Shown in pieces: positions 1 through 64,000 of a stretch of 64,000 bases of DNA. Source of the stretch: Hygrocybe punicea (taxonomy: Eukaryota; Basidiomycota; Agaricomycetes; Agaricales; Hygrophoraceae); NCBI GenBank assembly GCA_963556145.1, contig OY744465.1, positions 1,922,001 through 1,986,000 on the forward strand, in the 5' to 3' direction. The translations under genes were made by a program, and so were the position numbers. The notes beneath the pieces were generated by a model. That model made no database searches. It saw only the letters and a list, made by a program, of their open reading frames with translations, and was not told where the DNA came from. The stretch's first letter is position 1. The number at the start of each line of letters is the position of its first letter.

Positions 1-84
1 GTCTCCAAAAACCTAGGCTAAATACATCTCACATTTGAGTTCATGAAATTCTCTAAGTCCCATCTTTGTTCATGTTTGGCATGG

Positions 85-231
85 TGTAGTAGTTGTGCCT
101 GACACATCACGTGACCTCTTTCTTAGTCAGTAGCAGTTCCCAATGTGGTAGTCAGTTGATTATCCTATCCATCTCAGACCTTTCCGTTCGATTCCATCCC
201 CAATTCCATGAGATCCCTCGGACCCACTCCA
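85..231 (+). repeat. 5' LTR of element A
   Basis: 147 bases, TGTAGTAG...CCACTCCA. It matches 5952-6098 in the same orientation and 2889-3035 and 5523-5669 in the opposite orientation. Confidence 0.85.
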
Positions 232-375
232 TTGTGGTGATGAGAGCACGATTCGACCCACACAGCTAGATGAGACCAACCCATCCCACCAGCATATCGA
301 CTTTGATACAGAACCAAGGATTTTTGAGTACAGAGAACACCCCCGAGACCCCACCCGTGCGATTCCATGCAGCAC

Positions 376-1881
376 TAGTGCTACCGAAGTTCAGTTCAGT
401 CCAGTTCAGACCCATTTTGGCTGAACCCTGAACTGAACCCGGAGTTCAGTTCAGGATTTCACGTGAACTGAACCTGAACCGCCCTGAACCGTTCGGATCT
501 TTTTTTCAGGGCCTGAACCGGGTTCATGAATGGTTCAGACACTCAATTTTAGTCTTATCACGTATTTTATTTAAAAAAATTACAATATATTATTGTAGCT
601 ATTCATCTATCTAGGGAACTCATTATCTTCTGGTAAATATTTAAATTTGTATGTATCCGTGGGTATCGCCTTGTGTTGGTGAGGCACACACCCCCCTTTA
701 ACCTTGCGAACATAGCCCCAACGTTGATTGACGCCGGGCTGCATGGTCGCAAGGTGTTCACTGGGGTGGGGACCTGGTCCCTGCTGCTGCTGGTGACCCC
801 GTGGCTCCTGCTGCTCCCCTCACCTCCGTTTGAGCCATCGTTGCTGTTGCCGTGGATGACAGCGTGCGTATTCGCATAGTTGGGGCATCGGCGTTTGTGT
901 GGGCATGCCTGTGCCACCACTGGTGCTGTTGATGCTGCTGCTGGTGTTGTCGCCGGGCTGGTGTTGTTGGCTGGTGCCGGCCCTGGTGCCATTGCCACTG
1001 CTGTTGACGCTGCTGTTGCTGGTGTTGTGCTGGTGCTGGTGATGTGCTGGTGCTGGCCATGCTTCGCGAAGTAGTTAGTAACATGGAAATAAAAAAGTGC
1101 GCTTGCGTGTGTGTTGGTGTTAGTGTTGGTGCTGGTGCATCGCTGGTGCTGGTGTTGGCGCTGGTGATGGTGATGGTGCTGGTGCTGGTGCTGCCATGGG
1201 CATGGGCGAGGGCGAGGGTGTGGGCGTGGGTGTGGGCGTCGTTGGGCTGGTGTGTAAAGTACTATTAGCTGACTTCGTTATTAATAAATACACTTATGAT
1301 TGGCAGTGGGGTTGGGTGCACCAACCCTGCCGCTCTCTTTCTCTCGTTTGGGGGTGGTTCGTTGATGGTGACGCGCCGATATGGTGGTGGTGGTGGTGTT
1401 GGTGGTGGTGCCGCCACTGCTGTCACCTCCGATGTTGCTGGTGCTTGCATTCCGCGTCGTCGTCATCATCGTCGTTGTGGTAGCTGCTGACTTGGTGGTG
1501 GCTGGTAGAAGTACCTACAAATGGATTAGTGACTCGAAATGAAATGTACAAACTTACCTATTTGCCTCGAATGGTTGCGTTCAAGGCTTTTCATGGTGGG
1601 TGTCGGTGGCTGAGAATAAAGTTCAGTGCCTAAAACGGAAATTTGCCGAATCGGCATGTGAGCACAACTTTCATTTGGAGGGAAAAACACATACCTGCAG
1701 ACATCGGTTCAGCGGTTCTGAACTGCTTGTGAACCGTTTAGACAACCCGGGGGTTGCCTGAACCCAAAACCGGACCCAGGGTTCAGTTCAGCCCAAGGTG
1801 CTGGACTAAACCGAACTTCTGGTTCAGTTCGGAGTTCGAACCGGGTTCGGATCGGTTCTGAACCGAACTTTGGCAGCACTA
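376..1881. mobile_element. hAT-like non-autonomous element E1
   Basis: The ends are inverted repeats: TAGTGCTACCGAAGTTCAGT on the left and the complement of TAGTGCTGCCAAAGTTCGGT on the right. The flanks tgcagcac (368-375) and cgcagcac (1882-1889) form an 8-base target duplication with one mismatch. The homologous sequence in element B (about 5371-5390, minus) has the uninterrupted site, which confirms the insertion. Next to the ends are many GTTCAG/CTGAAC motifs, like hAT subterminal repeats. The inside is GGTGCTG-type low-complexity DNA with intron-like segments on the minus strand, for example a donor GTAAGT complement near 1543 and an acceptor near 1509. No transposase is seen. Confidence 0.85.
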
Positions 1882-2232
1882 CGCAGCACCCCCATGAAAA
1901 ACCCTACAGAAGACAGTCTCTGAAAGCCCCAGTACCTCGTCCGTATCCTGCTACACACCCCGCGACCACCCTCACGACTTTTTGCCCATCTTCACCATTC
2001 TGCACAGCCACCTCGCGCAGCCACATCACCAGCTTTGCCCACCAAAAACTCAACCAACCACGCCCAACCGTGGCACCCCACGCTCCTTACAAGACCCCCA
2101 TGAGGCTGCTGAGCTGGACGACGTATCCAACAATGCTGTCATGCAGCAAGACGTGCCCTCGACATCACCATCCCCATTTTCAATCTACCTTTTTTTATTC
2201 AAACACCTACTGGCTCACTACTGAATACACAG

Positions 2233-2793
2233 ATGCTTGAGAACCCCCTGCGTTTGTACAGCGGTCCCACGAGCCACTCCACCACCTACCCCGTCTTCGG
2301 CATCTCCGTTTTCATGCCCACCCATCTGTTGCCACGTCGCCCAACTTCCACATCACCAAGTCGACTGGTACACCTCACCCACGCTGGCACCTTCTTCCTC
2401 AATCCCATTGGCCCAGCACAACACGCCTGCGCCAACTTTCTCGCATGTACCGTGCTAGCACGGCGCCAACAGCCCATGCCCATGCGAACGACGCGTCTGG
2501 ACCCACCCAGCGCAACTCGACAACATACCCCCCAACCACGTGCCCACAAGCCCCATGCCGGCTCGTTTTATGGCCCCACACGCCCATTTCCAGCACCATC
2601 GACCATCCCCGCGCACCCACAGGCCATCCCAAAGCGACCGACACACCCTGGCCCTCCATACCACATGTGCGACCCCACGTCCAACATCCATGCACGTTCA
2701 TGCACCGCTGCGAGGACCCAACCATGCGATACGGCCACCCCCATCCACGTACCAAGTAACGCGAGCCCATTCGCAACACCACCATGGCCATAA
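2233..2793 (+). other. Pro/Thr/His-rich open frame inside element A
   Basis: An open frame of 186 codons, dominated by Pro, Thr, Ala, His and Arg, in the internal region of element A. A similar frame lies on the minus strand of element B (about 3176-3740), so the composition is a property of the family. No domain is recognised. It may be a decayed gag or simply C-rich repeat DNA that happens to be open. Confidence 0.3.
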
Positions 2794-3745
2794 ACCCCAC
2801 AACCCCGTCCATGCAATGTACCACGATGGCTGCACCCCAAACGGACGCATTCATGGCCCTGCCCACGCATCGTATGGCGGCCCCACATTGGAGTGGGTCC
2901 ATGGGACCTCACAGAATTGGGGATGGAATCAGTCGGAAAGGTGACAGATGGATAGGATGAGGTACTCTCTGCTACATCCGGAACTGCCTACTGACTAGGG
3001 TCTGGTCACGTTATGTGCCAGGCACAACTACTACAAGTGTCCCTCTCTCTCATAGCAACGCCCTCATCGCTAGCAAAAGAGAAGCAAAACAAAAAGAGCA
3101 GAAAAAAAAAAAGAAAAGGAACCTGAAAAGGCTGGAAGAAAAAGCAGAGGAACACAAAGCAAGAAGCAAGGGTAGCTAGTCCACCCCAGATGAATCTAAT
3201 AAAGGTGGGTCATGGTGAAAAAAAGGTGGAGAAAAGGTAGTAGAATGCAAAAAAGGAAGCGGCATGGCATGGCACGTGTTCAGCGGGTGGGTCGTTGGAC
3301 ACGGATCAACGCGAGGGGACGTGGGGCCGCTGTACAATGTGTAGGCAGGGCTGCGAACGCGTCTGTTTGGGGTGTGGCTGTTGTGGTACATTGCGCGGAC
3401 AGGGTCATGGGGTTCATGGCCATGGTGGTGTTGCGAATGGGCTCGCGTTGTTCGGTACATGGATGGGAGTCGCCATATCGCGTGGATGGGTCCTTGCAGT
3501 GGTGCATGAACATGTAGGGGTGTTGGACGTGGGGTTGTGTGTGTGGAGGTGGGGTATGGTGGGGCAGGATGCGCCGCATACACTGAGATGCATGGTGGTT
3601 GCGCGGGGGTGGTCGATAGTGTTGGAAACGGGGGTGTGGGGCCGCGAAACGAGTCGGCGTGGGGCTCATGGGGGCGTGCATGCCTGGTTCGTCGTTTGGT
3701 CGTGCTGGGTGGGGCCAGACACGTCGTTCGTGTGGGCATGGGCTG

Positions 3746-4790
3746 TAGGCTATGGCACGGATATGGGTAAATCCATATCCGTGGCGATCCATACCCATGC
3801 GGATACGGGTACAGATCGGTTAATTTGTCTCCGTGGACCCACAGATACGGATCCGCCGGATATGGCAATAGTTGTCACATATGTGGCAACTACTAATTGC
3901 TTTAGCAGGAACCACCACCAGATCGCGACAACAACGAGAACGCGACAACAACATCAACGCAACAGAAGGAGAATGGCTGGGAGGGTGGTGCGCCCACCAA
4001 ATGGCCCAGGTACGTGCCCCCAACTCAGCCTCTAAGACTTTGGCTAACTCTCTCAACAACCACGCCTCCCAACGACGACGCCTCGCAACAACCGCGCATC
4101 ACAACAACCATGCCTCGCGGACACGCATCAATGCATGTTTGCGAGGTCTCCAGCACAGAAGCATACACAGGGACAGAAGAATACACAAGGACCTTGCAAA
4201 CATGCGCAGACGCGTTGACTGATGCGTAGGGCTCACGCGGCGCCCCCACCCCTCGTGAACGAGGTTACCCCCGAGTGCAAAGCCCACCAGAGACCCCCCC
4301 GTCTACCTCGCGAGGGTGACGACGATGTCAATTGATGTGCATCTGGCCCGCGCGAGGTGTAGGGACCTGTGGGAGGACGCATTCCGGGATGGCGACGCGT
4401 CGACTATGGCGTCACATTGACAACGACAACGACAGCAACACGGCAACACCGGCGATGCGTCGACAACGGCAGTGACGCGTTGACAACGGTGGTGGCGCGT
4501 CAACAACGGCGATGGCGCGACATGTCGACTTGGACACGGGACGTTCGCGAGAACAACACTGGGCTGGCAACTGCCCAATGTAATTGTAGTATATACTGTA
4601 TATTTAGTAGAATAATAATATCTGATATAATTATAATAGTACCCATACTCGTACCTGTGAATAATCCGTATCCATGGGTAAAGTATCCGTGGGAAAAATC
4701 TGTGCCTGGCGGATACAAGGGTACAAATTTTCACGGATATGGATATGGATCAGAAAATTTGTATCCACGGATTACCCGTGCCATTGCCTA
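3746..4790. mobile_element. hAT-like non-autonomous element E2
   Basis: Inverted ends TAGGCTATGGCACGG and TAGGCAATGGCACGG are flanked on both sides by a perfect 8-base duplication atgggctg (3738-3745 and 4791-4798). The homologous stretch of element A (near 2470-2485, opposite strand) keeps a single copy, i.e. an empty site. Subterminal sequence is rich in CGGATA/TATCCG. Inside are CAACAACG-type low-complexity DNA, a hairpin GGTGGTGCGCCCACC followed by a donor-like GTACGT (4010-4015), and palindromes with a TCAATTGA or shorter core (4306-4357, 4113-4146). No transposase is encoded. Confidence 0.9.
4306..4357. repeat. Tripartite palindrome (TCAATTGA core), copy in E2
   Basis: Outer arms CCTCGCGAG and CGCGCGAGG enclose TCAATTGA at 4328-4335. 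The same spacing recurs in other elements. A shorter relative with core CATCAATGCATG lies at 4113-4146. Confidence 0.7.
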
Positions 4791-5951
4791 ATGGGCTGTT
4801 GGGGCCACGCTAGGGCTGTGCACACGAGAAAGTTGGTGCGGGCATGTTGTGCTGGGCCAATGGGGTCGTGGAAATGGGTGCCAGCGTGTGCCAGGAGCAC
4901 GAGTCGATGTGGTGATGTGGCAGTTGGGCGATGCAGCAGGGGATGGTTGGGCGTGACAACGGGGTTGGTGGGGACAGCGCAGGTGAAGACAGGGTAGGTA
5001 GGGCTTTTGTGCAAATGCGGGGGTACCGTGAGCGTCTGTGTGTTGATTAGCTCGCCTGTGGGTGTCCTAATGAAAAAGGGTAAGTCAAACATGGGGACGG
5101 TAATATCGAGGGCGCGCCTGGCTGCGCGATGGTGTTGTTGGATATGTCATCTGGCTCAGCAGCCTCTTGGGGGTGTTTTAATGAGGGTGGGGTGCTGTGG
5201 GTGCACGTGGGTGGGCGGATTCTTGGTGGATGCAGTTGGTGATGTGGCTGCACGAGGTGGCTGTGTGGAATGGTGAGGATGGGCAAAAAGTCGTGAAGAT
5301 GGTCATGGGGCGTGTAGCAGGACGGGGATGAAGCGCTGGGGCTTTCGGAGACTGTTCATTGTAGTGTTTTTCATGGGGTGCTGCGTGGAATCGCACAGGT
5401 GGGCTCTTGGGGGTGTTCTCTGTGCTCGAAAATCTGTGGTTCTGTACTCAACATCGATATATGAGTGGAATGGGGTGGTCTTGTCTAGCTGCGTGGGTCG
5501 AATTGTGCTCTCATCACCATGATGGAGTGGGTCCATGGGACCTCACGGAATCGGGGACGGAATCAGTCGGAAAGGTGACAGATGGATAGGATGAGGTACT
5601 CTCTGCTACATCCGGAACTGCCTACTGACTAGGGTCTGGTCACGTGCTGTGCCAGGCACAACTACTACAACGTCCCCTCGTGTCGACTCACGCCCAACGA
5701 CCCAACGACCAACTCCGCACCATCTCGTTCTGCCCCCTTTTCCACATTCCACTACCTTTTTTCATCTTTTTTTCACAATGATGCACCCTTGTTAGATCCA
5801 TCTGGAGTAGACTAGTTTACACCTGCTTTTTGCTTCTTTGTGTGCTTTGTATTCCCTTTCTGTTTCTTTTTGCTTTGCTTTCAGCCCTTTCTTTTTGTCT
5901 CGTTTGTCTTTCACTAGCAACGAGGGCGTCACTATGAGAGAGGCGGGCACT

Positions 5952-6098
5952 TGTAGTAGTTGTGCCTGACACGTCACGTGACCTCTTCCTTAGTCAGTAG
6001 CAGTTCCCGATGTGGTAGTCAGTCAATTATCCTATCCATCTCAGACCTTTCTGTTCGATTCTGTCCCCAATTCCGTGAGGTCCCTCGGACCCACTCCA
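5952..6098 (+). repeat. 3' LTR of element A
   Basis: 147 bases, starting TGTAGTAG after a purine-rich stretch (about 5935-5950) and ending CCACTCCA. Confidence 0.85.
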
Positions 6099-6149
6099 AC
6101 GGTTCTGTTTTATTTTGCGACGTTGCCCCACCACTTTACCTTTCCCCCC

Positions 6150-6758
6150 ATTTTAGATCACCCATGACCATGTGGAGGCTCCTCGAAGGAGGGAGCTCTG
6201 GCAGTTTCTCTGGAACCTCTTATGGTGGTTCAAGTAAACATTCGCAAACTCCCAATCCATATGCCCAAGGCGGTCGGACACCTGTGTGGGGCCAAATCCA
6301 TATGCTGCTGGTGAGGGTCGAACACCTGCTTGGAATGTCAACTCCTGCACACTGAATCCATATGCAATTGATGGAAGTTGGACACCAGCTTGGAGCACAT
6401 CTTCGAAGATGCCCAATCCTTATGCTGTAGATGGATGGCAGACACTCTCTTTGGGCAATCCCCAGACACCAAATCCCTATACCTCCAGTGCATGGGGTGA
6501 GAACATGACTGAATGGATGAGTCCCAGATGAGACAATGGATATGGCAAGACCTGGGTAAGTTTCAACTTTCAGTTTATCTGTCAATGTCTAAGACTCCAC
6601 GTCCCCCAGGGCCTGCAGCACCTACTCCTGCATTCAACTCTGCCATGACCCCTGCTGCAGTACATACCCCAGCGCTGCCTGCACATCCATACAATGCTCC
6701 AACACCTGCAGGGCCTTCAGCTCAGATGCCCACCATGTCTTCATCAATGGATGACTAA
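6150..6758 (+). pseudogene. Spt5 C-terminal-repeat fragment (broken)
   Basis: The reading frames give repeats of the type TPNPYA..G..TPAW (for example TPNPYAQGGRTPVW and NPYAAGEGRTPAW). This is the repeat of the C-terminal region of Spt5, the DSIF transcription elongation factor subunit that travels with RNA polymerase II and whose repeats are phosphorylated. A frame change near 6290 separates two parts of the repeat array. A TGA follows the segment MTEWMSPR. A likely intron (GTAAGT near 6555, AG near 6590) leads to a Pro/Ala/Thr-rich tail ending SSSMDD and a stop. The KOW and NGN domains are absent. It therefore looks like a gene fragment rather than a working gene. Assignment rests on the repeat motif only. 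Confidence 0.6.
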
Positions 6759-6789
6759 AATGACACCTCTCTGGTCTATGGTTTGTTTT

Positions 6790-7200
6790 GAACATCACTG
6801 CAAAAATTTATACATCAATCAATAGATCCGTCCTGCAGAAGCTCCACCATTATGGTTATTCGATCCTGCAAACAGTATTACGTTCCAGTGAAGCAAACCT
6901 ATCTTTTGGGTTACAGGCAAGGCGATTACAAAAAGAGGCATGGCTATGTTGTCTAACCTGCAATCTGCTCTCGACACAACAGCTGCCAGGGAGGCCAATA
7001 TGATCTTCAACGGCGATGACAGAACCATGGTTACAGCTTTTGCAGTGGAATACCTTATGCCTGTTCGATGGAGAAACATATAGGCAAACATACAAAGGGA
7101 TTCTACAGCTCATTGAAACCATGAAAGGGAATGCTTATCATTGGGGGAAGTTCTGCGCTGCCCGGAAACAGTGGGCAGAGAGGGGCCAGTAAGTGATATA
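6790..7200 (+). other. Unidentified coding remnants
   Basis: One frame reads plausible protein for about 50 residues (around 6930-7080, including SNLQSALDTTAAREANMIF), broken by stops and followed by another decayed stretch. I do not recognise the family. It lies directly after the Spt5-like fragment and could be part of the same duplicated segment. Confidence 0.25.
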
Positions 7201-7429
7201 TTATGAAGCATTGATTACTCTGACATGTTACCCGAATTGAAAGGTTTCATACTTCGGCAAAAGCATGTGTGGATACTCAGTTGATGGTTGTCTTGAATTA
7301 GTGTCTCTGTGCACTTGAGCCTACAGCCATTGTCATTATAAAAATTTATTTGCCATTTCCGGTTTTCAACCATTTGCCAAGTGTGGGAAACAAAAGCAAC
7401 CAGGGGCTGTGATTCCGGTACATTCTGGG

Positions 7430-7620
7430 CCAGCTATAGAGTACTAACAGATTGTCTGCTCAGCTATGAAGTCCTCTACAGATGGCTGGCGAAGCTATAC
7501 AGTACTCTGTAGAAGTTGTGCCAAGCTAGGTAGCGCTATAAACCCTAAGACCTTGCTATGGCTGCTTTAGGTGCTATGATAGCCATGGACTTGCTATATA
7601 AGGCTGCATAGCAAACCCTG
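7430..7620. repeat. CTATAG/GCTAT-rich repeat
   Basis: A short stretch full of CTATA, GCTATA and TATAGC words in both orientations. It ends in a sequence (GGTTTTGCTGATGT) also found beside the CTATAG-rich stretch at 41190-41450. It is probably a small inverted-repeat transposon family. Exact ends were not resolved. Confidence 0.4.
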
Positions 7621-8209
7621 GTTTTGCTGATGTGGCATGTCTATGTTTCCGAAGATGTGAAGAATGCAGTGAACATGCCTTCATCTGTCTGCAAGTCATA
7701 AACATCTGATGGTTTTCTGAAATGAGCATAAGTCGTGTAAGCCTTGAGAATGTAAACATCGTAAAAATACAACTATCTTCTATTATTAGATTCTATACAA
7801 CCATTTTCAAAAACCTTGCTTGGTGTTTCAATTTGGGTGCAAATAAATAAAATAAATTGAAAAATTCAGTAAAAGAAAAGAAATCGCTCCAGTGTCCTAC
7901 AGCCATCCTTCCACTTGCCTAAAGGTACATTTAGCTTCCCTATATCATGGCCTACTACTAGGTCAGCTCTGATTCTGAGTTACAGGCACTGGAGCTGCTG
8001 GACAATGGATGGGAGGAGGGGGAGGTTATGGATGTTCTGGGTATGATGAGTGGAGTTTGACATGCCAGAGAGACATTCTAGAGGTCATAGGCTATCAGGT
8101 TAGTAATAATATATCAATAATATCTCATTCTAAAATGTTTCAAATGGACCACTACAACAGCAACGACCTCCCAAGCCGCCCCGCTGCCACTATGACTCAG
8201 AACCAGTGC

Positions 8210-8531
8210 TAGGGCATAACAAGGGTAAGGGGAACCCGGACGGGTAAACGGGTCGGGTAATGGGCGGGTACGGGTACGGGTCACGATTTCCCTACCCGTC
8301 AGCTTTCATTTGAGCCAAGGATCATCCAAAACGGTCAAGTATTGAGTGAGATATGAGCAAAACACTTGATTTCAGTGTTTTGCTCATATCTCACTCAATA
8401 CTTGACCGTTTTGCACGATCTTTGGCTTAAAATGACGGGTAAACCCGTGCGGGTATGCGGGTATGGGTACTTGCAGGTACGGGTACGGGTCGGGCCTCAG
8501 GTACCCAGGGGTTTACCCCTGTTATGCCCTA
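8210..8531. mobile_element. Foldback hAT-like MITE E4
   Basis: The ends are TAGGGCATAACAAGGGTAA and its near complement ending TGTTATGCCCTA. Subterminal DNA repeats CGGGTA/TACCCG. The centre (about 8333-8425) is a near-perfect palindrome built on TTGAGTGAGATATGAGCAAA. The flanks are similar (agaaccagtg before, agaaccactg after) but not perfectly adjacent, so the target duplication is uncertain. Confidence 0.7.
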
Positions 8532-8892
8532 AGAACCACTGACAACAACCCCCTCATTACTACACAAGCAACAATGACCACAACGATGGAGAGTAGCTGG
8601 GGGGGTGGTGTGTCACTGTGCCTGCCTACTGGCCTAGGAAAGTCCTGATCCTTTCTCTTCTGACCTCTGCTAACTGCTGGCTTGAAATGAGTGGGACAAG
8701 GCCCACAAGGGTGGCCTTGACCACTACAACGACTGTTGAATGACAACAACGACAATTACCATGACTGCTGAATGCAATGGCAAGGCCAACTGAGGAGGAC
8801 AGATAGGGCTGGAGCAACAGGTTAGGGATCAAGGATGAGAAGTCCCTGCTTCCTCCCTACTGTCCATCCCCATCCCTCCCCACACCAGCACA

Positions 8893-8945
8893 CCTCACAA
8901 ACATGGACGGCAGTGTCAATTGACACATGCCCAGCATTTGCGAGG
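8893..8945. repeat. Tripartite palindrome (TCAATTGA core)
   Basis: CCTCACAAA, then TGTCAATTGACA (TCAATTGA at 8916-8923), then TTTGCGAGG. The arms are symmetric about the core. Confidence 0.75.
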
Positions 8946-9716
8946 TTAGCCACCACCAGTGTAACTTATGCATTATATTCTTCAAATGAAGCACCTCTTA
9001 TTTGTATGGCCCAGAAATTTATCTACATTTCATTTATCTACAGTTATTGCAAGATAGATCAGTAAGTATACCTTCACAGCTTTCCTAGATTTCAGTTTTT
9101 TGTTGAGCATGAAGGACATGGAACTATTCGAGCAACTTGAGATCTGCCATTTGAAACATTTTAGAATGAGATATTATCGATATATTATCACTAACCTGAT
9201 AGCCTATGACCTCTAGAATGTCTCTCTGGCATGTCAAACTCCACTCATCATACCCAGAACATCCATAACCTCCCCCTCCTCCCATTCATCGTCCAGCAGC
9301 TCCAGTGCCTGTAACTCAGAATCAGAGCTGACCTAGTGGTAGGCCATGATATAGGGAAGCTAAATGTACCTTTAGGCAAGTAGAAGGATGGCTGTAGGAT
9401 GCTGGAGCAATTTCTTTCTTTTACTGAATTTTTTGATATATTTTATTTATTTGCACCCAAATTGAAACGCCGAGCAAGGTTTTCGAAAACAGTTGTACCC
9501 CTCCCACCATCACAAGGAGTTCCCCTAAAATTAAAATAAATAAAAATAAATAAACTTCCCCATGATACTTGACCCCCTCTCATGCTATATAATTCACAAC
9601 TATTTCCATGTGAACCATGCTTGAACATACCTCATGCCTGAATACCTGTCCCACCACCATTTCCATGCCCTCTCTCTGTAAATGTGCTAGGAATGTCTAA
9701 ATATATATGAGATTTT

Positions 9717-10370
9717 ACAGCTGTTTTCAGCGAGTATTGGAAACATGATTTCTAAATGGTGGCTGTGCATTTCTGAATCAGGAAGCTGCCGAGAACCTGA
9801 GGGTTGATGAGCATATTACATAAGATAGATGTCATATATATATATGGCTACACCACATGACTTAGTGTGACAGACAGTAAAATGACAATAGATAATGGTT
9901 AAAGACAACAGAAAAAAAAGTGTTGCAGAGAAAGATTTAGAGGGCACTTCAAAAGGTGTTGGTGTATTTAAAACCATGATTTTCTATGAGATGAAGGAGG
10001 AGATAAGCATTCAGTTCCAATGTTACACAGCACATCACAAAGTGTCACACCAGCTTCTCTTGATTAAACTACCAACCTCCTCCTTCACCTGATAGAAAAT
10101 CATGGTTTTAAATACACCAACACCTTTTGAAGTGCCCTCTAAATCTTTCTCTGCAACACTTTTTTTTCTGTTGTCTTTAACCATTATCTATTGTCATTTT
10201 ACTGTCTGTCACACTAAGTCATGTGGTGTAGCCATATATATATATGACATCTATCTTATGTAATATGCTCATCAACCCTCAGGTTCTCGGCAGCTTCCTG
10301 ATTCAGAAATGCACAGCCACCATTTAGAAATTGTGTTTCCAATACTTGCTGAAAATGGCTGTAATGGCTG
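9717..10370. repeat. Long hairpin, arms about 275 bases, 100-base loop
   Basis: 9717-9988 and 10092-10370 are almost exact reverse complements, including a TATATATATA tract and an A/T homopolymer in both. The spacer is about 100 bases. The right arm continues into a minus-strand open frame (10256-10459), so the left arm looks like an inverted partial copy of that sequence. A transcript across it would form a long double-stranded RNA. Confidence 0.8.
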
Positions 10371-10630
10371 AGCAGATCCAGGGATAACATTATTGGTACC
10401 TCAACTTGTTTTTGGCTTGGGTAGTAGAAATTGTTTCCTTGGAAGGTGATTGTCACCATAAACTTTGCAAGATGATGGGAAGGTTAATCTTCCCAACCAC
10501 TGTGTTGGGAGGTTTTGATGCGGTGCAGATGCCTGTGATATGCTGGGCATGAAAATGAAAATGTAGGTTTCAGTAGGAATTGTAGTCCTGTGTCGTGTGG
10601 AATGAGGAGAGTCGAGTAAAAATGAGGCCC
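10256..10630 (-). other. Unidentified coding remnant
   Basis: Minus-strand frames in this stretch read as ordinary protein (for example TFQGNNFYYPSQKQVEVP, then LETQFLNGGCAFLNQEAAEN), with a frame change near 10400-10460. I do not recognise the family. Its 3' part is duplicated in inverted orientation at 9717-9850. From about 10640 to 11100 I see only short frames without recognisable features. Confidence 0.3.
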
Positions 10631-11099
10631 ACAAGCAGTAAAAGCTTCTCTTTTGAGAGGGTTGATGCTAAATGGTCGACTTCTGAGGCGGAGAGAACTA
10701 GTAAAGACATAGTGGTGACCTTAGGTGCGAATTGATCACTGATGCCCACTACAGCACCATGAATCTCTATAGCGAATTTCCATCCCTTCTTTGCTAACGT
10801 AGTGCCTTAGTGACAACAGTACCAAACCTCAACAAAAGGAGTCACCACAATTACCATACAAACTCCTTGCAATGATCTTCAAGAAATATGTCTTGCTACC
10901 AGACGCATTTCATGAAACACTGCTGCAAGTATGTCACTGGTGGAGTGCAGCCACAAATAGTGAACCTACTGTATGGATGAAATTTGTGGTCTCAGCAGTG
11001 ATGGTCAAAGTAGGTGAATTTATCTGGGAAGATTACCTTGCTTGTCAAGGTTTCTCCACCTCATAATTGAAGCCTTTTCTTCTGTTTTCTGTACATTAG

Positions 11100-11397
11100 T
11101 GTAAACAATGTCAGCCACTGACCACAAACAGAAGAGCAGCTGTGCCAGCACTAGTGAGGGTGACAGCACACACAGCATCAGCACCACAAAGGGCACAAGG
11201 GTGGGCATGGTGATAATGCCAGTGACAGCACCAGCTCTCATGCCAGTACCAGCAGTACCAGTACCACAAGCACCAGCATGGGTACCAACACTGGTGACAT
11301 CACTGGCACCCATGACAAAACAAGCGTGATACCAGCTCCAGAACAGCAGCGACGACCATCACCCAGTGTGGGCACCAGCACTAGCACCAACACCCAT
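11100..11397. repeat. Low-complexity CAGCACCAG-type stretch
   Basis: Imperfect trinucleotide-like repeats (ACCAGC, AGCACC) follow an intron-like segment near 11080-11105. The composition matches 13901-14160, on the other side of LTR element C. This suggests that C inserted into one low-complexity region and split it. Confidence 0.5.
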
Positions 11398-11828
11398 TGT
11401 AGTAGTTGTGCCTGGTCAGTCACGTGATCAAGTTCCCACAGTTTGACCTAGTTAGTAGCCTTCCAGATGTAGTAGTCAGTCCATCCTTCCTATCCAGTCG
11501 ACCTTTCTCTCGAGTCCTGCGTGAGCCCCTGGAGTGGTACCTCGGTACCACTCCAATGTGGTGATGAGAGTGTTTTTTGACCCATGCCTCTCTTTTTTTT
11601 CTCTCAGCTTCCCACTCCTCACAATTTTCTTGTGAGATGACTCTTTTCGGCCTCACCAGCCTGGTTGCCGTGCAACCCCAATTTTTGTTCACTCCTGGCT
11701 ATTCAGACATGCATGTCACCCCCCAACGCTCTCGTCAGTCCAACAGGCCCCGCATCGCCCCCTGTTGACTCAAAAACCTGGCCGCAACCCCCTTTGAACA
11801 CACAAGCCCCAGGCGACGTCACCATTTT

Positions 11829-12854
11829 TTGACCCCCTGTTTTTTTTCGTGTAACCAGGCTCCACCTGCGTTCACCCAAACCCCCACACTCACACTGGAT
11901 GACCCAGCGTTCCGGTTCTGCCCAAACAAACCCCCATTGCCATCCAAGTTAAGTGCCCCGGGTCCTGCCATGTCACCACCATCAGACCCATGTTTTTTTG
12001 CGCACCCCAACCCCACATGGACCCATTCGACTCCCCACACACTTGTTCCACTGGCCAGGACCCCCTGTTCCCCTTCATTGCACCAAATGAGCCCCCACCG
12101 TCATTTTCAGATACCCTGGCCACACTCCATGTCACCACCACGTCGACATTCCATGACCCCGTTTCCCGTGCATCCCCATCCCAACCCACGCTCATCCAAC
12201 CCCCAGCACCCACGTTCCACATGCCAGAGCCCCCCGTTGTGCTCTGTTACCCCAAACGAGACCGCCCTGCCCGTCTTGGTGACCCAACAACCCTGCCACG
12301 TCACCTCAACATCGCAACCCCGTTTCTCACCATCCTGGCCCCACACACACCCGTTACATCCCTCACACCCACGCTTGACATTGAGGAACCCCATCCACCC
12401 CATGCTGCCTCAAACGAGCCCCACCGCCATCTTGGGTGGACCAGCGCCACATCCCCATTGCATCATCAAGCTCACAGCCTACCTGTTTACCACTCCAGTG
12501 CACCCTGCATCCCACCAACACCCTGAACGAGCCATTCCCACCACGTCCGGAACCCAAACACCGTCTCGTGTCACCCCACAACCCCGGCAACCCCACCCCA
12601 CTCGCACATGTTCATTAGAACCCCCAGCCTCATTCCCTGGCCCTCGTGACCCCTCGCAACCATTTCCCAGAGCCCACACGAAGAGATCCCTCGATGCCAG
12701 CGCCAGCTCTAGCGCCCAAGTAGTGAATGGCACGGGTATGGGCAACCCGTGCGGGTTTGTACCCATACCCGCACGGGTTTGGGTACGGGTAGGGTTTCTC
12801 CTACCACCCAGCTTCAAAACAAGTCCTGGAACAGCCCAATCGGTCAAGAATTGA
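11829..12854 (+). other. Proline-rich open frame in element C
   Basis: An open frame of 341 codons made of about 160-base imperfect repeats, rich in Pro, Thr, Ser and His. Element D holds related frames at 49773-50624. It runs into the nested MITE E5 at 12721, so the last part is not original. No gag-like or zinc-knuckle motif is visible. Whether it is translated cannot be told. Confidence 0.3.
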
Positions 12855-13038
12855 CTGTGATATTGTAAAAACAATGCTCCTTGATTGTTTTAACAATATC
12901 TCAGTCAATTCTTGACCGTTTGGGCCGTTCCCGGACTCAAAATGACGGGTAAACCCGCCGGGTTTGAACCCACGGGTCCATCGGGTGTGGGTACGGGTAC
13001 AGCCGTTTGTACCCGTGGGTTACTCGTGCCATTCACTA
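12721..13038. mobile_element. Foldback hAT-like MITE E5
   Basis: Ends TAGTGAATGGCACGGGTA and its complement are flanked by a perfect 8-base duplication cgcccaag (12713-12720 and 13039-13046). Subterminal CGGGTA/TACCCG repeats are dense. The centre (about 12838-12930) is a palindrome around CGGTCAAGAATTGACTG. It is inserted in element C. Confidence 0.9.
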
Positions 13039-13289
13039 CGCCCAAGTACATAGCTTTCCCCTCTATTTCCTTCTCTGTTTCCTGTCCCCGGTTCCTTTCC
13101 TCTCTGTTTCCTTCCTCTCTATTTCCTTTCCCTCAGTTTCTTTTCCCTCGTTTCCTCTGTCTCTGTCTCTGTTTCCCCCACAATTCAGTTTCATTATTTT
13201 TTCTATGCCCTTGATCTGTCACCTGGATACCAGACGCTACCCAACCAAGTTACCCAATGAGTCACCAGAACCAAACAAGCACCGACCGG

Positions 13290-13445
13290 GAACTGCAAAC
13301 CGAGAACCTGCAATACGAGAACTGAGAACCTGCAATATGAGAACCGAGAACCCGTGATACAAGAACCGAGAACTTGCGATACGAGAACCAAGAACCTGCA
13401 ATACGAGAACCAAGAACCTGCGATACAAGAACCAAGAACCTGCGT
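13290..13445. repeat. Minisatellite, unit about 22 bases
   Basis: About seven imperfect tandem copies built on GAACCGAGAACCTGCAATAC. A related GAGAAC/GAGCACTGA array occurs at 39010-39180. Confidence 0.75.
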
Positions 13446-14517
13446 TATGATTATGGATCAGTTTGGTCATCTACCACCACCATTTTTCAATGGACGATAT
13501 GGTCCTGCTCCATGAGATGGAGGACTGGGAGTCGTGACTGAGGAGTTTTGGAGAGTTGAGAGAGAGTCTAGTTTGGTCATCTGCCACCACCAATCTTCAA
13601 TGGACGATAGGGTCCCGCTCCATGTGATGGAGGACTGGGAGTTGTGACTGGAGAGTTTTTTTCTTGGTCAGCTTTGTTTTGCTTTTTGTTTTCTTTTAGT
13701 AGCGGTATGGTGACGAGGACGTCACCATGAGGAGGAGGGGCACTTGCAGTAGTTGCCTGGTCAGTCACGTGATCAGGTTCCCATAGTTTGACCTAGTTAG
13801 TAGCCTTTCAGATGTAGTAGTCAGTCCATCCATCCTATCCAGTTGACCTTTCTCTTGAGTCCTGCGTGAGCCCCTGGAGTGGTACCAAGGTACCACTCCA
13901 CCATACTAGTTCCAGCATGGCACTGGGTACTGGTACCAGTGAGGGCACCAGCATCAGCACCAGTGCTGCAGCAACAGTGCCAGTACCAGTGGGGGACAAG
14001 TGCAATACTAACACCAGCACCAGCATCGGCACCAGTCCCTGTGCTAGGGTCAGTCCCAGCACCAACATTAGCATGACACCACCAATGCCCACACCAGTGC
14101 ACACCAGCAACAGCGACAGCACCCCAGCAGGACCAGCAATACTACTAGTGCCACCATGCCCCAAAGTATTTTTTTTCTTGTCAAATATTATCTATTTTTT
14201 TCATAGGTAACTCAAGTCCTGATAAGGACAGTCATGACCAACAACCAACAGCAACGACCACAACAATGAAGGTGACAACGATGATGATGAAGGCAATGAC
14301 TATGATGGTGGCAGTGGCAAAGTACGAGGGTGAGAAAGCTGGAATGGTGGAGTGCCCACTAACCAGCCCAGGTACGTCCCAACCCACCTCCCTGGTCACT
14401 CAACAAGGATGAGGAAGTGGAAGCATTTAGGAATGTGGTAAGGAACAACAAACACCACAAGGATGACAGGGAAAGAAGGGGAATGTGGACAAGAAGTCCC
14501 CTCCTCTGCCACCTCCA

Positions 14518-14571
14518 CCTCATGATCATGCACAGACGGCATCAATTGACGTGCAGACATCTTTTGTGAGG
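14518..14571. repeat. Tripartite palindrome (TCAATTGA core)
   Basis: Core TCAATTGA at 14542-14549, right arm TTTGTGAGG, left arm degenerate (CCTCATGAT). Confidence 0.6.
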
Positions 14572-14639
14572 TATCCAGCAAGGAAATGGCAAGGAAGGAC
14601 AACAACAACCACAATGAATGTGGGTGGGAAGTCCCTGCC

Positions 14640-14693
14640 CCTCGCAAACACATACAGACCATGTCAATTGATGTGCAGATGTTGTTTGCAAGG
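14640..14693. repeat. Tripartite palindrome (TCAATTGA core)
   Basis: CCTCGCAAA, core TCAATTGA at 14664-14671, TTTGCAAGG. Confidence 0.7.
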
Positions 14694-14867
14694 TAGCTGG
14701 CATATAACCTGAGGCAGAACGGGAACAGTGTGTGGCTAGTACAGGTGTGGTGTCCCGGTTTGGGACCTGGGGGGTTAGTGGGATCCATAGGGATAGGCAT
14801 GAAATCCTTAATATCACCCAGAAACCCCGCTCATACTAATTATTCGTGTCCTTGTTTGTTATTTGTT

Positions 14868-15758
14868 CATTGCAGAGTTTGGTCCATCACAATAGATGGT
14901 TCCAAGTATCTAATGCTCAATGACCCACACAAGCAAGGTTTCTGCCAATGAAGTTGACATTTCACAAGTGCTATGTTGACTCGTGATTGGGTCAATATTT
15001 TTAAATGAAGACTGGAATGAGCATGCCCATCCCCTCTCCAGATTTTTATTCTCCAATTATGCATGGTCATGCTACCAGTCATTGATGTGATTTCTGGTGG
15101 AGCACCAGATTACATCCACCTACCTCAATGGGAGACGCTTCAGTTAAATGACACCAGCGATAGTGACTACTGGCCAAGCATTGTGAACCTTGTCTCACAG
15201 CCCATGCCTTGTATCAAGTGCTTCACACTGGAGCAAAACAAAATCAACTTCCATGCTTTTCCAAGTGCCCCTAATCTCGAGGAGCCCAATGTCCTATATT
15301 GCTGATCTCCATTTATTGGATAAAATAATGGCTTTCTGAATCTGAAAATACTACATATCATATATCCTTCCAAATATCCACTCAGTTTTGTTGAGCTTGA
15401 CAACTTTTCCCTGCATACCCTCAAGACGTTGATCATTGGAGGAAATGTTGATGTCAACAGACACCTTACAGGCACATTCCCTGCCCTGTCGATGCTGGAG
15501 TTCACCAAACGAGTGCCAGATGGTGTTTCTTACATGTCAGCTCCAGGACTTCGACATTTGGTACTTCACCAGGCTGACTTGTTTTGTTTCATCTATCCAT
15601 TACCATTTGAACCCCAACATGTCAAATCACAACTACAGAATAGAGGACTGCTAGAGAATTTGGCAAGAACATTTCCAATGGTGGAAGTATTGGAAGTGCA
15701 TGAGAATCTGAAGGGTCTTATTTTGGAGATGTTATTTGGTAAATATTTCCAGGGCTAA
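14868..15758 (+). pseudogene. F-box/leucine-rich-repeat-like gene, broken
   Basis: Broken plus-strand frames read as the leucine-rich part of the large basidiomycete F-box family. Typical phrases are a WSITIDGSKYLMLNDP-like start, then ALSMLEFTKRVPDG, MSAPGLRHLVLHQADLF and LENLARTFPMVEVLEV. Such proteins are substrate receptors of SCF ubiquitin ligases. In-frame stops occur near 14950, 15000 and 15303, and the F-box itself is not recognisable. It lies between the low-complexity cassette and the pogo element. Assignment is by style of sequence only, so another LRR protein is possible. Confidence 0.5.
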
Positions 15759-15810
15759 AGAAATTGTGGGTTATTATGCAATGTGGTGGGGAGAACATAG
15801 ATTTGATGTA

Positions 15811-16005
15811 CAGTCAAACCCCATACCTCCTGGTGGACAGGCCAGGGTATGGGTTATGAAGGGTTATGGGATTGGAGAGGTATGCTAAAAATAGATTTGA
15901 AAAATTGCAACAAGGGTGAGTCGAACATGTCAGGCGCAGTTGTTGAAAACACACATGACTAATTCTTGCTCAATTTGGAAATATGGACTTAGCAGGATTT
16001 TGATA
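15811..16005. repeat. Extra pogo-like terminal fragment
   Basis: Starts TA-CAGTCAAACCCCATACC and contains ATGGGTTATG words and GAGAGG..GCTAAAAAT, as in the left end of the pogo element at 16006. A truncated second copy or a duplicated end lies head to tail with it. Confidence 0.6.
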
Positions 16006-18543
16006 CAGTCGGACCTGTCATAACCCATACCCTTCAGTAGACAGCCCAGGCTATGGGTTATGACAGGTTATGGGTTTCGAGAGGAGTGCTAAAAATGGGC
16101 TTGCAAATTTGTAAAATATCAGGGCTATGGGTTCCTATATGTTTCTAATAATTTCTAGGAGGAATCAGTTATATGAGTGTCCCCCATACTCTGTGTCTCA
16201 TCAAGGTGAAGTTGCCTAGTGAATGACCCCAACAGAGCATCAAGTTTGTGTGCAATAGGGTCGTTCGAGTCTTCAATGCACCTGCCAATAGTCGATACTG
16301 CCTTGAGGACCTCACGACGAGTCAGACAAGGTTCAATAGCAATGTCACCATCAACATTGTCTCCACCATTTTCATCAATATTTTCATGTGCCTCGATTGT
16401 GTCCATGACAGATTGATAAATTTCTTGATCCAATGTTTCTGTCAAGACGTGAGTTTGCCCTCTGGATTGAGAAGAGTATTGATATCCATTCAATTCTTTG
16501 TCTGCAGTGCCCCCATAGCAACCAAATCATCAAGCGCAATTTGAACTTGCTGCTCTGCTTCGACAATCGGATCCATTTGTGAGGATGTGCTGTGGACCAG
16601 AGAAGAAATGGGGATGGAAGGTTGGGTAGTGTGAGATGAAGTCAAATTCAGGTCAGGTAAGATTCCTGCCTTGTGCCAGCAGTTCTGAATGGTTGTAGTG
16701 TCGACATTGTTCCAAGCATGATCTGCCATTTGCATCACTTGCAGCTGATTAATGTTGTAAATATCAGGAGGTGTTATTCCTTCATTGTATTGATTGATGG
16801 CTCATTGGATAAATCTTGCATGGTAGTGGGCTTTGAAGCATCGGATAATGCACTGGTCCATTGGCTGGACATGCCCAGTAAGATTCGGCTCGAAGTTTTC
16901 AACTCGGATGCTCTTGAGATTGGGAGGAACAATGTGTCCAGAAAAGTTATCCTGAAGAAGAATTATGTTTTGTCCCTGTGCTTGAAGTTCATGATCCCAT
17001 TCCTCAATCCAATCTTGATAGAGATGTGCAGTCATCCAAGCCTTTGCATTATTTCGGTAGTAAAACCCAAGTTGCACACCTGACTTCTTGTTAAATGCTT
17101 GAGGCCATGCCGCTTTCCCAATGACAAAAGGTTGGAGTTTCTCTGATCCATCAGCATTTGACATGAAGGTGTATGTTAATCTGACTTTCTTTCCTTTGAC
17201 CCCTGATTGCTTGTGATCTGATAAGCCTCTGTCTGGTGCCATACTATGCACATTCTAGAGTTAGCCAAGAAGTTGGAATCCAAGGTATAGGTGTGTACCC
17301 ATAAAATAGACCCATTTCATCCATGTTAAAGGTGTCTTGTAGCTTGTACCCATACTTTTCAATCAGCTCCTGAATTCGTTTTCTCTCCTTTTCCATGGTT
17401 TCTGCCCTTGCTGATGCTGCCTCCCCATGCTGCTTCATCTCCTTCAAACCATTCCTGTCCTTGAAGCACTGGAGCCAGCTGTTGCTCAGTTTCAGCTGGT
17501 CCTCCTCAGGGATTCCAACCAAGGTTGCAAAGACATTCCATTTCTGGCAAAGGACCTCACTGGTCAGCAAAATTCCATCACCCATCGCTTTTGAAACCCA
17601 TAAGTACATCATCTCCATGACCTCCGGATGTTCAGTCTGTTGAACTTGCTTTGCCATCTGGTCATGTTTTTGGCATGCTTTTTCCCACTGTTCGCATGTT
17701 TTTGCTTCCTCTTTGACCCATATTGACACCAACAGCTGTTTAAGCTTGAGGTTTGGGTATTTGGGGGCAAAATGCCAAGCAGTTGCTGATTGATTTCAGC
17801 CATTCTTGTTGTGCCAATTGAGGATTTCTATTTGCTGTTCCAAGGTAGAGTTTTCTTTTCTTGTGAAAACAGGAGCTCAAGGGCTTCTGGCTGATTTGAT
17901 TTCTTTTTAGGTGCTTTGGTTTTCTGTTCATACTCTCAACCTGTTCAATAGAAGTCAGTGACATGCCCTTCTCTGACAAGAAACATAAAATGTACATGTC
18001 CATTTCTTTTCTGCTACCTTTGCTAAATTGCCTGCCCACTCTCAGAGCTTCTTGATGATAGTCTTCCCTTTTTCATCCAGCTTTTCAATCCCTTGGTCAT
18101 AGTCAGAAGCTGACTCCAAGGTATTGAGAACCCATTGCTTGTCAATGGTATTTGCTTCATTGTCCACCCAGTGCTCATCTCCTTCTGAGCTAGCTTTGTA
18201 TTCAGCTCATCCTTCTGAGCCTTGATTGTTTTTGTAAATTTAGAGAGGCCTTTTTTAAGAATATCAAGAGGCTTTGGGGTCATAGGATGTAAGAATTTTA
18301 AAGTGAAAAAGTTTTTTTTGCTGGCAAACTGGCTAATTAGGTGGCAGGAACTAATTACTTGACTGGAACTAGTCTTATATATTCTTATACCTATTGGTTT
18401 TGCCAGCAGAGGGCTTATGAGTTATTACAGACCTATGGGTTATGCTATGCATTTCCCTACCTACCAAGTTGGTGGATAGGCCAAGTTATGGGATATAACA
18501 GGTTATGGGTTATCAGAGGTATGGGTTATGACAGGTCTGACGA
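16006..18543 (-). mobile_element. pogo-type (Tc1/mariner superfamily) DNA transposon
   Basis: The left end CAGTCGGACCTGTCATAACC and the right end (complement of TCGTCAGACCTGTCATAACC) are inverted repeats flanked by TA (16004-16005 and 18544-18545). TA duplication is the hallmark of Tc1/mariner elements. Further ATGGGTTATGACAGG repeats lie just inside both ends. The body carries a decayed transposase on the minus strand. Confidence 0.85.
16155..18283 (-). pseudogene. pogo/Tigger-like transposase with CENP-B-type DNA-binding region (decayed)
   Basis: Read on the minus strand, a HTH region (LEQQIEILNWHNKNG, then APKYPNLKLKQ) in shifted frames precedes a CENP-B-like HTH with WVKEEAKTCEQWEKA. The DDE_1 catalytic core follows: NMDEMGLFYG (first Asp), LLQDNFSGH (second) and QPMDQCIIRCFKAHYHA (third). 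A 54-base intron (GTACAC...GTGCATAG, about 17237-17290) separates FYG from MAPDRG. A TGA at 16802-16804 follows RFIQ, where relatives have Arg. Past it the frame continues through TIQNCWHKAGILPDL. N-terminal frames are shifted around 17740-18060. It would cut and paste the element at TA sites, but it is not functional as written. Confidence 0.85.
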
Positions 18544-19162
18544 TAGCCATCTTTTGATAGCTATCATCCCACTATCCCCCAGCATCCCCTGCCATCCCTA
18601 GGCAAATGCATGGATATGGCGGATCAGTGCAGATCACAGATACGGATCGCCTCGGATACGGGTCCGGATCAAGATTTCCCAATCCGTGCACCCATGTATC
18701 CGTAACCGGTCCCTATTTGGGTAGTGTCACGGTACCCGCATCACACATCAACATCACCAACTACAACCACAACCTCAGCCACAGCGACAACAACAATGAG
18801 AATGGCAACAACAACAATGGACAACAATGGGACATGGGGAGAAGGGCAGCGGGAGGGTGGTGCACCCACCCCCCGTTGCAGTAGGTAAGTGTTTTTTTGT
18901 TTTTTTTCTTAGCTGCTAATTACACAAACGATGACAACAGCAATACCAACACAAACACTACACACCCGACGAGGACAACAGGCGGCGAGGATGAGGGTGA
19001 CGACGGCAGCCACCACCACCACGACAACAACAACAACAGCCCTCCAAATAGAACGATGACGACAACCACAACAACATCAACAACGACCACCACCACCACC
19101 ACAGCGACCATGACCACGATCACTAGCACGACCACAACCACAACCACAACCACAACCACAAC

Positions 19163-19363
19163 TAGTGTTGCCTAAAACCGGTCGACCAGGAAAAGCTGAT
19201 CCCAGTCCTGAACTTTTGATGCACAACCAGGGGTTTCCTAGGTTCTTATTTTGTAGCCCTGGTCCACGGCTACAAAATAAGAACCTAGGAAACCCCTGGT
19301 TGTGCATCAAAAGTTCAGGACTGGGATCAGCTTTTCCTGGTTGACCAGTTTTAGGCAACACTA
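19163..19363. mobile_element. Perfect foldback MITE E8
   Basis: 201 bases, almost a perfect palindrome from end to end. Ends TAGTGTTGCCTAAAAC and complement. The flanking accacaac repeat on both sides is compatible with an 8-base duplication but also with the surrounding array. It is nested in E7. Confidence 0.85.
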
Positions 19364-19443
19364 ACCACAACCACAACCACAACCACAACCGCGACTGCAA
19401 CTGCAACTGTGACGAAGGCCACCACCATCCCACCACCAACGTA

Positions 19444-19496
19444 CCTCGCGGATGTGCACCACCCCGTCAATTGACATCGGCGCTGCAACCACAAGG
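19444..19496. repeat. Tripartite palindrome (TCAATTGA core), copy in E7
   Basis: Left arm CCTCGCGGA, core TCAATTGA at 19467-19474, degenerate right arm ending AAGG. Confidence 0.6.
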
Positions 19497-19603
19497 TAAC
19501 CGGGAGGATGGTGGTGTGCCCACCACCTGGTTGCGGCCAACCCACACCCCGCATCGCGTTCGCGTTCAGACCGGGACAACAGGGAGCCCAAATACCTCAG
19601 TTA

Positions 19604-19656
19604 CCTCGCGCGAGCACGCCGCAACATCAAATAATGTTGGCGCGGCAAACGCGAGG
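19604..19656. repeat. Tripartite palindrome with degenerate core
   Basis: CCTCGCGCG, core CATCAAATAATG, then AACGCGAGG. Same overall length as the other copies. Confidence 0.5.
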
Positions 19657-19762
19657 TATACCTGCTGTATCATATCCATATCTGTGGCTCGGGTACGGAT
19701 ATTGATGGATACAGATACAGATACCAAATTCGGCACCCACGGATGATCCATGCAGTTGCCTA

Positions 19763-20105
19763 CCCACCCCCATCCCCTCACTCCCCTCACTCCCATCCCC
19801 TCCCCATCCTTGTCCCCCTGCCCACTCCCCATCCCATCCTTTCCCCCCCTCCCCCCCTTCCCCATCCCATCCTTGTCCCCCTCCCCCTGTCTCCATTTTA
19901 TTTTCCTCCCACACCCCCATCCTCCTACCCCTGCCCATTCCCCATCCATATCCTCCCATCCCCATCCCTCCTCCCCATCTCCCATCCTCCCATCCCCATT
20001 CCTCCCCATCCTCATCCCCCTCCACCGCCCTCTCCCCTCCCCACCCTCCTTCCTCTCCTCCTCCATTTTCCTCCACACTCCTAATCCCCATCCTGACTCT
20101 AAATT
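19763..20105. repeat. CCCATCC/CTCCCC low-complexity tract
   Basis: A strongly C-biased strand of CCCATCCTC-type repeats. No gene is seen. The long frames on either strand are compositional. Confidence 0.75.
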
Positions 20106-20117
20106 AGAGTCCACTGG

Positions 20118-20232
20118 CAGGTACTTACTTATCCTATCTTAGTCATCTTATCATGTCTTATCATGTCTTAGTTGTCATAATGGTCTTACTTATGTGAGAC
20201 TAAGACAATTAAGATGAGTAAGTAGAATCCCT
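20118..20232. repeat. Small foldback repeat
   Basis: GTACTTACTTATCCTATCTTAG is mirrored by CTAAGAC..TTAAGATGAGTAAGTAG around an AT-rich centre. Probably a MITE. Ends are only approximate. Confidence 0.45.
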
Positions 20233-20454
20233 GTTTTACTGATGTAGAGAGATTTTGTATGACATGACTAACATTGAGTGAAGTGAAACAATGAGATGCC
20301 AACACATTAGTCTAATAGTCAACCTCACACTTCATTGGCATGTGAGAAACCACCTGGAGCACCACTTGTGATGACATCAAAAGTAACCTCAGCAGGGGGG
20401 ATTCTAGATAGCTGGAATTCTCTGAGGAGATTTTTGTCCTCAGTGCAAGCACAT

Positions 20455-20621
20455 TGGAGAGGTACTGAGGTACCTCTCTGGGGGCTCATGCAGGACTCAA
20501 GAGGAAGTCTGGATGGGATGACTGGATAGGATGGATGGATCTCTCTACTACATTGGGAAGGCTACTGACTAGGTCAACCATGGGAACCCAGTCACATGAC
20601 TGGCCAGGTCCCACCACTCTA
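20455..20621 (-). repeat. Solo LTR (A/C/D family) inside the Hsp70 pseudogene
   Basis: 167 bases, complementary in orientation to the LTRs of C and D. Flanks acat (20451-20454) and acgt (20622-20625) suggest a 4-base target duplication. It splits the Hsp70 frame between NVRV.. and ACTEDKNLL. Confidence 0.8.
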
Positions 20622-20888
20622 ACGTTCACTGTCGTATACCTGGATATGGACGCCAGGCTGTTATCTGAGTACATTGAGAATGTTTCAGGCTTCTTCATTG
20701 GAATTGTGGTGTTGTGCTTGATGAGGGCTGTCATGACACCCCCAGCTGTTTCAATTCTATATTTGTCAACATCAGATATGCGGTCAAGATGGTGAGTACA
20801 ATGAATAACATACCCAAGAGACAAATGGAGCAATATCCAGTCTTTTCCAATGTGTCACCCGACAAAATAGTGGCCTGAACTGCCACAG

Positions 20889-21048
20889 TTGAAAAGTTCC
20901 TTCACGCTCCAAGATAGACAAGGGTGACATCCACAAGATCGTATTACTTGGTGGCTCCAATCATATTCACCATATCTTCAAGCTGGTCTCCCACTTCTTT
21001 GAGCCAAACAAGAGTATCAATCCTGATGAAGCCATCGCATACAGTGGC
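20889..21048 (+). other. Inverted segment within the Hsp70 pseudogene
   Basis: This stretch reads Hsp70 on the plus strand ([39 protein letters not shown]). The flanking parts (FCSTLEP on the right, [10 protein letters not shown] on the left) read on the minus strand. The order is exactly as expected if about 160 bases were flipped in place. Confidence 0.8.
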
Positions 21049-21698
21049 TCAAGAGTGCTACAGAAAATATCTTGACAGAGCTCTTCAAAGCGGGCACAAG
21101 TTAGGAAAGTGTAGAAGTCAATACCCTCATACAGAGAGTTGATTTCAATGCACATCTCAGCAGCAGAGGAAAGGGTGCACTTAACATGTTCACAGATGAT
21201 GAGGGTTGGTTGACAAATCTAGTTGAGAATAGGGATAATCAATAAGTGGTGATAAAGCTCAGCAGATCTGGGCATACCTTGTTTTTCTGTTGAACTCCTG
21301 GACAAAGTGGTTGATGAGATGATTATCAAAGTCTTCACCTCCAAAGTGGGTGTCACCAGGTGTTTCCTTCACCTCGAAGATGCCCTCTTCAATAGTCAAA
21401 AGGGACACATTGAAAATGCCTCCACCATGGTTGAAGATAAGAATGTTCCATTTTCCGGCTACCATTTTGTCGAGACTGTAAGCGATGGTGGCAGCAGTTG
21501 GTTCATTGATGATACAGAGAACATTTATGCCAGATATAGTTCCAGCGTCCTTGCTTGCTTGCCACTGCGAGTCATTAAAGTAGGCAGGTACCATAACGAC
21601 TGCATTATTGCAAGTAGCACCAATGTAGCCCTCAGCCATCTCCTTCATTTCCAAGAGAACCATTGAGGATATTTCTGAGCACTTGTCACTAAGCCAGG

Positions 21699-21912
21699 GA
21701 TCCACCTAAAGTCCATGTGGACTTTTGGTGGACTCTAGGTGGACTGCATCTGGACTATTAGTGGACTTTAGGTGGACTTTAGGTGGACTTAATGTGGACT
21801 CACAGCCAAATTGACAATTTTCTATCCACCTTCAGTCCACCTAAAGTCCATGTGGAGTCCACCTAAAGTCCAGTCCACATGGTGGACTCCATGGGACTTT
21901 AGGTGGAGGATC
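21699..21912. repeat. Inverted-repeat element with GTGGACTTTAGG arrays
   Basis: The ends GATCCACCTAAAGTCC and GGACTTTAGGTGGAGGATC are inverted repeats, and the body repeats TTTAGGTGGAC in both orientations. Probably a MITE-like element. Related AGTGGAGTCCATG words continue to about 21975. Confidence 0.6.
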
Positions 21913-22011
21913 AGGACTCCCACTTATAAAATTCTGAGTGGAGTCCATGTTAAACAGAGTCCATGTGGAGTCATGGTTCTTCAAGTGCATTATGTCATCC
22001 ATACAAAAAAT

Positions 22012-22098
22012 CTACCCAGCCAGGATTGAACTCTCATCATCATCTTCAACATTATGTTATATATGGCACATACAACCACTGTGCCACAACAACTTTTC
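22012..22098 (-). other. tRNA-like promoter boxes (possible SINE head or tRNA relic)
   Basis: On the minus strand TGGCACAGTGG resembles a pol III A box and GAGTTCAATCC resembles a B box about 50 bases downstream, with a T7 run shortly after. GGCAC/GTGCC could pair as a D-stem. No complete cloverleaf can be drawn, so this is only suggestive. Confidence 0.25.
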
Positions 22099-22512
22099 TT
22101 TGAGGACTTCAATGGTCCATAAGTACTCCTACTCTCCATATATAAGTATTCTTCAATTATTTTCGCATTTCTTGCATTCTCGAACATTCTGTCACAGTCA
22201 CACATGACAAACACCGCCTTTAACTCACAACCTCATGCCATTACCACTACAAACATGAAAAAAACAAGGTTGACTAGCACTCCGGGTTCACGTTGGAGAA
22301 TGGATCTCCTGGTCTCAGAGGGAAAGGCTTGAGAGGAGCCATGGCTGGGAGGGGAAAGCAGAGAAAACCCTTGGATGATGACTAAGCTACTACAGGAAAG
22401 GGAATCTACTGGCTAAGGGTCTCCGGGGTCCTAGGGGCTAGCAGCTACTGCTGCAGGTACCCCCCTCCACAATGGTGTGTGCCCTCGCACACATCTCCTG
22501 CCTCTGAGAATC

Positions 22513-22833
22513 TCATCCTCCATGAAACTCCACCCAGTCATCTACTATCCTTGCTATCACTGGTGCTAAAAGGGGTCCTAAAAGCGGGTCAGGGTTGCCA
22601 CACTGAGGGTGTACCAACTCCATGAGAACGTGTAGCACAATCTTCATGTCCAGGGGAAGAAGCTCTAGGAGAGCGTACTGTGAGTCTATTCCTGGGCCCC
22701 ATGCAAGCTTGGCTATGGCCCATGATTGGTCAACTACAAACGGGAGGGCCATACCAAGGGTAAGTGCTGTCAGTGACTGAACAGGGCCATATGAAGTTGA
22801 TACTGGGAAGATTGTTGGCTGTTCGTCTTCCAT
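22513..22833 (-). CDS. Second frame of the small LTR element, unknown
   Basis: A frame of 106 codons with non-repetitive sequence (for example MALPFVVDQSWAIAKLAWG) just before the 3' purine tract. It overlaps the end of a Pro/Ser/Thr-rich frame at 22730-23014 and could be its C terminus after a frameshift or splice. No recognised domain. Confidence 0.35.
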   Translation of the reverse strand: MEDEQPTIFPVSTSYGPVQSLTALTLGMALPFVVDQSWAIAKLAWGPGIDSQYALLELLPLDMKIVLHVLMELVHPQCGNPDPLLGPLLAPVIARIVDDWVEFHGG

Positions 22834-23302
22834 AGTCTGAGTACCTGTGTCGACGAGTCGTGGGGGTGGTGGAACTGGTGGGATAACTTTGGTGGGGGCT
22901 AGTTGGCGAGGTTGCTGTATGGCTGGGTTGGAAAACGGGTGACGGGCATGGCATTGGGGTAACAGGCGACGGTTGCGGCGGCATGTGCTGCTCCATGGTC
23001 AAGCACCTGTACATAGATCTGAAAAATCGTGTTTATATATACTAAGTTGGGATACAAAGATGGGGGCCGATGGTAGTGCTTGCAGGGGTGGTATATCACA
23101 CCGTGGGATCTCGGGGTGCGTTTGCAATGTATTTTGGGGCCGGTACGGGGTACAGGGCATGTGTGGGGGGCACTCGCGGCGTGTTTTGGGGCATGTAGGG
23201 GGCTTGGGGCATATCTGGGGCCATTCATGGTGTGTTCTGGGGCGTGGTCAATGTGTCAGTCACCGTTGGGCTCAGCTGGGGTTCATTTGGGCATGCAGGC
23301 GC

Positions 23303-24131
23303 TCACGTTGGCTGTTCCTGGGTTGACAGAGATGGGGCCAGGTGTTGGGGATGCGGTGGGGGCCTTATCGACGCGTCGGGGGTCACTGCTGGGACATGGG
23401 GCATTTCTCGACATGTGGGGGCTGGTGATGATGTGGCAGTCGTGGATGGGTTTGGCTGGGGCACATTTGTACATGCCGGCATTGGCGTCCGTGGTTTCTT
23501 GGTCGATAAGGACGGGGTTGGGCATTGGTGTTGAAATCCGGGTGGTTCTTGATGCACGGGCATTGCTGGTGATGTGGCAGTAGTGGCTGGGTTGGGCTGG
23601 GTCTCGTTTGGGCACACCAGCGTTGGCATTGGCTGTTTCTGAGTTGATGGGGATGAGTTCAGGCACTGGGATTGCGGCTGAGGCGCTGGTGGTGGTTCAC
23701 GGGGCTTCGCATTCATTGGTGACATGGCAGTTGCGTTGGACAATGGCAGTGTTGTTGGCATGTGTGCTGACGACGCTGGGGTTGGTGACGTGGTAAATGG
23801 GGGTGCCGTTGATGTTGTGGGGACTTGGGATGTGGTTGGCCAAGTGGGGGACGCGAAGGGTTTTGCGTCCATTGTTGGCCGTGTGTTCTCTGCCTGTGGT
23901 GAGTCTTGCACCTTCGTTTCAGGGTGCGTACCTTCCGTTGTACGATGGAGCATCTGTCGAGCCGTCTTTTCTTTCTGTCGCATCTTTTCCTTCATCTTTT
24001 TCTCCACGTTTTTCTCTTTCTCCTCGCATTCTGCTGCTAACTGTTTTTGCAGCTCAAGAATCCGTGCGTCGCGTTCCACATGGAGCTCCTTTTTGGTCTG
24101 CTTGATCTTTGGGTTTCGTGTTTTTGGTGCC
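23303..24131 (-). CDS. Retroelement ORF, basic coiled-coil plus Pro/Thr-rich tail
   Basis: Minus-strand frame from a likely start MAPKTRNPKIKQTKKELH (24131). The open frame extends upstream to 24394, but that part has the look of leader sequence. Residues 10-75 are a charged coiled coil (ARILELQKQLAAECEEKEKN). The rest is Pro/Thr/Ser-rich with imperfect repeats containing CLNSSPSTQKQPMP and CPTPSLSTKKPRTPMP. No zinc knuckle is seen. It could be a structural (gag-like) protein of the element. Further minus-strand frames downstream (22730-23014 and 22513-22833) have a similar repetitive then hydrophobic make-up and may be part of the same product in a shifted frame. No family is recognised. Confidence 0.5.
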
Positions 24132-24575
24132 ATAACGTAGGTCCGTAGTTTTGTAAGTTGTATAAACAATCTGTAGTCGGGCACGTGAAAAATCTGAATC
24201 AAATCCTGAAAGTGGACGGAGGATAAGAAATGAAAGATAACGAATATAAATAAGGTGGATGAGGGGAATGGTGTTGATTCAGTTGTGTTTTTCGCGCTTC
24301 GTTTGCGTGTCCTGTTGATTTCTTGGTTAGCTTCGATTTCCAAGTTTGTGTGTTCAAATCTTTCGAGATCTGGTCCTATGGTCACATGGCTCAAATCTCT
24401 CTCATCACCATGTTGGAGAACAGATCTCCTGGTCTCAGAGGGAAAGGCTCGAGAGGAGCCGCAGCTGGGAGGGAAAAGCGGAGAAAACCCTTGGATGATG
24501 ACTAAGCTACTACAGGAATGGGAATCTACTGGCTAAGGGTCTCCAGGGTCCTAGGGGCTAGCAGCTACTGCTGCA

Positions 24576-24946
24576 ACATACACGAAGTCAAGGCCCCCTG
24601 CCTGAGGTCAAGCAACCAAAACTGGCCCAACAGGCCAAATCAAAGGCAACGGCCAAGCGCACCACCCAAAAGACGGCCATGAGCAATAAAAGTGTCAAGA
24701 ACAATCACAGGAACAGGAGTAAGAATGGTGGCAAAAACAAGGGCAATGGATTGAACGTATCCAAGGGCCAACAAACCAAACCAAAGGTCGTGGCCAAGCG
24801 CCATGCCAACAAAACAGCAGCAAGGCCTGACGACGCAAACAAGAACCAAGATGCCAGCGAGAATGAGGACCTCAGCAAGAACCAGAATGCGCCAGATGAT
24901 GACGATGAGAAGGGGATCAAGAGGAAGAAGGGAACGGGAGTGTGAG
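24576..24946 (+). other. Lysine/asparagine-rich coding remnant
   Basis: A plus-strand frame is open from the LTR boundary, very rich in Lys, Asn, Gln and Asp (NGGKNKGNGLNVSKGQQ), and ends KRKKGTGV and a stop. It has no start codon near the LTR, so it may be the 3' part of something cut by the retrotransposon. No family is recognised. From 24947 to about 25250 I see only AT-rich DNA and a TATATATA word. Confidence 0.3.
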
Positions 24947-25268
24947 TTAAAGGAGGCGGCAGCACTGGTAAATGCAATAAAAAGTATGTAGACTCGTGTT
25001 TTCTTTGGCTAGACTGAGGGATGTATATATAGAGAAATAATGATGTGAGAGTCTGATCTCTAGTCCGTAGGTTTTTGGGGGAAATCGGGAGACGAGGAAA
25101 TGGGGCTAGAACGAGAGAGAAAGTCCTACATTTTCTCGAAACACGATTTGGGTTGTGCTGTACAGGCGGAGACGATCTGCCCAAAAGAGACGACAAGGGA
25201 GACAGACGAAAGGCAAGCCTGAACGGAAAACCCAAACACCAAACAACCTAACTACAGAAGAGGAAAGA

Positions 25269-26423
25269 TTAATGTAGAATAATGGGAGACGGACGACGAC
25301 GCGAAGGCATGCGGGAAGATGCTAAAGAAGCCGGGGGAAGGAGGAGTTCTGCATAAAGGGGGGCAATCAATTCGAGGGATCTCCAATACCATAAAAATGC
25401 ATCTGAAGACCAGCGGCCAAGCATCTTCACGACGTCGGGGGGGACGCCACGCAGTAACAGCTCTGTAGTACCCCCGATGCGGAAGCAATGGCCTGTAAAG
25501 ATAGGGAACCCCATCGAAGACCAGATGTTGTTGCAGCGAGCAAGAAATTTACGAATGGAGAGCGCGAGGTGACCAGAGGGAGTGTTGTACGAAAAAAGAG
25601 GAAAATGAGTGGGGATATCGTTAACGGCGAGGTGGTGCTCGATTGCGGATATAGGATCTCCCACCCCCGTTTGGCGGCATATAATGATATCCGCGCCTTT
25701 CGAGCGCTTCACCTTATCCCACGGTAAATGCAATTTTCGAGATCCTAAAGACGAAGCGGGCGGTTTGAGGTCTGAGACCGAAGGGAATAGATTCGGATTG
25801 TGAAATGATTCTTTCTCAGGGAGGATATCGCCCAAGCGACATTGTCCCCAAAATGCTGACGTAGCGGCTGCGAAAACTGCAGCATCGAAAGGGTCAGAAA
25901 GAGAGAGGCGCGAATGGAGAGCGGTGATCATGTCGTGGGTAATAGGTAACCGGGAGGGACGTCTCGATGAGGCGGGGGTGAGATTTTCCACGCCGCGAAG
26001 GACATAAAAAAGCCGGGTGCTCCCTGCATACGGGACGTCGTTGACAATGTGCCAAGCGCGGATACCAGATAAGTCGTTCCGCACGGTGGAACCGCTACGA
26101 AGGCCTGCAGATGAGGCCGCGAAAGAGCAGAGAAGCGCTTCTGAAGCGGGCAGGCGATCAATAGGCGGCATGGAATTCGATACGCAGAAGTCGATGAAGC
26201 GCGAGACGCCGCCACTATAATTCTTGCGAGTCGAAGCTGCCCATGCGTGAGAGAGAGTTAGATCCACTGGGGAGACAAAGGGAGCCGTAACGGGCACTGG
26301 AATAGTGTGAGACGAGGCAACGAATGAGGTAACCGAGGAAACAATGAGGGAGGCCATGTACGACAACGTCGCATCATCGAGAGACATTGAGAATAAGAAA
26401 AACTCCGAAAGATATTGCATCAA
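25269..26423 (-). CDS. Tyrosine recombinase of the DIRS/Ngaro-type element
   Basis: An open frame of 384 codons. The N-terminal core-binding part (SHAWAASTRKNYSGGVSRF, about residues 70-95) resembles phage-integrase SAM-like domains. The catalytic part shows the expected residues: Arg in FWGQCRLGDIL (about 195), His and Arg in TGHCFRIGGTTELLLRG (about 313) and the Tyr nucleophile in WSSDAFLWYWRS (about 345). Such enzymes insert the circular cDNA by site-specific recombination without target duplication. An internal Met (MSLDDATL, 26387) is an alternative start. It ends the element's coding region 160 bases after the RT ORF. Confidence 0.88.
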   Translation of the reverse strand: MMQYLSEFFLFSMSLDDATLSYMASLIVSSVTSFVASSHTIPVPVTAPFVSPVDLTLSHAWAASTRKNYSGGVSRFIDFCVSNSMPPIDRLPASEALLCSFAASSAGLRSGSTVRNDLSGIRAWHIVNDVPYAGSTRLFYVLRGVENLTPASSRRPSRLPITHDMITALHSRLSLSDPFDAAVFAAATSAFWGQCRLGDILPEKESFHNPNLFPSVSDLKPPASSLGSRKLHLPWDKVKRSKGADIIICRQTGVGDPISAIEHHLAVNDIPTHFPLFSYNTPSGHLALSIRKFLARCNNIWSSMGFPIFTGHCFRIGGTTELLLRGVPPDVVKMLGRWSSDAFLWYWRSLELIAPLYAELLLPPASLASSRMPSRRRPSPIILH

Positions 26424-26588
26424 GCGACTTTACGGCATGCAAAATTTTATTTTAGGGCTTAACAGCATGAAGGGGTGGGGACAATAATCCTTATTTGATC
26501 CAGGAACTGGACAATGATCAGGAAATACAACGCGATATGTAAAAGGGAAGCGGAAATGGCAAGAGTGCCGAGAAAAAACTACAAGGCA

Positions 26589-28625
26589 TTAAGTGGAGAC
26601 GGTGGGAGCGACGAAAGACCGCAAGAAAAAGGGAATTTTGGGAGGACAAGATATATGCTGCGAAGCGGGGAAAATTCCTCTGGATGGCCCATCTGCAAGA
26701 TTATCCTCCGAACGAACCCAGGAAATGTCGAACCAAATGTCGAACTCCCGAAAAAGGAGGAGGATACGGCGGAGGACCGAATTTTGCTGAGGATTACGTG
26801 AGAGCCCGGCACTGAATGCCCCAACGACCCCGGAATTGTCGGAACGTAAGGAGAGGGTGACTGAACGAGAGCCGTTGGCGATGACTGAAATGAGCGCAAG
26901 ATAAACAGCTACGATCTCCGCCCAGCCAATATCCCTTCCGTCTGACTTCCAACCCGGAATGAGCGGCCACGCGAGCCAACGACCATCCCAGATAAGACCA
27001 ATACCCCACGACGAAGAGGCATCGACAAACAGGGTAGACGAGGATGGAGTAGGACGAGGGGAGATCTTCATACCACACCATGGTTGGGAAAGCTCAATGC
27101 GCCACCACGCGATGTCCTTGAGGGCCTCAGCCGGGATGTGAAGTTTGATGAAGGGAGAGGGTCGGGAGGAGAAGGAAGAAAGAAATCGATAAAGAGACGG
27201 GAGGCGAGTGCGACTCGAAACGATAATGATCGAGCAGTGATTTAGAGAGCCGATGACGGATTCGCATTCCTTCCTGGTAACAGCGGAACCGGCAACCCAA
27301 CTGGAAATTTTTGTAAGAAATTTTTGACGTTTGGAATCGGGAAGTGAGACTGTGCGATCGGTAAGATTCCAGTGGAAACCGATGTAGTTGAAAGAGAATG
27401 CGAAGGGGAGACATTTATTCGGTTTTTTGGACCACGGCCAGCCGAGGGTAACTGCGACCTCCCAAATGAGTGATTCGTCGAAAGAATATGACCAAGGACC
27501 TTCAAGAGAAGGTGGGAAGGGAAAACGCCAGAAAGTGAAGTTGTCCGCCCATTTCAGAATGTCATCGACCTTTTTGAAAAAGTAAATGTGTACGATACCG
27601 TCTGAGCAGCGGCCAAAGATGCCTGAGGAACTGGAGCAGCCGAAGCAACAGCAATGGTCCATGTGGATATGGTCGTGCCAAGAAATGCACACATGGAGGC
27701 GATCCTCTGGGGCAACAGGCATGCGACGGTGGGCGGCCTCGACGTCAAAAACGGCGACTTGGCAACCAGGGGGGGCGTTGAGAACGCGAACAAAGCAATC
27801 GATAAAGCTACCCCAGTCGCAGGTGAAGGAAGATGAGTCAATTTCTGAATTTACTGACGGCATGTAAGGGTTGTTGCGGGGAAAGGAATGATCCTGAATG
27901 ATACGTGGCTTTTCGGGTTTGTCGAAACAAATGCCGAGAGGGGCCATGCGATACGGGCCAAACAGGGAGAGAAATTCATCATGCGAGTAACCATGGGAAT
28001 ACCTCCCTTCTTTGATCTCTTTTGCAATATAATCGTTAATGATTGATGGATTCTCGAGAGCCGAACTATGATTATCAGGACGAAAGACTTTGGAAATACG
28101 GGAAGAAACGCCAAGACGGAAACCGGAACGAAGGCCTTCAGGGATATCACGAAATTCATCAAGTACACCGGCTGCAAAAAGAAGCTCCCGCCACATATCA
28201 GGAATAAGCGGAGTCACGATAGGAAAGTATCTAGATCTGAGGATGGGATTGAGCATGATGGTCAGCGGATCCGCAGACTGAGCAAACGTGAGAGTAGAGG
28301 CATGCGTCGGCAAAGGAGCACCCGAGGTGACCATTGAAACGGAAGCAAACTCTGACGTCCTCAGGAGCTTTCCAATACCCGTCTTCACCTTTCGTGAGGA
28401 AACCATTCCCGGGAGCGGGGCATTTACGACCGCTGTGGGCAGGAGAGAGACACACGAAGCAGAGCGTAGAGATATCGGAAGATTTTGCGATGGATGACGG
28501 AGTGCGCTTGGATGTGGAGTTTTGGGAGGAAGAAGGGCGGCCGCGGGATTGACCGGACGGCGAGGCCTTAGCACCGGATGGTTGGGCACGAAAGGAGGAT
28601 GAACGAGAGTGATCCGCCGACCCAC
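26589..28625 (-). CDS. Reverse transcriptase/RNase H of the DIRS/Ngaro-type element
   Basis: An open frame of 678 codons. The N-terminal 130 residues overlap the end of the gag-like ORF in another frame. Reverse transcriptase motifs include CFDKPEKPRIIQDHSFP (fingers), VAVFDVEAAHRRMP (palm Asp), and FFKKVDDILKWADN (about 353) as the xxDD box, here with Val before DD as in DIRS-like enzymes. RNase H follows, with TLFVDASSSWGIG (about 535), WAEIVAVYLAL and LRSDNSGVVGA, ending with SWVRSEDNLADGPSRG. It copies the element RNA into DNA. The start used by the cell is uncertain because of the overlap. Confidence 0.88.
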   Translation of the reverse strand: MGRRITLVHPPFVPNHPVLRPRRPVNPAAALLPPKTPHPSALRHPSQNLPISLRSASCVSLLPTAVVNAPLPGMVSSRKVKTGIGKLLRTSEFASVSMVTSGAPLPTHASTLTFAQSADPLTIMLNPILRSRYFPIVTPLIPDMWRELLFAAGVLDEFRDIPEGLRSGFRLGVSSRISKVFRPDNHSSALENPSIINDYIAKEIKEGRYSHGYSHDEFLSLFGPYRMAPLGICFDKPEKPRIIQDHSFPRNNPYMPSVNSEIDSSSFTCDWGSFIDCFVRVLNAPPGCQVAVFDVEAAHRRMPVAPEDRLHVCISWHDHIHMDHCCCFGCSSSSGIFGRCSDGIVHIYFFKKVDDILKWADNFTFWRFPFPPSLEGPWSYSFDESLIWEVAVTLGWPWSKKPNKCLPFAFSFNYIGFHWNLTDRTVSLPDSKRQKFLTKISSWVAGSAVTRKECESVIGSLNHCSIIIVSSRTRLPSLYRFLSSFSSRPSPFIKLHIPAEALKDIAWWRIELSQPWCGMKISPRPTPSSSTLFVDASSSWGIGLIWDGRWLAWPLIPGWKSDGRDIGWAEIVAVYLALISVIANGSRSVTLSLRSDNSGVVGAFSAGLSRNPQQNSVLRRILLLFREFDIWFDISWVRSEDNLADGPSRGIFPASQHISCPPKIPFFLRSFVAPTVST

Positions 28626-29237
28626 GCATCATCATGACCGCGAATTGATGGGCACGATCATTGTCCACGATTTGTTGCCATAACTGCAAGTGGAAAACGG
28701 CAGGCGTGAAAGTGTTCGAACACTGAACGAAGGCTTGGCGAATGCGAGAGTCGTATTGAACGTAGAGACGGAACAGCTCCGCGAAATCGGTGCGGGAAGT
28801 GATGAAGCGATAATGAGTGCGGAACGCGTCGGCGATCAATTTCTTTTGCGGCGAGTTTAGATAAATCTCGATGAGCTCGCAAAGACGTGGCCACGACTCC
28901 CAAAAATCCGAAAGAGATATCTCGAGCTCTCCGGCTGAGTCAAGCGGGGACGGCTGGATTTGCAAGCGGCCACCGTCTCCAACCGCAAGGGTTTCGAGGG
29001 ACGACAACCCAGAGTAAAGGGATGCGCGACACCTGGCATTAGACAAGAGATGTAAAGGAATATGCTTTAGCCGCCCTTGTTCCAAAATCCTCACAATACT
29101 AGGAGGGTACAAAATATCATTTGGATCTAACTGAGCGTCTGTGGAGGCCAGAGTAAGGAAGACTGGCGGCACAATGGCCGTGGCAGAGGCGCCAGGAAGG
29201 GCAGAAGCGCCAGGAAGGGTGAATTGACCCGGGTGAT
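28231..29237 (-). CDS. Gag-like protein, last exon (three zinc motifs)
   Basis: This exon completes the gag-like gene that starts at 37425. It follows an intron at 29238-29423 (GTGAGC...CGGTAG on the minus strand), and the frame is continuous across the splice. Near the end are a CCHC knuckle (CFVCLSPAHSGRKC), a CCCH finger with spacing C-x8-C-x5-C-x3-H (CFRFNGHLGCSFADACLYSH), and a CCHH motif (CSVCGSADHHAQSH). Knuckles bind the element RNA. The stop at 28231 lies inside the start of the RT ORF, giving a 395-base overlap in different frames. Confidence 0.8.
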
Positions 29238-29423
29238 CTACCGAGAAGAGGGTGGGTCATGAGAACAGACCCAGAGAATGACGACAAATGTCAAAGGAAG
29301 CGGGAGGGGGAGCGCGTGGATGTATGCGCATAAAACCGCTCAAATTATGCGGATGAAGGAAAACGGGCGCTCAAAACTGCGCGATTGGAGATGGGAGAAT
29401 CAAGAATAGAAAGGGGGGCTCAC

Positions 29424-29963
29424 CTGAAGTATCGATCGCGAGACCGGTAGAGCGCGAAGGAGCCACAGTAGGAGCCGCAGGGGGGACCTTGAGGCGTTGG
29501 AGGAGGTCGGTAGCGTCCGGCACGATACCGTTCTTCATTGAATCAATCGCCATCGAGATAGCCGAAGAGAGAACGGACACGACGAATGGATCGATAGAAG
29601 GTGGCAGAGATGTCGGGGACGGCCGAGGTCCTTGAGAGCGAACGGTAAGCGGAGGGATTGAGCCTTGAGTGGACTGAGGAGCGGAGGGAACCTGCAAGAG
29701 AGCGTGCGTGGGAACCGGAGAGGCGTGTGCGGCTGGAGATAAGACGAAAGCTGGATTAATGGTGTCGGATGGACCGGGAAGGGCAAGTGAGGGAAGTGAA
29801 GACGGAGGAAGATCTGTAGAAGCCTGGGTGATGGAGCCGGACGATTGGGTGATGGAGCCGGATGAGTGGGAGGTACCTGAAGGGCCTGGGGCAGCGTTCA
29901 CGCGAGAGGGAATCAGAATCCGGGGTAATACAGCTCCGGGAGCAGGGAAGCTGGCAGTGGAGC
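29424..29963 (-). pseudogene. Gag-like ORF, middle part, cut off by the Gypsy element
   Basis: A Pro/Ser/Ala-rich frame continues, in phase, from the exon part at 37111-37425 once one GGAGC target copy is counted. It ends at the intron donor at 29423 after GLAIDTS. The Gypsy insertion makes the gene unusable as it stands. Exon, intron and exon lengths add up to an intact frame of 618 codons for the pre-insertion gene. Confidence 0.75.
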
Positions 29964-30530
29964 TGTTACGGATCGCTGTTCTTATAACGGCGAACTCCGG
30001 CAACAATAAACCAAACGAGGATGTGTTTTATAGAGGGAAGCGAGTACAAACAGGTAAAGGAAGAGAAGTATCTGGGTTTCGTGGTAGCGATCGGGGGAAG
30101 AGTAGCTATACTAAACTTAAGGATACTGACTACGAATGTCAATGTTTATATACTGGTGAACAACTTCAGGGTCGGCTTCTTCGTCATGCGTGGCTGTGTG
30201 GAGGATAAGCTCCGGGATGAACGGCGTCTTGCTTGGCTTCGTGGTCTATGTGTTTTGGGGTGCCAACGAGGTGGCCAACAGCTGTGTTGCAGGTCCGGTG
30301 TCAGCAGACAGCTGATCCGATGATTGTGTTGCGCGGTATTATTGAGTGCTTGAATCAACGTGTATGATGTATCGGCGGTGATCGGTTGATGAGGGTAATC
30401 ATGGGGATTGGGGTACCGTCGTTGGTTGTCTTCGACGATGTTCTGGACCCAGGTTATGATATTGTCTTGTGACGTCGAGTCAGGGACGTCGGGGTCGGAA
30501 GCGGGGGTTAAATCGGGGTAAAACGTAACA
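29964..30530 (-). repeat. 3' LTR of the Gypsy element
   Basis: 567 bases. Contains the TATA box complement at 30145-30152 and the self-priming 11-mer at 30108-30118. It is preceded on the minus strand by a purine tract (CCGGGGGTATT). Confidence 0.93.
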
Positions 30531-30911
30531 ATACCCCCGGAACAAGGGGAATCGTCCCGATTAACCGGAGGGAAAATGGAATCATACACAGCAGCGCAGT
30601 CGATGAATTCGCGGTAGGGATCGACAGGATCATCGGTAAACCAGACGGGAACGGTGGGAGGGACAGCAGGAGGGGGAGGCCCAATGGGACGCACGGAGTA
30701 GAAGGATCGCGGGGCGAAGAACGGGTCAATGCCAAGATGGGCGATAGCTGTCGTTGGATGAACGGAGCCAAAGGAAGAGGGTCGCATGAGGTCAACAGCG
30801 AAGTGAACACTACGATCGCAGAGGCGGCGTTTCGAACGAGGGACGCGAAAGCGAGGAGGAAGGAGATGGTAATAAGGGGAAGAAGGGAGATAAACGTCTG
30901 AGGCAGACATG
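30146..30911 (-). CDS. ORF3 of the Gypsy element, unknown function
   Basis: A minus-strand frame open from 30991, overlapping the end of pol by a single base. The likely start is MSASDVYLPSSPYYH at 30911, giving about 254 residues. It runs through the purine tract and the U3 part of the 3' LTR. The last codons, AGT ATA TAA, coincide with the LTR TATATAA box, so the stop is embedded in the promoter. The product is Pro- and Ser-rich, with an acidic middle (FTDDPVDPYREFIDCAAVYD) and a basic C terminus (RSQARRRSSRSLSS). No membrane segment or env-like feature is seen. It could be an accessory protein or an open stretch without function. Confidence 0.5.
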
Positions 30912-30990
30912 GGGGAAGAAGGCAAAGAGCGAAAAAAGGAAAGAAAAGAGAACAAACTATATATACGAAAGAGAAGATTAGGGTAGGTCA

Positions 30991-33900
30991 TTAGTACACG
31001 AGGTGATCGGGGTTAACGGGATGATCGTGGGTGAAAGAGGAAGGGAGAAGAGAGAAACGATGCGGAGTGGAAATGTCATATTCGTGGGAAAGGGCGGCGG
31101 AAGGGATCGGTGATGGGAGGTGATAGCAATGGATAATGGGGAAGGCGTAAGGACAGGTTTTTTTGCGAGAGTTGAAATCGAGGTTGCCGAATCCGGTGGT
31201 GTCGGTAATCTGGGCGGGGGCGATAATAGGGGAAGAGATTTCGACGATAGAGGTAACGGCATCAATGGGAGCGGTTTCATAGAGGTATGCGTGTGTGATG
31301 CCGGGAGGAAAAAGATATTTGCGGAATTCGTGGTTTTTAGAACCGTCGAGGATGAGGGCAGCATTGTGGGGATAAATAGCGAGTAAAATGGAGGAAGAAG
31401 AGAAAGGAGGGATAACGGAAGGGGGGAGAGTGAAAAGAGAACGAAGTGATAAAGAAGAAGGAGCACGGGGATGTAATTTATGGAAATCGTCGACGAGATC
31501 TTGGCAGTAAGCGGTTTTGGATGCGGGGATCCAAGAATCTTCGTCGCGGGGGTAATCGAGCCAATGCACTAAATAATATAACTTGTTACGGCGTATACGG
31601 GAATCAAGGATGTGTTCTATTTCGTAATGATCGTCATTGTCGATAATTTCAGGAGGAGGTCGAAGATGATGTTTTTGTTGGATGGGAGAAGAAGGGGGTC
31701 GGAATGGGGAGAGGAGAGCGACGTTGAATATGGGGAAGATTTTCCAGGTTTTCGGTAATTTCAGTTTGTACGATGAAGAACCGATTTTGTCGAGAACGGT
31801 AAATGGACCGAATTGCTGATTATCGAGCTTTTTGCTAGGTCGATCTGTGGTCAAATTCTTTCCGTTTAGCCAGACTTTGTCACCAGGGGAAAAGACAATT
31901 TTCTTGACATGACTGTCATACTTATCCTTCATTGTTTGCTTCGTGACATCCGCTATTTCGCCGATCTTTTGTTGTATCGTTTTCATTCGTGTAATGAAAT
32001 CATGAACGGCTTCATTTGCGATGGGTGTGTGTATGTCAGGTACGAGGCCTGTCCACGGATGTTGTCCCTGTGTTGCAAAGAAGGGGGAAGTTTTGATGGC
32101 GGAAGATTCGCGATTGGCTAATGCAAATTCAGCGAGGGCAAGCCATTCATGCCAATCGTCTTGTCGGTAATTGGTGAAGAATCGAAGGAAAATTTCGAGT
32201 TCTTGGTTCATTCGTTCCGTTTGTCCATCAGCACGTGGATGATATGCTGTCGTTGGACGTCCTTTGATACCAATCAGGGAATATAATTCGGTGATAAACC
32301 GTGAGACGAAAACAGAACCGCGATCGGAGATGACAAAGCGTGGCATGCCAAAACGCTTGAAGACATGATCACGGAATAGTCGTGCCCATCCTTCCGAAGT
32401 CAATGTCGTATTCGTGGCAATAAATATGGGATGTTTTGACCGCTTATCGACAACAACCAGAATGGCGTCAAAGCCATGTGACTCCGGTAGGGGACCAATC
32501 ATGTCGACAGAAATTGTATGCCAGTTATAGGGTGGTACGTCATGTGGGAAAAGTTGTCCAAGTTGTTTTCCACGTCGTGGTTTATTCTGTTGACATCCCG
32601 TACAGCCATTGATATAACGTTCCACATCTTCACGTATAGTTGGCCATGTTGTTGTCCGTGAAATCAACTCGATTGTTTTGTCACGGCCAGGATGACCGGC
32701 GGTGGGATTGTCGTGATGGAGGGCAATAATGTTATCGTTCGTAGGAGAAGTGTGCAATATTTGTCGGATTGCTTGTTCTGGTGGGATAAACAATGAGTTG
32801 GGAAGACCAATCATACCTTTATTATCCATTTCTTTTGGCTTGTGATCAACACGTCGGGAAAGGAGGTCGGCTTTTTTGTTTTGAGATCCTTTTCTATACA
32901 ACAAGCGGAAATTGTAATCTTGCAAGAATGCAATCCATCGTGCTTGTCGCCTTGTGAGGTCTTGTGGTTTTCGGTAATATTCAAGATTTCGATGATCGGT
33001 GAAAACATCAACCTGTTCTTTTGTTCCGAGAAGGAAGTGACGCCATTCTTCAAAACTTCGTATGATTGCGAGCAATTCCTTGTCGAAGATTTGATAGTTA
33101 CGTTCTGCTGGCGACATTGTCGTCGACATATATGCGACAGGTCGAAAAAGTCCATCGGATTGTTCTTGTGACAAAATAGCACCTATGGCATAATCGGAGG
33201 CATCACATTCGATGATGAATTTCTTATCGGGTACGGGTAGGACAAGGACAGGATCGGTTGTGATGATTGTCTTTAATCGATCGAATGCGTTCTGTTGTTC
33301 TTCTGTCCAATCCCATTTTGCTTTTCCTGTTAACATATGTAGAGGAGCAGCGATTTGGGAAAAGTTTTCGACGAAACGACGATAGAAATTCAGAAAACCG
33401 ATAAACCGTTGTAATTCGGTGAGATTTGTAGGAACTGGCCAAGCCGTGATTGCGTTGGTTTTAACGGGATCCATTTGGACTTGTCCGTCACCAACGATAA
33501 GGCCGAGATAGTCGACTTTTGGTTTATCGAATGTACATTTCTTGGGTTTCAGGAATAAGTTGTTTTCCCGAAAGATTTTCAGGACTTGTTTCGTGCGTTG
33601 TTGATTTTCTTCCAGTGATTTTGAGAAGATCAGGATATCATCCATGTACACCAAAAGCCAGCCTTCGCAGATTTCATAACGAAAGACATGGTTCATCAGC
33701 CGTTGGAACGTTGGTGGTGAATTCTTCAACCCGAAGAACATCACAGTTGGTTCAAAAAGACCTTTCGGGGTTAGGAAAGCAGCTTTGTGTTCATCGCCTT
33801 CTTTGATCCGAACATTATTGAAACCCCACCGAACATCGAGTTTTGTGAAGAATTTTGCTTCAGCAAGTTGATTGATGATGTCGTTAATCAACGGTAATGG

Positions 33901-35028
33901 ATACTTGTCATCGACCGTCCATGAATTTAACCAGCGGTAGTCCTGTATTGGTCGTCGTTCGGCAGCGTCCTTCTTCGATACAAAGAAGAAAGGGGATGCA
34001 TAAGGTGATTTCGACGGTCGAATTCGTCCTGTTTTGAGATTGTCATCGAGAAACTTGTTGAGGTCTTGTTTTTCAATAGGAGATAATGGATATAGCTTGC
34101 AGTCGTGGTGATCTGGTGCATCCGGCTTCAGGGTAATTGCATGATCCCAAGGTTTCCGTGCTGGTAACTCATCAAAACCAGAGGGTTCGAAAACATCGCG
34201 ATATTCATGGTACGTTTCGGGGACTAGTTCTTCGAATGATTTCTCCTTCTGTTGTTTCTGTGCTTCAATCGCGAGTTCTGTTGACTTGGTCATGAATGAA
34301 CAAAAATGCGCTGGGCTCATCGTTTCTTCCATCACTTGATCGAACCAAAGTGGTCGTTCCCAGACCACAGTATTGAATTCGGTTGACCGTATCGTTGATG
34401 GTTTGCCACAGCCCGAAAGACATCGCGAGAACTTGATCTCGTTTTCGCGCCAATCAATTTCTGGGTTATGTTTTCTGAGCCAGTCGTATCCGAGGAAGAT
34501 GTCCATTTTCGCTAACGTTGTTACCGCGAAACGAAGTAATTCTTGATGATCCCCAAGTCGCATTTGCAATTCGCAATATTCAGTGATCTGTCCTGTTTTC
34601 GGTTGTGTCCCATCGCTCATATACGAGTTAAACGGGTTCACGTATGGTTTCGTGGGAATATTATGTGCTTTAACGTAGCCGATATCGATTGCACAGATCG
34701 TACAACCACAATCGATCAAACCGGTCATGGGATATTGACGACCATCTTGAGTGACCGAGACGAAACCATGAACGAGTAACGCCATACGGAGTTCAGAATC
34801 TTTCTGTGTTACTGCTCGTATTGGTTCGAGAGTTCGTGGTTCTTGTGGCGAATCCTGAGGCATGTTTTGTACCAACCATTGAACTGCTTCGTCAATCGAA
34901 CGACGATTGAGAGAAAGTACCAGACCCGGTGAAATCTTCTCGGTCCATTGACCGTATACATCGTAATCAAGCAGGAGGTCGAGGGCATAACTCATTGTGG
35001 TCGATCGGATAGCCACAATCATTTCCAT
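30991..35028 (-). CDS. pol: Gypsy Pol: protease, reverse transcriptase, RNase H, integrase, chromodomain, ASCH-like domain
   Basis: 1345 codons from the first Met. The pol frame extends upstream to the gag stop region (35276), which points to a Gag-Pol fusion by a -1 shift. Residue estimates: protease LIDCGCTICAID (about 109, DCG where DSG/DTG is usual); reverse transcriptase with LLVYMDDILIFS (about 461); RNase H IIECDASDYAIGA (about 609); integrase zinc finger HPGRDKTIEL...CTGCQQNK (about 770-815) and catalytic VDMIGP, ISDRGSVF and QTERMNQELE (about 843, 903 and 935); chromodomain IEHILDSR...LVHWLDYPRDEDSWIP (about 1130-1180). After it comes a region of about 95 residues (LILDGSKNHEFRKYLFPPGI, then LYETAPIDAVTSIVEI) that looks like an ASCH domain. 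All catalytic residues seen are present. Confidence 0.93.
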   Translation of the reverse strand: MEMIVAIRSTTMSYALDLLLDYDVYGQWTEKISPGLVLSLNRRSIDEAVQWLVQNMPQDSPQEPRTLEPIRAVTQKDSELRMALLVHGFVSVTQDGRQYPMTGLIDCGCTICAIDIGYVKAHNIPTKPYVNPFNSYMSDGTQPKTGQITEYCELQMRLGDHQELLRFAVTTLAKMDIFLGYDWLRKHNPEIDWRENEIKFSRCLSGCGKPSTIRSTEFNTVVWERPLWFDQVMEETMSPAHFCSFMTKSTELAIEAQKQQKEKSFEELVPETYHEYRDVFEPSGFDELPARKPWDHAITLKPDAPDHHDCKLYPLSPIEKQDLNKFLDDNLKTGRIRPSKSPYASPFFFVSKKDAAERRPIQDYRWLNSWTVDDKYPLPLINDIINQLAEAKFFTKLDVRWGFNNVRIKEGDEHKAAFLTPKGLFEPTVMFFGLKNSPPTFQRLMNHVFRYEICEGWLLVYMDDILIFSKSLEENQQRTKQVLKIFRENNLFLKPKKCTFDKPKVDYLGLIVGDGQVQMDPVKTNAITAWPVPTNLTELQRFIGFLNFYRRFVENFSQIAAPLHMLTGKAKWDWTEEQQNAFDRLKTIITTDPVLVLPVPDKKFIIECDASDYAIGAILSQEQSDGLFRPVAYMSTTMSPAERNYQIFDKELLAIIRSFEEWRHFLLGTKEQVDVFTDHRNLEYYRKPQDLTRRQARWIAFLQDYNFRLLYRKGSQNKKADLLSRRVDHKPKEMDNKGMIGLPNSLFIPPEQAIRQILHTSPTNDNIIALHHDNPTAGHPGRDKTIELISRTTTWPTIREDVERYINGCTGCQQNKPRRGKQLGQLFPHDVPPYNWHTISVDMIGPLPESHGFDAILVVVDKRSKHPIFIATNTTLTSEGWARLFRDHVFKRFGMPRFVISDRGSVFVSRFITELYSLIGIKGRPTTAYHPRADGQTERMNQELEIFLRFFTNYRQDDWHEWLALAEFALANRESSAIKTSPFFATQGQHPWTGLVPDIHTPIANEAVHDFITRMKTIQQKIGEIADVTKQTMKDKYDSHVKKIVFSPGDKVWLNGKNLTTDRPSKKLDNQQFGPFTVLDKIGSSSYKLKLPKTWKIFPIFNVALLSPFRPPSSPIQQKHHLRPPPEIIDNDDHYEIEHILDSRIRRNKLYYLVHWLDYPRDEDSWIPASKTAYCQDLVDDFHKLHPRAPSSLSLRSLFTLPPSVIPPFSSSSILLAIYPHNAALILDGSKNHEFRKYLFPPGITHAYLYETAPIDAVTSIVEISSPIIAPAQITDTTGFGNLDFNSRKKTCPYAFPIIHCYHLPSPIPSAALSHEYDISTPHRFSLLPSSFTHDHPVNPDHLVY

Positions 35029-35273
35029 GGCATTGAATTCGGATTCGACCGTCGTTTTCTTCTTCGCTGTTTTGTCTTCTTCAGCTGTAACATGGGTATC
35101 TCGCCACGTGTTACTTTCCTGTTTCGGTCTTGTTTCTGGTTGTTCTTTCGGTTGTTGTCTCAGGTCATTGCGGAGGTCTTTGAGTTTGGAAAATACACCA
35201 TTAAATTGTTTGCATACGTGTACATCTTTCTCGAGTTGTGCGATCGTGGCCTCCTGTACTTCACGTCGCTTTC

Positions 35274-36365
35274 TTAAAAACCCTCTTGTTTCAACTTCAT
35301 CGCTGCCAACTCATCCATCAATGCGGCAATCCGAGCGTCTTTGCCATCGTCTTGTTGTTGTCTCGGAGTTTGTTGAACGGTTTCCATAGAACGAATCTGT
35401 TGCCGTCCTTGTTGTTCCGGACAGTTGCGCGAGATGTGTCCGGGTTGTCGACATTTAAAACAGATTCCTTTTTTCATGAAATCCAACCGTTGTTCGTCCG
35501 TCAAACGAGTAAACGTTTGTTGTTGAGGTTGCGTTCGTCGTGTATCGACGTCCATCGGGACAGATTCCGACTGTGGACGAGGTGTTGATGTTTGTTGTGG
35601 CCGGGGAGTTGTCGATGCGGTTGCTGTGTTTGGATTGTATCGTGTTTTTACGGATGAGTTCATGGATCGTATCTGATCCTGACGGCGTCGCCATTGTTGG
35701 TCCAATTGAACCGTCTGCGTACGCCATTCTTCGACGGTGGTTGGGATTTGCATACCGGTATAGATCTGGTCGATCAGTGGTTTGTTCATATGTAGTTCGA
35801 CGAGTTGAATGAGATAATTATCATTCAAGAGTTCGCCGAGTCCAGCGATGCGTCGGAGAGTGTCAAACTCAATCCAAAACTCATCGGCTGTCATTTTTCC
35901 TTGACGCAGGTCGTTCAGCTTCGTCAATGCGTCCTTCTTCTGATCCGGTTTCTCGAAGTGCCGTTTGAATTCCGTGGTGAAGTCCTCCAGGGATCCGAAG
36001 TTGATGGGGGAGTGCTGTAGGGCAATGTCGACGTACTCGTCTGCCCATCGTCCAGCGAGTCCGCCTTGCAGGTACGAGAGGATAAAAAGGATTTGTTTTT
36101 CTTCACTGTCGAATGCAGCTCTGTTTGCACGGATGTAGATGAAGGCACTGCGGAAGAATGTTTTGAATCCTTCTTTGTTCCCATCGTACTTAGTTGGCGG
36201 AGCAATATGAGATTTTGGAGGCGACGGGGCTGCGGGTGCAACAGTGGTGATGTCTTGGGTTTCGTGGTTCTCTTCGGTGTCTGACATTCTGGTTTGGGTT
36301 TGGAGTTGAGATTGATGGTGAGAAGTAGTTGTTGGAGGAGGAAATGATGACGAGGGGAAAGGCAC
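35274..36365 (-). CDS. gag: Gypsy Gag with zinc knuckle
   Basis: 363 codons. It starts at 36365, or at MSDTEENHETQD (36287), which fits better with related gags. The central retrotransposon-gag region (FKTFFRSAFIYIRANRAAF, then FTTEFKRHFEKPDQKKDALTKL with DEFWIEFDTLRRIAG) forms the capsid-like part. A CCHC knuckle CFKCRQPGHISRNC lies near residue 308 and binds the RNA. The stop TAA (35274-35276) sits in GGTTTTTAAG. A -1 shift there leads into the pol frame (GFLRKRREVQEATIAQLEK). Confidence 0.9.
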   Translation of the reverse strand: MPFPSSSFPPPTTTSHHQSQLQTQTRMSDTEENHETQDITTVAPAAPSPPKSHIAPPTKYDGNKEGFKTFFRSAFIYIRANRAAFDSEEKQILFILSYLQGGLAGRWADEYVDIALQHSPINFGSLEDFTTEFKRHFEKPDQKKDALTKLNDLRQGKMTADEFWIEFDTLRRIAGLGELLNDNYLIQLVELHMNKPLIDQIYTGMQIPTTVEEWRTQTVQLDQQWRRRQDQIRSMNSSVKTRYNPNTATASTTPRPQQTSTPRPQSESVPMDVDTRRTQPQQQTFTRLTDEQRLDFMKKGICFKCRQPGHISRNCPEQQGRQQIRSMETVQQTPRQQQDDGKDARIAALMDELAAMKLKQEGF

Positions 36366-36530
36366 GGTTCGGACACTAGTCTGTGTTGCGACGTATTGGT
36401 CGAAGTCGTCGTCAGAGGAATCTGACGTTTCGGGTGCGAGATGATATTCGTCGTCTCGTTCTGAATCTGGAGTTCGGTATCGTCGGGGTTCCAGGATGTC
36501 TTGGTTGGTTTATTGTCGAGAGAGTAGAGA

Positions 36531-36543
36531 AAGTTTAGTATTA
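36531..36543 (-). promoter_or_regulatory. Primer-binding site matching the element's own RNA start
   Basis: Two bases inside the 5' LTR the minus strand reads ATACTAAACTT. This is exactly complementary to AAGTTTAGTAT within the LTR (36698-36688). There is no TGG-type tRNA 3' end match. This is the arrangement of Tf1/sushi elements, where the first 11 bases of the RNA fold back to prime. Confidence 0.7.
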
Positions 36544-37110
36544 TGTTACGGATCGCTGTTCTTATAACGGCGAACTCCGGCAACAATAAACCAAACGAGG
36601 ATGTGTTTTATAGAGGGAAGCGAGTACAAACAGGTAAAGGAAGAGAAGTATCTGGGTTTCGTGGTAGCGATCGGGGGAAGAGTAGCTATACTAAACTTAA
36701 GGATACTGACTACGAATGTCAATGTTTATATACTGGTGAACAACTTCAGGGTCGGCTTCTTCGTCATGCGTGGCTGTGTGGAGGATAAGCTCCGGGATGA
36801 ACGGCGTCTTGCTTGGCTTCATGGTCTATACGTTTTGGGGTGCCAACGAGGTGGCCAACGGCTGTGTTGCAGGTCCGGTGTCAGCAGACAGCTGATCCGA
36901 TGATTGTGTTGCGCGGTATTATTAAGTGCTTGAATCAACGTGTATGATGTATCGGCGGTGATCGGTTGATGAGGGTAATCATGAGGATTGGGATACCGTC
37001 GTTGGTTGTCTTCGACGATGTTCTGGACCCAGGTTATGATATTGTCTTGTGACGTCGAGTCAGGGACGTCGGGGTCGGAAGCGGGGGTTAAATCGGGGTA
37101 AAACGTAACA
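36544..37110 (-). repeat. 5' LTR of the Gypsy element
   Basis: 567 bases, about 98.8 percent identical to the 3' LTR. Read on the minus strand, TATATAAA (36732-36725) is followed about 30 bases later by AAGTTTAGTAT, a likely RNA start. Confidence 0.93.
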
Positions 37111-37425
37111 GGAGCGCTGGGGAGCCTTTCCTTTTGCTGCGCGGGTCAGCCTAGTGGAAGGGAGGGGCGCCTTAGGGGGGACCTTTCTGGCCCTTTTTGC
37201 CGGAGGAGCGCCTGGAAGGGTAGAGGGATCCTCGTCTTCTATGGGATCTGGAGATGGGACGCGTTGGGGTGCATTGATGAACTGATCGATAGCGTCCAAA
37301 TCGAGACCGTCAGGATCTGCTTCCGGTGGCGCTGGAGAAGACCTTCCGATAATCGTGGCTGCAGGAGAAGAAGGGACAAAGGAGGAAGAAGGGCGAAGGT
37401 CGATGACAGGGATTGGGATCGACAT
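37111..37425 (-). pseudogene. Gag-like ORF of the DIRS/Ngaro-type element, first part
   Basis: Starts MSIPIPVIDLRPSSS at 37425 and runs 105 codons (acidic, then KRARKVPPKAP and KGKAPQRS) to the Gypsy LTR. Its last bases are the GGAGC duplicated at 29959-29963. Confidence 0.75.
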
Positions 37426-37520
37426 GAGCGGAGAGGCAGGGAGGAAAACGACGAGTCCAACGAGGCCGAGAAACCGAGAGAGATGACCGATGTGGACGAG
37501 AGGGGAGCGTCGTGACGGTA

Positions 37521-37574
37521 CCTGATCTGGGAGTCAAATGGATCCAGATCAGGTCGCTGCCTTTATAAAGGCAG
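37521..37574 (-). promoter_or_regulatory. Promoter-like palindromes of the DIRS/Ngaro-type element
   Basis: CTGCCTTTATAAAGGCAG (37557-37574) is a perfect 18-base palindrome with a TATA box at its centre, about 130 bases before the gag start on the minus strand. Next to it, CCTGATCTGG...CCAGATCAGG forms a second inverted pair. Being symmetric, the TATA box could serve either strand. Confidence 0.5.
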
Positions 37575-37639
37575 CTCGCGGAGTTTATAGGTCACGCCGT
37601 GTCACGAGTCTGTGCACTCCTCACGTGTTTCTGAGTGCG

Positions 37640-38407
37640 CCAAGGTATTTTTCTTCATTCTCATCACTAACTATCTGATTCATTAGGACATCAGTCCAGC
37701 ATCTATGAGAAGATTTAGCAGCCAGTGTGCCCACCAAACTCACAAGTTTTTTTATTTATTTCCTGTGATCTTTCAACTAATGGTTATTTTGTGATAGGAC
37801 TGAGCTTATGCTCAACAGAGTGGGTGATTCCATTGCCCCACTGGAGTGCCATCATCCCACTACCAACACCCTCTGTCCTAAGGCTGAGCCCAACCAGCAT
37901 GAAGGGGGCTGTGTCCGCCATTCAGATGCCGCCCAACCTGCTGTGACAGGAGAGGGCAGCAGAGACATGCCTGAAAAGAGCAGGGCCAATGACGTTGTTG
38001 CTAACAAGGAGGTGGCCAATGATCAAGGTAGCAAAGACAAGGGAGGCAAGCTTGACAAGCCTGAGCACGGGGAGGACAAGCGCAAGGATGATGGGTGCAA
38101 GGACAGTGGGCATGAGGATGGTGAATGTGGGGATGAGGACAGCAAATGCCAGGATGGCAAGGATGGCAAGTGCAAGGATGGCCAACACAAGTGCAAGGAT
38201 GCCCAGCACGAGGATGAGGTTGGCCAATGCGAGGACAAGGACATGGATGGCGAACATGAGGACAGTGGCGTGCATGCTGACAATGAACTCGAGGATGGTG
38301 TTGGGTCACCTCCCCTTCCCCTAGTAATCACCAGTAATCACCAGAGCCTCCCTTGTCTTGACGTGGACACATTTGACCATTCTCCCCCTCGAAAAGGGAG
38401 GAAATGT
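37640..38407 (+). other. 3' internal part of an LTR element with a Lys/Asp-rich repeat frame
   Basis: The frame at 37808-38431 is built of imperfect GGATGGCAAG-type units giving Lys, Asp, Glu, Gly, His and Cys (for example KCQDGKDGKCKDGQHKCKD). It is followed by a purine tract (AAAAGGGAGGAAA) and an LTR, so this is the end of an LTR element whose 5' half is missing. An intron-like segment (branch CAACTAATG, acceptor GATAG) lies near 37745-37798. No recognised domain. Confidence 0.4.
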
Positions 38408-38556
38408 TGTGGTAGTAGGTCACATTACTGATGCCTTAATCAGTAGCACTTCCCGATGTAGCAGATCAGCCTTATCTAGTGTCATCCATGTCATAGCATC
38501 GCCATCCACCCCGAGCACCCTCTGAGTACCCCGAGGGTACCTCCGGTACCACTCCA
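38408..38556 (+). repeat. LTR related to elements A-D
   Basis: Starts TGTGGTAGTAGG, ends GGTACCACTCCA, and shares CCCGATGTAGCAGATCAG-like and CCGAGGGTACC parts with the A-D LTRs. Preceded by a purine tract, so it is a 3' LTR or the survivor of one. Confidence 0.65.
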
Positions 38557-38844
38557 ACATTCACCGATTGGTCATGGTTGGTCCTCCAAAAGGCAATGCA
38601 GCCCATGTGAAGTGTAGACAGCCAACATACCAAACCCACAAAGACATCAGCGTCGAGTGTGGCGCCCTCTGAGTTGGGACCTCCCAATAGCCCAACACCT
38701 TCCATGGTCAGTCTTCAAGGTTCCTCCCACACTTTTGGCGGACTCTTTTGTGGTAAGGCCAATGGCAATGTCCTGAATAGTGCTAATGCCCATAAGCATT
38801 CAATTCTGTGCTGGAGAACTGTTAACCAATTAATTGTTGTTGTA

Positions 38845-38960
38845 GCTTCCGATATGGATACTGATCTCCAAGTTCAAGTCCAAGGGAGCTCCCTCAGCAG
38901 CCCCGGACCCACTCCAATGTGGTGATGAGAGTGGATTCTTAGCCAGCCCTTCTGCTAGCA
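38845..38960 (+). repeat. LTR end plus primer-binding-like site
   Basis: Ends GGACCCACTCCA (38916), then three bases, then TGGTGATGAGAG (from 38920), exactly as in elements A and C. It marks the start of another internal region, but the rest of that element is not recognisable. The LTR start was not resolved. Confidence 0.5.
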
Positions 38961-39009
38961 GTTTTCAGCACCTCACCAAGCTTGCTTTTATTTTTGGTAC
39001 CCCAGCAAC

Positions 39010-39180
39010 TTTTCGAGCACTGAGCACCAGTCTGAGAACATTCTGAGAACATTTCTGAACATGAAACATGAGCACCTTTTTAAGCACTGAGAACTTTCTG
39101 AATAGAGAACAGAGCACTGAGAGAGCCCATTTTTGACCACTGAGAACATTTCTGAATAGAGAACTGAGCACTGAGCACCT
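39010..39180. repeat. GAGCACTGAGAAC minisatellite
   Basis: Imperfect tandem GAGCACTGAG and TGAGAACATTTCTGAA words, related to the array in element C. Confidence 0.6.
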
Positions 39181-39599
39181 CTTTCCTTTTATTTATTTAT
39201 TTATTTATTTCTGTGTTTATTCTCCTTTGTGTTGAACCATATAGAGAATACATGCTTGTACACTACTGGAAGTCAAAGGCAAAGTTCACAGAAGCAATGG
39301 GGAGGGTTGGTGGTGCCAAACCAGGCATGGGAAAAAGTCCACAAAATCAGGGCAACCTGTAGGTTATGGGTATGTAAAGTATTAGTAGTAAGAATAGGGG
39401 AAAAATGAATAAAAAAAGTAGAGTGAAATGTGAGAAGACATGACGAGAGGGAGGAAAGAGTTGGACAATTAAGATTAGGTATCAATGAGCACTAACACCA
39501 AGGGGATAGTCCTGGGAACAGGAATCAGAGGGGAACAGGAACAGGGATGGGACAGGCAGAGAAAGACTGTCCCCATGCATGACATTTCCAGGTGATCAG

Positions 39600-40190
39600 G
39601 AAGGGATATGAATCACTATTGTGTGGGCTTCAGGTCTGGTATGTTGCTGAACATCTCTTTTAATCTCCTGGACAAGTTGACAAAGTGGAAAAGGGCCAGG
39701 AGGTATTTTGGTACTAACAGAAGTTTTTGGATGTATCCAGCATTGCATCCTATTTCATGCCTGCATGTGTTCATGGGCTGGGCATTGGATAAGAAAATGT
39801 TTGACAGTCTCATTACTTCACTGACAGCATGAGCATATTGAGGAGTCTGCATGCTGAATTCAGTGTAGGTGGTGATTTAGACTGATGTGACCAGATTTTA
39901 GCTGCATGAGTACAGCAGCATGTTTCTATGTTAGTGATGCTGTCATGCGTTGATATGCCAATGGTGAGAAGAACAGGTTGATGTTGCCTATCCACACAAA
40001 ATGAGTGGAGTCACGTCAGCATTCCATGGCTTTATCATGAAGCCTATTGAGAAATGTTCGTTGTACTGCTGTCTCTCTATATGGGAGCTTCTTGCACAAT
40101 TCCACTGGCAGCTGCTTGTTCTGCAACAACCTTCACAAGGTACATTTGTGGTGGGTTTGTGGGGCTTAATCCGCAGGTCCTCAGCCATGA
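39600..40190 (-). other. Unidentified coding remnants
   Basis: Minus-strand frames (39616-39852, 39813-39995, 39988-40188) read as decayed protein, for example NIFLSNAQPMNTCRHEIGC and KPTTNVPCEGCCRTSSCQ, with overlaps and stops between them. I do not recognise the family. The stretches 39180-39600 and 40190-40540 show nothing I can name. Confidence 0.25.
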
Positions 40191-40539
40191 CCAGTGTAGT
40201 GGCGAGGTCGGGGTGGCTATTGAACAGTAATCCTAACCTAGGGGTGTCAGCATAGAAGTGACAGTGGAATAGTTAGTATCTAGCTTTGGTAAAGTGAAGA
40301 AGGAAAAAGAGGGGAAAGCTGTCAAGCAAGTACTACTAAGAATCTGACTGAACCAATGTAAGCCAACAATACAGACAGTGTTGGGTATGGCGGGTTGGGT
40401 GTCAGGTGATGAGCGGTGTGGATAGATAGTCGCGGTATGCATGGAGAAGAAGTATAGGGTACCAGAGAGTCATACAGTGACAAGACTTAGACTATGAAGT
40501 AGACTCTGAGTGGGAGGGAAAATGAAAGCGACCATGACA

Positions 40540-41105
40540 TCAGGGCAGGAATGTGGACAACAATGGACAATGCAACATCAGCAGCTCCACCACCAGCAGC
40601 GCTGGTAGGGACCCAGCAGCAGCAGTGGGGATGCAATGGCAGTGGCACCACCAACACCACCACCACTGGTAGCAGCAGCAGCAGCCACTCCACCAGCAGG
40701 AGCGCTTGTGGGGACCCAGCAGGACCATCAGGGATGCAATGGCAGCAGCACCATCACCAGTAATGGCAATGGCAGGGGTGCAATGGCAGCAGCACCACCA
40801 TCAGTGGCGGGGACACACCACCACCACCATCACCAGTAGCAGCAGAGGTTGGGGTGCAATGGCAGTAGCACCACCACTGCCATCACCACTACCACCACCA
40901 CCACCACCAGTAGCAGCAGTGGCAGCAGCTCCACCAGCAGGATCACTGGCAGGGACCCAGCAGGACCAGTGGTGGCAGCAGGGATGCAATGGCAGTGGCA
41001 CCACCACCACCAGGTTTCTCACAGGTATAGCACAGCACCAGCAACATGCCAGGACCAGCACAGCACCAGTGCTAGCACTAGACTTGCCACTAGTAACAGT
41101 ATACC
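40540..41105. repeat. CAGCAG/CACCAC trinucleotide-rich tract
   Basis: Long imperfect CAG, CCA and CAC repeats with recurring GGGATGCAATGGCAGCAGC and GGGACCCAGCAGGACCA words. The frames on both strands are compositional. Confidence 0.8.
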
Positions 41106-41189
41106 AGTAGTACTAGCAATTTATAAAATTTTCAAGTGACATTGATACATATAAGGGATAACAGAAGTAACGGGAACAGCATAGCTGCC

Positions 41190-41450
41190 TTTTTGTAGTC
41201 TATGGGTGCTATGGCGCTAATATAGGCTACTATATAGTACTATACACTTATAGCAGGTCACTACAGAGCATGAGTGTGCAGATCTATAGCACTATGGAGC
41301 CCTATACAGTAATGGCAGGTTGCTATGGAGCTTGAGTGGGCAGGTCTATAGTGCTTTGGAGACTATACAGGGGGGTACCTCGCTATGGTGCTATATTCAC
41401 TATAGTCATTATGACACTACTCCATAGTGCTGGGGAGTCACTCAGGTTTT
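41190..41450. repeat. CTATAG-rich inverted-repeat stretch
   Basis: Many TATAGTGCTA, CTATAGCACTA and GCTATGG words in both orientations. It ends at CAGGTTTTGCTGATGTCATGTC, a sequence also found beside the 7430-7620 repeat. Probably one small transposon family. Confidence 0.45.
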
Positions 41451-41609
41451 GCTGATGTCATGTCCTTCATTTTAGCCTTAACTCAACTCAATAATGGTAA
41501 CAGAGAATACACTAACAAATGAACTGCAATTGATAAGATTGGGCTCATGGATTTCCATCCTACATCACATGATTATTGTCACGCATGACAGTAACTTTAT
41601 TTTGAGCTC

Positions 41610-43357
41610 CGAATGATCAACAGTAGTATCAGATGCGAGACATCACCGTGTCTAAGTCTGTCATCAGGCTTACGGGAAGTACTCGATGACTGTGGTAGGT
41701 TCTTGCTGCCCATGCTGCCCACTTCCTGTTCAAACCCAGTCGATAGGCATCAACAAATCTGCTTGATCTTCATGCAAACCTGCGAAATGAGCCTGGGGAG
41801 GCAATGTTACAATTGACTCACTTGTGGATCATTACTAGGGGGATTGATTCCAATGCAGAAATGAGGTTTTTCTCGAGCTCAGCTTCATCTTTCAATGGTG
41901 GGTATTGCCAATATATCCTTTTTGCAAACCCCCAACACTGCTCAATGAAGTTGAGCTCACAGTGGAACTTTGGCAGGAACAAGACTCAAAAACCACGTCT
42001 GGCACATACAGTTTCCAAGTGGGACTTCACAGCTGTGAAATTGGGTTGGTGGTACAGCACATGGCAGGCACAGCAGGCTGTCTGTCCAGGTGAGCATTTG
42101 AAGCCCTTGCACTCAGCGTGGAGCTTTGATTCCTTGATTAGTCCTCATTCCGCCAAGATCACGGCCATTCCCTTGAATACACCAGCACGTGGATGGCCAT
42201 CTGGGAAATAAAATGGCTGTCACTCGCCGTTAGCGAAGCAAGCATCACCCATCCGCTGAATTATTTTGTTGGGCTTGCCGTTTGTGTTGTATATGATCTT
42301 CCCATTAGAGTCCCGTTCTGTGACGCTGATGCCCCAATTTTTGCCTGGAGCTGGTGTCTTTTTTGGCATTTTCCGAGCACTGAGTGCATCATCTGCACAC
42401 TTTGTGTGGGTCGGTGCATTGTCAAAGACAAAAACATGTTCATCATCAGGGAAGTACTTTTGTAGTATATCCATTGCAGTGCTGGCCTGATCCAGAATGT
42501 CCTCACAGTCAAAATAACCATCCCGATTTTTGCCAGGCTTGAAAAGCACACGTGTGTGCTCCGTTCCATCAGATGAACACAGCCAACCATAGTCAGCTGA
42601 TACGAAGTCGGCAACCATTAACGAGGCCCCTTCACCCTTTGCAGCAGGTATTGCAGTTTCGGATTCATGGACCCATCAAATCTTTCGGCAGTCATTGGCA
42701 TAGAATGTAGACTCATCATGATGCCATAAGACAACTCATCGTCCAGTCATAGAGGCCTTTTGTTCAATGGTAAGGTTCTCCCCTTCCCACACACGAATTC
42801 GAGCCTGAAGTGCAGCCCATTCTGGGACGTACACTTGTTGGCGGTAGTTCACGACATCCTCCCTTTCATGGCCATCCACATACTGACCCGTTGGCGTCTT
42901 CCTCCATCAGTAGCCTAGACGATGCATCCATCTCTTTGCAGTTGCTAGGGAGATGCCCTTCTTCAATTTGTAGGTCCTTTTGACTTCTTCTCGGCTCATA
43001 TATTCAACAACATCCAATGCCCGGACATATTTTCCAATTCCTTGGAGGTGCAGCTGAAGATCTTGACGTAGGTCCTCGTCCTCAATCATGGATATGCTGC
43101 CGTAATAGTTTGTCATTGGTAAGTTGGTCCGGTCATGGATATAGGCCTTTGTCCACTGACATAGTTGACGAGCAGCAAACTTTCCATTTATCTGAAGATT
43201 GCAGCCAATATCACAAATCCGCACAGCCTCAACAGATGCCTCTGTCCAGCCCTTGCCATGGATAGGGTCGGTATAAATCACCAGATGAGCCCGCATGAGC
43301 TCCAGATGGTGGCGAAGAGGTAAGGTGATGTCTGCTTCTTTATGACCATGTCCTGAT
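41610..43357 (-). pseudogene. DDE transposase of the IS630/Tc1-like type common in mushrooms, decayed
   Basis: The minus strand reads LRHHLELMRAHLVIYTDPIHGKGW, a HTH-rich N part, then VLWHHDESTFYAND (first Asp), HVFVFDNAPTHTKCADDALSARK (second Asp) and FHCELNFIEQCWGFAKRIYW (Glu), ending KYHSHR-like TYHSHRVLP. This is a family I know as multi-copy in Agaricomycetes. Stops interrupt it, for example after LGY (42907-42909), KI (42675-42677) and ILAE (42145-42147). In several of these TGA stands where relatives have Arg. The N terminus is cut by the hAT-like end at 43358. Confidence 0.8.
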
Positions 43358-44660
43358 TAGTGTTGGGGAAGTTCGGTTTGGTCCGGTTTGGGGCCTTTTT
43401 GCCCAAACCGGAAACTGAATGGTCCGGTTTTCTACCCAAAGTCCCCAAACCAGACCGAAACCAATGCAAACGGTTTGCATCGGTTCAGTTTCGGTCCAAA
43501 CGCGGTCTGAACCGCGGACCGCTAGTGCTCAGTGCCCCTGCACCATTCTGACCTCGCAACAGTGCTGCGCACGTCAATTGACGTGGCCAGCCTGTTTGCG
43601 AGGTGAGATTGGGGTGCTGGGGTGCTGGCACACCCTGCGCCGGCATTGAGCCACACGCGGGCTTCTCCATGGGTGTCCCGACGCGTCACACGCGTTGTAC
43701 ATGCGATGTGGGTTGACCGCGTTGGCTGTTTTCGGTGGACGCGTGATGGTGGTGGTGGTGGTGGTGGTGGTGGTGCCCCACGCGTCATACGCGTTGTGCA
43801 CGCGACGACGGCTGGGCCGCTTTGGTTGTTTTCGGCGGACGCGTGGTGGTGGTGGCATAGGAGCCTCTTCGCGAGGGTGTCCGGACGCGTCATACGCGTT
43901 GTACACACGATGACGGCCGGGTTGACCCCGCGTTGGCCTTCCTCGGTGGTGTTAGTGTTGCGTGGTGGTGGTGGTACGGTGCCGCGTTCTATAATGGACG
44001 AATAAATCAGTGAAAAAATGAATAAAGGTACATACCACGAAGGAGCGGGGTGGATGCACCACCCCTGCTGCTCTTCCACCTTGTTGACTCCACCCCATTC
44101 ACGTACGTTTGGCGCGCGTTTTGAACGCGTTTGGCGTGGCGCTGGGGGTGGGCCGTGGGCGTTGCTGTGGGCGCGTCCGGCGTGGCGTTGACGGTGGTTG
44201 TAACTGTCGCCGTGGTCGTTGCCGTTGTCGTGGTCGTTGTCGTGGTGGTGGTGGTGGTGGTGGTGGTGGCCGTGGTGCATCAACCTGTAATTTGTAAATG
44301 CGTTAGTTAAGTTCGAATAAATAAAAATAAAAAACATACGCGGGCGGCAGGGAGTACCCCGCCGCCCGTTTTGTCGACCTCGGGTGCTCCATCGTCTTCG
44401 TTTGGCGTATATCGGGGGTGTTGTTGGTGGGGTTGGTGACTTTGGGTGACTTTCGAAGTCAGCCATGTAGCCGACTTTGGACTGTCGGTTTGCGGTTCAA
44501 ACTGAGTTTGAAACCGTTTCGGCCCACGGCCAAATCTCCAAACCGGAGACTGAACGGTTCGGTCTCAGCCGAAATTTCCCAAACCGAAACCGAAACCGGC
44601 GGTTTCGGTTCGGTCTAAACCGGGTTTGGGTCGGTCTGAGACCGAACTTCCCCAACACTA
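43358..44660. mobile_element. hAT-like non-autonomous element E9
   Basis: Both ends begin TAGTGTTGGGGAAGTTCGGT (20 identical bases, inverted). Subterminal CCGGTTTGG/AAACCGG words are dense. The inside on the minus strand has hairpin GGGGTGGTGCATCCACCCC followed by a GTATGT intron (43989-44034), a second intron with branch TTAACTAACG (about 44285-44338), CACCACCAC repeats, and a tripartite palindrome. No 8-base duplication was found: the flanks gtcctgat and ccgtgtcc differ. It disrupts the DDE transposase pseudogene. Confidence 0.75.
43552..43603. repeat. Tripartite palindrome (TCAATTGA core), copy in E9
   Basis: CCTCGCAAC, ACGTCAATTGACGT with the core at 43574-43581, then TTTGCGAGG. Confidence 0.75.
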
Positions 44661-45300
44661 CCGTGTCCAAACCGCGAACGCGGATATTTTTAAGGAATTT
44701 ATTTCATTTGTTTTTCATATTTCTTTACTTACCATTTCGTGTTAAACGGTATCATGTGACCGGCCGTAGTAGCTTTCACGCGACACAGCAACATCAACGC
44801 GGATTGAACACAACACAATTTGTGTTGTGTTCCTCAAGGTAAGTTTCCTTTGTTTCTTAACTTTACTAATGTTATTTGCGACAGGCAAATCGACAACCAC
44901 GGCAACGACAACCACGACGCCCAGCAGCAGCAGCAGCAATGTCGGCAGCAGCAGCAACAGCGGCAGCGGCAACGGCAACAGCAGCAGCAGGAGCGCAGCA
45001 GCGACGGCGACGGCAGCAGCACCAGCAGCACCAGCAGTGGCAGCGGCAGCAGCAGCAGCAACAGCACCAGATGGCTCCCCCATAGCCCAACTTCCTCGCG
45101 AAGCGTAGCGCCATATCAATTGATACGTGCCTGCCATTCGCGAGGAGAACGGAGCTCAGGGGTGAGCCAACCTCGGTCTGGCGTTCAGACCGCGTCTGAA
45201 CCCCAGACCGAATGCGAAGAGACGGTTCAAACCCGAAGTTCAGTTCGCGGTTCCGCCAAAAAGGCTCGGAACCGGACCGAACTGAACTTCGGCAACACTA
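44661..45300. mobile_element. hAT-like element E10, left end missing
   Basis: The right end is the complement of TAGTGTTGCCGAAGTTCAGT, related to E1 and E9. Subterminal GTTCAG/CGGTTC words lie at 45170-45290. Inside is a clean intron (GTAAGTTTCC at about 44839, branch TTTACTAATG, acceptor GCGACAG near 44883), CAGCAGCAG low-complexity DNA and a tripartite palindrome. The left terminus is not found. It may be joined to E9. Confidence 0.55.
45094..45145. repeat. Tripartite palindrome (TCAATTGA core), copy in E10
   Basis: CCTCGCGAA, TATCAATTGATA with the core at 45116-45123, then TTCGCGAGG. One of the most symmetric copies. Confidence 0.8.
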
Positions 45301-45327
45301 ATCTCAATCTTGTTTGGGGAAGCCGTA

Positions 45328-45564
45328 TTACGATCGATCGCAATCCACCTGTTGTGAGCTTGAGCTCCATTTGGTATACTCGGATTTGCGCCTGATCGCC
45401 ATATGGCCCTCTTTTCTGAATCTGAGTCTTACCTTGTGCTCAAAATCTTTTGTTTTCGCCACGCTGACCATCCTCTCCATTCGGTCCTCCTTCGGCATCT
45501 CTTCCGAATTTGCCGATCTCGGACTTTTCTGCTTAGTCAGCACCTTTCCACCTGGCGCCGCCAA
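45328..45564 (-). other. Possible coding remnant, unknown
   Basis: A minus-strand frame of 78 codons (MAAPGGKVLTKQKSPRSANS..) without recognised features, lying in a plausible position for the lost N terminus of the DDE transposase. The plus strand is also open here (45314-45739), so neither frame is certain. From 45740 to 46150 I see no gene. Confidence 0.2.
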
Positions 45565-46170
45565 AGCTGAACCTTTGGGTCAATTTTCTCAGCGGCTTGC
45601 TGGCTCCTCAAAGTCAAAAACAAAAGTTTTTTCCCCAAACTCACAAAACCCTCTCAGTTTTGAGATCTCCACTGAACACCTATTCACTGTTCCTCAACGT
45701 CCCCATCCTTTACCCCATTCTGTATCCGCTTACGTATGACGGTAAATCTGGAACTTTATTATTTGCGCGATAAACCCTGTGTGTTTGCGTGATATAGGAT
45801 GTGCGTTTGCGCGATATAGAGGTAGTATAGTAATACTCAAATAATCTCCTACCGCCATCTATGTATTAGAGTAGCGGACAGAAGTAATAGCTAGTGACTC
45901 TGACTTGGACAATACCCCACCGAGCATGTCGACACCGCCTGCGACACATCTGTTAAACTCTTCGATGCCTACCCAGGACGACGAATTACTGCACATATTC
46001 TCAATTCCCCCCTTTGTTTGCCATTACCTTCCAGGATGCCTGGACCATTTCGATATCAGCACAGCTCAGCAGCATTGTTCGACAAAAAAACATATTTACC
46101 TTTTTGGACCCCGCCGACCACGACTTAGTTTTTTGTGCTCTACCCCGACCACGACTTGTTTTTTGTGCTC

Positions 46171-47706
46171 CAATGCCCCCTTCCACACTTCCTCCAACTC
46201 TCCCTGATCTACCCTCCGCATCACATCACACTTGGTCAGCCAACATACAAATTGCCCATCAGGTACTTGCCAACATCTACCATCATGCCTTCGCCATTAC
46301 TCAACAAGAAGATGCCGCTGACCCACTACGCATTGCTTTTCACATCGATACCATAGCCTCTGATGCCATACCAATCCTCAGTGCAATTGAAGAAGAGGCT
46401 GAGGCCGAAGACTGCCCGATGAGTCTCGATTGCCTCGAGAGTGGCTTCATGCTGCTGCGGAACTTTTTGCGAAGCTTGTATTCACTTTAAAGGTCACAGA
46501 GGGACTTACTGGAGAACAGTGAGTCAACTTTAATCTCAACTTCAATCTAATTCTATATTCTGGATTCTAGTGAGGATGCTGAACTCCTAACACCGGACCC
46601 GGTCACTGTCGTTCGAACTGGAAAGCCTGGGCGTCCTCATAAAGAGGTCGATCTTGAGTTTCTCCATGAAGCCACCTCAGCCCAGCATCAGATAAAGCTT
46701 ACCGAACTTGCAGACATACTCGGCATGCATCAACACATCCTTCATCAATACATGAAACGGCACGGTGTTCTCCCACAATATTCAAAGATTAGCAACCATG
46801 ATCTAGACATTTTTACCCGGACCTTCAAAGCTCAAAGGCCTGAATCAGGAATATGCTATCTCGTTGGGTTTCTATGAAACCATGGGCTTCGGATTCAACG
46901 CCGTCGTGTCAGATTGTTGATGAAGCGGGTTGATGGTTTGGGTCAGGTTTTGCGACAGCAGAAAGTCATCCAACGAAAGGAGTATCGTGTGAAGCGGCCC
47001 AACGCCTTATGGCATCTCGACGGACACCATAAACTGATACGATGGGGGATAGTCATACATTGGTTTGTTGACGGCTACTCCAGAACAGTAAATTCGATCA
47101 GTTGAGTTCTGCAATGTAAATTGACATTGACTTTACAGGTTGTGGCCCTTAAAGCAAGCACGAATAACTGTGCAATGACGGTCCTCGAACTTTTTCTTGA
47201 AACCTTGGATGAGTACGGCATGCCATCCCGCATGCGTGGAGATCGAGGAGGGGAGAATATGTATTGTGCAATTTACATGGTGATGCGAAATGGCCTGGAT
47301 CATTCATCATTTATATGGGGCTCGTGAGTACACCTAGGCCTAGTACTTCGTCCCTGACTATGTGAACATAAAGGTCAACTCGAAACACACGTATTGAGCG
47401 TCTTTGGGTGGAGGTTGGTACACAATTTGCTCGTCATTGGAAAGCATTCTTCATCCGACTTGAAAACCTCCATCACTTGGATGCCTCGAGTCCGGCTCAC
47501 CTATGGCTTCTCCACACACTCTTTCTCTCATCTATCAACGAAGACTGTGGTGAGTTCCAAAAGCAATGGAATGCCCATCTGATTGAAAGTGCACACAACA
47601 AAAGCCCAAATGTGCGTACTAATAATATTCTTGTACCTTCAAAACTGACCTCCGATGCTTGCCGTACCATGGCAGGACTTACGATTCATTGGGCAACTCA
47701 ATGTTA
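46171..47706 (+). pseudogene. Integrase-core (DDE) gene of the basidiomycete multi-copy type, broken
   Basis: Plus-strand pieces read GRPHKEVDLEFLHEA, then the HTH, then VKRPNALWHLDGHHKLIRWG (first Asp region), VVALKASTNNCAMTVLELF, RMRGDRGGENM (second Asp) and STRNTRIERLWVEVGTQFA (Glu region), ending ESAHNKSPNVR. This matches an integrase catalytic-core family frequent in mushrooms, of unclear role. Introns are visible: GTGAGT...TTCTAG (about 46517-46570), GTAAAT...TTACAG (about 47087-47140) and GTGAGT...ATAAAG (about 47327-47373). A TGA at 46875-46877 follows YLVGFL where relatives have Arg, and another stop lies near 46488. It appears dead, though only by a few changes. Confidence 0.75.
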
Positions 47707-48020
47707 GAGGCGTGCAACTCCGGAAGGATCGGAGTTCTTCGGAGGAGCGGAGACGTCAACTCTTGAAGTAGGTTCACTACTTCCTTAAGTCGTATTGAAA
47801 AGACGTGGACAGAGCGGAGTTAGTCCGGAGTTCCGGACTAAGTACTAAGATAATTAATGAGCTTAAGGGAAAGCCTTAAGTTTGAGAGTGGGTAAGAAAT
47901 AAGGAACTCAAGTTGATTTTCTGAACAGAGTTACAGGACATTGTAGTTCTAGTTTATATACTTGGTAAACTAATTGTCATGTCCTTGGAGACGTGAAGAC
48001 AATATGAACTCCGGAAAGAG
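47707..48020 (-). repeat. LTR-like sequence (Copia type)
   Basis: Read on the minus strand it has a TATATAAA box near 47960, many CCGGAACTCCGG words and an end at CTAACA (47705). It follows the shortened gag on the minus strand, so it is placed like a 3' LTR. It does not match the sequence beyond the primer site at 53726, so the two ends may come from different elements. Confidence 0.4.
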
Positions 48021-48219
48021 GACCGGAGTTCGGAAGAAAATAAAAGGGATAAAAGGTTGCTATGTACGGTGACAAGTAAACAAAGGGGAGGAAGAGAAAA
48101 GAAGGTCGGAGTAAACGGAGATGGGGAAGAATAGTAATTAACAAGAGAAGAACAATAACGTACGCGAGAAGATAAGATAAGATGGGTCGGCGGAAAAGTC
48201 CGGAGCGGAGTTCGTCGGA

Positions 48220-48516
48220 ATCCGGCGGAGATGCATGGGATATGACATGTATCATTTCCACATCGCCAATTGCGAGCTCAATCTGCGTCCTTGTCTTGGC
48301 GTCTCCGCCGCACCATTTCTTCATCGCCTCGGATTCCTCTGATGTTGGACGGGATGCGTCCGCCGGGACAGGGGCCTTTGATTCCGCATCGATGTACGTC
48401 TCTAACCCAAGATCCCGAAGTACGGCTAACATCCGTCTCTTCCACAGCATCCAATTGTTTCCCTTTAATAACTCGATCCGGTATGATCCCGATGTGTGCG
48501 TGACTTCATCCGTCAT
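48220..48516 (-). pseudogene. Copia-type gag, N-terminal fragment
   Basis: Starts at 48516 with MTDEVTHTSGSYRIELLKGN, then NWMLWKRRMLAVLRDLGLETYI and IELAIGDVEMIHV. This is the N terminus typical of Ty1/Copia gag (the UBN2-like region). It loses gag character after about 95 codons. Just upstream of the start codon is the hAT-like element E6. The leader continues at 53645. Confidence 0.75.
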
Positions 48517-49637
48517 AGTAGTGTTGCCACGGCTCGGTCCGGCTCGGCTCGGCTACGGCTACCAACGGCTAACCCATATATGGGTTGTTAGCCGGACCGG
48601 ACCGTTGTGGCAACGGCTAAACCGCGGCTAGCCGTCCAAAAAAGGAAATTAATAGCACCAAGGTCACCAGTCTCACCGCACAAACATGCGGAGCACACCG
48701 GTGACACCATGCCTGACGCCAACAGCCACAGCTACACCAGCTCGCGACAACGCCGGCCGACCCACAACAAAGGCCACAGCACCCCAACGGCGACCAGCAG
48801 AGGGGCGAGGAATGAAGCGGCAACAGAAGCAGCACTCCCGTTATGAATCTTTGTTTTTTTTTTACTACCAACTTATGTCTGATTACAGCACTAATGATCT
48901 CAAGGCAACAGCAGCCCGGACAGCAGTAGCAACGAGCAATGACCACGGTGACAGCAAACAGCAGCAGTGGCAACGACGGCAACAGCAGTGCCAGCAGCGA
49001 TGACAAGCGACGCGTGCCAATCCCAGACATAGCAGATTATAGCGACGCTCAAAATGACGCTCAAAGTGACAGTTTTTCGACCACCCTTTGTCTCCAGCCA
49101 GGGCTATCCGGTCACCTTCATTCCTAACGCTTTCCCTGCTTGTCATTCCCATTCCAAGTAAGTCCGTCTTCACACGAAGAGACTTTTTTTCGATCTTCAC
49201 ATTCATTTCGTAAGAGCGTTCGATTCAATACGGTACCAACTAGCGACTATGTTTGATGCAAATTTGATGCACATCGAGACATCGCAGCTGACCGCTTACT
49301 TTCTACAGCGACGGCGCGCGATCGGTGGCCTTCTTACTATGATCTGCGAAACTGGTGGCTGCCGCTGCAGCGCTGTGAGTTTCAACGCTAACTCGTATGT
49401 TCGTCCCTCTTTTTTCATTTGATGTTGTTTCGAAGACTTGTGCCGCATTTCTCTGCGGAACGCAGATCAAAGAACATTGCACTTCATACTGCCGTAGCTC
49501 GTGAATACAAAATCCATAAAACTGGCATAAAATTACAAAAGCCGGCTTGGTCGTGATCTCTATGAGCCGCAAATCTGAAGATCAGTCGTCTGTAATCTAA
49601 GAAAATGCTATTCCATCAACCCCTCCTAGCATACCGG

Positions 49638-51783
49638 TGGAGTAGTGGGACCTGCCAGTCACGTGACCAGGTTCCCACGGTTTGACCTAGTTAGTAGCCT
49701 TCCAGATGTAGTAGTCAGTCCATCCTTCCTATCCAGTCGACCTTTCCCTCGAGTCCTGCGTGAGCCCCCGGAGTGGTACCTCGGTACCACTCCAACATGG
49801 TGATGAGAGTGTTCTTCGACTCCACGCCTCTCTCTTTTTTCTCTCGGGTTCCCACTCCTTACGACTTTCTCGCGAGACGACCTTTTTTCGGCCTCAGCTG
49901 CGCAACCGCGCATTTTCTCTTCACTCACGGCCGTACAACACTCAAATTACCCCCCGGTGCACATGTTCAACCCAATAGGGCCCCGCGTCGCCCCCCGTTG
50001 ACCCAAAAAACACGCCCGCGACCCTTCTCAGCACCCAAGCGGCAGGCCACGTCACTTTTTTCGACCCCCCGAATTTCCACTTTCCCTAGACCCAGCTATG
50101 TCCACACGACCCCCCGCAACTTCGTTCGACGTTCCGGAGCCCCGCGTTCCCCATCAGGATCCCACATGGCCCGCTACTGCGAGTTTTGGACAACCCAACG
50201 AAAATCGCATCGCCACCGCGCGGACCCCGTTTTTTTTCATGCACCCCGGACCCAAAATGCACGCGTTCGACTCCCCGCACCCTTGGCTCATCTGCCAGAA
50301 CCCCCCGTCGCGCCTCGTCGTCTCAAACGAACCGCCCCGCACCTTTTGGTCGCCCCATGGATCTGCCACGTCACCATTGTTAGACCCCCCGTTTCTCGTC
50401 ACCCCCACCCCTACACGGACCCATTCGACTCCCCGCACACTCGTCCCACCGGCCAGGACCCCCCGTTCCCCTCCATTGTGCCAAACGAACCCCCACCGTC
50501 GTTTTCGGACACCCGAGCCACGCGCCACGTCACCTCGCGCGGCCCCGTTCTGCCAGCACAACCGGCCCCAGACCAGCTCACCAAACTCGCGGCCCACCCC
50601 CCAGAGCACCCTGCGTCTCGCTAACGCCCCGAACGAGCCCCCACCGCCGTTTTTGGTCACACCACGGATTCGTCGCGCCCCCCCCGCCGGACCCCAGTTC
50701 TTTCGTGTACCCCAGCCCCACACGGACCCATACGACCTCCCGTGCCCTCGTTCCACCGGCCAGGACCCCCGTTCCCTTTCGTCGCACCAAACGAACCCCC
50801 GCCGTCACCTCCAGACACCCCAGCCCCGCGCCACGTCACCACCGCGCGGCTCCGTTCTGCCAACGTAGCCGGCCCCGGGTCGACTCACGACACTCGCGGC
50901 CCACCCGTTCACCATCCCGGAGCACCCCACCTCCCTCCAATACCGCGAGTGGACTGTGCCCGCCGTTCCCAGACCCCCACCGCGTTCCGCCACGTCACAA
51001 CCCCCCGGCCAGTTCCTAACACCATACCTGGCCCCGCGAACCCTCGTTCAGCTCCCTGCGGCATCGTTCTCGACCTGGACGAGCCACCCTGATCTCTTCG
51101 CGTGATACACCAACCCCCTCCGCGTCGGGATACCATGCCCTTGTTAAGTACAACCCTATGCCCCGTCAGTATTATAGCTTTTATTATAGCCTCGTCCCCC
51201 GTTCCCCCGATACTGGATGTCAATCACAGTCTACCTACACGCCGTCACTACACTACGTTCACGCACCCGTTTACCCGATCTCCGCCAATACAGTTATATT
51301 TTGGACCACCTGAACCTCCACACTGCGCTAAGTACTTGCTAGGACGATTCGAGGGATCTTTGGCCTTGCGTTGTGAGCCCGAACCCTTGCGAGGGAGGCA
51401 TTCGAAGAGTATTGAGTTTGAGGAGAGTCTTGTATAGTCTGGTCATCTACCGCCCCCTGCGCGAGGACGACTTCCCGCTTCACGATATAAGGCCCCGGCC
51501 TTGATTCGAGGCATTCTGAAGGACTGGGAGTTGTGGCTTGAGAGTTTTTTGGTCAGTTTTGTTTGTTTTGTGTTCTTTTCTGTAGCAGTTGGCGACGAGG
51601 GCGTCGCCATGAGGAAAAGGGGCACTTGGAGTAGTGGGACCTGCCAGTCACGTGACCAGGTTCCCACGGTTTGACCTAGTTAGTAGCCTTCCAGATGTAG
51701 TAGTCAGTCCATCCTTCCTATCCAGTCGACCTTTCCCTCGAGTCCTGCGTGAGCCCCCGGAGTGGTACCTCGGTACCACTCCA
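49638..51783 (+). mobile_element. Non-autonomous LTR retrotransposon D, very young
   Basis: The LTRs 49638-49794 and 51627-51783 (157 bases) are identical. accggt flanks both sides (49633-49638 and 51783-51788, overlapping the LTR ends by a base), giving a 4-6 base target duplication. TGGTGATGAGAG starts four bases after the 5' LTR, and the purine tract GAGGAAAAGGGGC precedes the 3' LTR. The inner 1.8 kb consists of about seven imperfect units of about 160 bases (CACGTCAC words near 50050, 50212, 50377, 50531, 50670, 50832 and 50990). It has Pro/Arg/Thr-rich frames but no pol. It is inserted in E6. Confidence 0.92.
49773..50624 (+). other. Pro-rich open frame in element D
   Basis: 283 codons made by the 160-base repeats; a second frame (50098-50868) is equally open. 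Being open in several frames argues for composition rather than coding. No domain. Confidence 0.25.
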
Positions 51784-52339
51784 CCGGTGGATGGAGTGTT
51801 GGCAGAGCTTGAGCGCGCAGAGGTAGGGTCGTGCACCCACCTCTGCTGCATTGGTAAGTTTTTTTTTCTTTCATTTTACTAACGAAGATCTGTCTAGCTA
51901 TGCATGATGGTAACACGGCCGCATGCCAACACCCTGCAACTAGGACCTCGAACTCGGGCTCGCAAGTTCAGGCACCACCACCACCACCACTACCAACCAT
52001 CAGCTTCTTTGCCGCTACGGCTGCTGCGTTCGCCGGCACGTATGTTGATTTTTTTTTTGCATGTTGTCTTCGTGGATAGACTCGCCCAACTAGTCCAAAG
52101 GGTGAAACGGCCCACTAATGCAAACGAGCTCGGGTATACCATTGACCAGGCAGCGGGGATCGAGGTGCAGGTGCAGGCGTGGCTCAATGGCCTGCCGGAG
52201 GAATGGAGGCTCGGCATGAATGCGCAGTGGAGGATGCCAGCGAAGACGTGACGTGGCCTTGGACCATGACACCGACACCGACAACTGCTATCATGACGAC
52301 AACGACCATGACGACGATCGTTCTGCAAAATTTATTACC

Positions 52340-53102
52340 ATGTCTCGCCTCCCTCAACCTCCGCGCATCCAACCCCGGCGCATGGCGGCTTCTCTCTCCT
52401 TTGCTCTAATCGGATTCATTTGCCCTCCTCTGTTCATGTCCTGCGAAAGCCCATGTTGAAGAGCAGACAACTGCCTCGTCAGAGCATGGTACTGTTATTG
52501 GAATTGGTGATGTGTTCTGTACATGGGATATAGACATTCTCTGATTACTTCCTCTAGATCTAGGCACAACGTAGATTCTTTATTTGCCTGTCTTTTGCTG
52601 TCGGGTAAGCACTTATCTTTTATCTTGATTGATTCTTCGATGACCAAATTCTGCAGTGCCCAACGAGGTGGCCAAGTGGAAATTATCGCCAACGACCAAG
52701 GCCATCGGATAACTCCCTCTTGGGTCAGCTTCAGCGATGACGAACGGCTGTAAGTCCATTTCGGATTCCGCAAATCCGTTTTCGTACTGACCCCGAATAC
52801 GCGCAGCGTCGCCAAAAATGCGTTCCACTCCAATCCCAAAAACACTGTCTTCGACGCCAAGTGACTCATTGGACGCAAAATGGATGACACAGAGATCAAG
52901 CGTGACATGAAACACTGGCCATTCATAGTCCACGAAAAGAATGGCAAACCAGCCATTGACAAAGGCGAGGCCCGTGATTTTGTGAGCCTGGGATCCTGGT
53001 TTGAGGCATTATATGCACTCATTTGCGTGTTAGACCCCAGAGGAGAATAGCGCTATTGTACTCGTCAAGATGAAAGAGACTGCCGAAGCGTATCTCGCGA
53101 AT
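52340..53102 (+). pseudogene. Captured 5' part of a BiP/Kar2 (ER Hsp70) gene
   Basis: Starts at ATG 52340 with MSRLPQPPRIQPRR and a hydrophobic signal-like stretch (AASLSFALIGFICPPLF). After a frame change near 52455 it continues EEQTTASSEHGTVIGI, then the nucleotide-binding domain: [71 protein letters not shown] and PEENSAIVLVKMKETAEAY. Introns are kept at about 52506-52556, 52603-52651, 52750-52806 and 52980-53030 (the last GTGAGC...GTTAG). A TGA at 52862-52864 replaces an Arg codon. It stops inside the tripartite palindrome at 53094. In the host this chaperone acts in the ER lumen; here it is transposon cargo. Confidence 0.88.
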
Positions 53103-53145
53103 GGGTACAGCCATGTCAATTGACGTGCGCACGGCATTCACGAGG
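53094..53145. repeat. Tripartite palindrome (TCAATTGA core) at the BiP fragment end
   Basis: CTCGCGAAT, core TCAATTGA at 53116-53123, TTCACGAGG. The left arm is also the last BiP coding sequence (tyr-leu-ala-asn). Confidence 0.75.
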
Positions 53146-53247
53146 TGAACACAAGGACCATAACAACGGCGACAGCTGACGAGGCCAATGGACAGGGCAG
53201 GAGCAACAGGAAAGGAAATGAGGACGATTCCGCCCCTCTCCCTGCTG

Positions 53248-53299
53248 CTCGCGAATATATATGGCTGCGTCAATTGACGTGTGCACGGTATTCACACCT
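53248..53299. repeat. Tripartite palindrome (TCAATTGA core), second copy in E6
   Basis: CTCGCGAAT, ACGT-type core at 53270-53277, and a degenerate right arm. Confidence 0.6.
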
Positions 53300-53644
53300 G
53301 CCCTTTCACAGGTGCTTCGTATATTTCATTTTTTTCATATACATGTACATAGGTAGGCTACGCAAAAAGAAAAAGAAACACCTAAAAACCTTGTGAAATG
53401 CGGCTGTACATGTTCATGAGGTGTAGGAGGCAGCAGAGGGGTTATCCAAGTGAAGTCGATGCCAGCAAACAGGCTGAAAACCTAAATTTCCTAATTTGGA
53501 TATTTGGTAACGGCTAATAACGGCTAGCCGTGGCTAAGCCAAGGTTTAACCGTTAGCCGAGTGAACGGCTTGGCTCGGCTAATTATCGGTCCGGCTCCAA
53601 CGGCTAACGGTTCCGGACTGAGCCGTGGCAACACTACGTCATAG

Positions 53645-53878
53645 TCAGCTAGTATACGAGGTAGTAATGCGATGTTCGGAGGTGCGTGATCGTGTTTCCA
53701 TTAAAGCTGTTCAGGGCTCATAACCTATTGGAATATATAGTTTGCAGTGGTTGTTGACCGCTAAGATATTTTGTGTGGAATGAATTATATTTGCCTCTCT
53801 CTGAGAGGGTTTTTATACTACTAGCTAAATCTACTAGAAGTTTCCTGTGGTGAGTAGAATACATGCTGCGCTTCAGCA
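53645..53878 (-). repeat. Copia leader, half-tRNA primer site and probable 5' LTR
   Basis: The complement reads AGGTTATGAGCCC (53711-53724), matching the anticodon stem-loop of initiator tRNA-Met. Copia-type elements prime from such a half tRNA. Beyond it (53726 onwards) a sequence with TATAAAA, read on the minus strand, may be the 5' LTR, starting TGCTGAAG at about 53878. The leader leads, across E6, to the gag start at 48516. From 53879 to 54500 I find no gene. Confidence 0.5.
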
Positions 53879-54529
53879 TTATTCATCGGACGGGTGTGTT
53901 TGAGTTCCGGGGTCACGTGATACGAATTACTAATCCTTTCCGCGACTATTCGGCCACTATTCCCAACACAGTGGATACCCTCAGGCTACTGATTCCCCAG
54001 CCTACTTGACCGAATATTTCATGCCATGGGCAAACAACGGCGTGATCATCGGTCCTTGCATACATGCCATAGTAACCTGCTGTGCATCTCGGATACCCGC
54101 CGTACCTGCCGTCCAGATAACTTTGACAACCATCCGACGGGTAGGTAAAAGTACCGTAAAACAGGCACCCTGCACGGCCGACAAGCTCGTGGGAAATGCC
54201 GAAACCGTGGCTGTTTTTTCGACTACAGTCACTACACGATGATACGTTCCATGTTCAGCGGGAATCTAACTTTACAGCGGATGACTACAGCTGATAGCCA
54301 TTCTGAGGTTAGTCTATGGGAAGGTTTTGATGAGCAAACCGTCGGGATGACACTTGTTCCACGTTTGACGCTTCATGTACAGGTTAACCATGGGTACCCG
54401 TCGCTCTCATTACAAATGTGCGTTACAATGACATCATCGTATTGTTCTTACTAATTATGTACAGCGTATTGCTGTTCACGACCGCGGAAGTATTATAATT
54501 AATTTGGGGAGGCTGTACCGACAATTCTG

Positions 54530-54537
54530 GATAAAAG
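54530..54537 (+). promoter_or_regulatory. TATA-like box before the secreted repeat protein
   Basis: GATAAAAG lies about 200 bases before the start codon, after an AT-rich TATTATAATTAATT word. The stretch from here to the ATG is C/T-rich, as usual for fungal promoters and leaders. Confidence 0.35.
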
Positions 54538-54735
54538 CCACCATGTCTCGTCCTTCATTTCCTCACCTCGCTGGCCGAGCACATACATCTCTTCACGACT
54601 TCTTCAGTGAGCTTCTTCATATCCTCACACTTTGTATTTCATTTTGACTCTCCACGACAGTTACTATCTCACTTTACGATTTACGACCAAAACCAAACCC
54701 TAATCTAAACTCTGCACCCAACGTTATAACGAAAA

Positions 54736-55927
54736 ATGCATTCTACATCGCTCGCCGTCTTGCTCTGCGCTGTCCTTTCTTTGCAACGTAAGATACTTCT
54801 TCATCATCGCTCTCGCACTGTGCTGATCCACCAACGCAGAGGTTGCCGCTGGCCCCGTGATGACCCGTCGTGGCGCCTGTTTGAGCTGTATTAAACCCTC
54901 CCACCCCAGTACTAGCCAATCCATCAACATGTTGGTGACGGGAAACCCATCTGTTGCTGCTCAGGCTGCTCGTAACCAAGGAGGCAGCTCATCCCAGCCA
55001 CGTCCCCGACCGCCCGCGGGTGGTCACAAGAGAGAGGTTGATGCTGGCCCCGTGATGGCCCGCTCACAAAACATGCGTCGTGGCGCCTGTTTGAGCTGCA
55101 TTAAACCCTCCCACCCCAGTACTAGCCAATCCATCAACATGTTGGTGACTGGAAACCCATCTGTCGCTGCTCAGGCTGCTCGTAACCAAGGAGGCAGCTC
55201 ATCCCAGCCACGTCCCCGACCGCCCGCGGGTGGTCACAAGAGAGAGGTTGATGCTGGCCCCGTGATGGCCCGCTCACAAAACATGCGTCGTGGCGCCTGT
55301 TTGAGCTGCATTAAACCCTCCCACCCCAGTACTAGCCAATCCATCAACATGTTGGTGACTGGAAACCCATCTGTCGCTGCTCAGGCTGCTCGTAACCAAG
55401 GAGGCAGCTCATCCCAGCCACGTCCCCGACCGCCCGCGGGTGGTCACAAGAGAGAGGTTGATGCTGGCCCCGTGATGGCCCGCTCACAAAACATGCGTCG
55501 TGGCGCCTGTTTGAGCTGCATTAAACCCTCCCACCCCAGTACTAGCCAATCCATCAACATGTTGGTGACTGGAAACCCGTCTGTCGCTGCTCAGGCTGCT
55601 CGTAACCAAGGAGGCAGCTCATCCCAGCCACGTCCCCGACCGCCCGCGGGTGGTCACAAGAGAGAGGTTGATGCTGGCCCCGTGATGGCTCGCTCACAAA
55701 ACATGCGTCGTGGCGCCTGTTTGAGCTGCATTAAACCCTCCCACCCCAGTACTAGCCAATCCATCAACATGTTGGTGACTGGAAACCCATCTGTCGCTGC
55801 TCAGGCTGCTCGTAACCAAGGAGGCAGCTCATCCCAGCCACGTCCCCGTCCGCCCGCGCCCATTAAAGGCACGACTGCCATTGCAGCTCATCTCGCCGGT
55901 GGTTCGGGTTCGGGTCACAGGGGATAG
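54736..55927 (+). CDS. Secreted Kex2-processed repeat protein (peptide precursor), 379 residues
   Basis: Exon 1 (54736-54787) encodes MHSTSLAVLLCAVLSLQ, a short clean signal peptide. A 52-base intron follows (GTAAGA...CGCAG, 54788-54839), then exon 2 to the stop at 55927. The mature part is five tandem repeats of 70 residues (210 bases, units from 54866, 55076, 55286, 55496 and 55706). Each has RRGACLSCIKPSHPSTSQ, then TGNPSVAAQAARNQGG, a Pro/Arg stretch (QPRPRPPAGG) and HKR-EVDAGPVMARSQ. KR followed by EVDA is a Kex2 site with a dipeptidyl-peptidase-like spacer, as in alpha-factor and fungal KEP precursors. RR gives a second possible site. Each repeat has a CLSC pair. The last unit ends in a different tail (IKGTTAIAAHLAGGSGSG). 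Copies are nearly identical in DNA. The gene is intact in a field of dead ones; cell biology and product are unknown. Confidence 0.85.
54866..55858 (+). repeat. Five in-frame 210-base tandem repeats
   Basis: Units begin CGTCGTGGCGCCTG at 210-base steps. Only a handful of single-base differences are seen between units, silent ones included, so the array is recent or kept uniform by gene conversion or unequal crossing-over. Confidence 0.95.
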
Positions 55928-56338
55928 AAGCAGTTGGCAGTTGGCCGTAGGGTAGTAGGTAGCTTGATGACTTGGAGAGACGAATTGATATTGTATTTTT
56001 GAGACGGATAGCCTGAGCGACTTTCAATGAGTTGCCGACTTGCAGTGAAATCGGTCAGCATATCGCATGCACTGGCACAAGATGTTGAGTGCACATTTTA
56101 GTCCTTTAGAAGCTGCAACGGCCGCCTGGCAGGGAAATCTCTTTTTGGCCACGCTAGATAACTGTTTTAATTGTAACAACGGTTCGTCGTGGATAAGAAA
56201 TTCTTCCTGTCAAAAATGGATTCAACAAAGTAAATTGTATTCCCTGAAATATACAGCAAAGATATAAATGAATGATGAGAACCGCCATAGGTCCACACCG
56301 TTTCCCCATATACGACCCAGTGAGACTTGTGCTAGAGG

Positions 56339-56356
56339 GCCGTTGCTGTGCACGGC
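56339..56356 (-). terminator. Hairpin near the Helitron 3' end
   Basis: GCCGTTGCTGTGCACGGC on plus. Stem GCCGT-GC/GC-ACGGC with a single bulged T and a three-base loop, three bases from CTAG. It would act as the rolling-circle end signal. Confidence 0.5.
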
Positions 56357-56487
56357 ATGTCCGAGTCCTTTCTTTTTACAAATTGATAAAATATAATGAT
56401 GTCTGCGTAAGTTTAAAGTACAAATACTTTTGAATGGGTTTCTTGTTGGTAGTATGCTCAACTGTACAATGAAGAATGTCTTGTGTC

Positions 56488-59400
56488 TCACATAAGAACA
56501 TATATTAAAACACATGGCTGTTTGGATCTACAGACAGTTAGAACAACATCCTCTAGCATTCCTTCATATTCTGTAGTTCTTCCAGTGACAATTCCATCAT
56601 GAAACCACACATGACCTGCTGGACTGATAATACGAGAAGTGAAGTGAACATCCCCATGATAGATAACTCCTCTAAGACAGTACTGAGATGGTTCTGCTTG
56701 CCCCTCAACTGGTACTGTCAAGTTATGATTAACAGTGGTGGTTGTGGCAGACACAGCAAATGTAAGTATCTCAGGAGCATTTACAAAACTGAACTTTCTG
56801 ATTAGGAAATCATTGCGAACTGTACACTTTGAACCAAGAGAAATTAAAAATAGATCAATCTCATCCTGAATAGATTCAAAGTCAATCCTTCCAACTTCAA
56901 TATGGCAGTTACATGATGCTGCTCGCTGTCTAGACACAGGATGATGTTGAGGACAAGAAATACACGATGAAAGAATGGGAATTTCAGTGTGCAATAATGC
57001 ACTTAATAAGGCACTAATACTAGTTATCACTCCCCAAGGGAAGCTAACAGGTGAATGCCGATGTAGGTGACGTCTTAAATAATCACGTACGTCTTCTAAA
57101 GAGTATTCACCATTAGAATGGCATGAAAATCCATCTACTAAGATGCCAAGAAATTGAGGATTTAAAGATCTGAAAGAATTAGACCATGTGATTTTATCAC
57201 CCTGCCAGATATCATAAAATACAGATATCACAGAGTCATAGGCACAGCTGTTATTGCTCCAACAGGTACCAACAGGAATGTTTATTGAGATTTCAGGAGA
57301 ATCTACATTGGTATGACTTATTTTCAGACGCTTCTTTTGTGGAGCAACATGAGAACCACTAATTTTTCTCTTAGTTATAGAATGTTTAGCAAGCTTTTCC
57401 AGAGAAGTAACTTGTTCAGATATGAAACATGACTTGGGAGTGACAATCTTTGGAACAATTTGCTTCTTTCCTAGGATTTTCCATGGAATATTGTTTTCAT
57501 CTGAATTCACAATAAACAAATCAGACTTATTCCAATGAATAGCTTTATGAACTTTTGCAGGAACATAATATTCACCTTTCCAATCTCTAAATGTCTGTAT
57601 CAGTGTATTTCTCTTATCTCCTGTGACAGAATTTGGTAGCTTGCCTTCATATCTCAATCGCACAATTTCATCTAGAAGTTCTAGCTCACGAAACTCTTGA
57701 CGTAATGCACCAGATGCACCTCCAGTTATTTTCCTTGCATCAAACCCTTGCAAAATTACTGTACCTGATGCTGATGCACTCCTTGACAAAGCAGTGTAGT
57801 ATGACTGATGAGACTGACTGTTATTTAGGTCTACTGCATTAAAAGGCCTTGTTTTGCCTTGTGAAGAATAATCTGTCATTGAAAAATTAGGAAGTACCTC
57901 CACCTGACTTCGAGAAACAGTAATGGATGAATCATTAGGAAGAGCACAATCTACGGTGACATTTGTTCTTGCTATTGGAACTACATTTTCAGGAAGTCCA
58001 TCAAAATGAACTGATTGTGGAGGATTAATCAGCTTTACAAACAGAGTATCCAGTATTCTTTGACCTTTCGAGCCTTTCATTGACTGCCAGCAATACACTG
58101 TGCCTTCTTGGCCTCGTGTAATGCAGAGTTCTGTTGCACTATTATTGCGAATCATGACAGGCATTCCAACACATAAAGATAGTTTTCCAGGAATACATTT
58201 AGCATTGGAACTATGTGGTTGATTCCATAGAATATTCTGCACACTATCTGATAATACATGGAGTTTTTTGGCTTTATGATGAGAAAACTTCTGGCCTTTT
58301 TTTCTTTCTTGTGATGAAGTGATTGAGTCTTCAGAAAAAAAATCAACAAGTGGCTGAGATGTCTCCTTAGAAAATCTCAAAGACCCAAGGCGATTAATCT
58401 CATCTTTGTGAATATTAAATGCAGTAATGATTGAGACCTGTCTAAATTCCTTATGTTTCACTGATACACGTCCAGGTATATTGCTGGATATTCGAGTACG
58501 CAGAAATACAATATCTTCAGCAGTACAAGCTTTATATCGCATGTTTGTTAAAGCTAGTCGAAGCTGAGCATCTTCTTTTGTTTGAAGTCTTTGCCTCATG
58601 TTCTCACACAGTATTACAACAGTAGTAACCTGGTGCCACAGAGCCTTTCCAATAGCAGCTTCCTGATCCAAGAGATTAGTTGAACTAGCTCCAACTGATC
58701 TGCTATAAAGAGATGCATTTTCTTTTCCAATTGCAGGGGGTAATTGAGCAAAATCCCCTGCAAAGATCATATTTAATCCTCCCCATGGTAGTTCAGTTTC
58801 ATTGAAAATCTTTGCCATTCTTGCACTGATACGGTACATATCTCGACAAGACAACATTGAAACTTCATCAAAAAAAATGTAATCAACTCCCTGCATTCGT
58901 GACCTCAACTGTGCAAGTTGCTTACTTGATATACATTCATCAGTTTTTTCATTTAATCCAAACATGTAATGATAAGTTGAACCTGCCAACAGTGCAGCAG
59001 CAGATCCAGTTGGTGCCACAATAACAAAACGGTGCCTTTCTTTTTTGGTCTTAAAAAGCTGGACCAATGCTTTCAAAATTTGAGTTTTACCTGTGCCACC
59101 CATCCCACCAATATACATTTTCAACTGATCAGATGAATCAATAAAGGCATGATGGGAAACAATTTTAAATGCTCTTTGTTGTTCTTGATTTAGGTGGAAC
59201 TCCTCAACAACGCTATCTATTGCTAACCTCAAAGTACCAGATTGACAATTTTTTTCAAGATATGACTTATCAACAATTTTGACAACATTATGGCTCAATG
59301 AAGTATGTGTTGGTAGCTGACTATTGACATTACATGGCAGGTTTTCTGCATGTCGTTCAAGCAGATCTTGTCTTTTCTTTTGCACAGCAGCTTTCCATTG

Positions 59401-62400
59401 ACTTCCAGATTGGATAATATCAGGAGGTGTTACCTCAACCCTGAAAGGCTCTGCTAGCACTGCTTCTGTCCAACCTGTTTGAGTCATTACAGCCTGCATA
59501 GTTGCCATGTCATGTTGACGTTTTATCTCCCTCTTACCAATTGCAGTAAAATCAGCATCAAACTCTCCACATAACATTGCAAATTTATCATCATCTTTGT
59601 GATTGTCAAGCTCATGTAATATATCATCATCATGATCCATTGTAAGATCATAGCCCTCACTCCAACTTGGTAAAATTGTTGAACCCTTGCGAAGTTGAGC
59701 ATGGAAGTCATCACGAGCATCTAAACACTCATACCTTATATTGAAATTTTCCATGAGTTCAACTTGTCTACAACTGAATTTATATGCTAAAAAAGACTCA
59801 TCCCAAGATTGATCTTTAGTTTTCAAATCAAACCCTGACTGCCAAGGTTTGAACAAAGATAGCATAGCTGAGCAATAATATTCACGATCACCTTGATCAC
59901 ATCGTGGTAAAGTAGCTCCTATAAAGGTAGGAATTTGTGCACTTTTCTCCTGAACACATTGGGTTCCATGTGAATTTTGAAGTGGATGTGTGGAAAGAAA
60001 GGCAAATAAGCCAGCAGGAGAACAACTGTTTGTTGTGACATCAGATTTAAGTTCAGAATGGTCTACTATATTAGCTTCCAAGCTAGTTGTGGACACTGAA
60101 TTCCTGTCATGTTGAGTGTCAGAAACATCTGTATCATCTTTAAATACGTCATACTTGTCATTGCCATCAGTGACAAATTCTGCTGTACAATCTTTCTGAC
60201 TTGCTTTAGGCTTGGAAAACTTCTCACGTTTGCATCGACTTATCCAATCATATAAGCACATATCAGCCAGTTCTTTGGGGCGGTATATATAATCATATAC
60301 AGGTGATAATCCAATAATAGCACCTCTGCGTTTGATCAATGCCACCTTTTCAGCCTGCTCCAGATTGTCTTCAGAATTCCAAGCCTTTCGTGCCTCATGT
60401 ACATATGTTTGCCAAAAAAATGGAGCAAAGTGGTAGTTTGTGTAGTGATCAGGATTTTGTAAAAGATACAGACAAGCCATTGGTGAACCAATTTCCATCT
60501 TAGCACTTAGATTATTGACAATTTTGGTCATGAGTCGACGTGCTTTTTCCTTTTGAGTTTCACTACTGCCCAGCATCTCACTGTTCTTCTGAAATATAGC
60601 ACGGACTGTGTCAAATATAACATAAGTTTTTAAGGCAATTTTGGTAATGTAGTCTGACACATAAAGTATCACACCTTTAATTGCAGTTCCAGACTTCAGA
60701 CTTGTTACATCTGTGTTAGAGCGAGTTAGATAAGTGAGCAGAGGGGTAATAGTATTTATCATGGGCTCTGCCTTTTTCATATTAAGAGCTCCAGTTTCTG
60801 GATCAACTTCAGTGTGGCTGAATAATGGACGAGGAAATCTTGCCTTACATTTTCCCCACTTGTTATCCAAGCACCCCACATACTGACGTGATTTGTTTTG
60901 AGAACCATCTTTATTTCTATTGGTGGAACAATGATGTATATTAGATTTGGCTAAAATGTCATCAACTACTGACTTAAACCTATCTTCCCACATTCTCAAA
61001 GCTTGGCACATATCACAACTGCCACACTTTTCAGAACAGGAGCTAGGAGGTGCTTCAGGCAAAGTCTGGGTTGGGTCCAGATACTTAGCTGATTCTGAGG
61101 CTTCTTGAATATTCTTCAGAACTTCATCTTGAGATCCAGTAAGAAATTCACCCATGTGTGTGCTCTCTAAATACTCAACAATTTTTTTCTGGAAATCTGA
61201 AGAGGGATCTAATATGCGTTTCCTTATCTCTTGTGGTGTTAAGCATCCACGGATCCAAATCAACATGTGAAGATGTAAAGTGAGGCGGCCTTGTTGTTCA
61301 ACCGTGCCATAATAAGCTGAAGTCTCACCATATATCCCAGGATGATCTGAATTGACACCCAAAACATGCTTAATGAAAAGGTTGATCATGAGGTGGAAGA
61401 AACGTGCACCAGCCACAGGATTTTTGGTGATCAGTCGGATACGCTCATCACTTGATCTAATTGCTGGGTCAAATTTTTCCTTTGTATCAGCGAAGTATAA
61501 ACAAATGGGATGTTTAACATCAGCTGGAGATAAAGTGATGTACCATGAAGGAGCACCACAATATGAGATCAATGACCAAATTTCATTCCTCATAAACTTC
61601 TTGCTTGTAGTAGATCCACTCACTTTTGCTCCTACATGATCCAAATCACGAACAACCTGGTAACAATCCTTCTCTTCTTGGCTAACTGGTTTCACAATCT
61701 CTCCATCTGACAACCTCTTGGCCAATGAAGATAAAACAGTTTGGTCAACACTCAACAGACGTCTACTTATTTCACCAAATTTTGCTTTATCTGCAAGTAA
61801 AAAACCACCTGTTGAGCTTGCCTTCACTTGAGCATGACTGAAAGCAACAAAAGGGAAATATATGTCCATTTGAAATCGTTTGTCATGATACATTAGCAGA
61901 TGTCGCTTGTGTTCATTATCAGACAATGATGTAGAACCTATGCCACCCATTCCATATGGAAATAACCAAGGGAACATTTGTGGATATAGCTCTGGATTTT
62001 TATAAATAGATTCATACTTGGAGGAGTGACCAATAGCCAACATCTTACCTTCACTATTGAGATGTCTTAATGCAATTCCTTTCAGTGAATTGATTGTCTT
62101 GGTGTCCAGGTGTTCACCAGCCAGTCCATGAACAACAAATGGACAGTCACCATGCTCAGTACCATCTTCACAATCATTGTCAAACACACTTGTTCCTTCT
62201 GGTACTTTATTTGTCTCTCTATGGCGATACTCAACAGAGACAGGTGGCCCATTCTCAGGATATCTTGAAAGATTATCATACGCTATATCTAAATCATGGT
62301 AATCAGCATGGTTTAACTTCAACCATTCAAGTGCTCTTGCAACATGATTCCTTCGCACTAACAAAGGTGTGCGTTCAAAGTCTTTTTCTGTTGGCTTACA

Positions 62401-63999
62401 CGGTCCAGTAAACAAGATAGCCAGGACATCATCAAGATCATCAACAGGTGGGGGTAATGCTTGATACACCTTTGGGATCGGTGACTGGAAAGCAACAACA
62501 TGTGATGTCATCTTCCTCATGCCTGATGCCACTCGCACAAAACAACAGTTGTGACGTACACGAGCTATAATCAACTTTTCAACAAACCGAAGGTCTGCAA
62601 GTTCCTTTGGCACACAACCTAGCCAAAGCCCCCTTGCTAGGGCAAGAAGGGGAACATTTCCTTTTCTAACACAGCTTCGACAGGTACCACAAATCTTATC
62701 ACATTGGTAATCTAGAACAGGTCCTTTATATTCTCGAATTTTCTCTCTCAATTTTTTTCTTTCAATCCTCGTTACTCCTGGAGCTTCAAGAACACTAAGC
62801 ATGCCTTTTACACTTTTCAATCGGCTCAAATTGCTTAATGGTATGAGCTCACCACACACAGCACAGCCTGACTCTTCAAATGTACTAGGCATTGAGTCAC
62901 CACAAAAGTCTGACACAACTGTATGTGCTAGTTCTTGAGACAAAGGAGGAGGAGGAAAGAAACACTCCACTTCCTCTGCTTTCTTGGCAGCATATACAGC
63001 ACGTTGTCCTTCATGTTTTTTGTCTAATTTTTGGTCAGACAAGGCAGCAGGCTTGAGCTTCCATTGTTGGGGTTTTGCTCCCTGCTTTATTGAAAAGACA
63101 CTAACATATGAATTGCAGCTCACACAGTGGTGGTCTTCAAAGTATGTCAGTAAATTTGCTTTAGGTACATGAGAGCCAATAGAAATATGATGGATGTGAG
63201 CAAGTTTATGCACCATTCGAACAGGAATATATGGAATGAGGTTAAGCAATGGTACATTTGCATGAATAAACTTCTGCATGACAGGATATGACCTCAAACC
63301 ATCATTGTCAAGGTGATCAACAAAAGTGAAAACAGAATTTGGATTTATGTTATCATCACTGCTTTGAATAAATGGCAAGATTTCACTGGCAGGAAATAGA
63401 TGTGACCTCCCCCCACCAACAAGAACTACATGTTTGTCTTGACCTTGAATTATCATTTCCTGTTGAGGCACACTGAGAGAGGAAGAGCATTTACATTTGG
63501 CATGAAATAATGCAAAACATGGTAAGTGTGAGGGAAAATAATGTTGAATTATCTCAAAAGTGTAATGTGGTCGACAGAGTGACAGCAGATCTTGTGTGAC
63601 AAATAACCAGTGTAGATTGAGGCTAGGAGGCAGTCGATGTCCTGCCAAATGAAAAGCTTCCAAGGTTGAAGGGAGCAAGCCTTTCTTCTTGCCAGCATAC
63701 TTACACAGTTTTGAAATGCTTGCAGGGGAATTTGAACGTGCAAGCAGCGCACAGTAATCATGGCAAAACATCAGATTCCGTTTTAAAACAAGTGATAGTG
63801 TGCAACACTCAGAAGCAACATTGTGTTCTGGTACAAGAAGGAACTGAATTGCACATATGTAGAGTTGTGCATATAATTGATGCACGAATGAAACCCACAT
63901 CATCCTATATTCAGTTTTAATGGGGTTGGTCAAAGGAAACTCATGGGGGGCAAATAACGGAGACCCCTGAGGGGTAATTGACTGGTAAATTGTGATCAA
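56488..63999 (-). CDS. Helitron Rep-helicase polyprotein with C-terminal USP-like protease domain (N terminus off window)
   Basis: An uninterrupted frame of 2503 codons, open at the window edge with no certain start. Estimated positions from that edge: Cys-rich zinc segment (CDKICGTCRSCVRKG, 435); a fungal Helitron N region (ELADLRFVEKLIIARVR, 470); Helitron-like N domain (MFPWLFPYGMGG, 680); Rep HUH motif LTLHLHMLIW (908) and Rep tyrosines YVSDYITK (1115); PIF1-type helicase with Walker A GGMGGTGKTQIL (1630) and Walker B IFFDEVSML (1710), ending QGKTRPF and YTALSRSAS. Near the C terminus GTCWSNNSCAYDS (2248) and GVIYHGDVHFTS..GHVWFHDG (2463) look like the Cys and His boxes of a ubiquitin-specific-protease-like fold. 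Rep nicks and joins DNA and the helicase unwinds it in rolling-circle transposition. No stop or frameshift is seen, unlike most neighbours. Confidence 0.9.
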   Translation of the reverse strand: MITIYQSITPQGSPLFAPHEFPLTNPIKTEYRMMWVSFVHQLYAQLYICAIQFLLVPEHNVASECCTLSLVLKRNLMFCHDYCALLARSNSPASISKLCKYAGKKKGLLPSTLEAFHLAGHRLPPSLNLHWLFVTQDLLSLCRPHYTFEIIQHYFPSHLPCFALFHAKCKCSSSLSVPQQEMIIQGQDKHVVLVGGGRSHLFPASEILPFIQSSDDNINPNSVFTFVDHLDNDGLRSYPVMQKFIHANVPLLNLIPYIPVRMVHKLAHIHHISIGSHVPKANLLTYFEDHHCVSCNSYVSVFSIKQGAKPQQWKLKPAALSDQKLDKKHEGQRAVYAAKKAEEVECFFPPPPLSQELAHTVVSDFCGDSMPSTFEESGCAVCGELIPLSNLSRLKSVKGMLSVLEAPGVTRIERKKLREKIREYKGPVLDYQCDKICGTCRSCVRKGNVPLLALARGLWLGCVPKELADLRFVEKLIIARVRHNCCFVRVASGMRKMTSHVVAFQSPIPKVYQALPPPVDDLDDVLAILFTGPCKPTEKDFERTPLLVRRNHVARALEWLKLNHADYHDLDIAYDNLSRYPENGPPVSVEYRHRETNKVPEGTSVFDNDCEDGTEHGDCPFVVHGLAGEHLDTKTINSLKGIALRHLNSEGKMLAIGHSSKYESIYKNPELYPQMFPWLFPYGMGGIGSTSLSDNEHKRHLLMYHDKRFQMDIYFPFVAFSHAQVKASSTGGFLLADKAKFGEISRRLLSVDQTVLSSLAKRLSDGEIVKPVSQEEKDCYQVVRDLDHVGAKVSGSTTSKKFMRNEIWSLISYCGAPSWYITLSPADVKHPICLYFADTKEKFDPAIRSSDERIRLITKNPVAGARFFHLMINLFIKHVLGVNSDHPGIYGETSAYYGTVEQQGRLTLHLHMLIWIRGCLTPQEIRKRILDPSSDFQKKIVEYLESTHMGEFLTGSQDEVLKNIQEASESAKYLDPTQTLPEAPPSSCSEKCGSCDMCQALRMWEDRFKSVVDDILAKSNIHHCSTNRNKDGSQNKSRQYVGCLDNKWGKCKARFPRPLFSHTEVDPETGALNMKKAEPMINTITPLLTYLTRSNTDVTSLKSGTAIKGVILYVSDYITKIALKTYVIFDTVRAIFQKNSEMLGSSETQKEKARRLMTKIVNNLSAKMEIGSPMACLYLLQNPDHYTNYHFAPFFWQTYVHEARKAWNSEDNLEQAEKVALIKRRGAIIGLSPVYDYIYRPKELADMCLYDWISRCKREKFSKPKASQKDCTAEFVTDGNDKYDVFKDDTDVSDTQHDRNSVSTTSLEANIVDHSELKSDVTTNSCSPAGLFAFLSTHPLQNSHGTQCVQEKSAQIPTFIGATLPRCDQGDREYYCSAMLSLFKPWQSGFDLKTKDQSWDESFLAYKFSCRQVELMENFNIRYECLDARDDFHAQLRKGSTILPSWSEGYDLTMDHDDDILHELDNHKDDDKFAMLCGEFDADFTAIGKREIKRQHDMATMQAVMTQTGWTEAVLAEPFRVEVTPPDIIQSGSQWKAAVQKKRQDLLERHAENLPCNVNSQLPTHTSLSHNVVKIVDKSYLEKNCQSGTLRLAIDSVVEEFHLNQEQQRAFKIVSHHAFIDSSDQLKMYIGGMGGTGKTQILKALVQLFKTKKERHRFVIVAPTGSAAALLAGSTYHYMFGLNEKTDECISSKQLAQLRSRMQGVDYIFFDEVSMLSCRDMYRISARMAKIFNETELPWGGLNMIFAGDFAQLPPAIGKENASLYSRSVGASSTNLLDQEAAIGKALWHQVTTVVILCENMRQRLQTKEDAQLRLALTNMRYKACTAEDIVFLRTRISSNIPGRVSVKHKEFRQVSIITAFNIHKDEINRLGSLRFSKETSQPLVDFFSEDSITSSQERKKGQKFSHHKAKKLHVLSDSVQNILWNQPHSSNAKCIPGKLSLCVGMPVMIRNNSATELCITRGQEGTVYCWQSMKGSKGQRILDTLFVKLINPPQSVHFDGLPENVVPIARTNVTVDCALPNDSSITVSRSQVEVLPNFSMTDYSSQGKTRPFNAVDLNNSQSHQSYYTALSRSASASGTVILQGFDARKITGGASGALRQEFRELELLDEIVRLRYEGKLPNSVTGDKRNTLIQTFRDWKGEYYVPAKVHKAIHWNKSDLFIVNSDENNIPWKILGKKQIVPKIVTPKSCFISEQVTSLEKLAKHSITKRKISGSHVAPQKKRLKISHTNVDSPEISINIPVGTCWSNNSCAYDSVISVFYDIWQGDKITWSNSFRSLNPQFLGILVDGFSCHSNGEYSLEDVRDYLRRHLHRHSPVSFPWGVITSISALLSALLHTEIPILSSCISCPQHHPVSRQRAASCNCHIEVGRIDFESIQDEIDLFLISLGSKCTVRNDFLIRKFSFVNAPEILTFAVSATTTTVNHNLTVPVEGQAEPSQYCLRGVIYHGDVHFTSRIISPAGHVWFHDGIVTGRTTEYEGMLEDVVLTVCRSKQPCVLIYVLM

Positions 64000-64000
64000 A

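Follow-up and report, generated by a model that had tools for sequence, protein, structure and literature searches.

A five-unit repeat gene for a putative KEX2-processed precursor in a transposon-rich fungal segment, and its two-unit counterpart on another contig

Introduction

In a stretch of fungal DNA crowded with mobile elements, what does an intact gene made of near-identical tandem units encode, and how did its units come to be so many and so alike? The question arose from a first-pass annotation of 64,000 nucleotides (this whole stretch is referred to here as the window), in which such a gene was noticed. The peptides of KEX2-processed repeat proteins (KEPs) are numerous and mostly without known function; to these the gene in the window would add a long cationic core with a CxxC motif. 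The sections below take up the gene model, a second copy of the gene elsewhere in the genome, the dibasic sites and the products predicted from them, the surroundings of the gene, its class, a proposed mechanism, and finally its likeness to known fungal precursors.

Gene model and evidence for translation

The gene lies on the plus strand of the window at 54736–55927 and has two exons, with its ATG at 54736 and its stop codon at 55925–55927; splicing out 54788–54839 leaves an open frame of 1140 bases that encodes 379 residues. In the spliced translation, exon 1 (54736–54787, plus strand) carries the start of a signal-like peptide, MHSTSLAVLLCAVLSLQ. The intron (54788–54839, plus strand) is 52 bases long and of the GT-AG type (GTAAGA...CAG), has a branch-like CTGAT motif 12 bases before its end, and is unchanged in the second genomic copy. 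Exon 2 opens at 54840–54871 (plus strand) with the end of the signal-like peptide (QVAA) and a short pro-segment, GPVMTRR, which are divided at a putative cleavage point. Within the signal-like start, MHSTSLAVLLCAVLSLQQVAA, the hydropathy maximum of the N-terminus falls on LAVLLCAVLSL (mean hydropathy 2.97), and VAA/GPV after this hydrophobic run would be a plausible signal-peptidase site.

Exon 2 consists of five in-frame units of 210 bases that start at 54866, 55076, 55286, 55496 and 55706. Tandem Repeats Finder describes the array with a period of 210, 4.7 copies and 99% matches, and its score of 1944 is the highest among the 54 rows obtained for the window. Core 1 (54872–55027, plus strand) has 52 residues, GACLSC...GGH, with RR before it and KR after it, and is followed at 55028–55081 by KR, the spacer EVDAGPVMARSQNM and RR, a segment of which three more start at 55238, 55448 and 55658. 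Cores 2, 3 and 4 occupy 55082–55237, 55292–55447 and 55502–55657, and core 5, together with a non-repeated tail PIKGTTAIAAHLAGGSGSGHRG and the stop codon, occupies 55712–55927, all on the plus strand. The spliced frame, open from ATG to stop, and the repeat finder thus bear out what the first-pass annotation had proposed as to coordinates, intron, frame, the five 210-base units and the intact state of the gene.

The five units differ from one another at six sites, all of them third positions and all six silent, an outcome with a chance of 0.0002, or of 0.0006 when transitions are given their weight; in unit 5, which has a unique tail, the comparison covers the first 150 bases. When the second genomic copy is added, six of seven variable sites are silent, the chance of at least six of seven being about 0.003; this count omits the short segment ahead of unit 1, which reads VAAGPVMT in place of the VDAGPVMARSQNM of the later spacers, with differences that alter both residues and length. 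Since every difference among the units is silent, translation of the frame is supported.

A second genomic copy and the growth of the array

The gene is not single-copy. The genome (92.2 Mb in 42 contigs) holds one further copy, on the minus strand of contig C36 (C36:3926502–3927063), and the search that found it also returned a weak match on C1 (E 0.58). Intact as well, the C36 copy has two units and 169 residues, of which a single one, in the last unit, is altered (A to G). The block common to the window and C36 extends over window positions 53990–56318. Substitutions affect 1 of 737 bases in the upstream flank, which also has four gaps, and 2 of 391 in the downstream flank; exon 1 and the intron are the same in all of their 104 bases, which brings flanks, exon 1 and intron together to 3 substitutions in 1232 aligned bases.

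Likeness to C36 extends further. Among pieces longer than 300 bases, compared between the window and 99.5 kb of C36, three are collinear, with order and relative orientation preserved, at window positions 48512–49028 (86% alike), 45301–47698 (96%) and 43348–44663 (98%), and long unmatched stretches separate them. The piece at 45.3–47.7 kb is itself made of repeated elements (47 genome matches), and a fourth piece, an inverted element at 9.7–10.4 kb, is out of order relative to C36. By substitutions the gene block at 53990–56318 is about 99.8% alike, compared with 86–98% in the distant collinear blocks, and gene conversion or constraint is a possible source of the higher figure.

The view of C36 as the other haplotype, that is, of the two copies as alleles, was considered and dropped, as single-copy gene counts point to a haploid assembly. 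RPB2-type matches resolve into three single loci, and 25 proteasome matches form 13 loci by manual grouping, about one haploid set, for which 14 genes are expected. Judged from these locus counts, the assembly looks haploid, and segmental duplication therefore accounts for the C36 block better than allelism does; partial phasing of the assembly is less likely.

The two copies together carry a trace of how the array may have grown. Position 24 of the unit is T in the first unit and C in all later ones, and position 144 is A in every unit but the last, where it is T. All three middle units of the window gene combine C at 24 with A at 144, and the C36 copy is composed of one unit of the first type and one of the last type. 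Unequal crossing-over in which a last-type unit aligns with a first-type one would produce middle units of the C24/A144 kind, and the simplest reading is that the five-unit array expanded from a two-unit form, contraction from five units to two being possible. An array either young or kept uniform had been suggested from the near-identity of its units; this is upheld, and unequal crossing-over from a two-unit form would explain the uniformity with no special upkeep. The presence in one genome of a two-unit and a five-unit copy, together with the expected recombinant units, makes a small but clear case in which to study the growth of peptide copy number.

Dibasic sites and predicted products

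Each unit contains two KR/RR pairs, and shuffled units are expected to contain 1.04. At least two such pairs occur in 18% of shuffles, and in 28% when dibasic pairs of any kind (KK and RK too) are counted. The number of sites is not above chance and therefore gives, taken alone, no evidence for cutting; their identity across units proves nothing either, because the units are nearly identical. Placement is another matter. A dibasic pair in the junction zone is found in 6.6% of shuffled units, and such a pair accompanied by another immediately preceding the core in 0.06%, in zones that were picked post hoc, after inspection of the sequence. Unlike their number, the placement of the sites is suggestive of cutting by KEX2. 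A search of the genome for P domains of the KEX2 type gave two matches 7 kb apart on contig C2; at these loci (C2:6478715 and C2:6485892) the two longest open frames, of 280 and 197 residues, are identical, which may reflect local duplication or else an artefact of assembly. The linker before GAGGTTG was also compared with the end of the intron, to see whether the KR junction could derive from it, and this derivation was rejected (shuffle P 0.15 anchored and 0.98 local, with 359 of 1103 background sites scoring as well).

The same sites could be read in a more modest way, as those of a prepropeptide with one working core, in which the RR after the pro-segment is cut, the expansion is neutral, and unit number and KR junctions have no role. 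This reading is unlikely. It draws on the two-unit copy, which is also intact, on the pro-segment GPVM and the RR before the core, which the first and the later units have in common, and on the chance-level number of dibasic sites; it sits poorly with a KR found at the junction, where separation of the units would need it (a post hoc observation), and with the silence of every change among the five units.

Under the preferred reading of repeated cutting, the products can be listed. In-silico cutting after every KR and RR releases GPVMTRR once, the core GACLSCIKPSHPSTSQSINMLVTGNPSVAAQAARNQGGSSSQPRPRPPAGGH(KR) as four identical copies of 52 residues, the spacer EVDAGPVMARSQNM(RR) as four identical copies, and a last piece of 71 residues with the unique tail. 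The first-pass annotation had predicted from each unit a peptide of roughly 50 residues with a CxxC pair, in good agreement with the four 52-residue CLSC cores that cutting would yield. The core holds two cysteines, as CLSC, and no acidic or aromatic residues (0 of 52 are F, W or Y), is rich in S, P, G and A, and its net charge is about +3.9; the two acidic residues that the unit contains sit in the spacer EVDAGPVMARSQNM. Average masses were calculated as 5166.7 for the disulfide-free core and 1504.7 for the spacer.

The peptide itself is an unfamiliar one and may, as first suggested, belong to a new secreted family. The single 70-residue unit contains no Pfam domain. Two whole-protein Pfam matches above the cut-off, to KH_Vigilin (31 bits) and DHODB_Fe-S_bind (27.4 bits), were rejected as products of summing over the repeats, since none of the stretches reaches the cut-off by itself, a unit taken singly has no match, and the two-unit copy stays below the cut-off. 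A PDB search with the two-unit protein returned no relative at E 10, a scan of viral contigs gave 68 pattern matches and 0 confirmed relatives, and a literature search on the core motif (GACLSC, RRGACLSC, CLSCIKP, GACLSCIK) brought up nothing related by title. The PRPP stretch of the core resembles one in apidaecin, to which a relation finds no support here. A structure model of a 54-residue piece, made with no alignment, has two short helices at a mean pLDDT of 61.6, too weak to use.

Such a low-confidence core model and the abundance of S, P, G and A might also be expected of a flexible repeat protein, rich in Ser, Pro and Gly, that is secreted or displayed at the surface without being cut, and repeat expansion is common in surface proteins too. 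This explanation is rather improbable, given two classical dibasic sites in each unit, a tail (...GSGSGHRG) that is not hydrophobic by eye, and a single unit that lacks a Pfam domain.

Transposon-rich surroundings

A transposon-rich setting had been noted from the start, and the Helitron and Ty3-type frames around the gene confirm it. The window has 118 stop-to-stop frames of at least 110 amino acids, the gene among them; of the other 117, 21 were searched with Pfam, which gave mobile-element matches above the cut-off in three, a weak match below it in one, and none in 17 (E 0.01). The gene may be the only intact non-transposon one in the window, as the first-pass annotation stated. A Ty3-type pol frame (30994–35310) and a gag frame (35277–36509) lie between LTR-like repeats that are 98.8% alike. 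On the minus strand, a Helitron frame at 56491–63999 begins 563 bases beyond the stop codon of the gene and continues into the neighbouring locus as far as 64536, with 2682 residues, no stops, and the domains DUF6570, Helitron_like_N and PIF1. The DNA of this frame has a G+C content of 37–42%, below most of the window, and another Helitron-type stretch, 44% identical in protein, occurs within the 99.5 kb of C36. A further minus-strand frame of 679 residues, at 26592–28628, is one of the 17 with no Pfam match; its 89 genome matches, in which pieces of one element are counted apart, mark it as repeated too, two other full-length matches are 99% identical, and it is probably an unrecognised mobile-element protein.

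That the gene is intact but unexpressed, merely carried along in a segment dense with mobile elements such as the Ty3-type frames at 30994–36509 and the adjoining Helitron frame, is very unlikely, for both genomic copies are intact, the units differ by silent changes only, and flanks, exon 1 and intron retain nearly all of their bases (3 substitutions in 1232).

Assignment to the KEP class

Two published definitions of KEPs bear on the gene. The rule of Umemura asks for at least three repeats of 8–100 residues between KR, KK, RK or RR, as given in the part of that work cited here (PMC7329392), and the window copy has four cores of 52 residues and a last piece of 71. The rule of Le Marquer, likewise as set out in the cited part (2019, PMC6339444), asks that three or more similar fragments make up at least 15% of the protein; judged on fragment identity, the window copy has five fragments of 52 residues that cover 69% of it. 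The two-unit copy on C36 falls outside both three-repeat rules on number. A KEP also has a signal peptide, for which the hydrophobic N-terminus with its VAA/G site is the candidate here. The KEP plan proposed at first, that of a precursor of secreted type whose repeats have dibasic sites at their ends, is accordingly favoured by both the sequence features and these rules, and the gene is probably a KEX2-processed repeat protein of a fungus of basidiomycete type.

The class is a large one. The cited portion of the survey records KEPs in 1345 of 1461 strains, 7878 in all (Umemura 2020, PMC7329392), and with KEPs so common the gene is filed under a known class. From the figures in that portion, 2560 of the 7878 have no homologues in the surveyed set and DUF3328 genes adjoin only 22% (PMC7329392), so that a KEP with no recognised relatives and no UstYa is usual.

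Proposed mechanism

The precursor would enter the ER, where signal peptidase may cut after VAA; in the Golgi, KEX2 would cut after RR and KR, and KEX1 would trim off the basic ends. The secreted products would be some four copies of a cationic CxxC peptide of 52 residues and one longer form. As to origin, an ancestral unit made of a pro-segment and a core may have duplicated once to give a two-unit gene, after which unequal crossing-over could have raised one genomic copy to five units.

A more specific and quite doubtful version treats the gene as a KEP variant in which each unit has its own pro-segment, cutting at RR and KR unmasks a cationic peptide with a cysteine pair, and the number of units tunes the dose; the core could in that case be an antimicrobial or interaction peptide, and two as against five units would, if this were true, tune peptide dose between the gene copies. 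KEP peptides have been detected in mushrooms, and in the cited part of the same work six kep gene knockouts are described as having no axenic phenotype (Vogt 2022, PMC9769878). By analogy, there is weak support for the view that the peptide serves interactions with other organisms and not growth.

Comparison with known systems

The basidiomycete lipopeptide pheromones end in a C-terminal CaaX. The first-pass annotation had placed pheromone precursors among those sharing the plan of the gene; for this type the likeness is not borne out, as the protein ends in GSGSGHRG with no CaaX. Genes for STE3-type receptors were matched in the genome on C8, C2 and C40 and none on C7 or C36, so that nothing on the latter two points to a mating-type locus. 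The presence of several such receptor loci, together with general background, underlies the label of basidiomycete type; a search for 5.8S rRNA gave no match among the 39 of 2334 candidates that were scored, and multicopper oxidase genes were matched as well.

Dikaritins and other ustiloxin-type RiPPs share with the gene the Kex2-bounded repeats behind a signal or signal-like peptide, and are expected to have an aromatic residue in the core. The RiPP reading, also raised at first, finds no support in this form: the core lacks F, W and Y, and the genome search for UstYa (DUF3328) gave three matches, of which C34 has two pieces and C40 one, with none on C7 or C36, which speaks against a dikaritin. 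Pairs of UstYa and a repeat precursor do occur in this genome, as seen on C34, where a candidate repeat precursor (L049:3733–4957, C34:6267232 onward) lies about 1 kb from a UstYa gene (L049:2132–2783). The candidate has a signal-peptide-like frame and repeats of the types PQGVDIAYKKREEKPE and GTDIVFDRYKAREDQPE, and reads open to its stop after ten GT...ACTGAT...AG introns are removed by a simple pattern; most repeats then stand on their own exon of 48–54 bases, and one exon of 159 bases may hide an intron missed by the pattern. It looks like a UstYa-linked precursor of dikaritin type with intron-separated repeats.

The alpha-pheromone-like KEPs of the STE13 type have KEX2-cut repeats like those proposed here. 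Their signature, in the part of the paper cited, is XA or XP dipeptides directly after KR (PMC6339444). Of the dibasic site plus dipeptide-like spacer that had been described for the gene, the KR is present, but the spacer EVDAGPV has no XA or XP in that place; it starts with EV, which argues against trimming by STE13.

The closest match is with KEPs in general, and existing knowledge of that class is left unchanged by the gene in the window. Like them, it has a signal-like N-terminus, near-identical tandem units with KR and RR between them, and no Pfam domain per unit. It differs from them in three respects: the core, with its CxxC, has 52 residues and so exceeds in length the KEP peptides mentioned in the cited portions of the KEP papers; the pro-segment that follows the signal-like peptide recurs as the spacer between KR and RR; and a second copy of the gene, with two units only, is present in the same genome.
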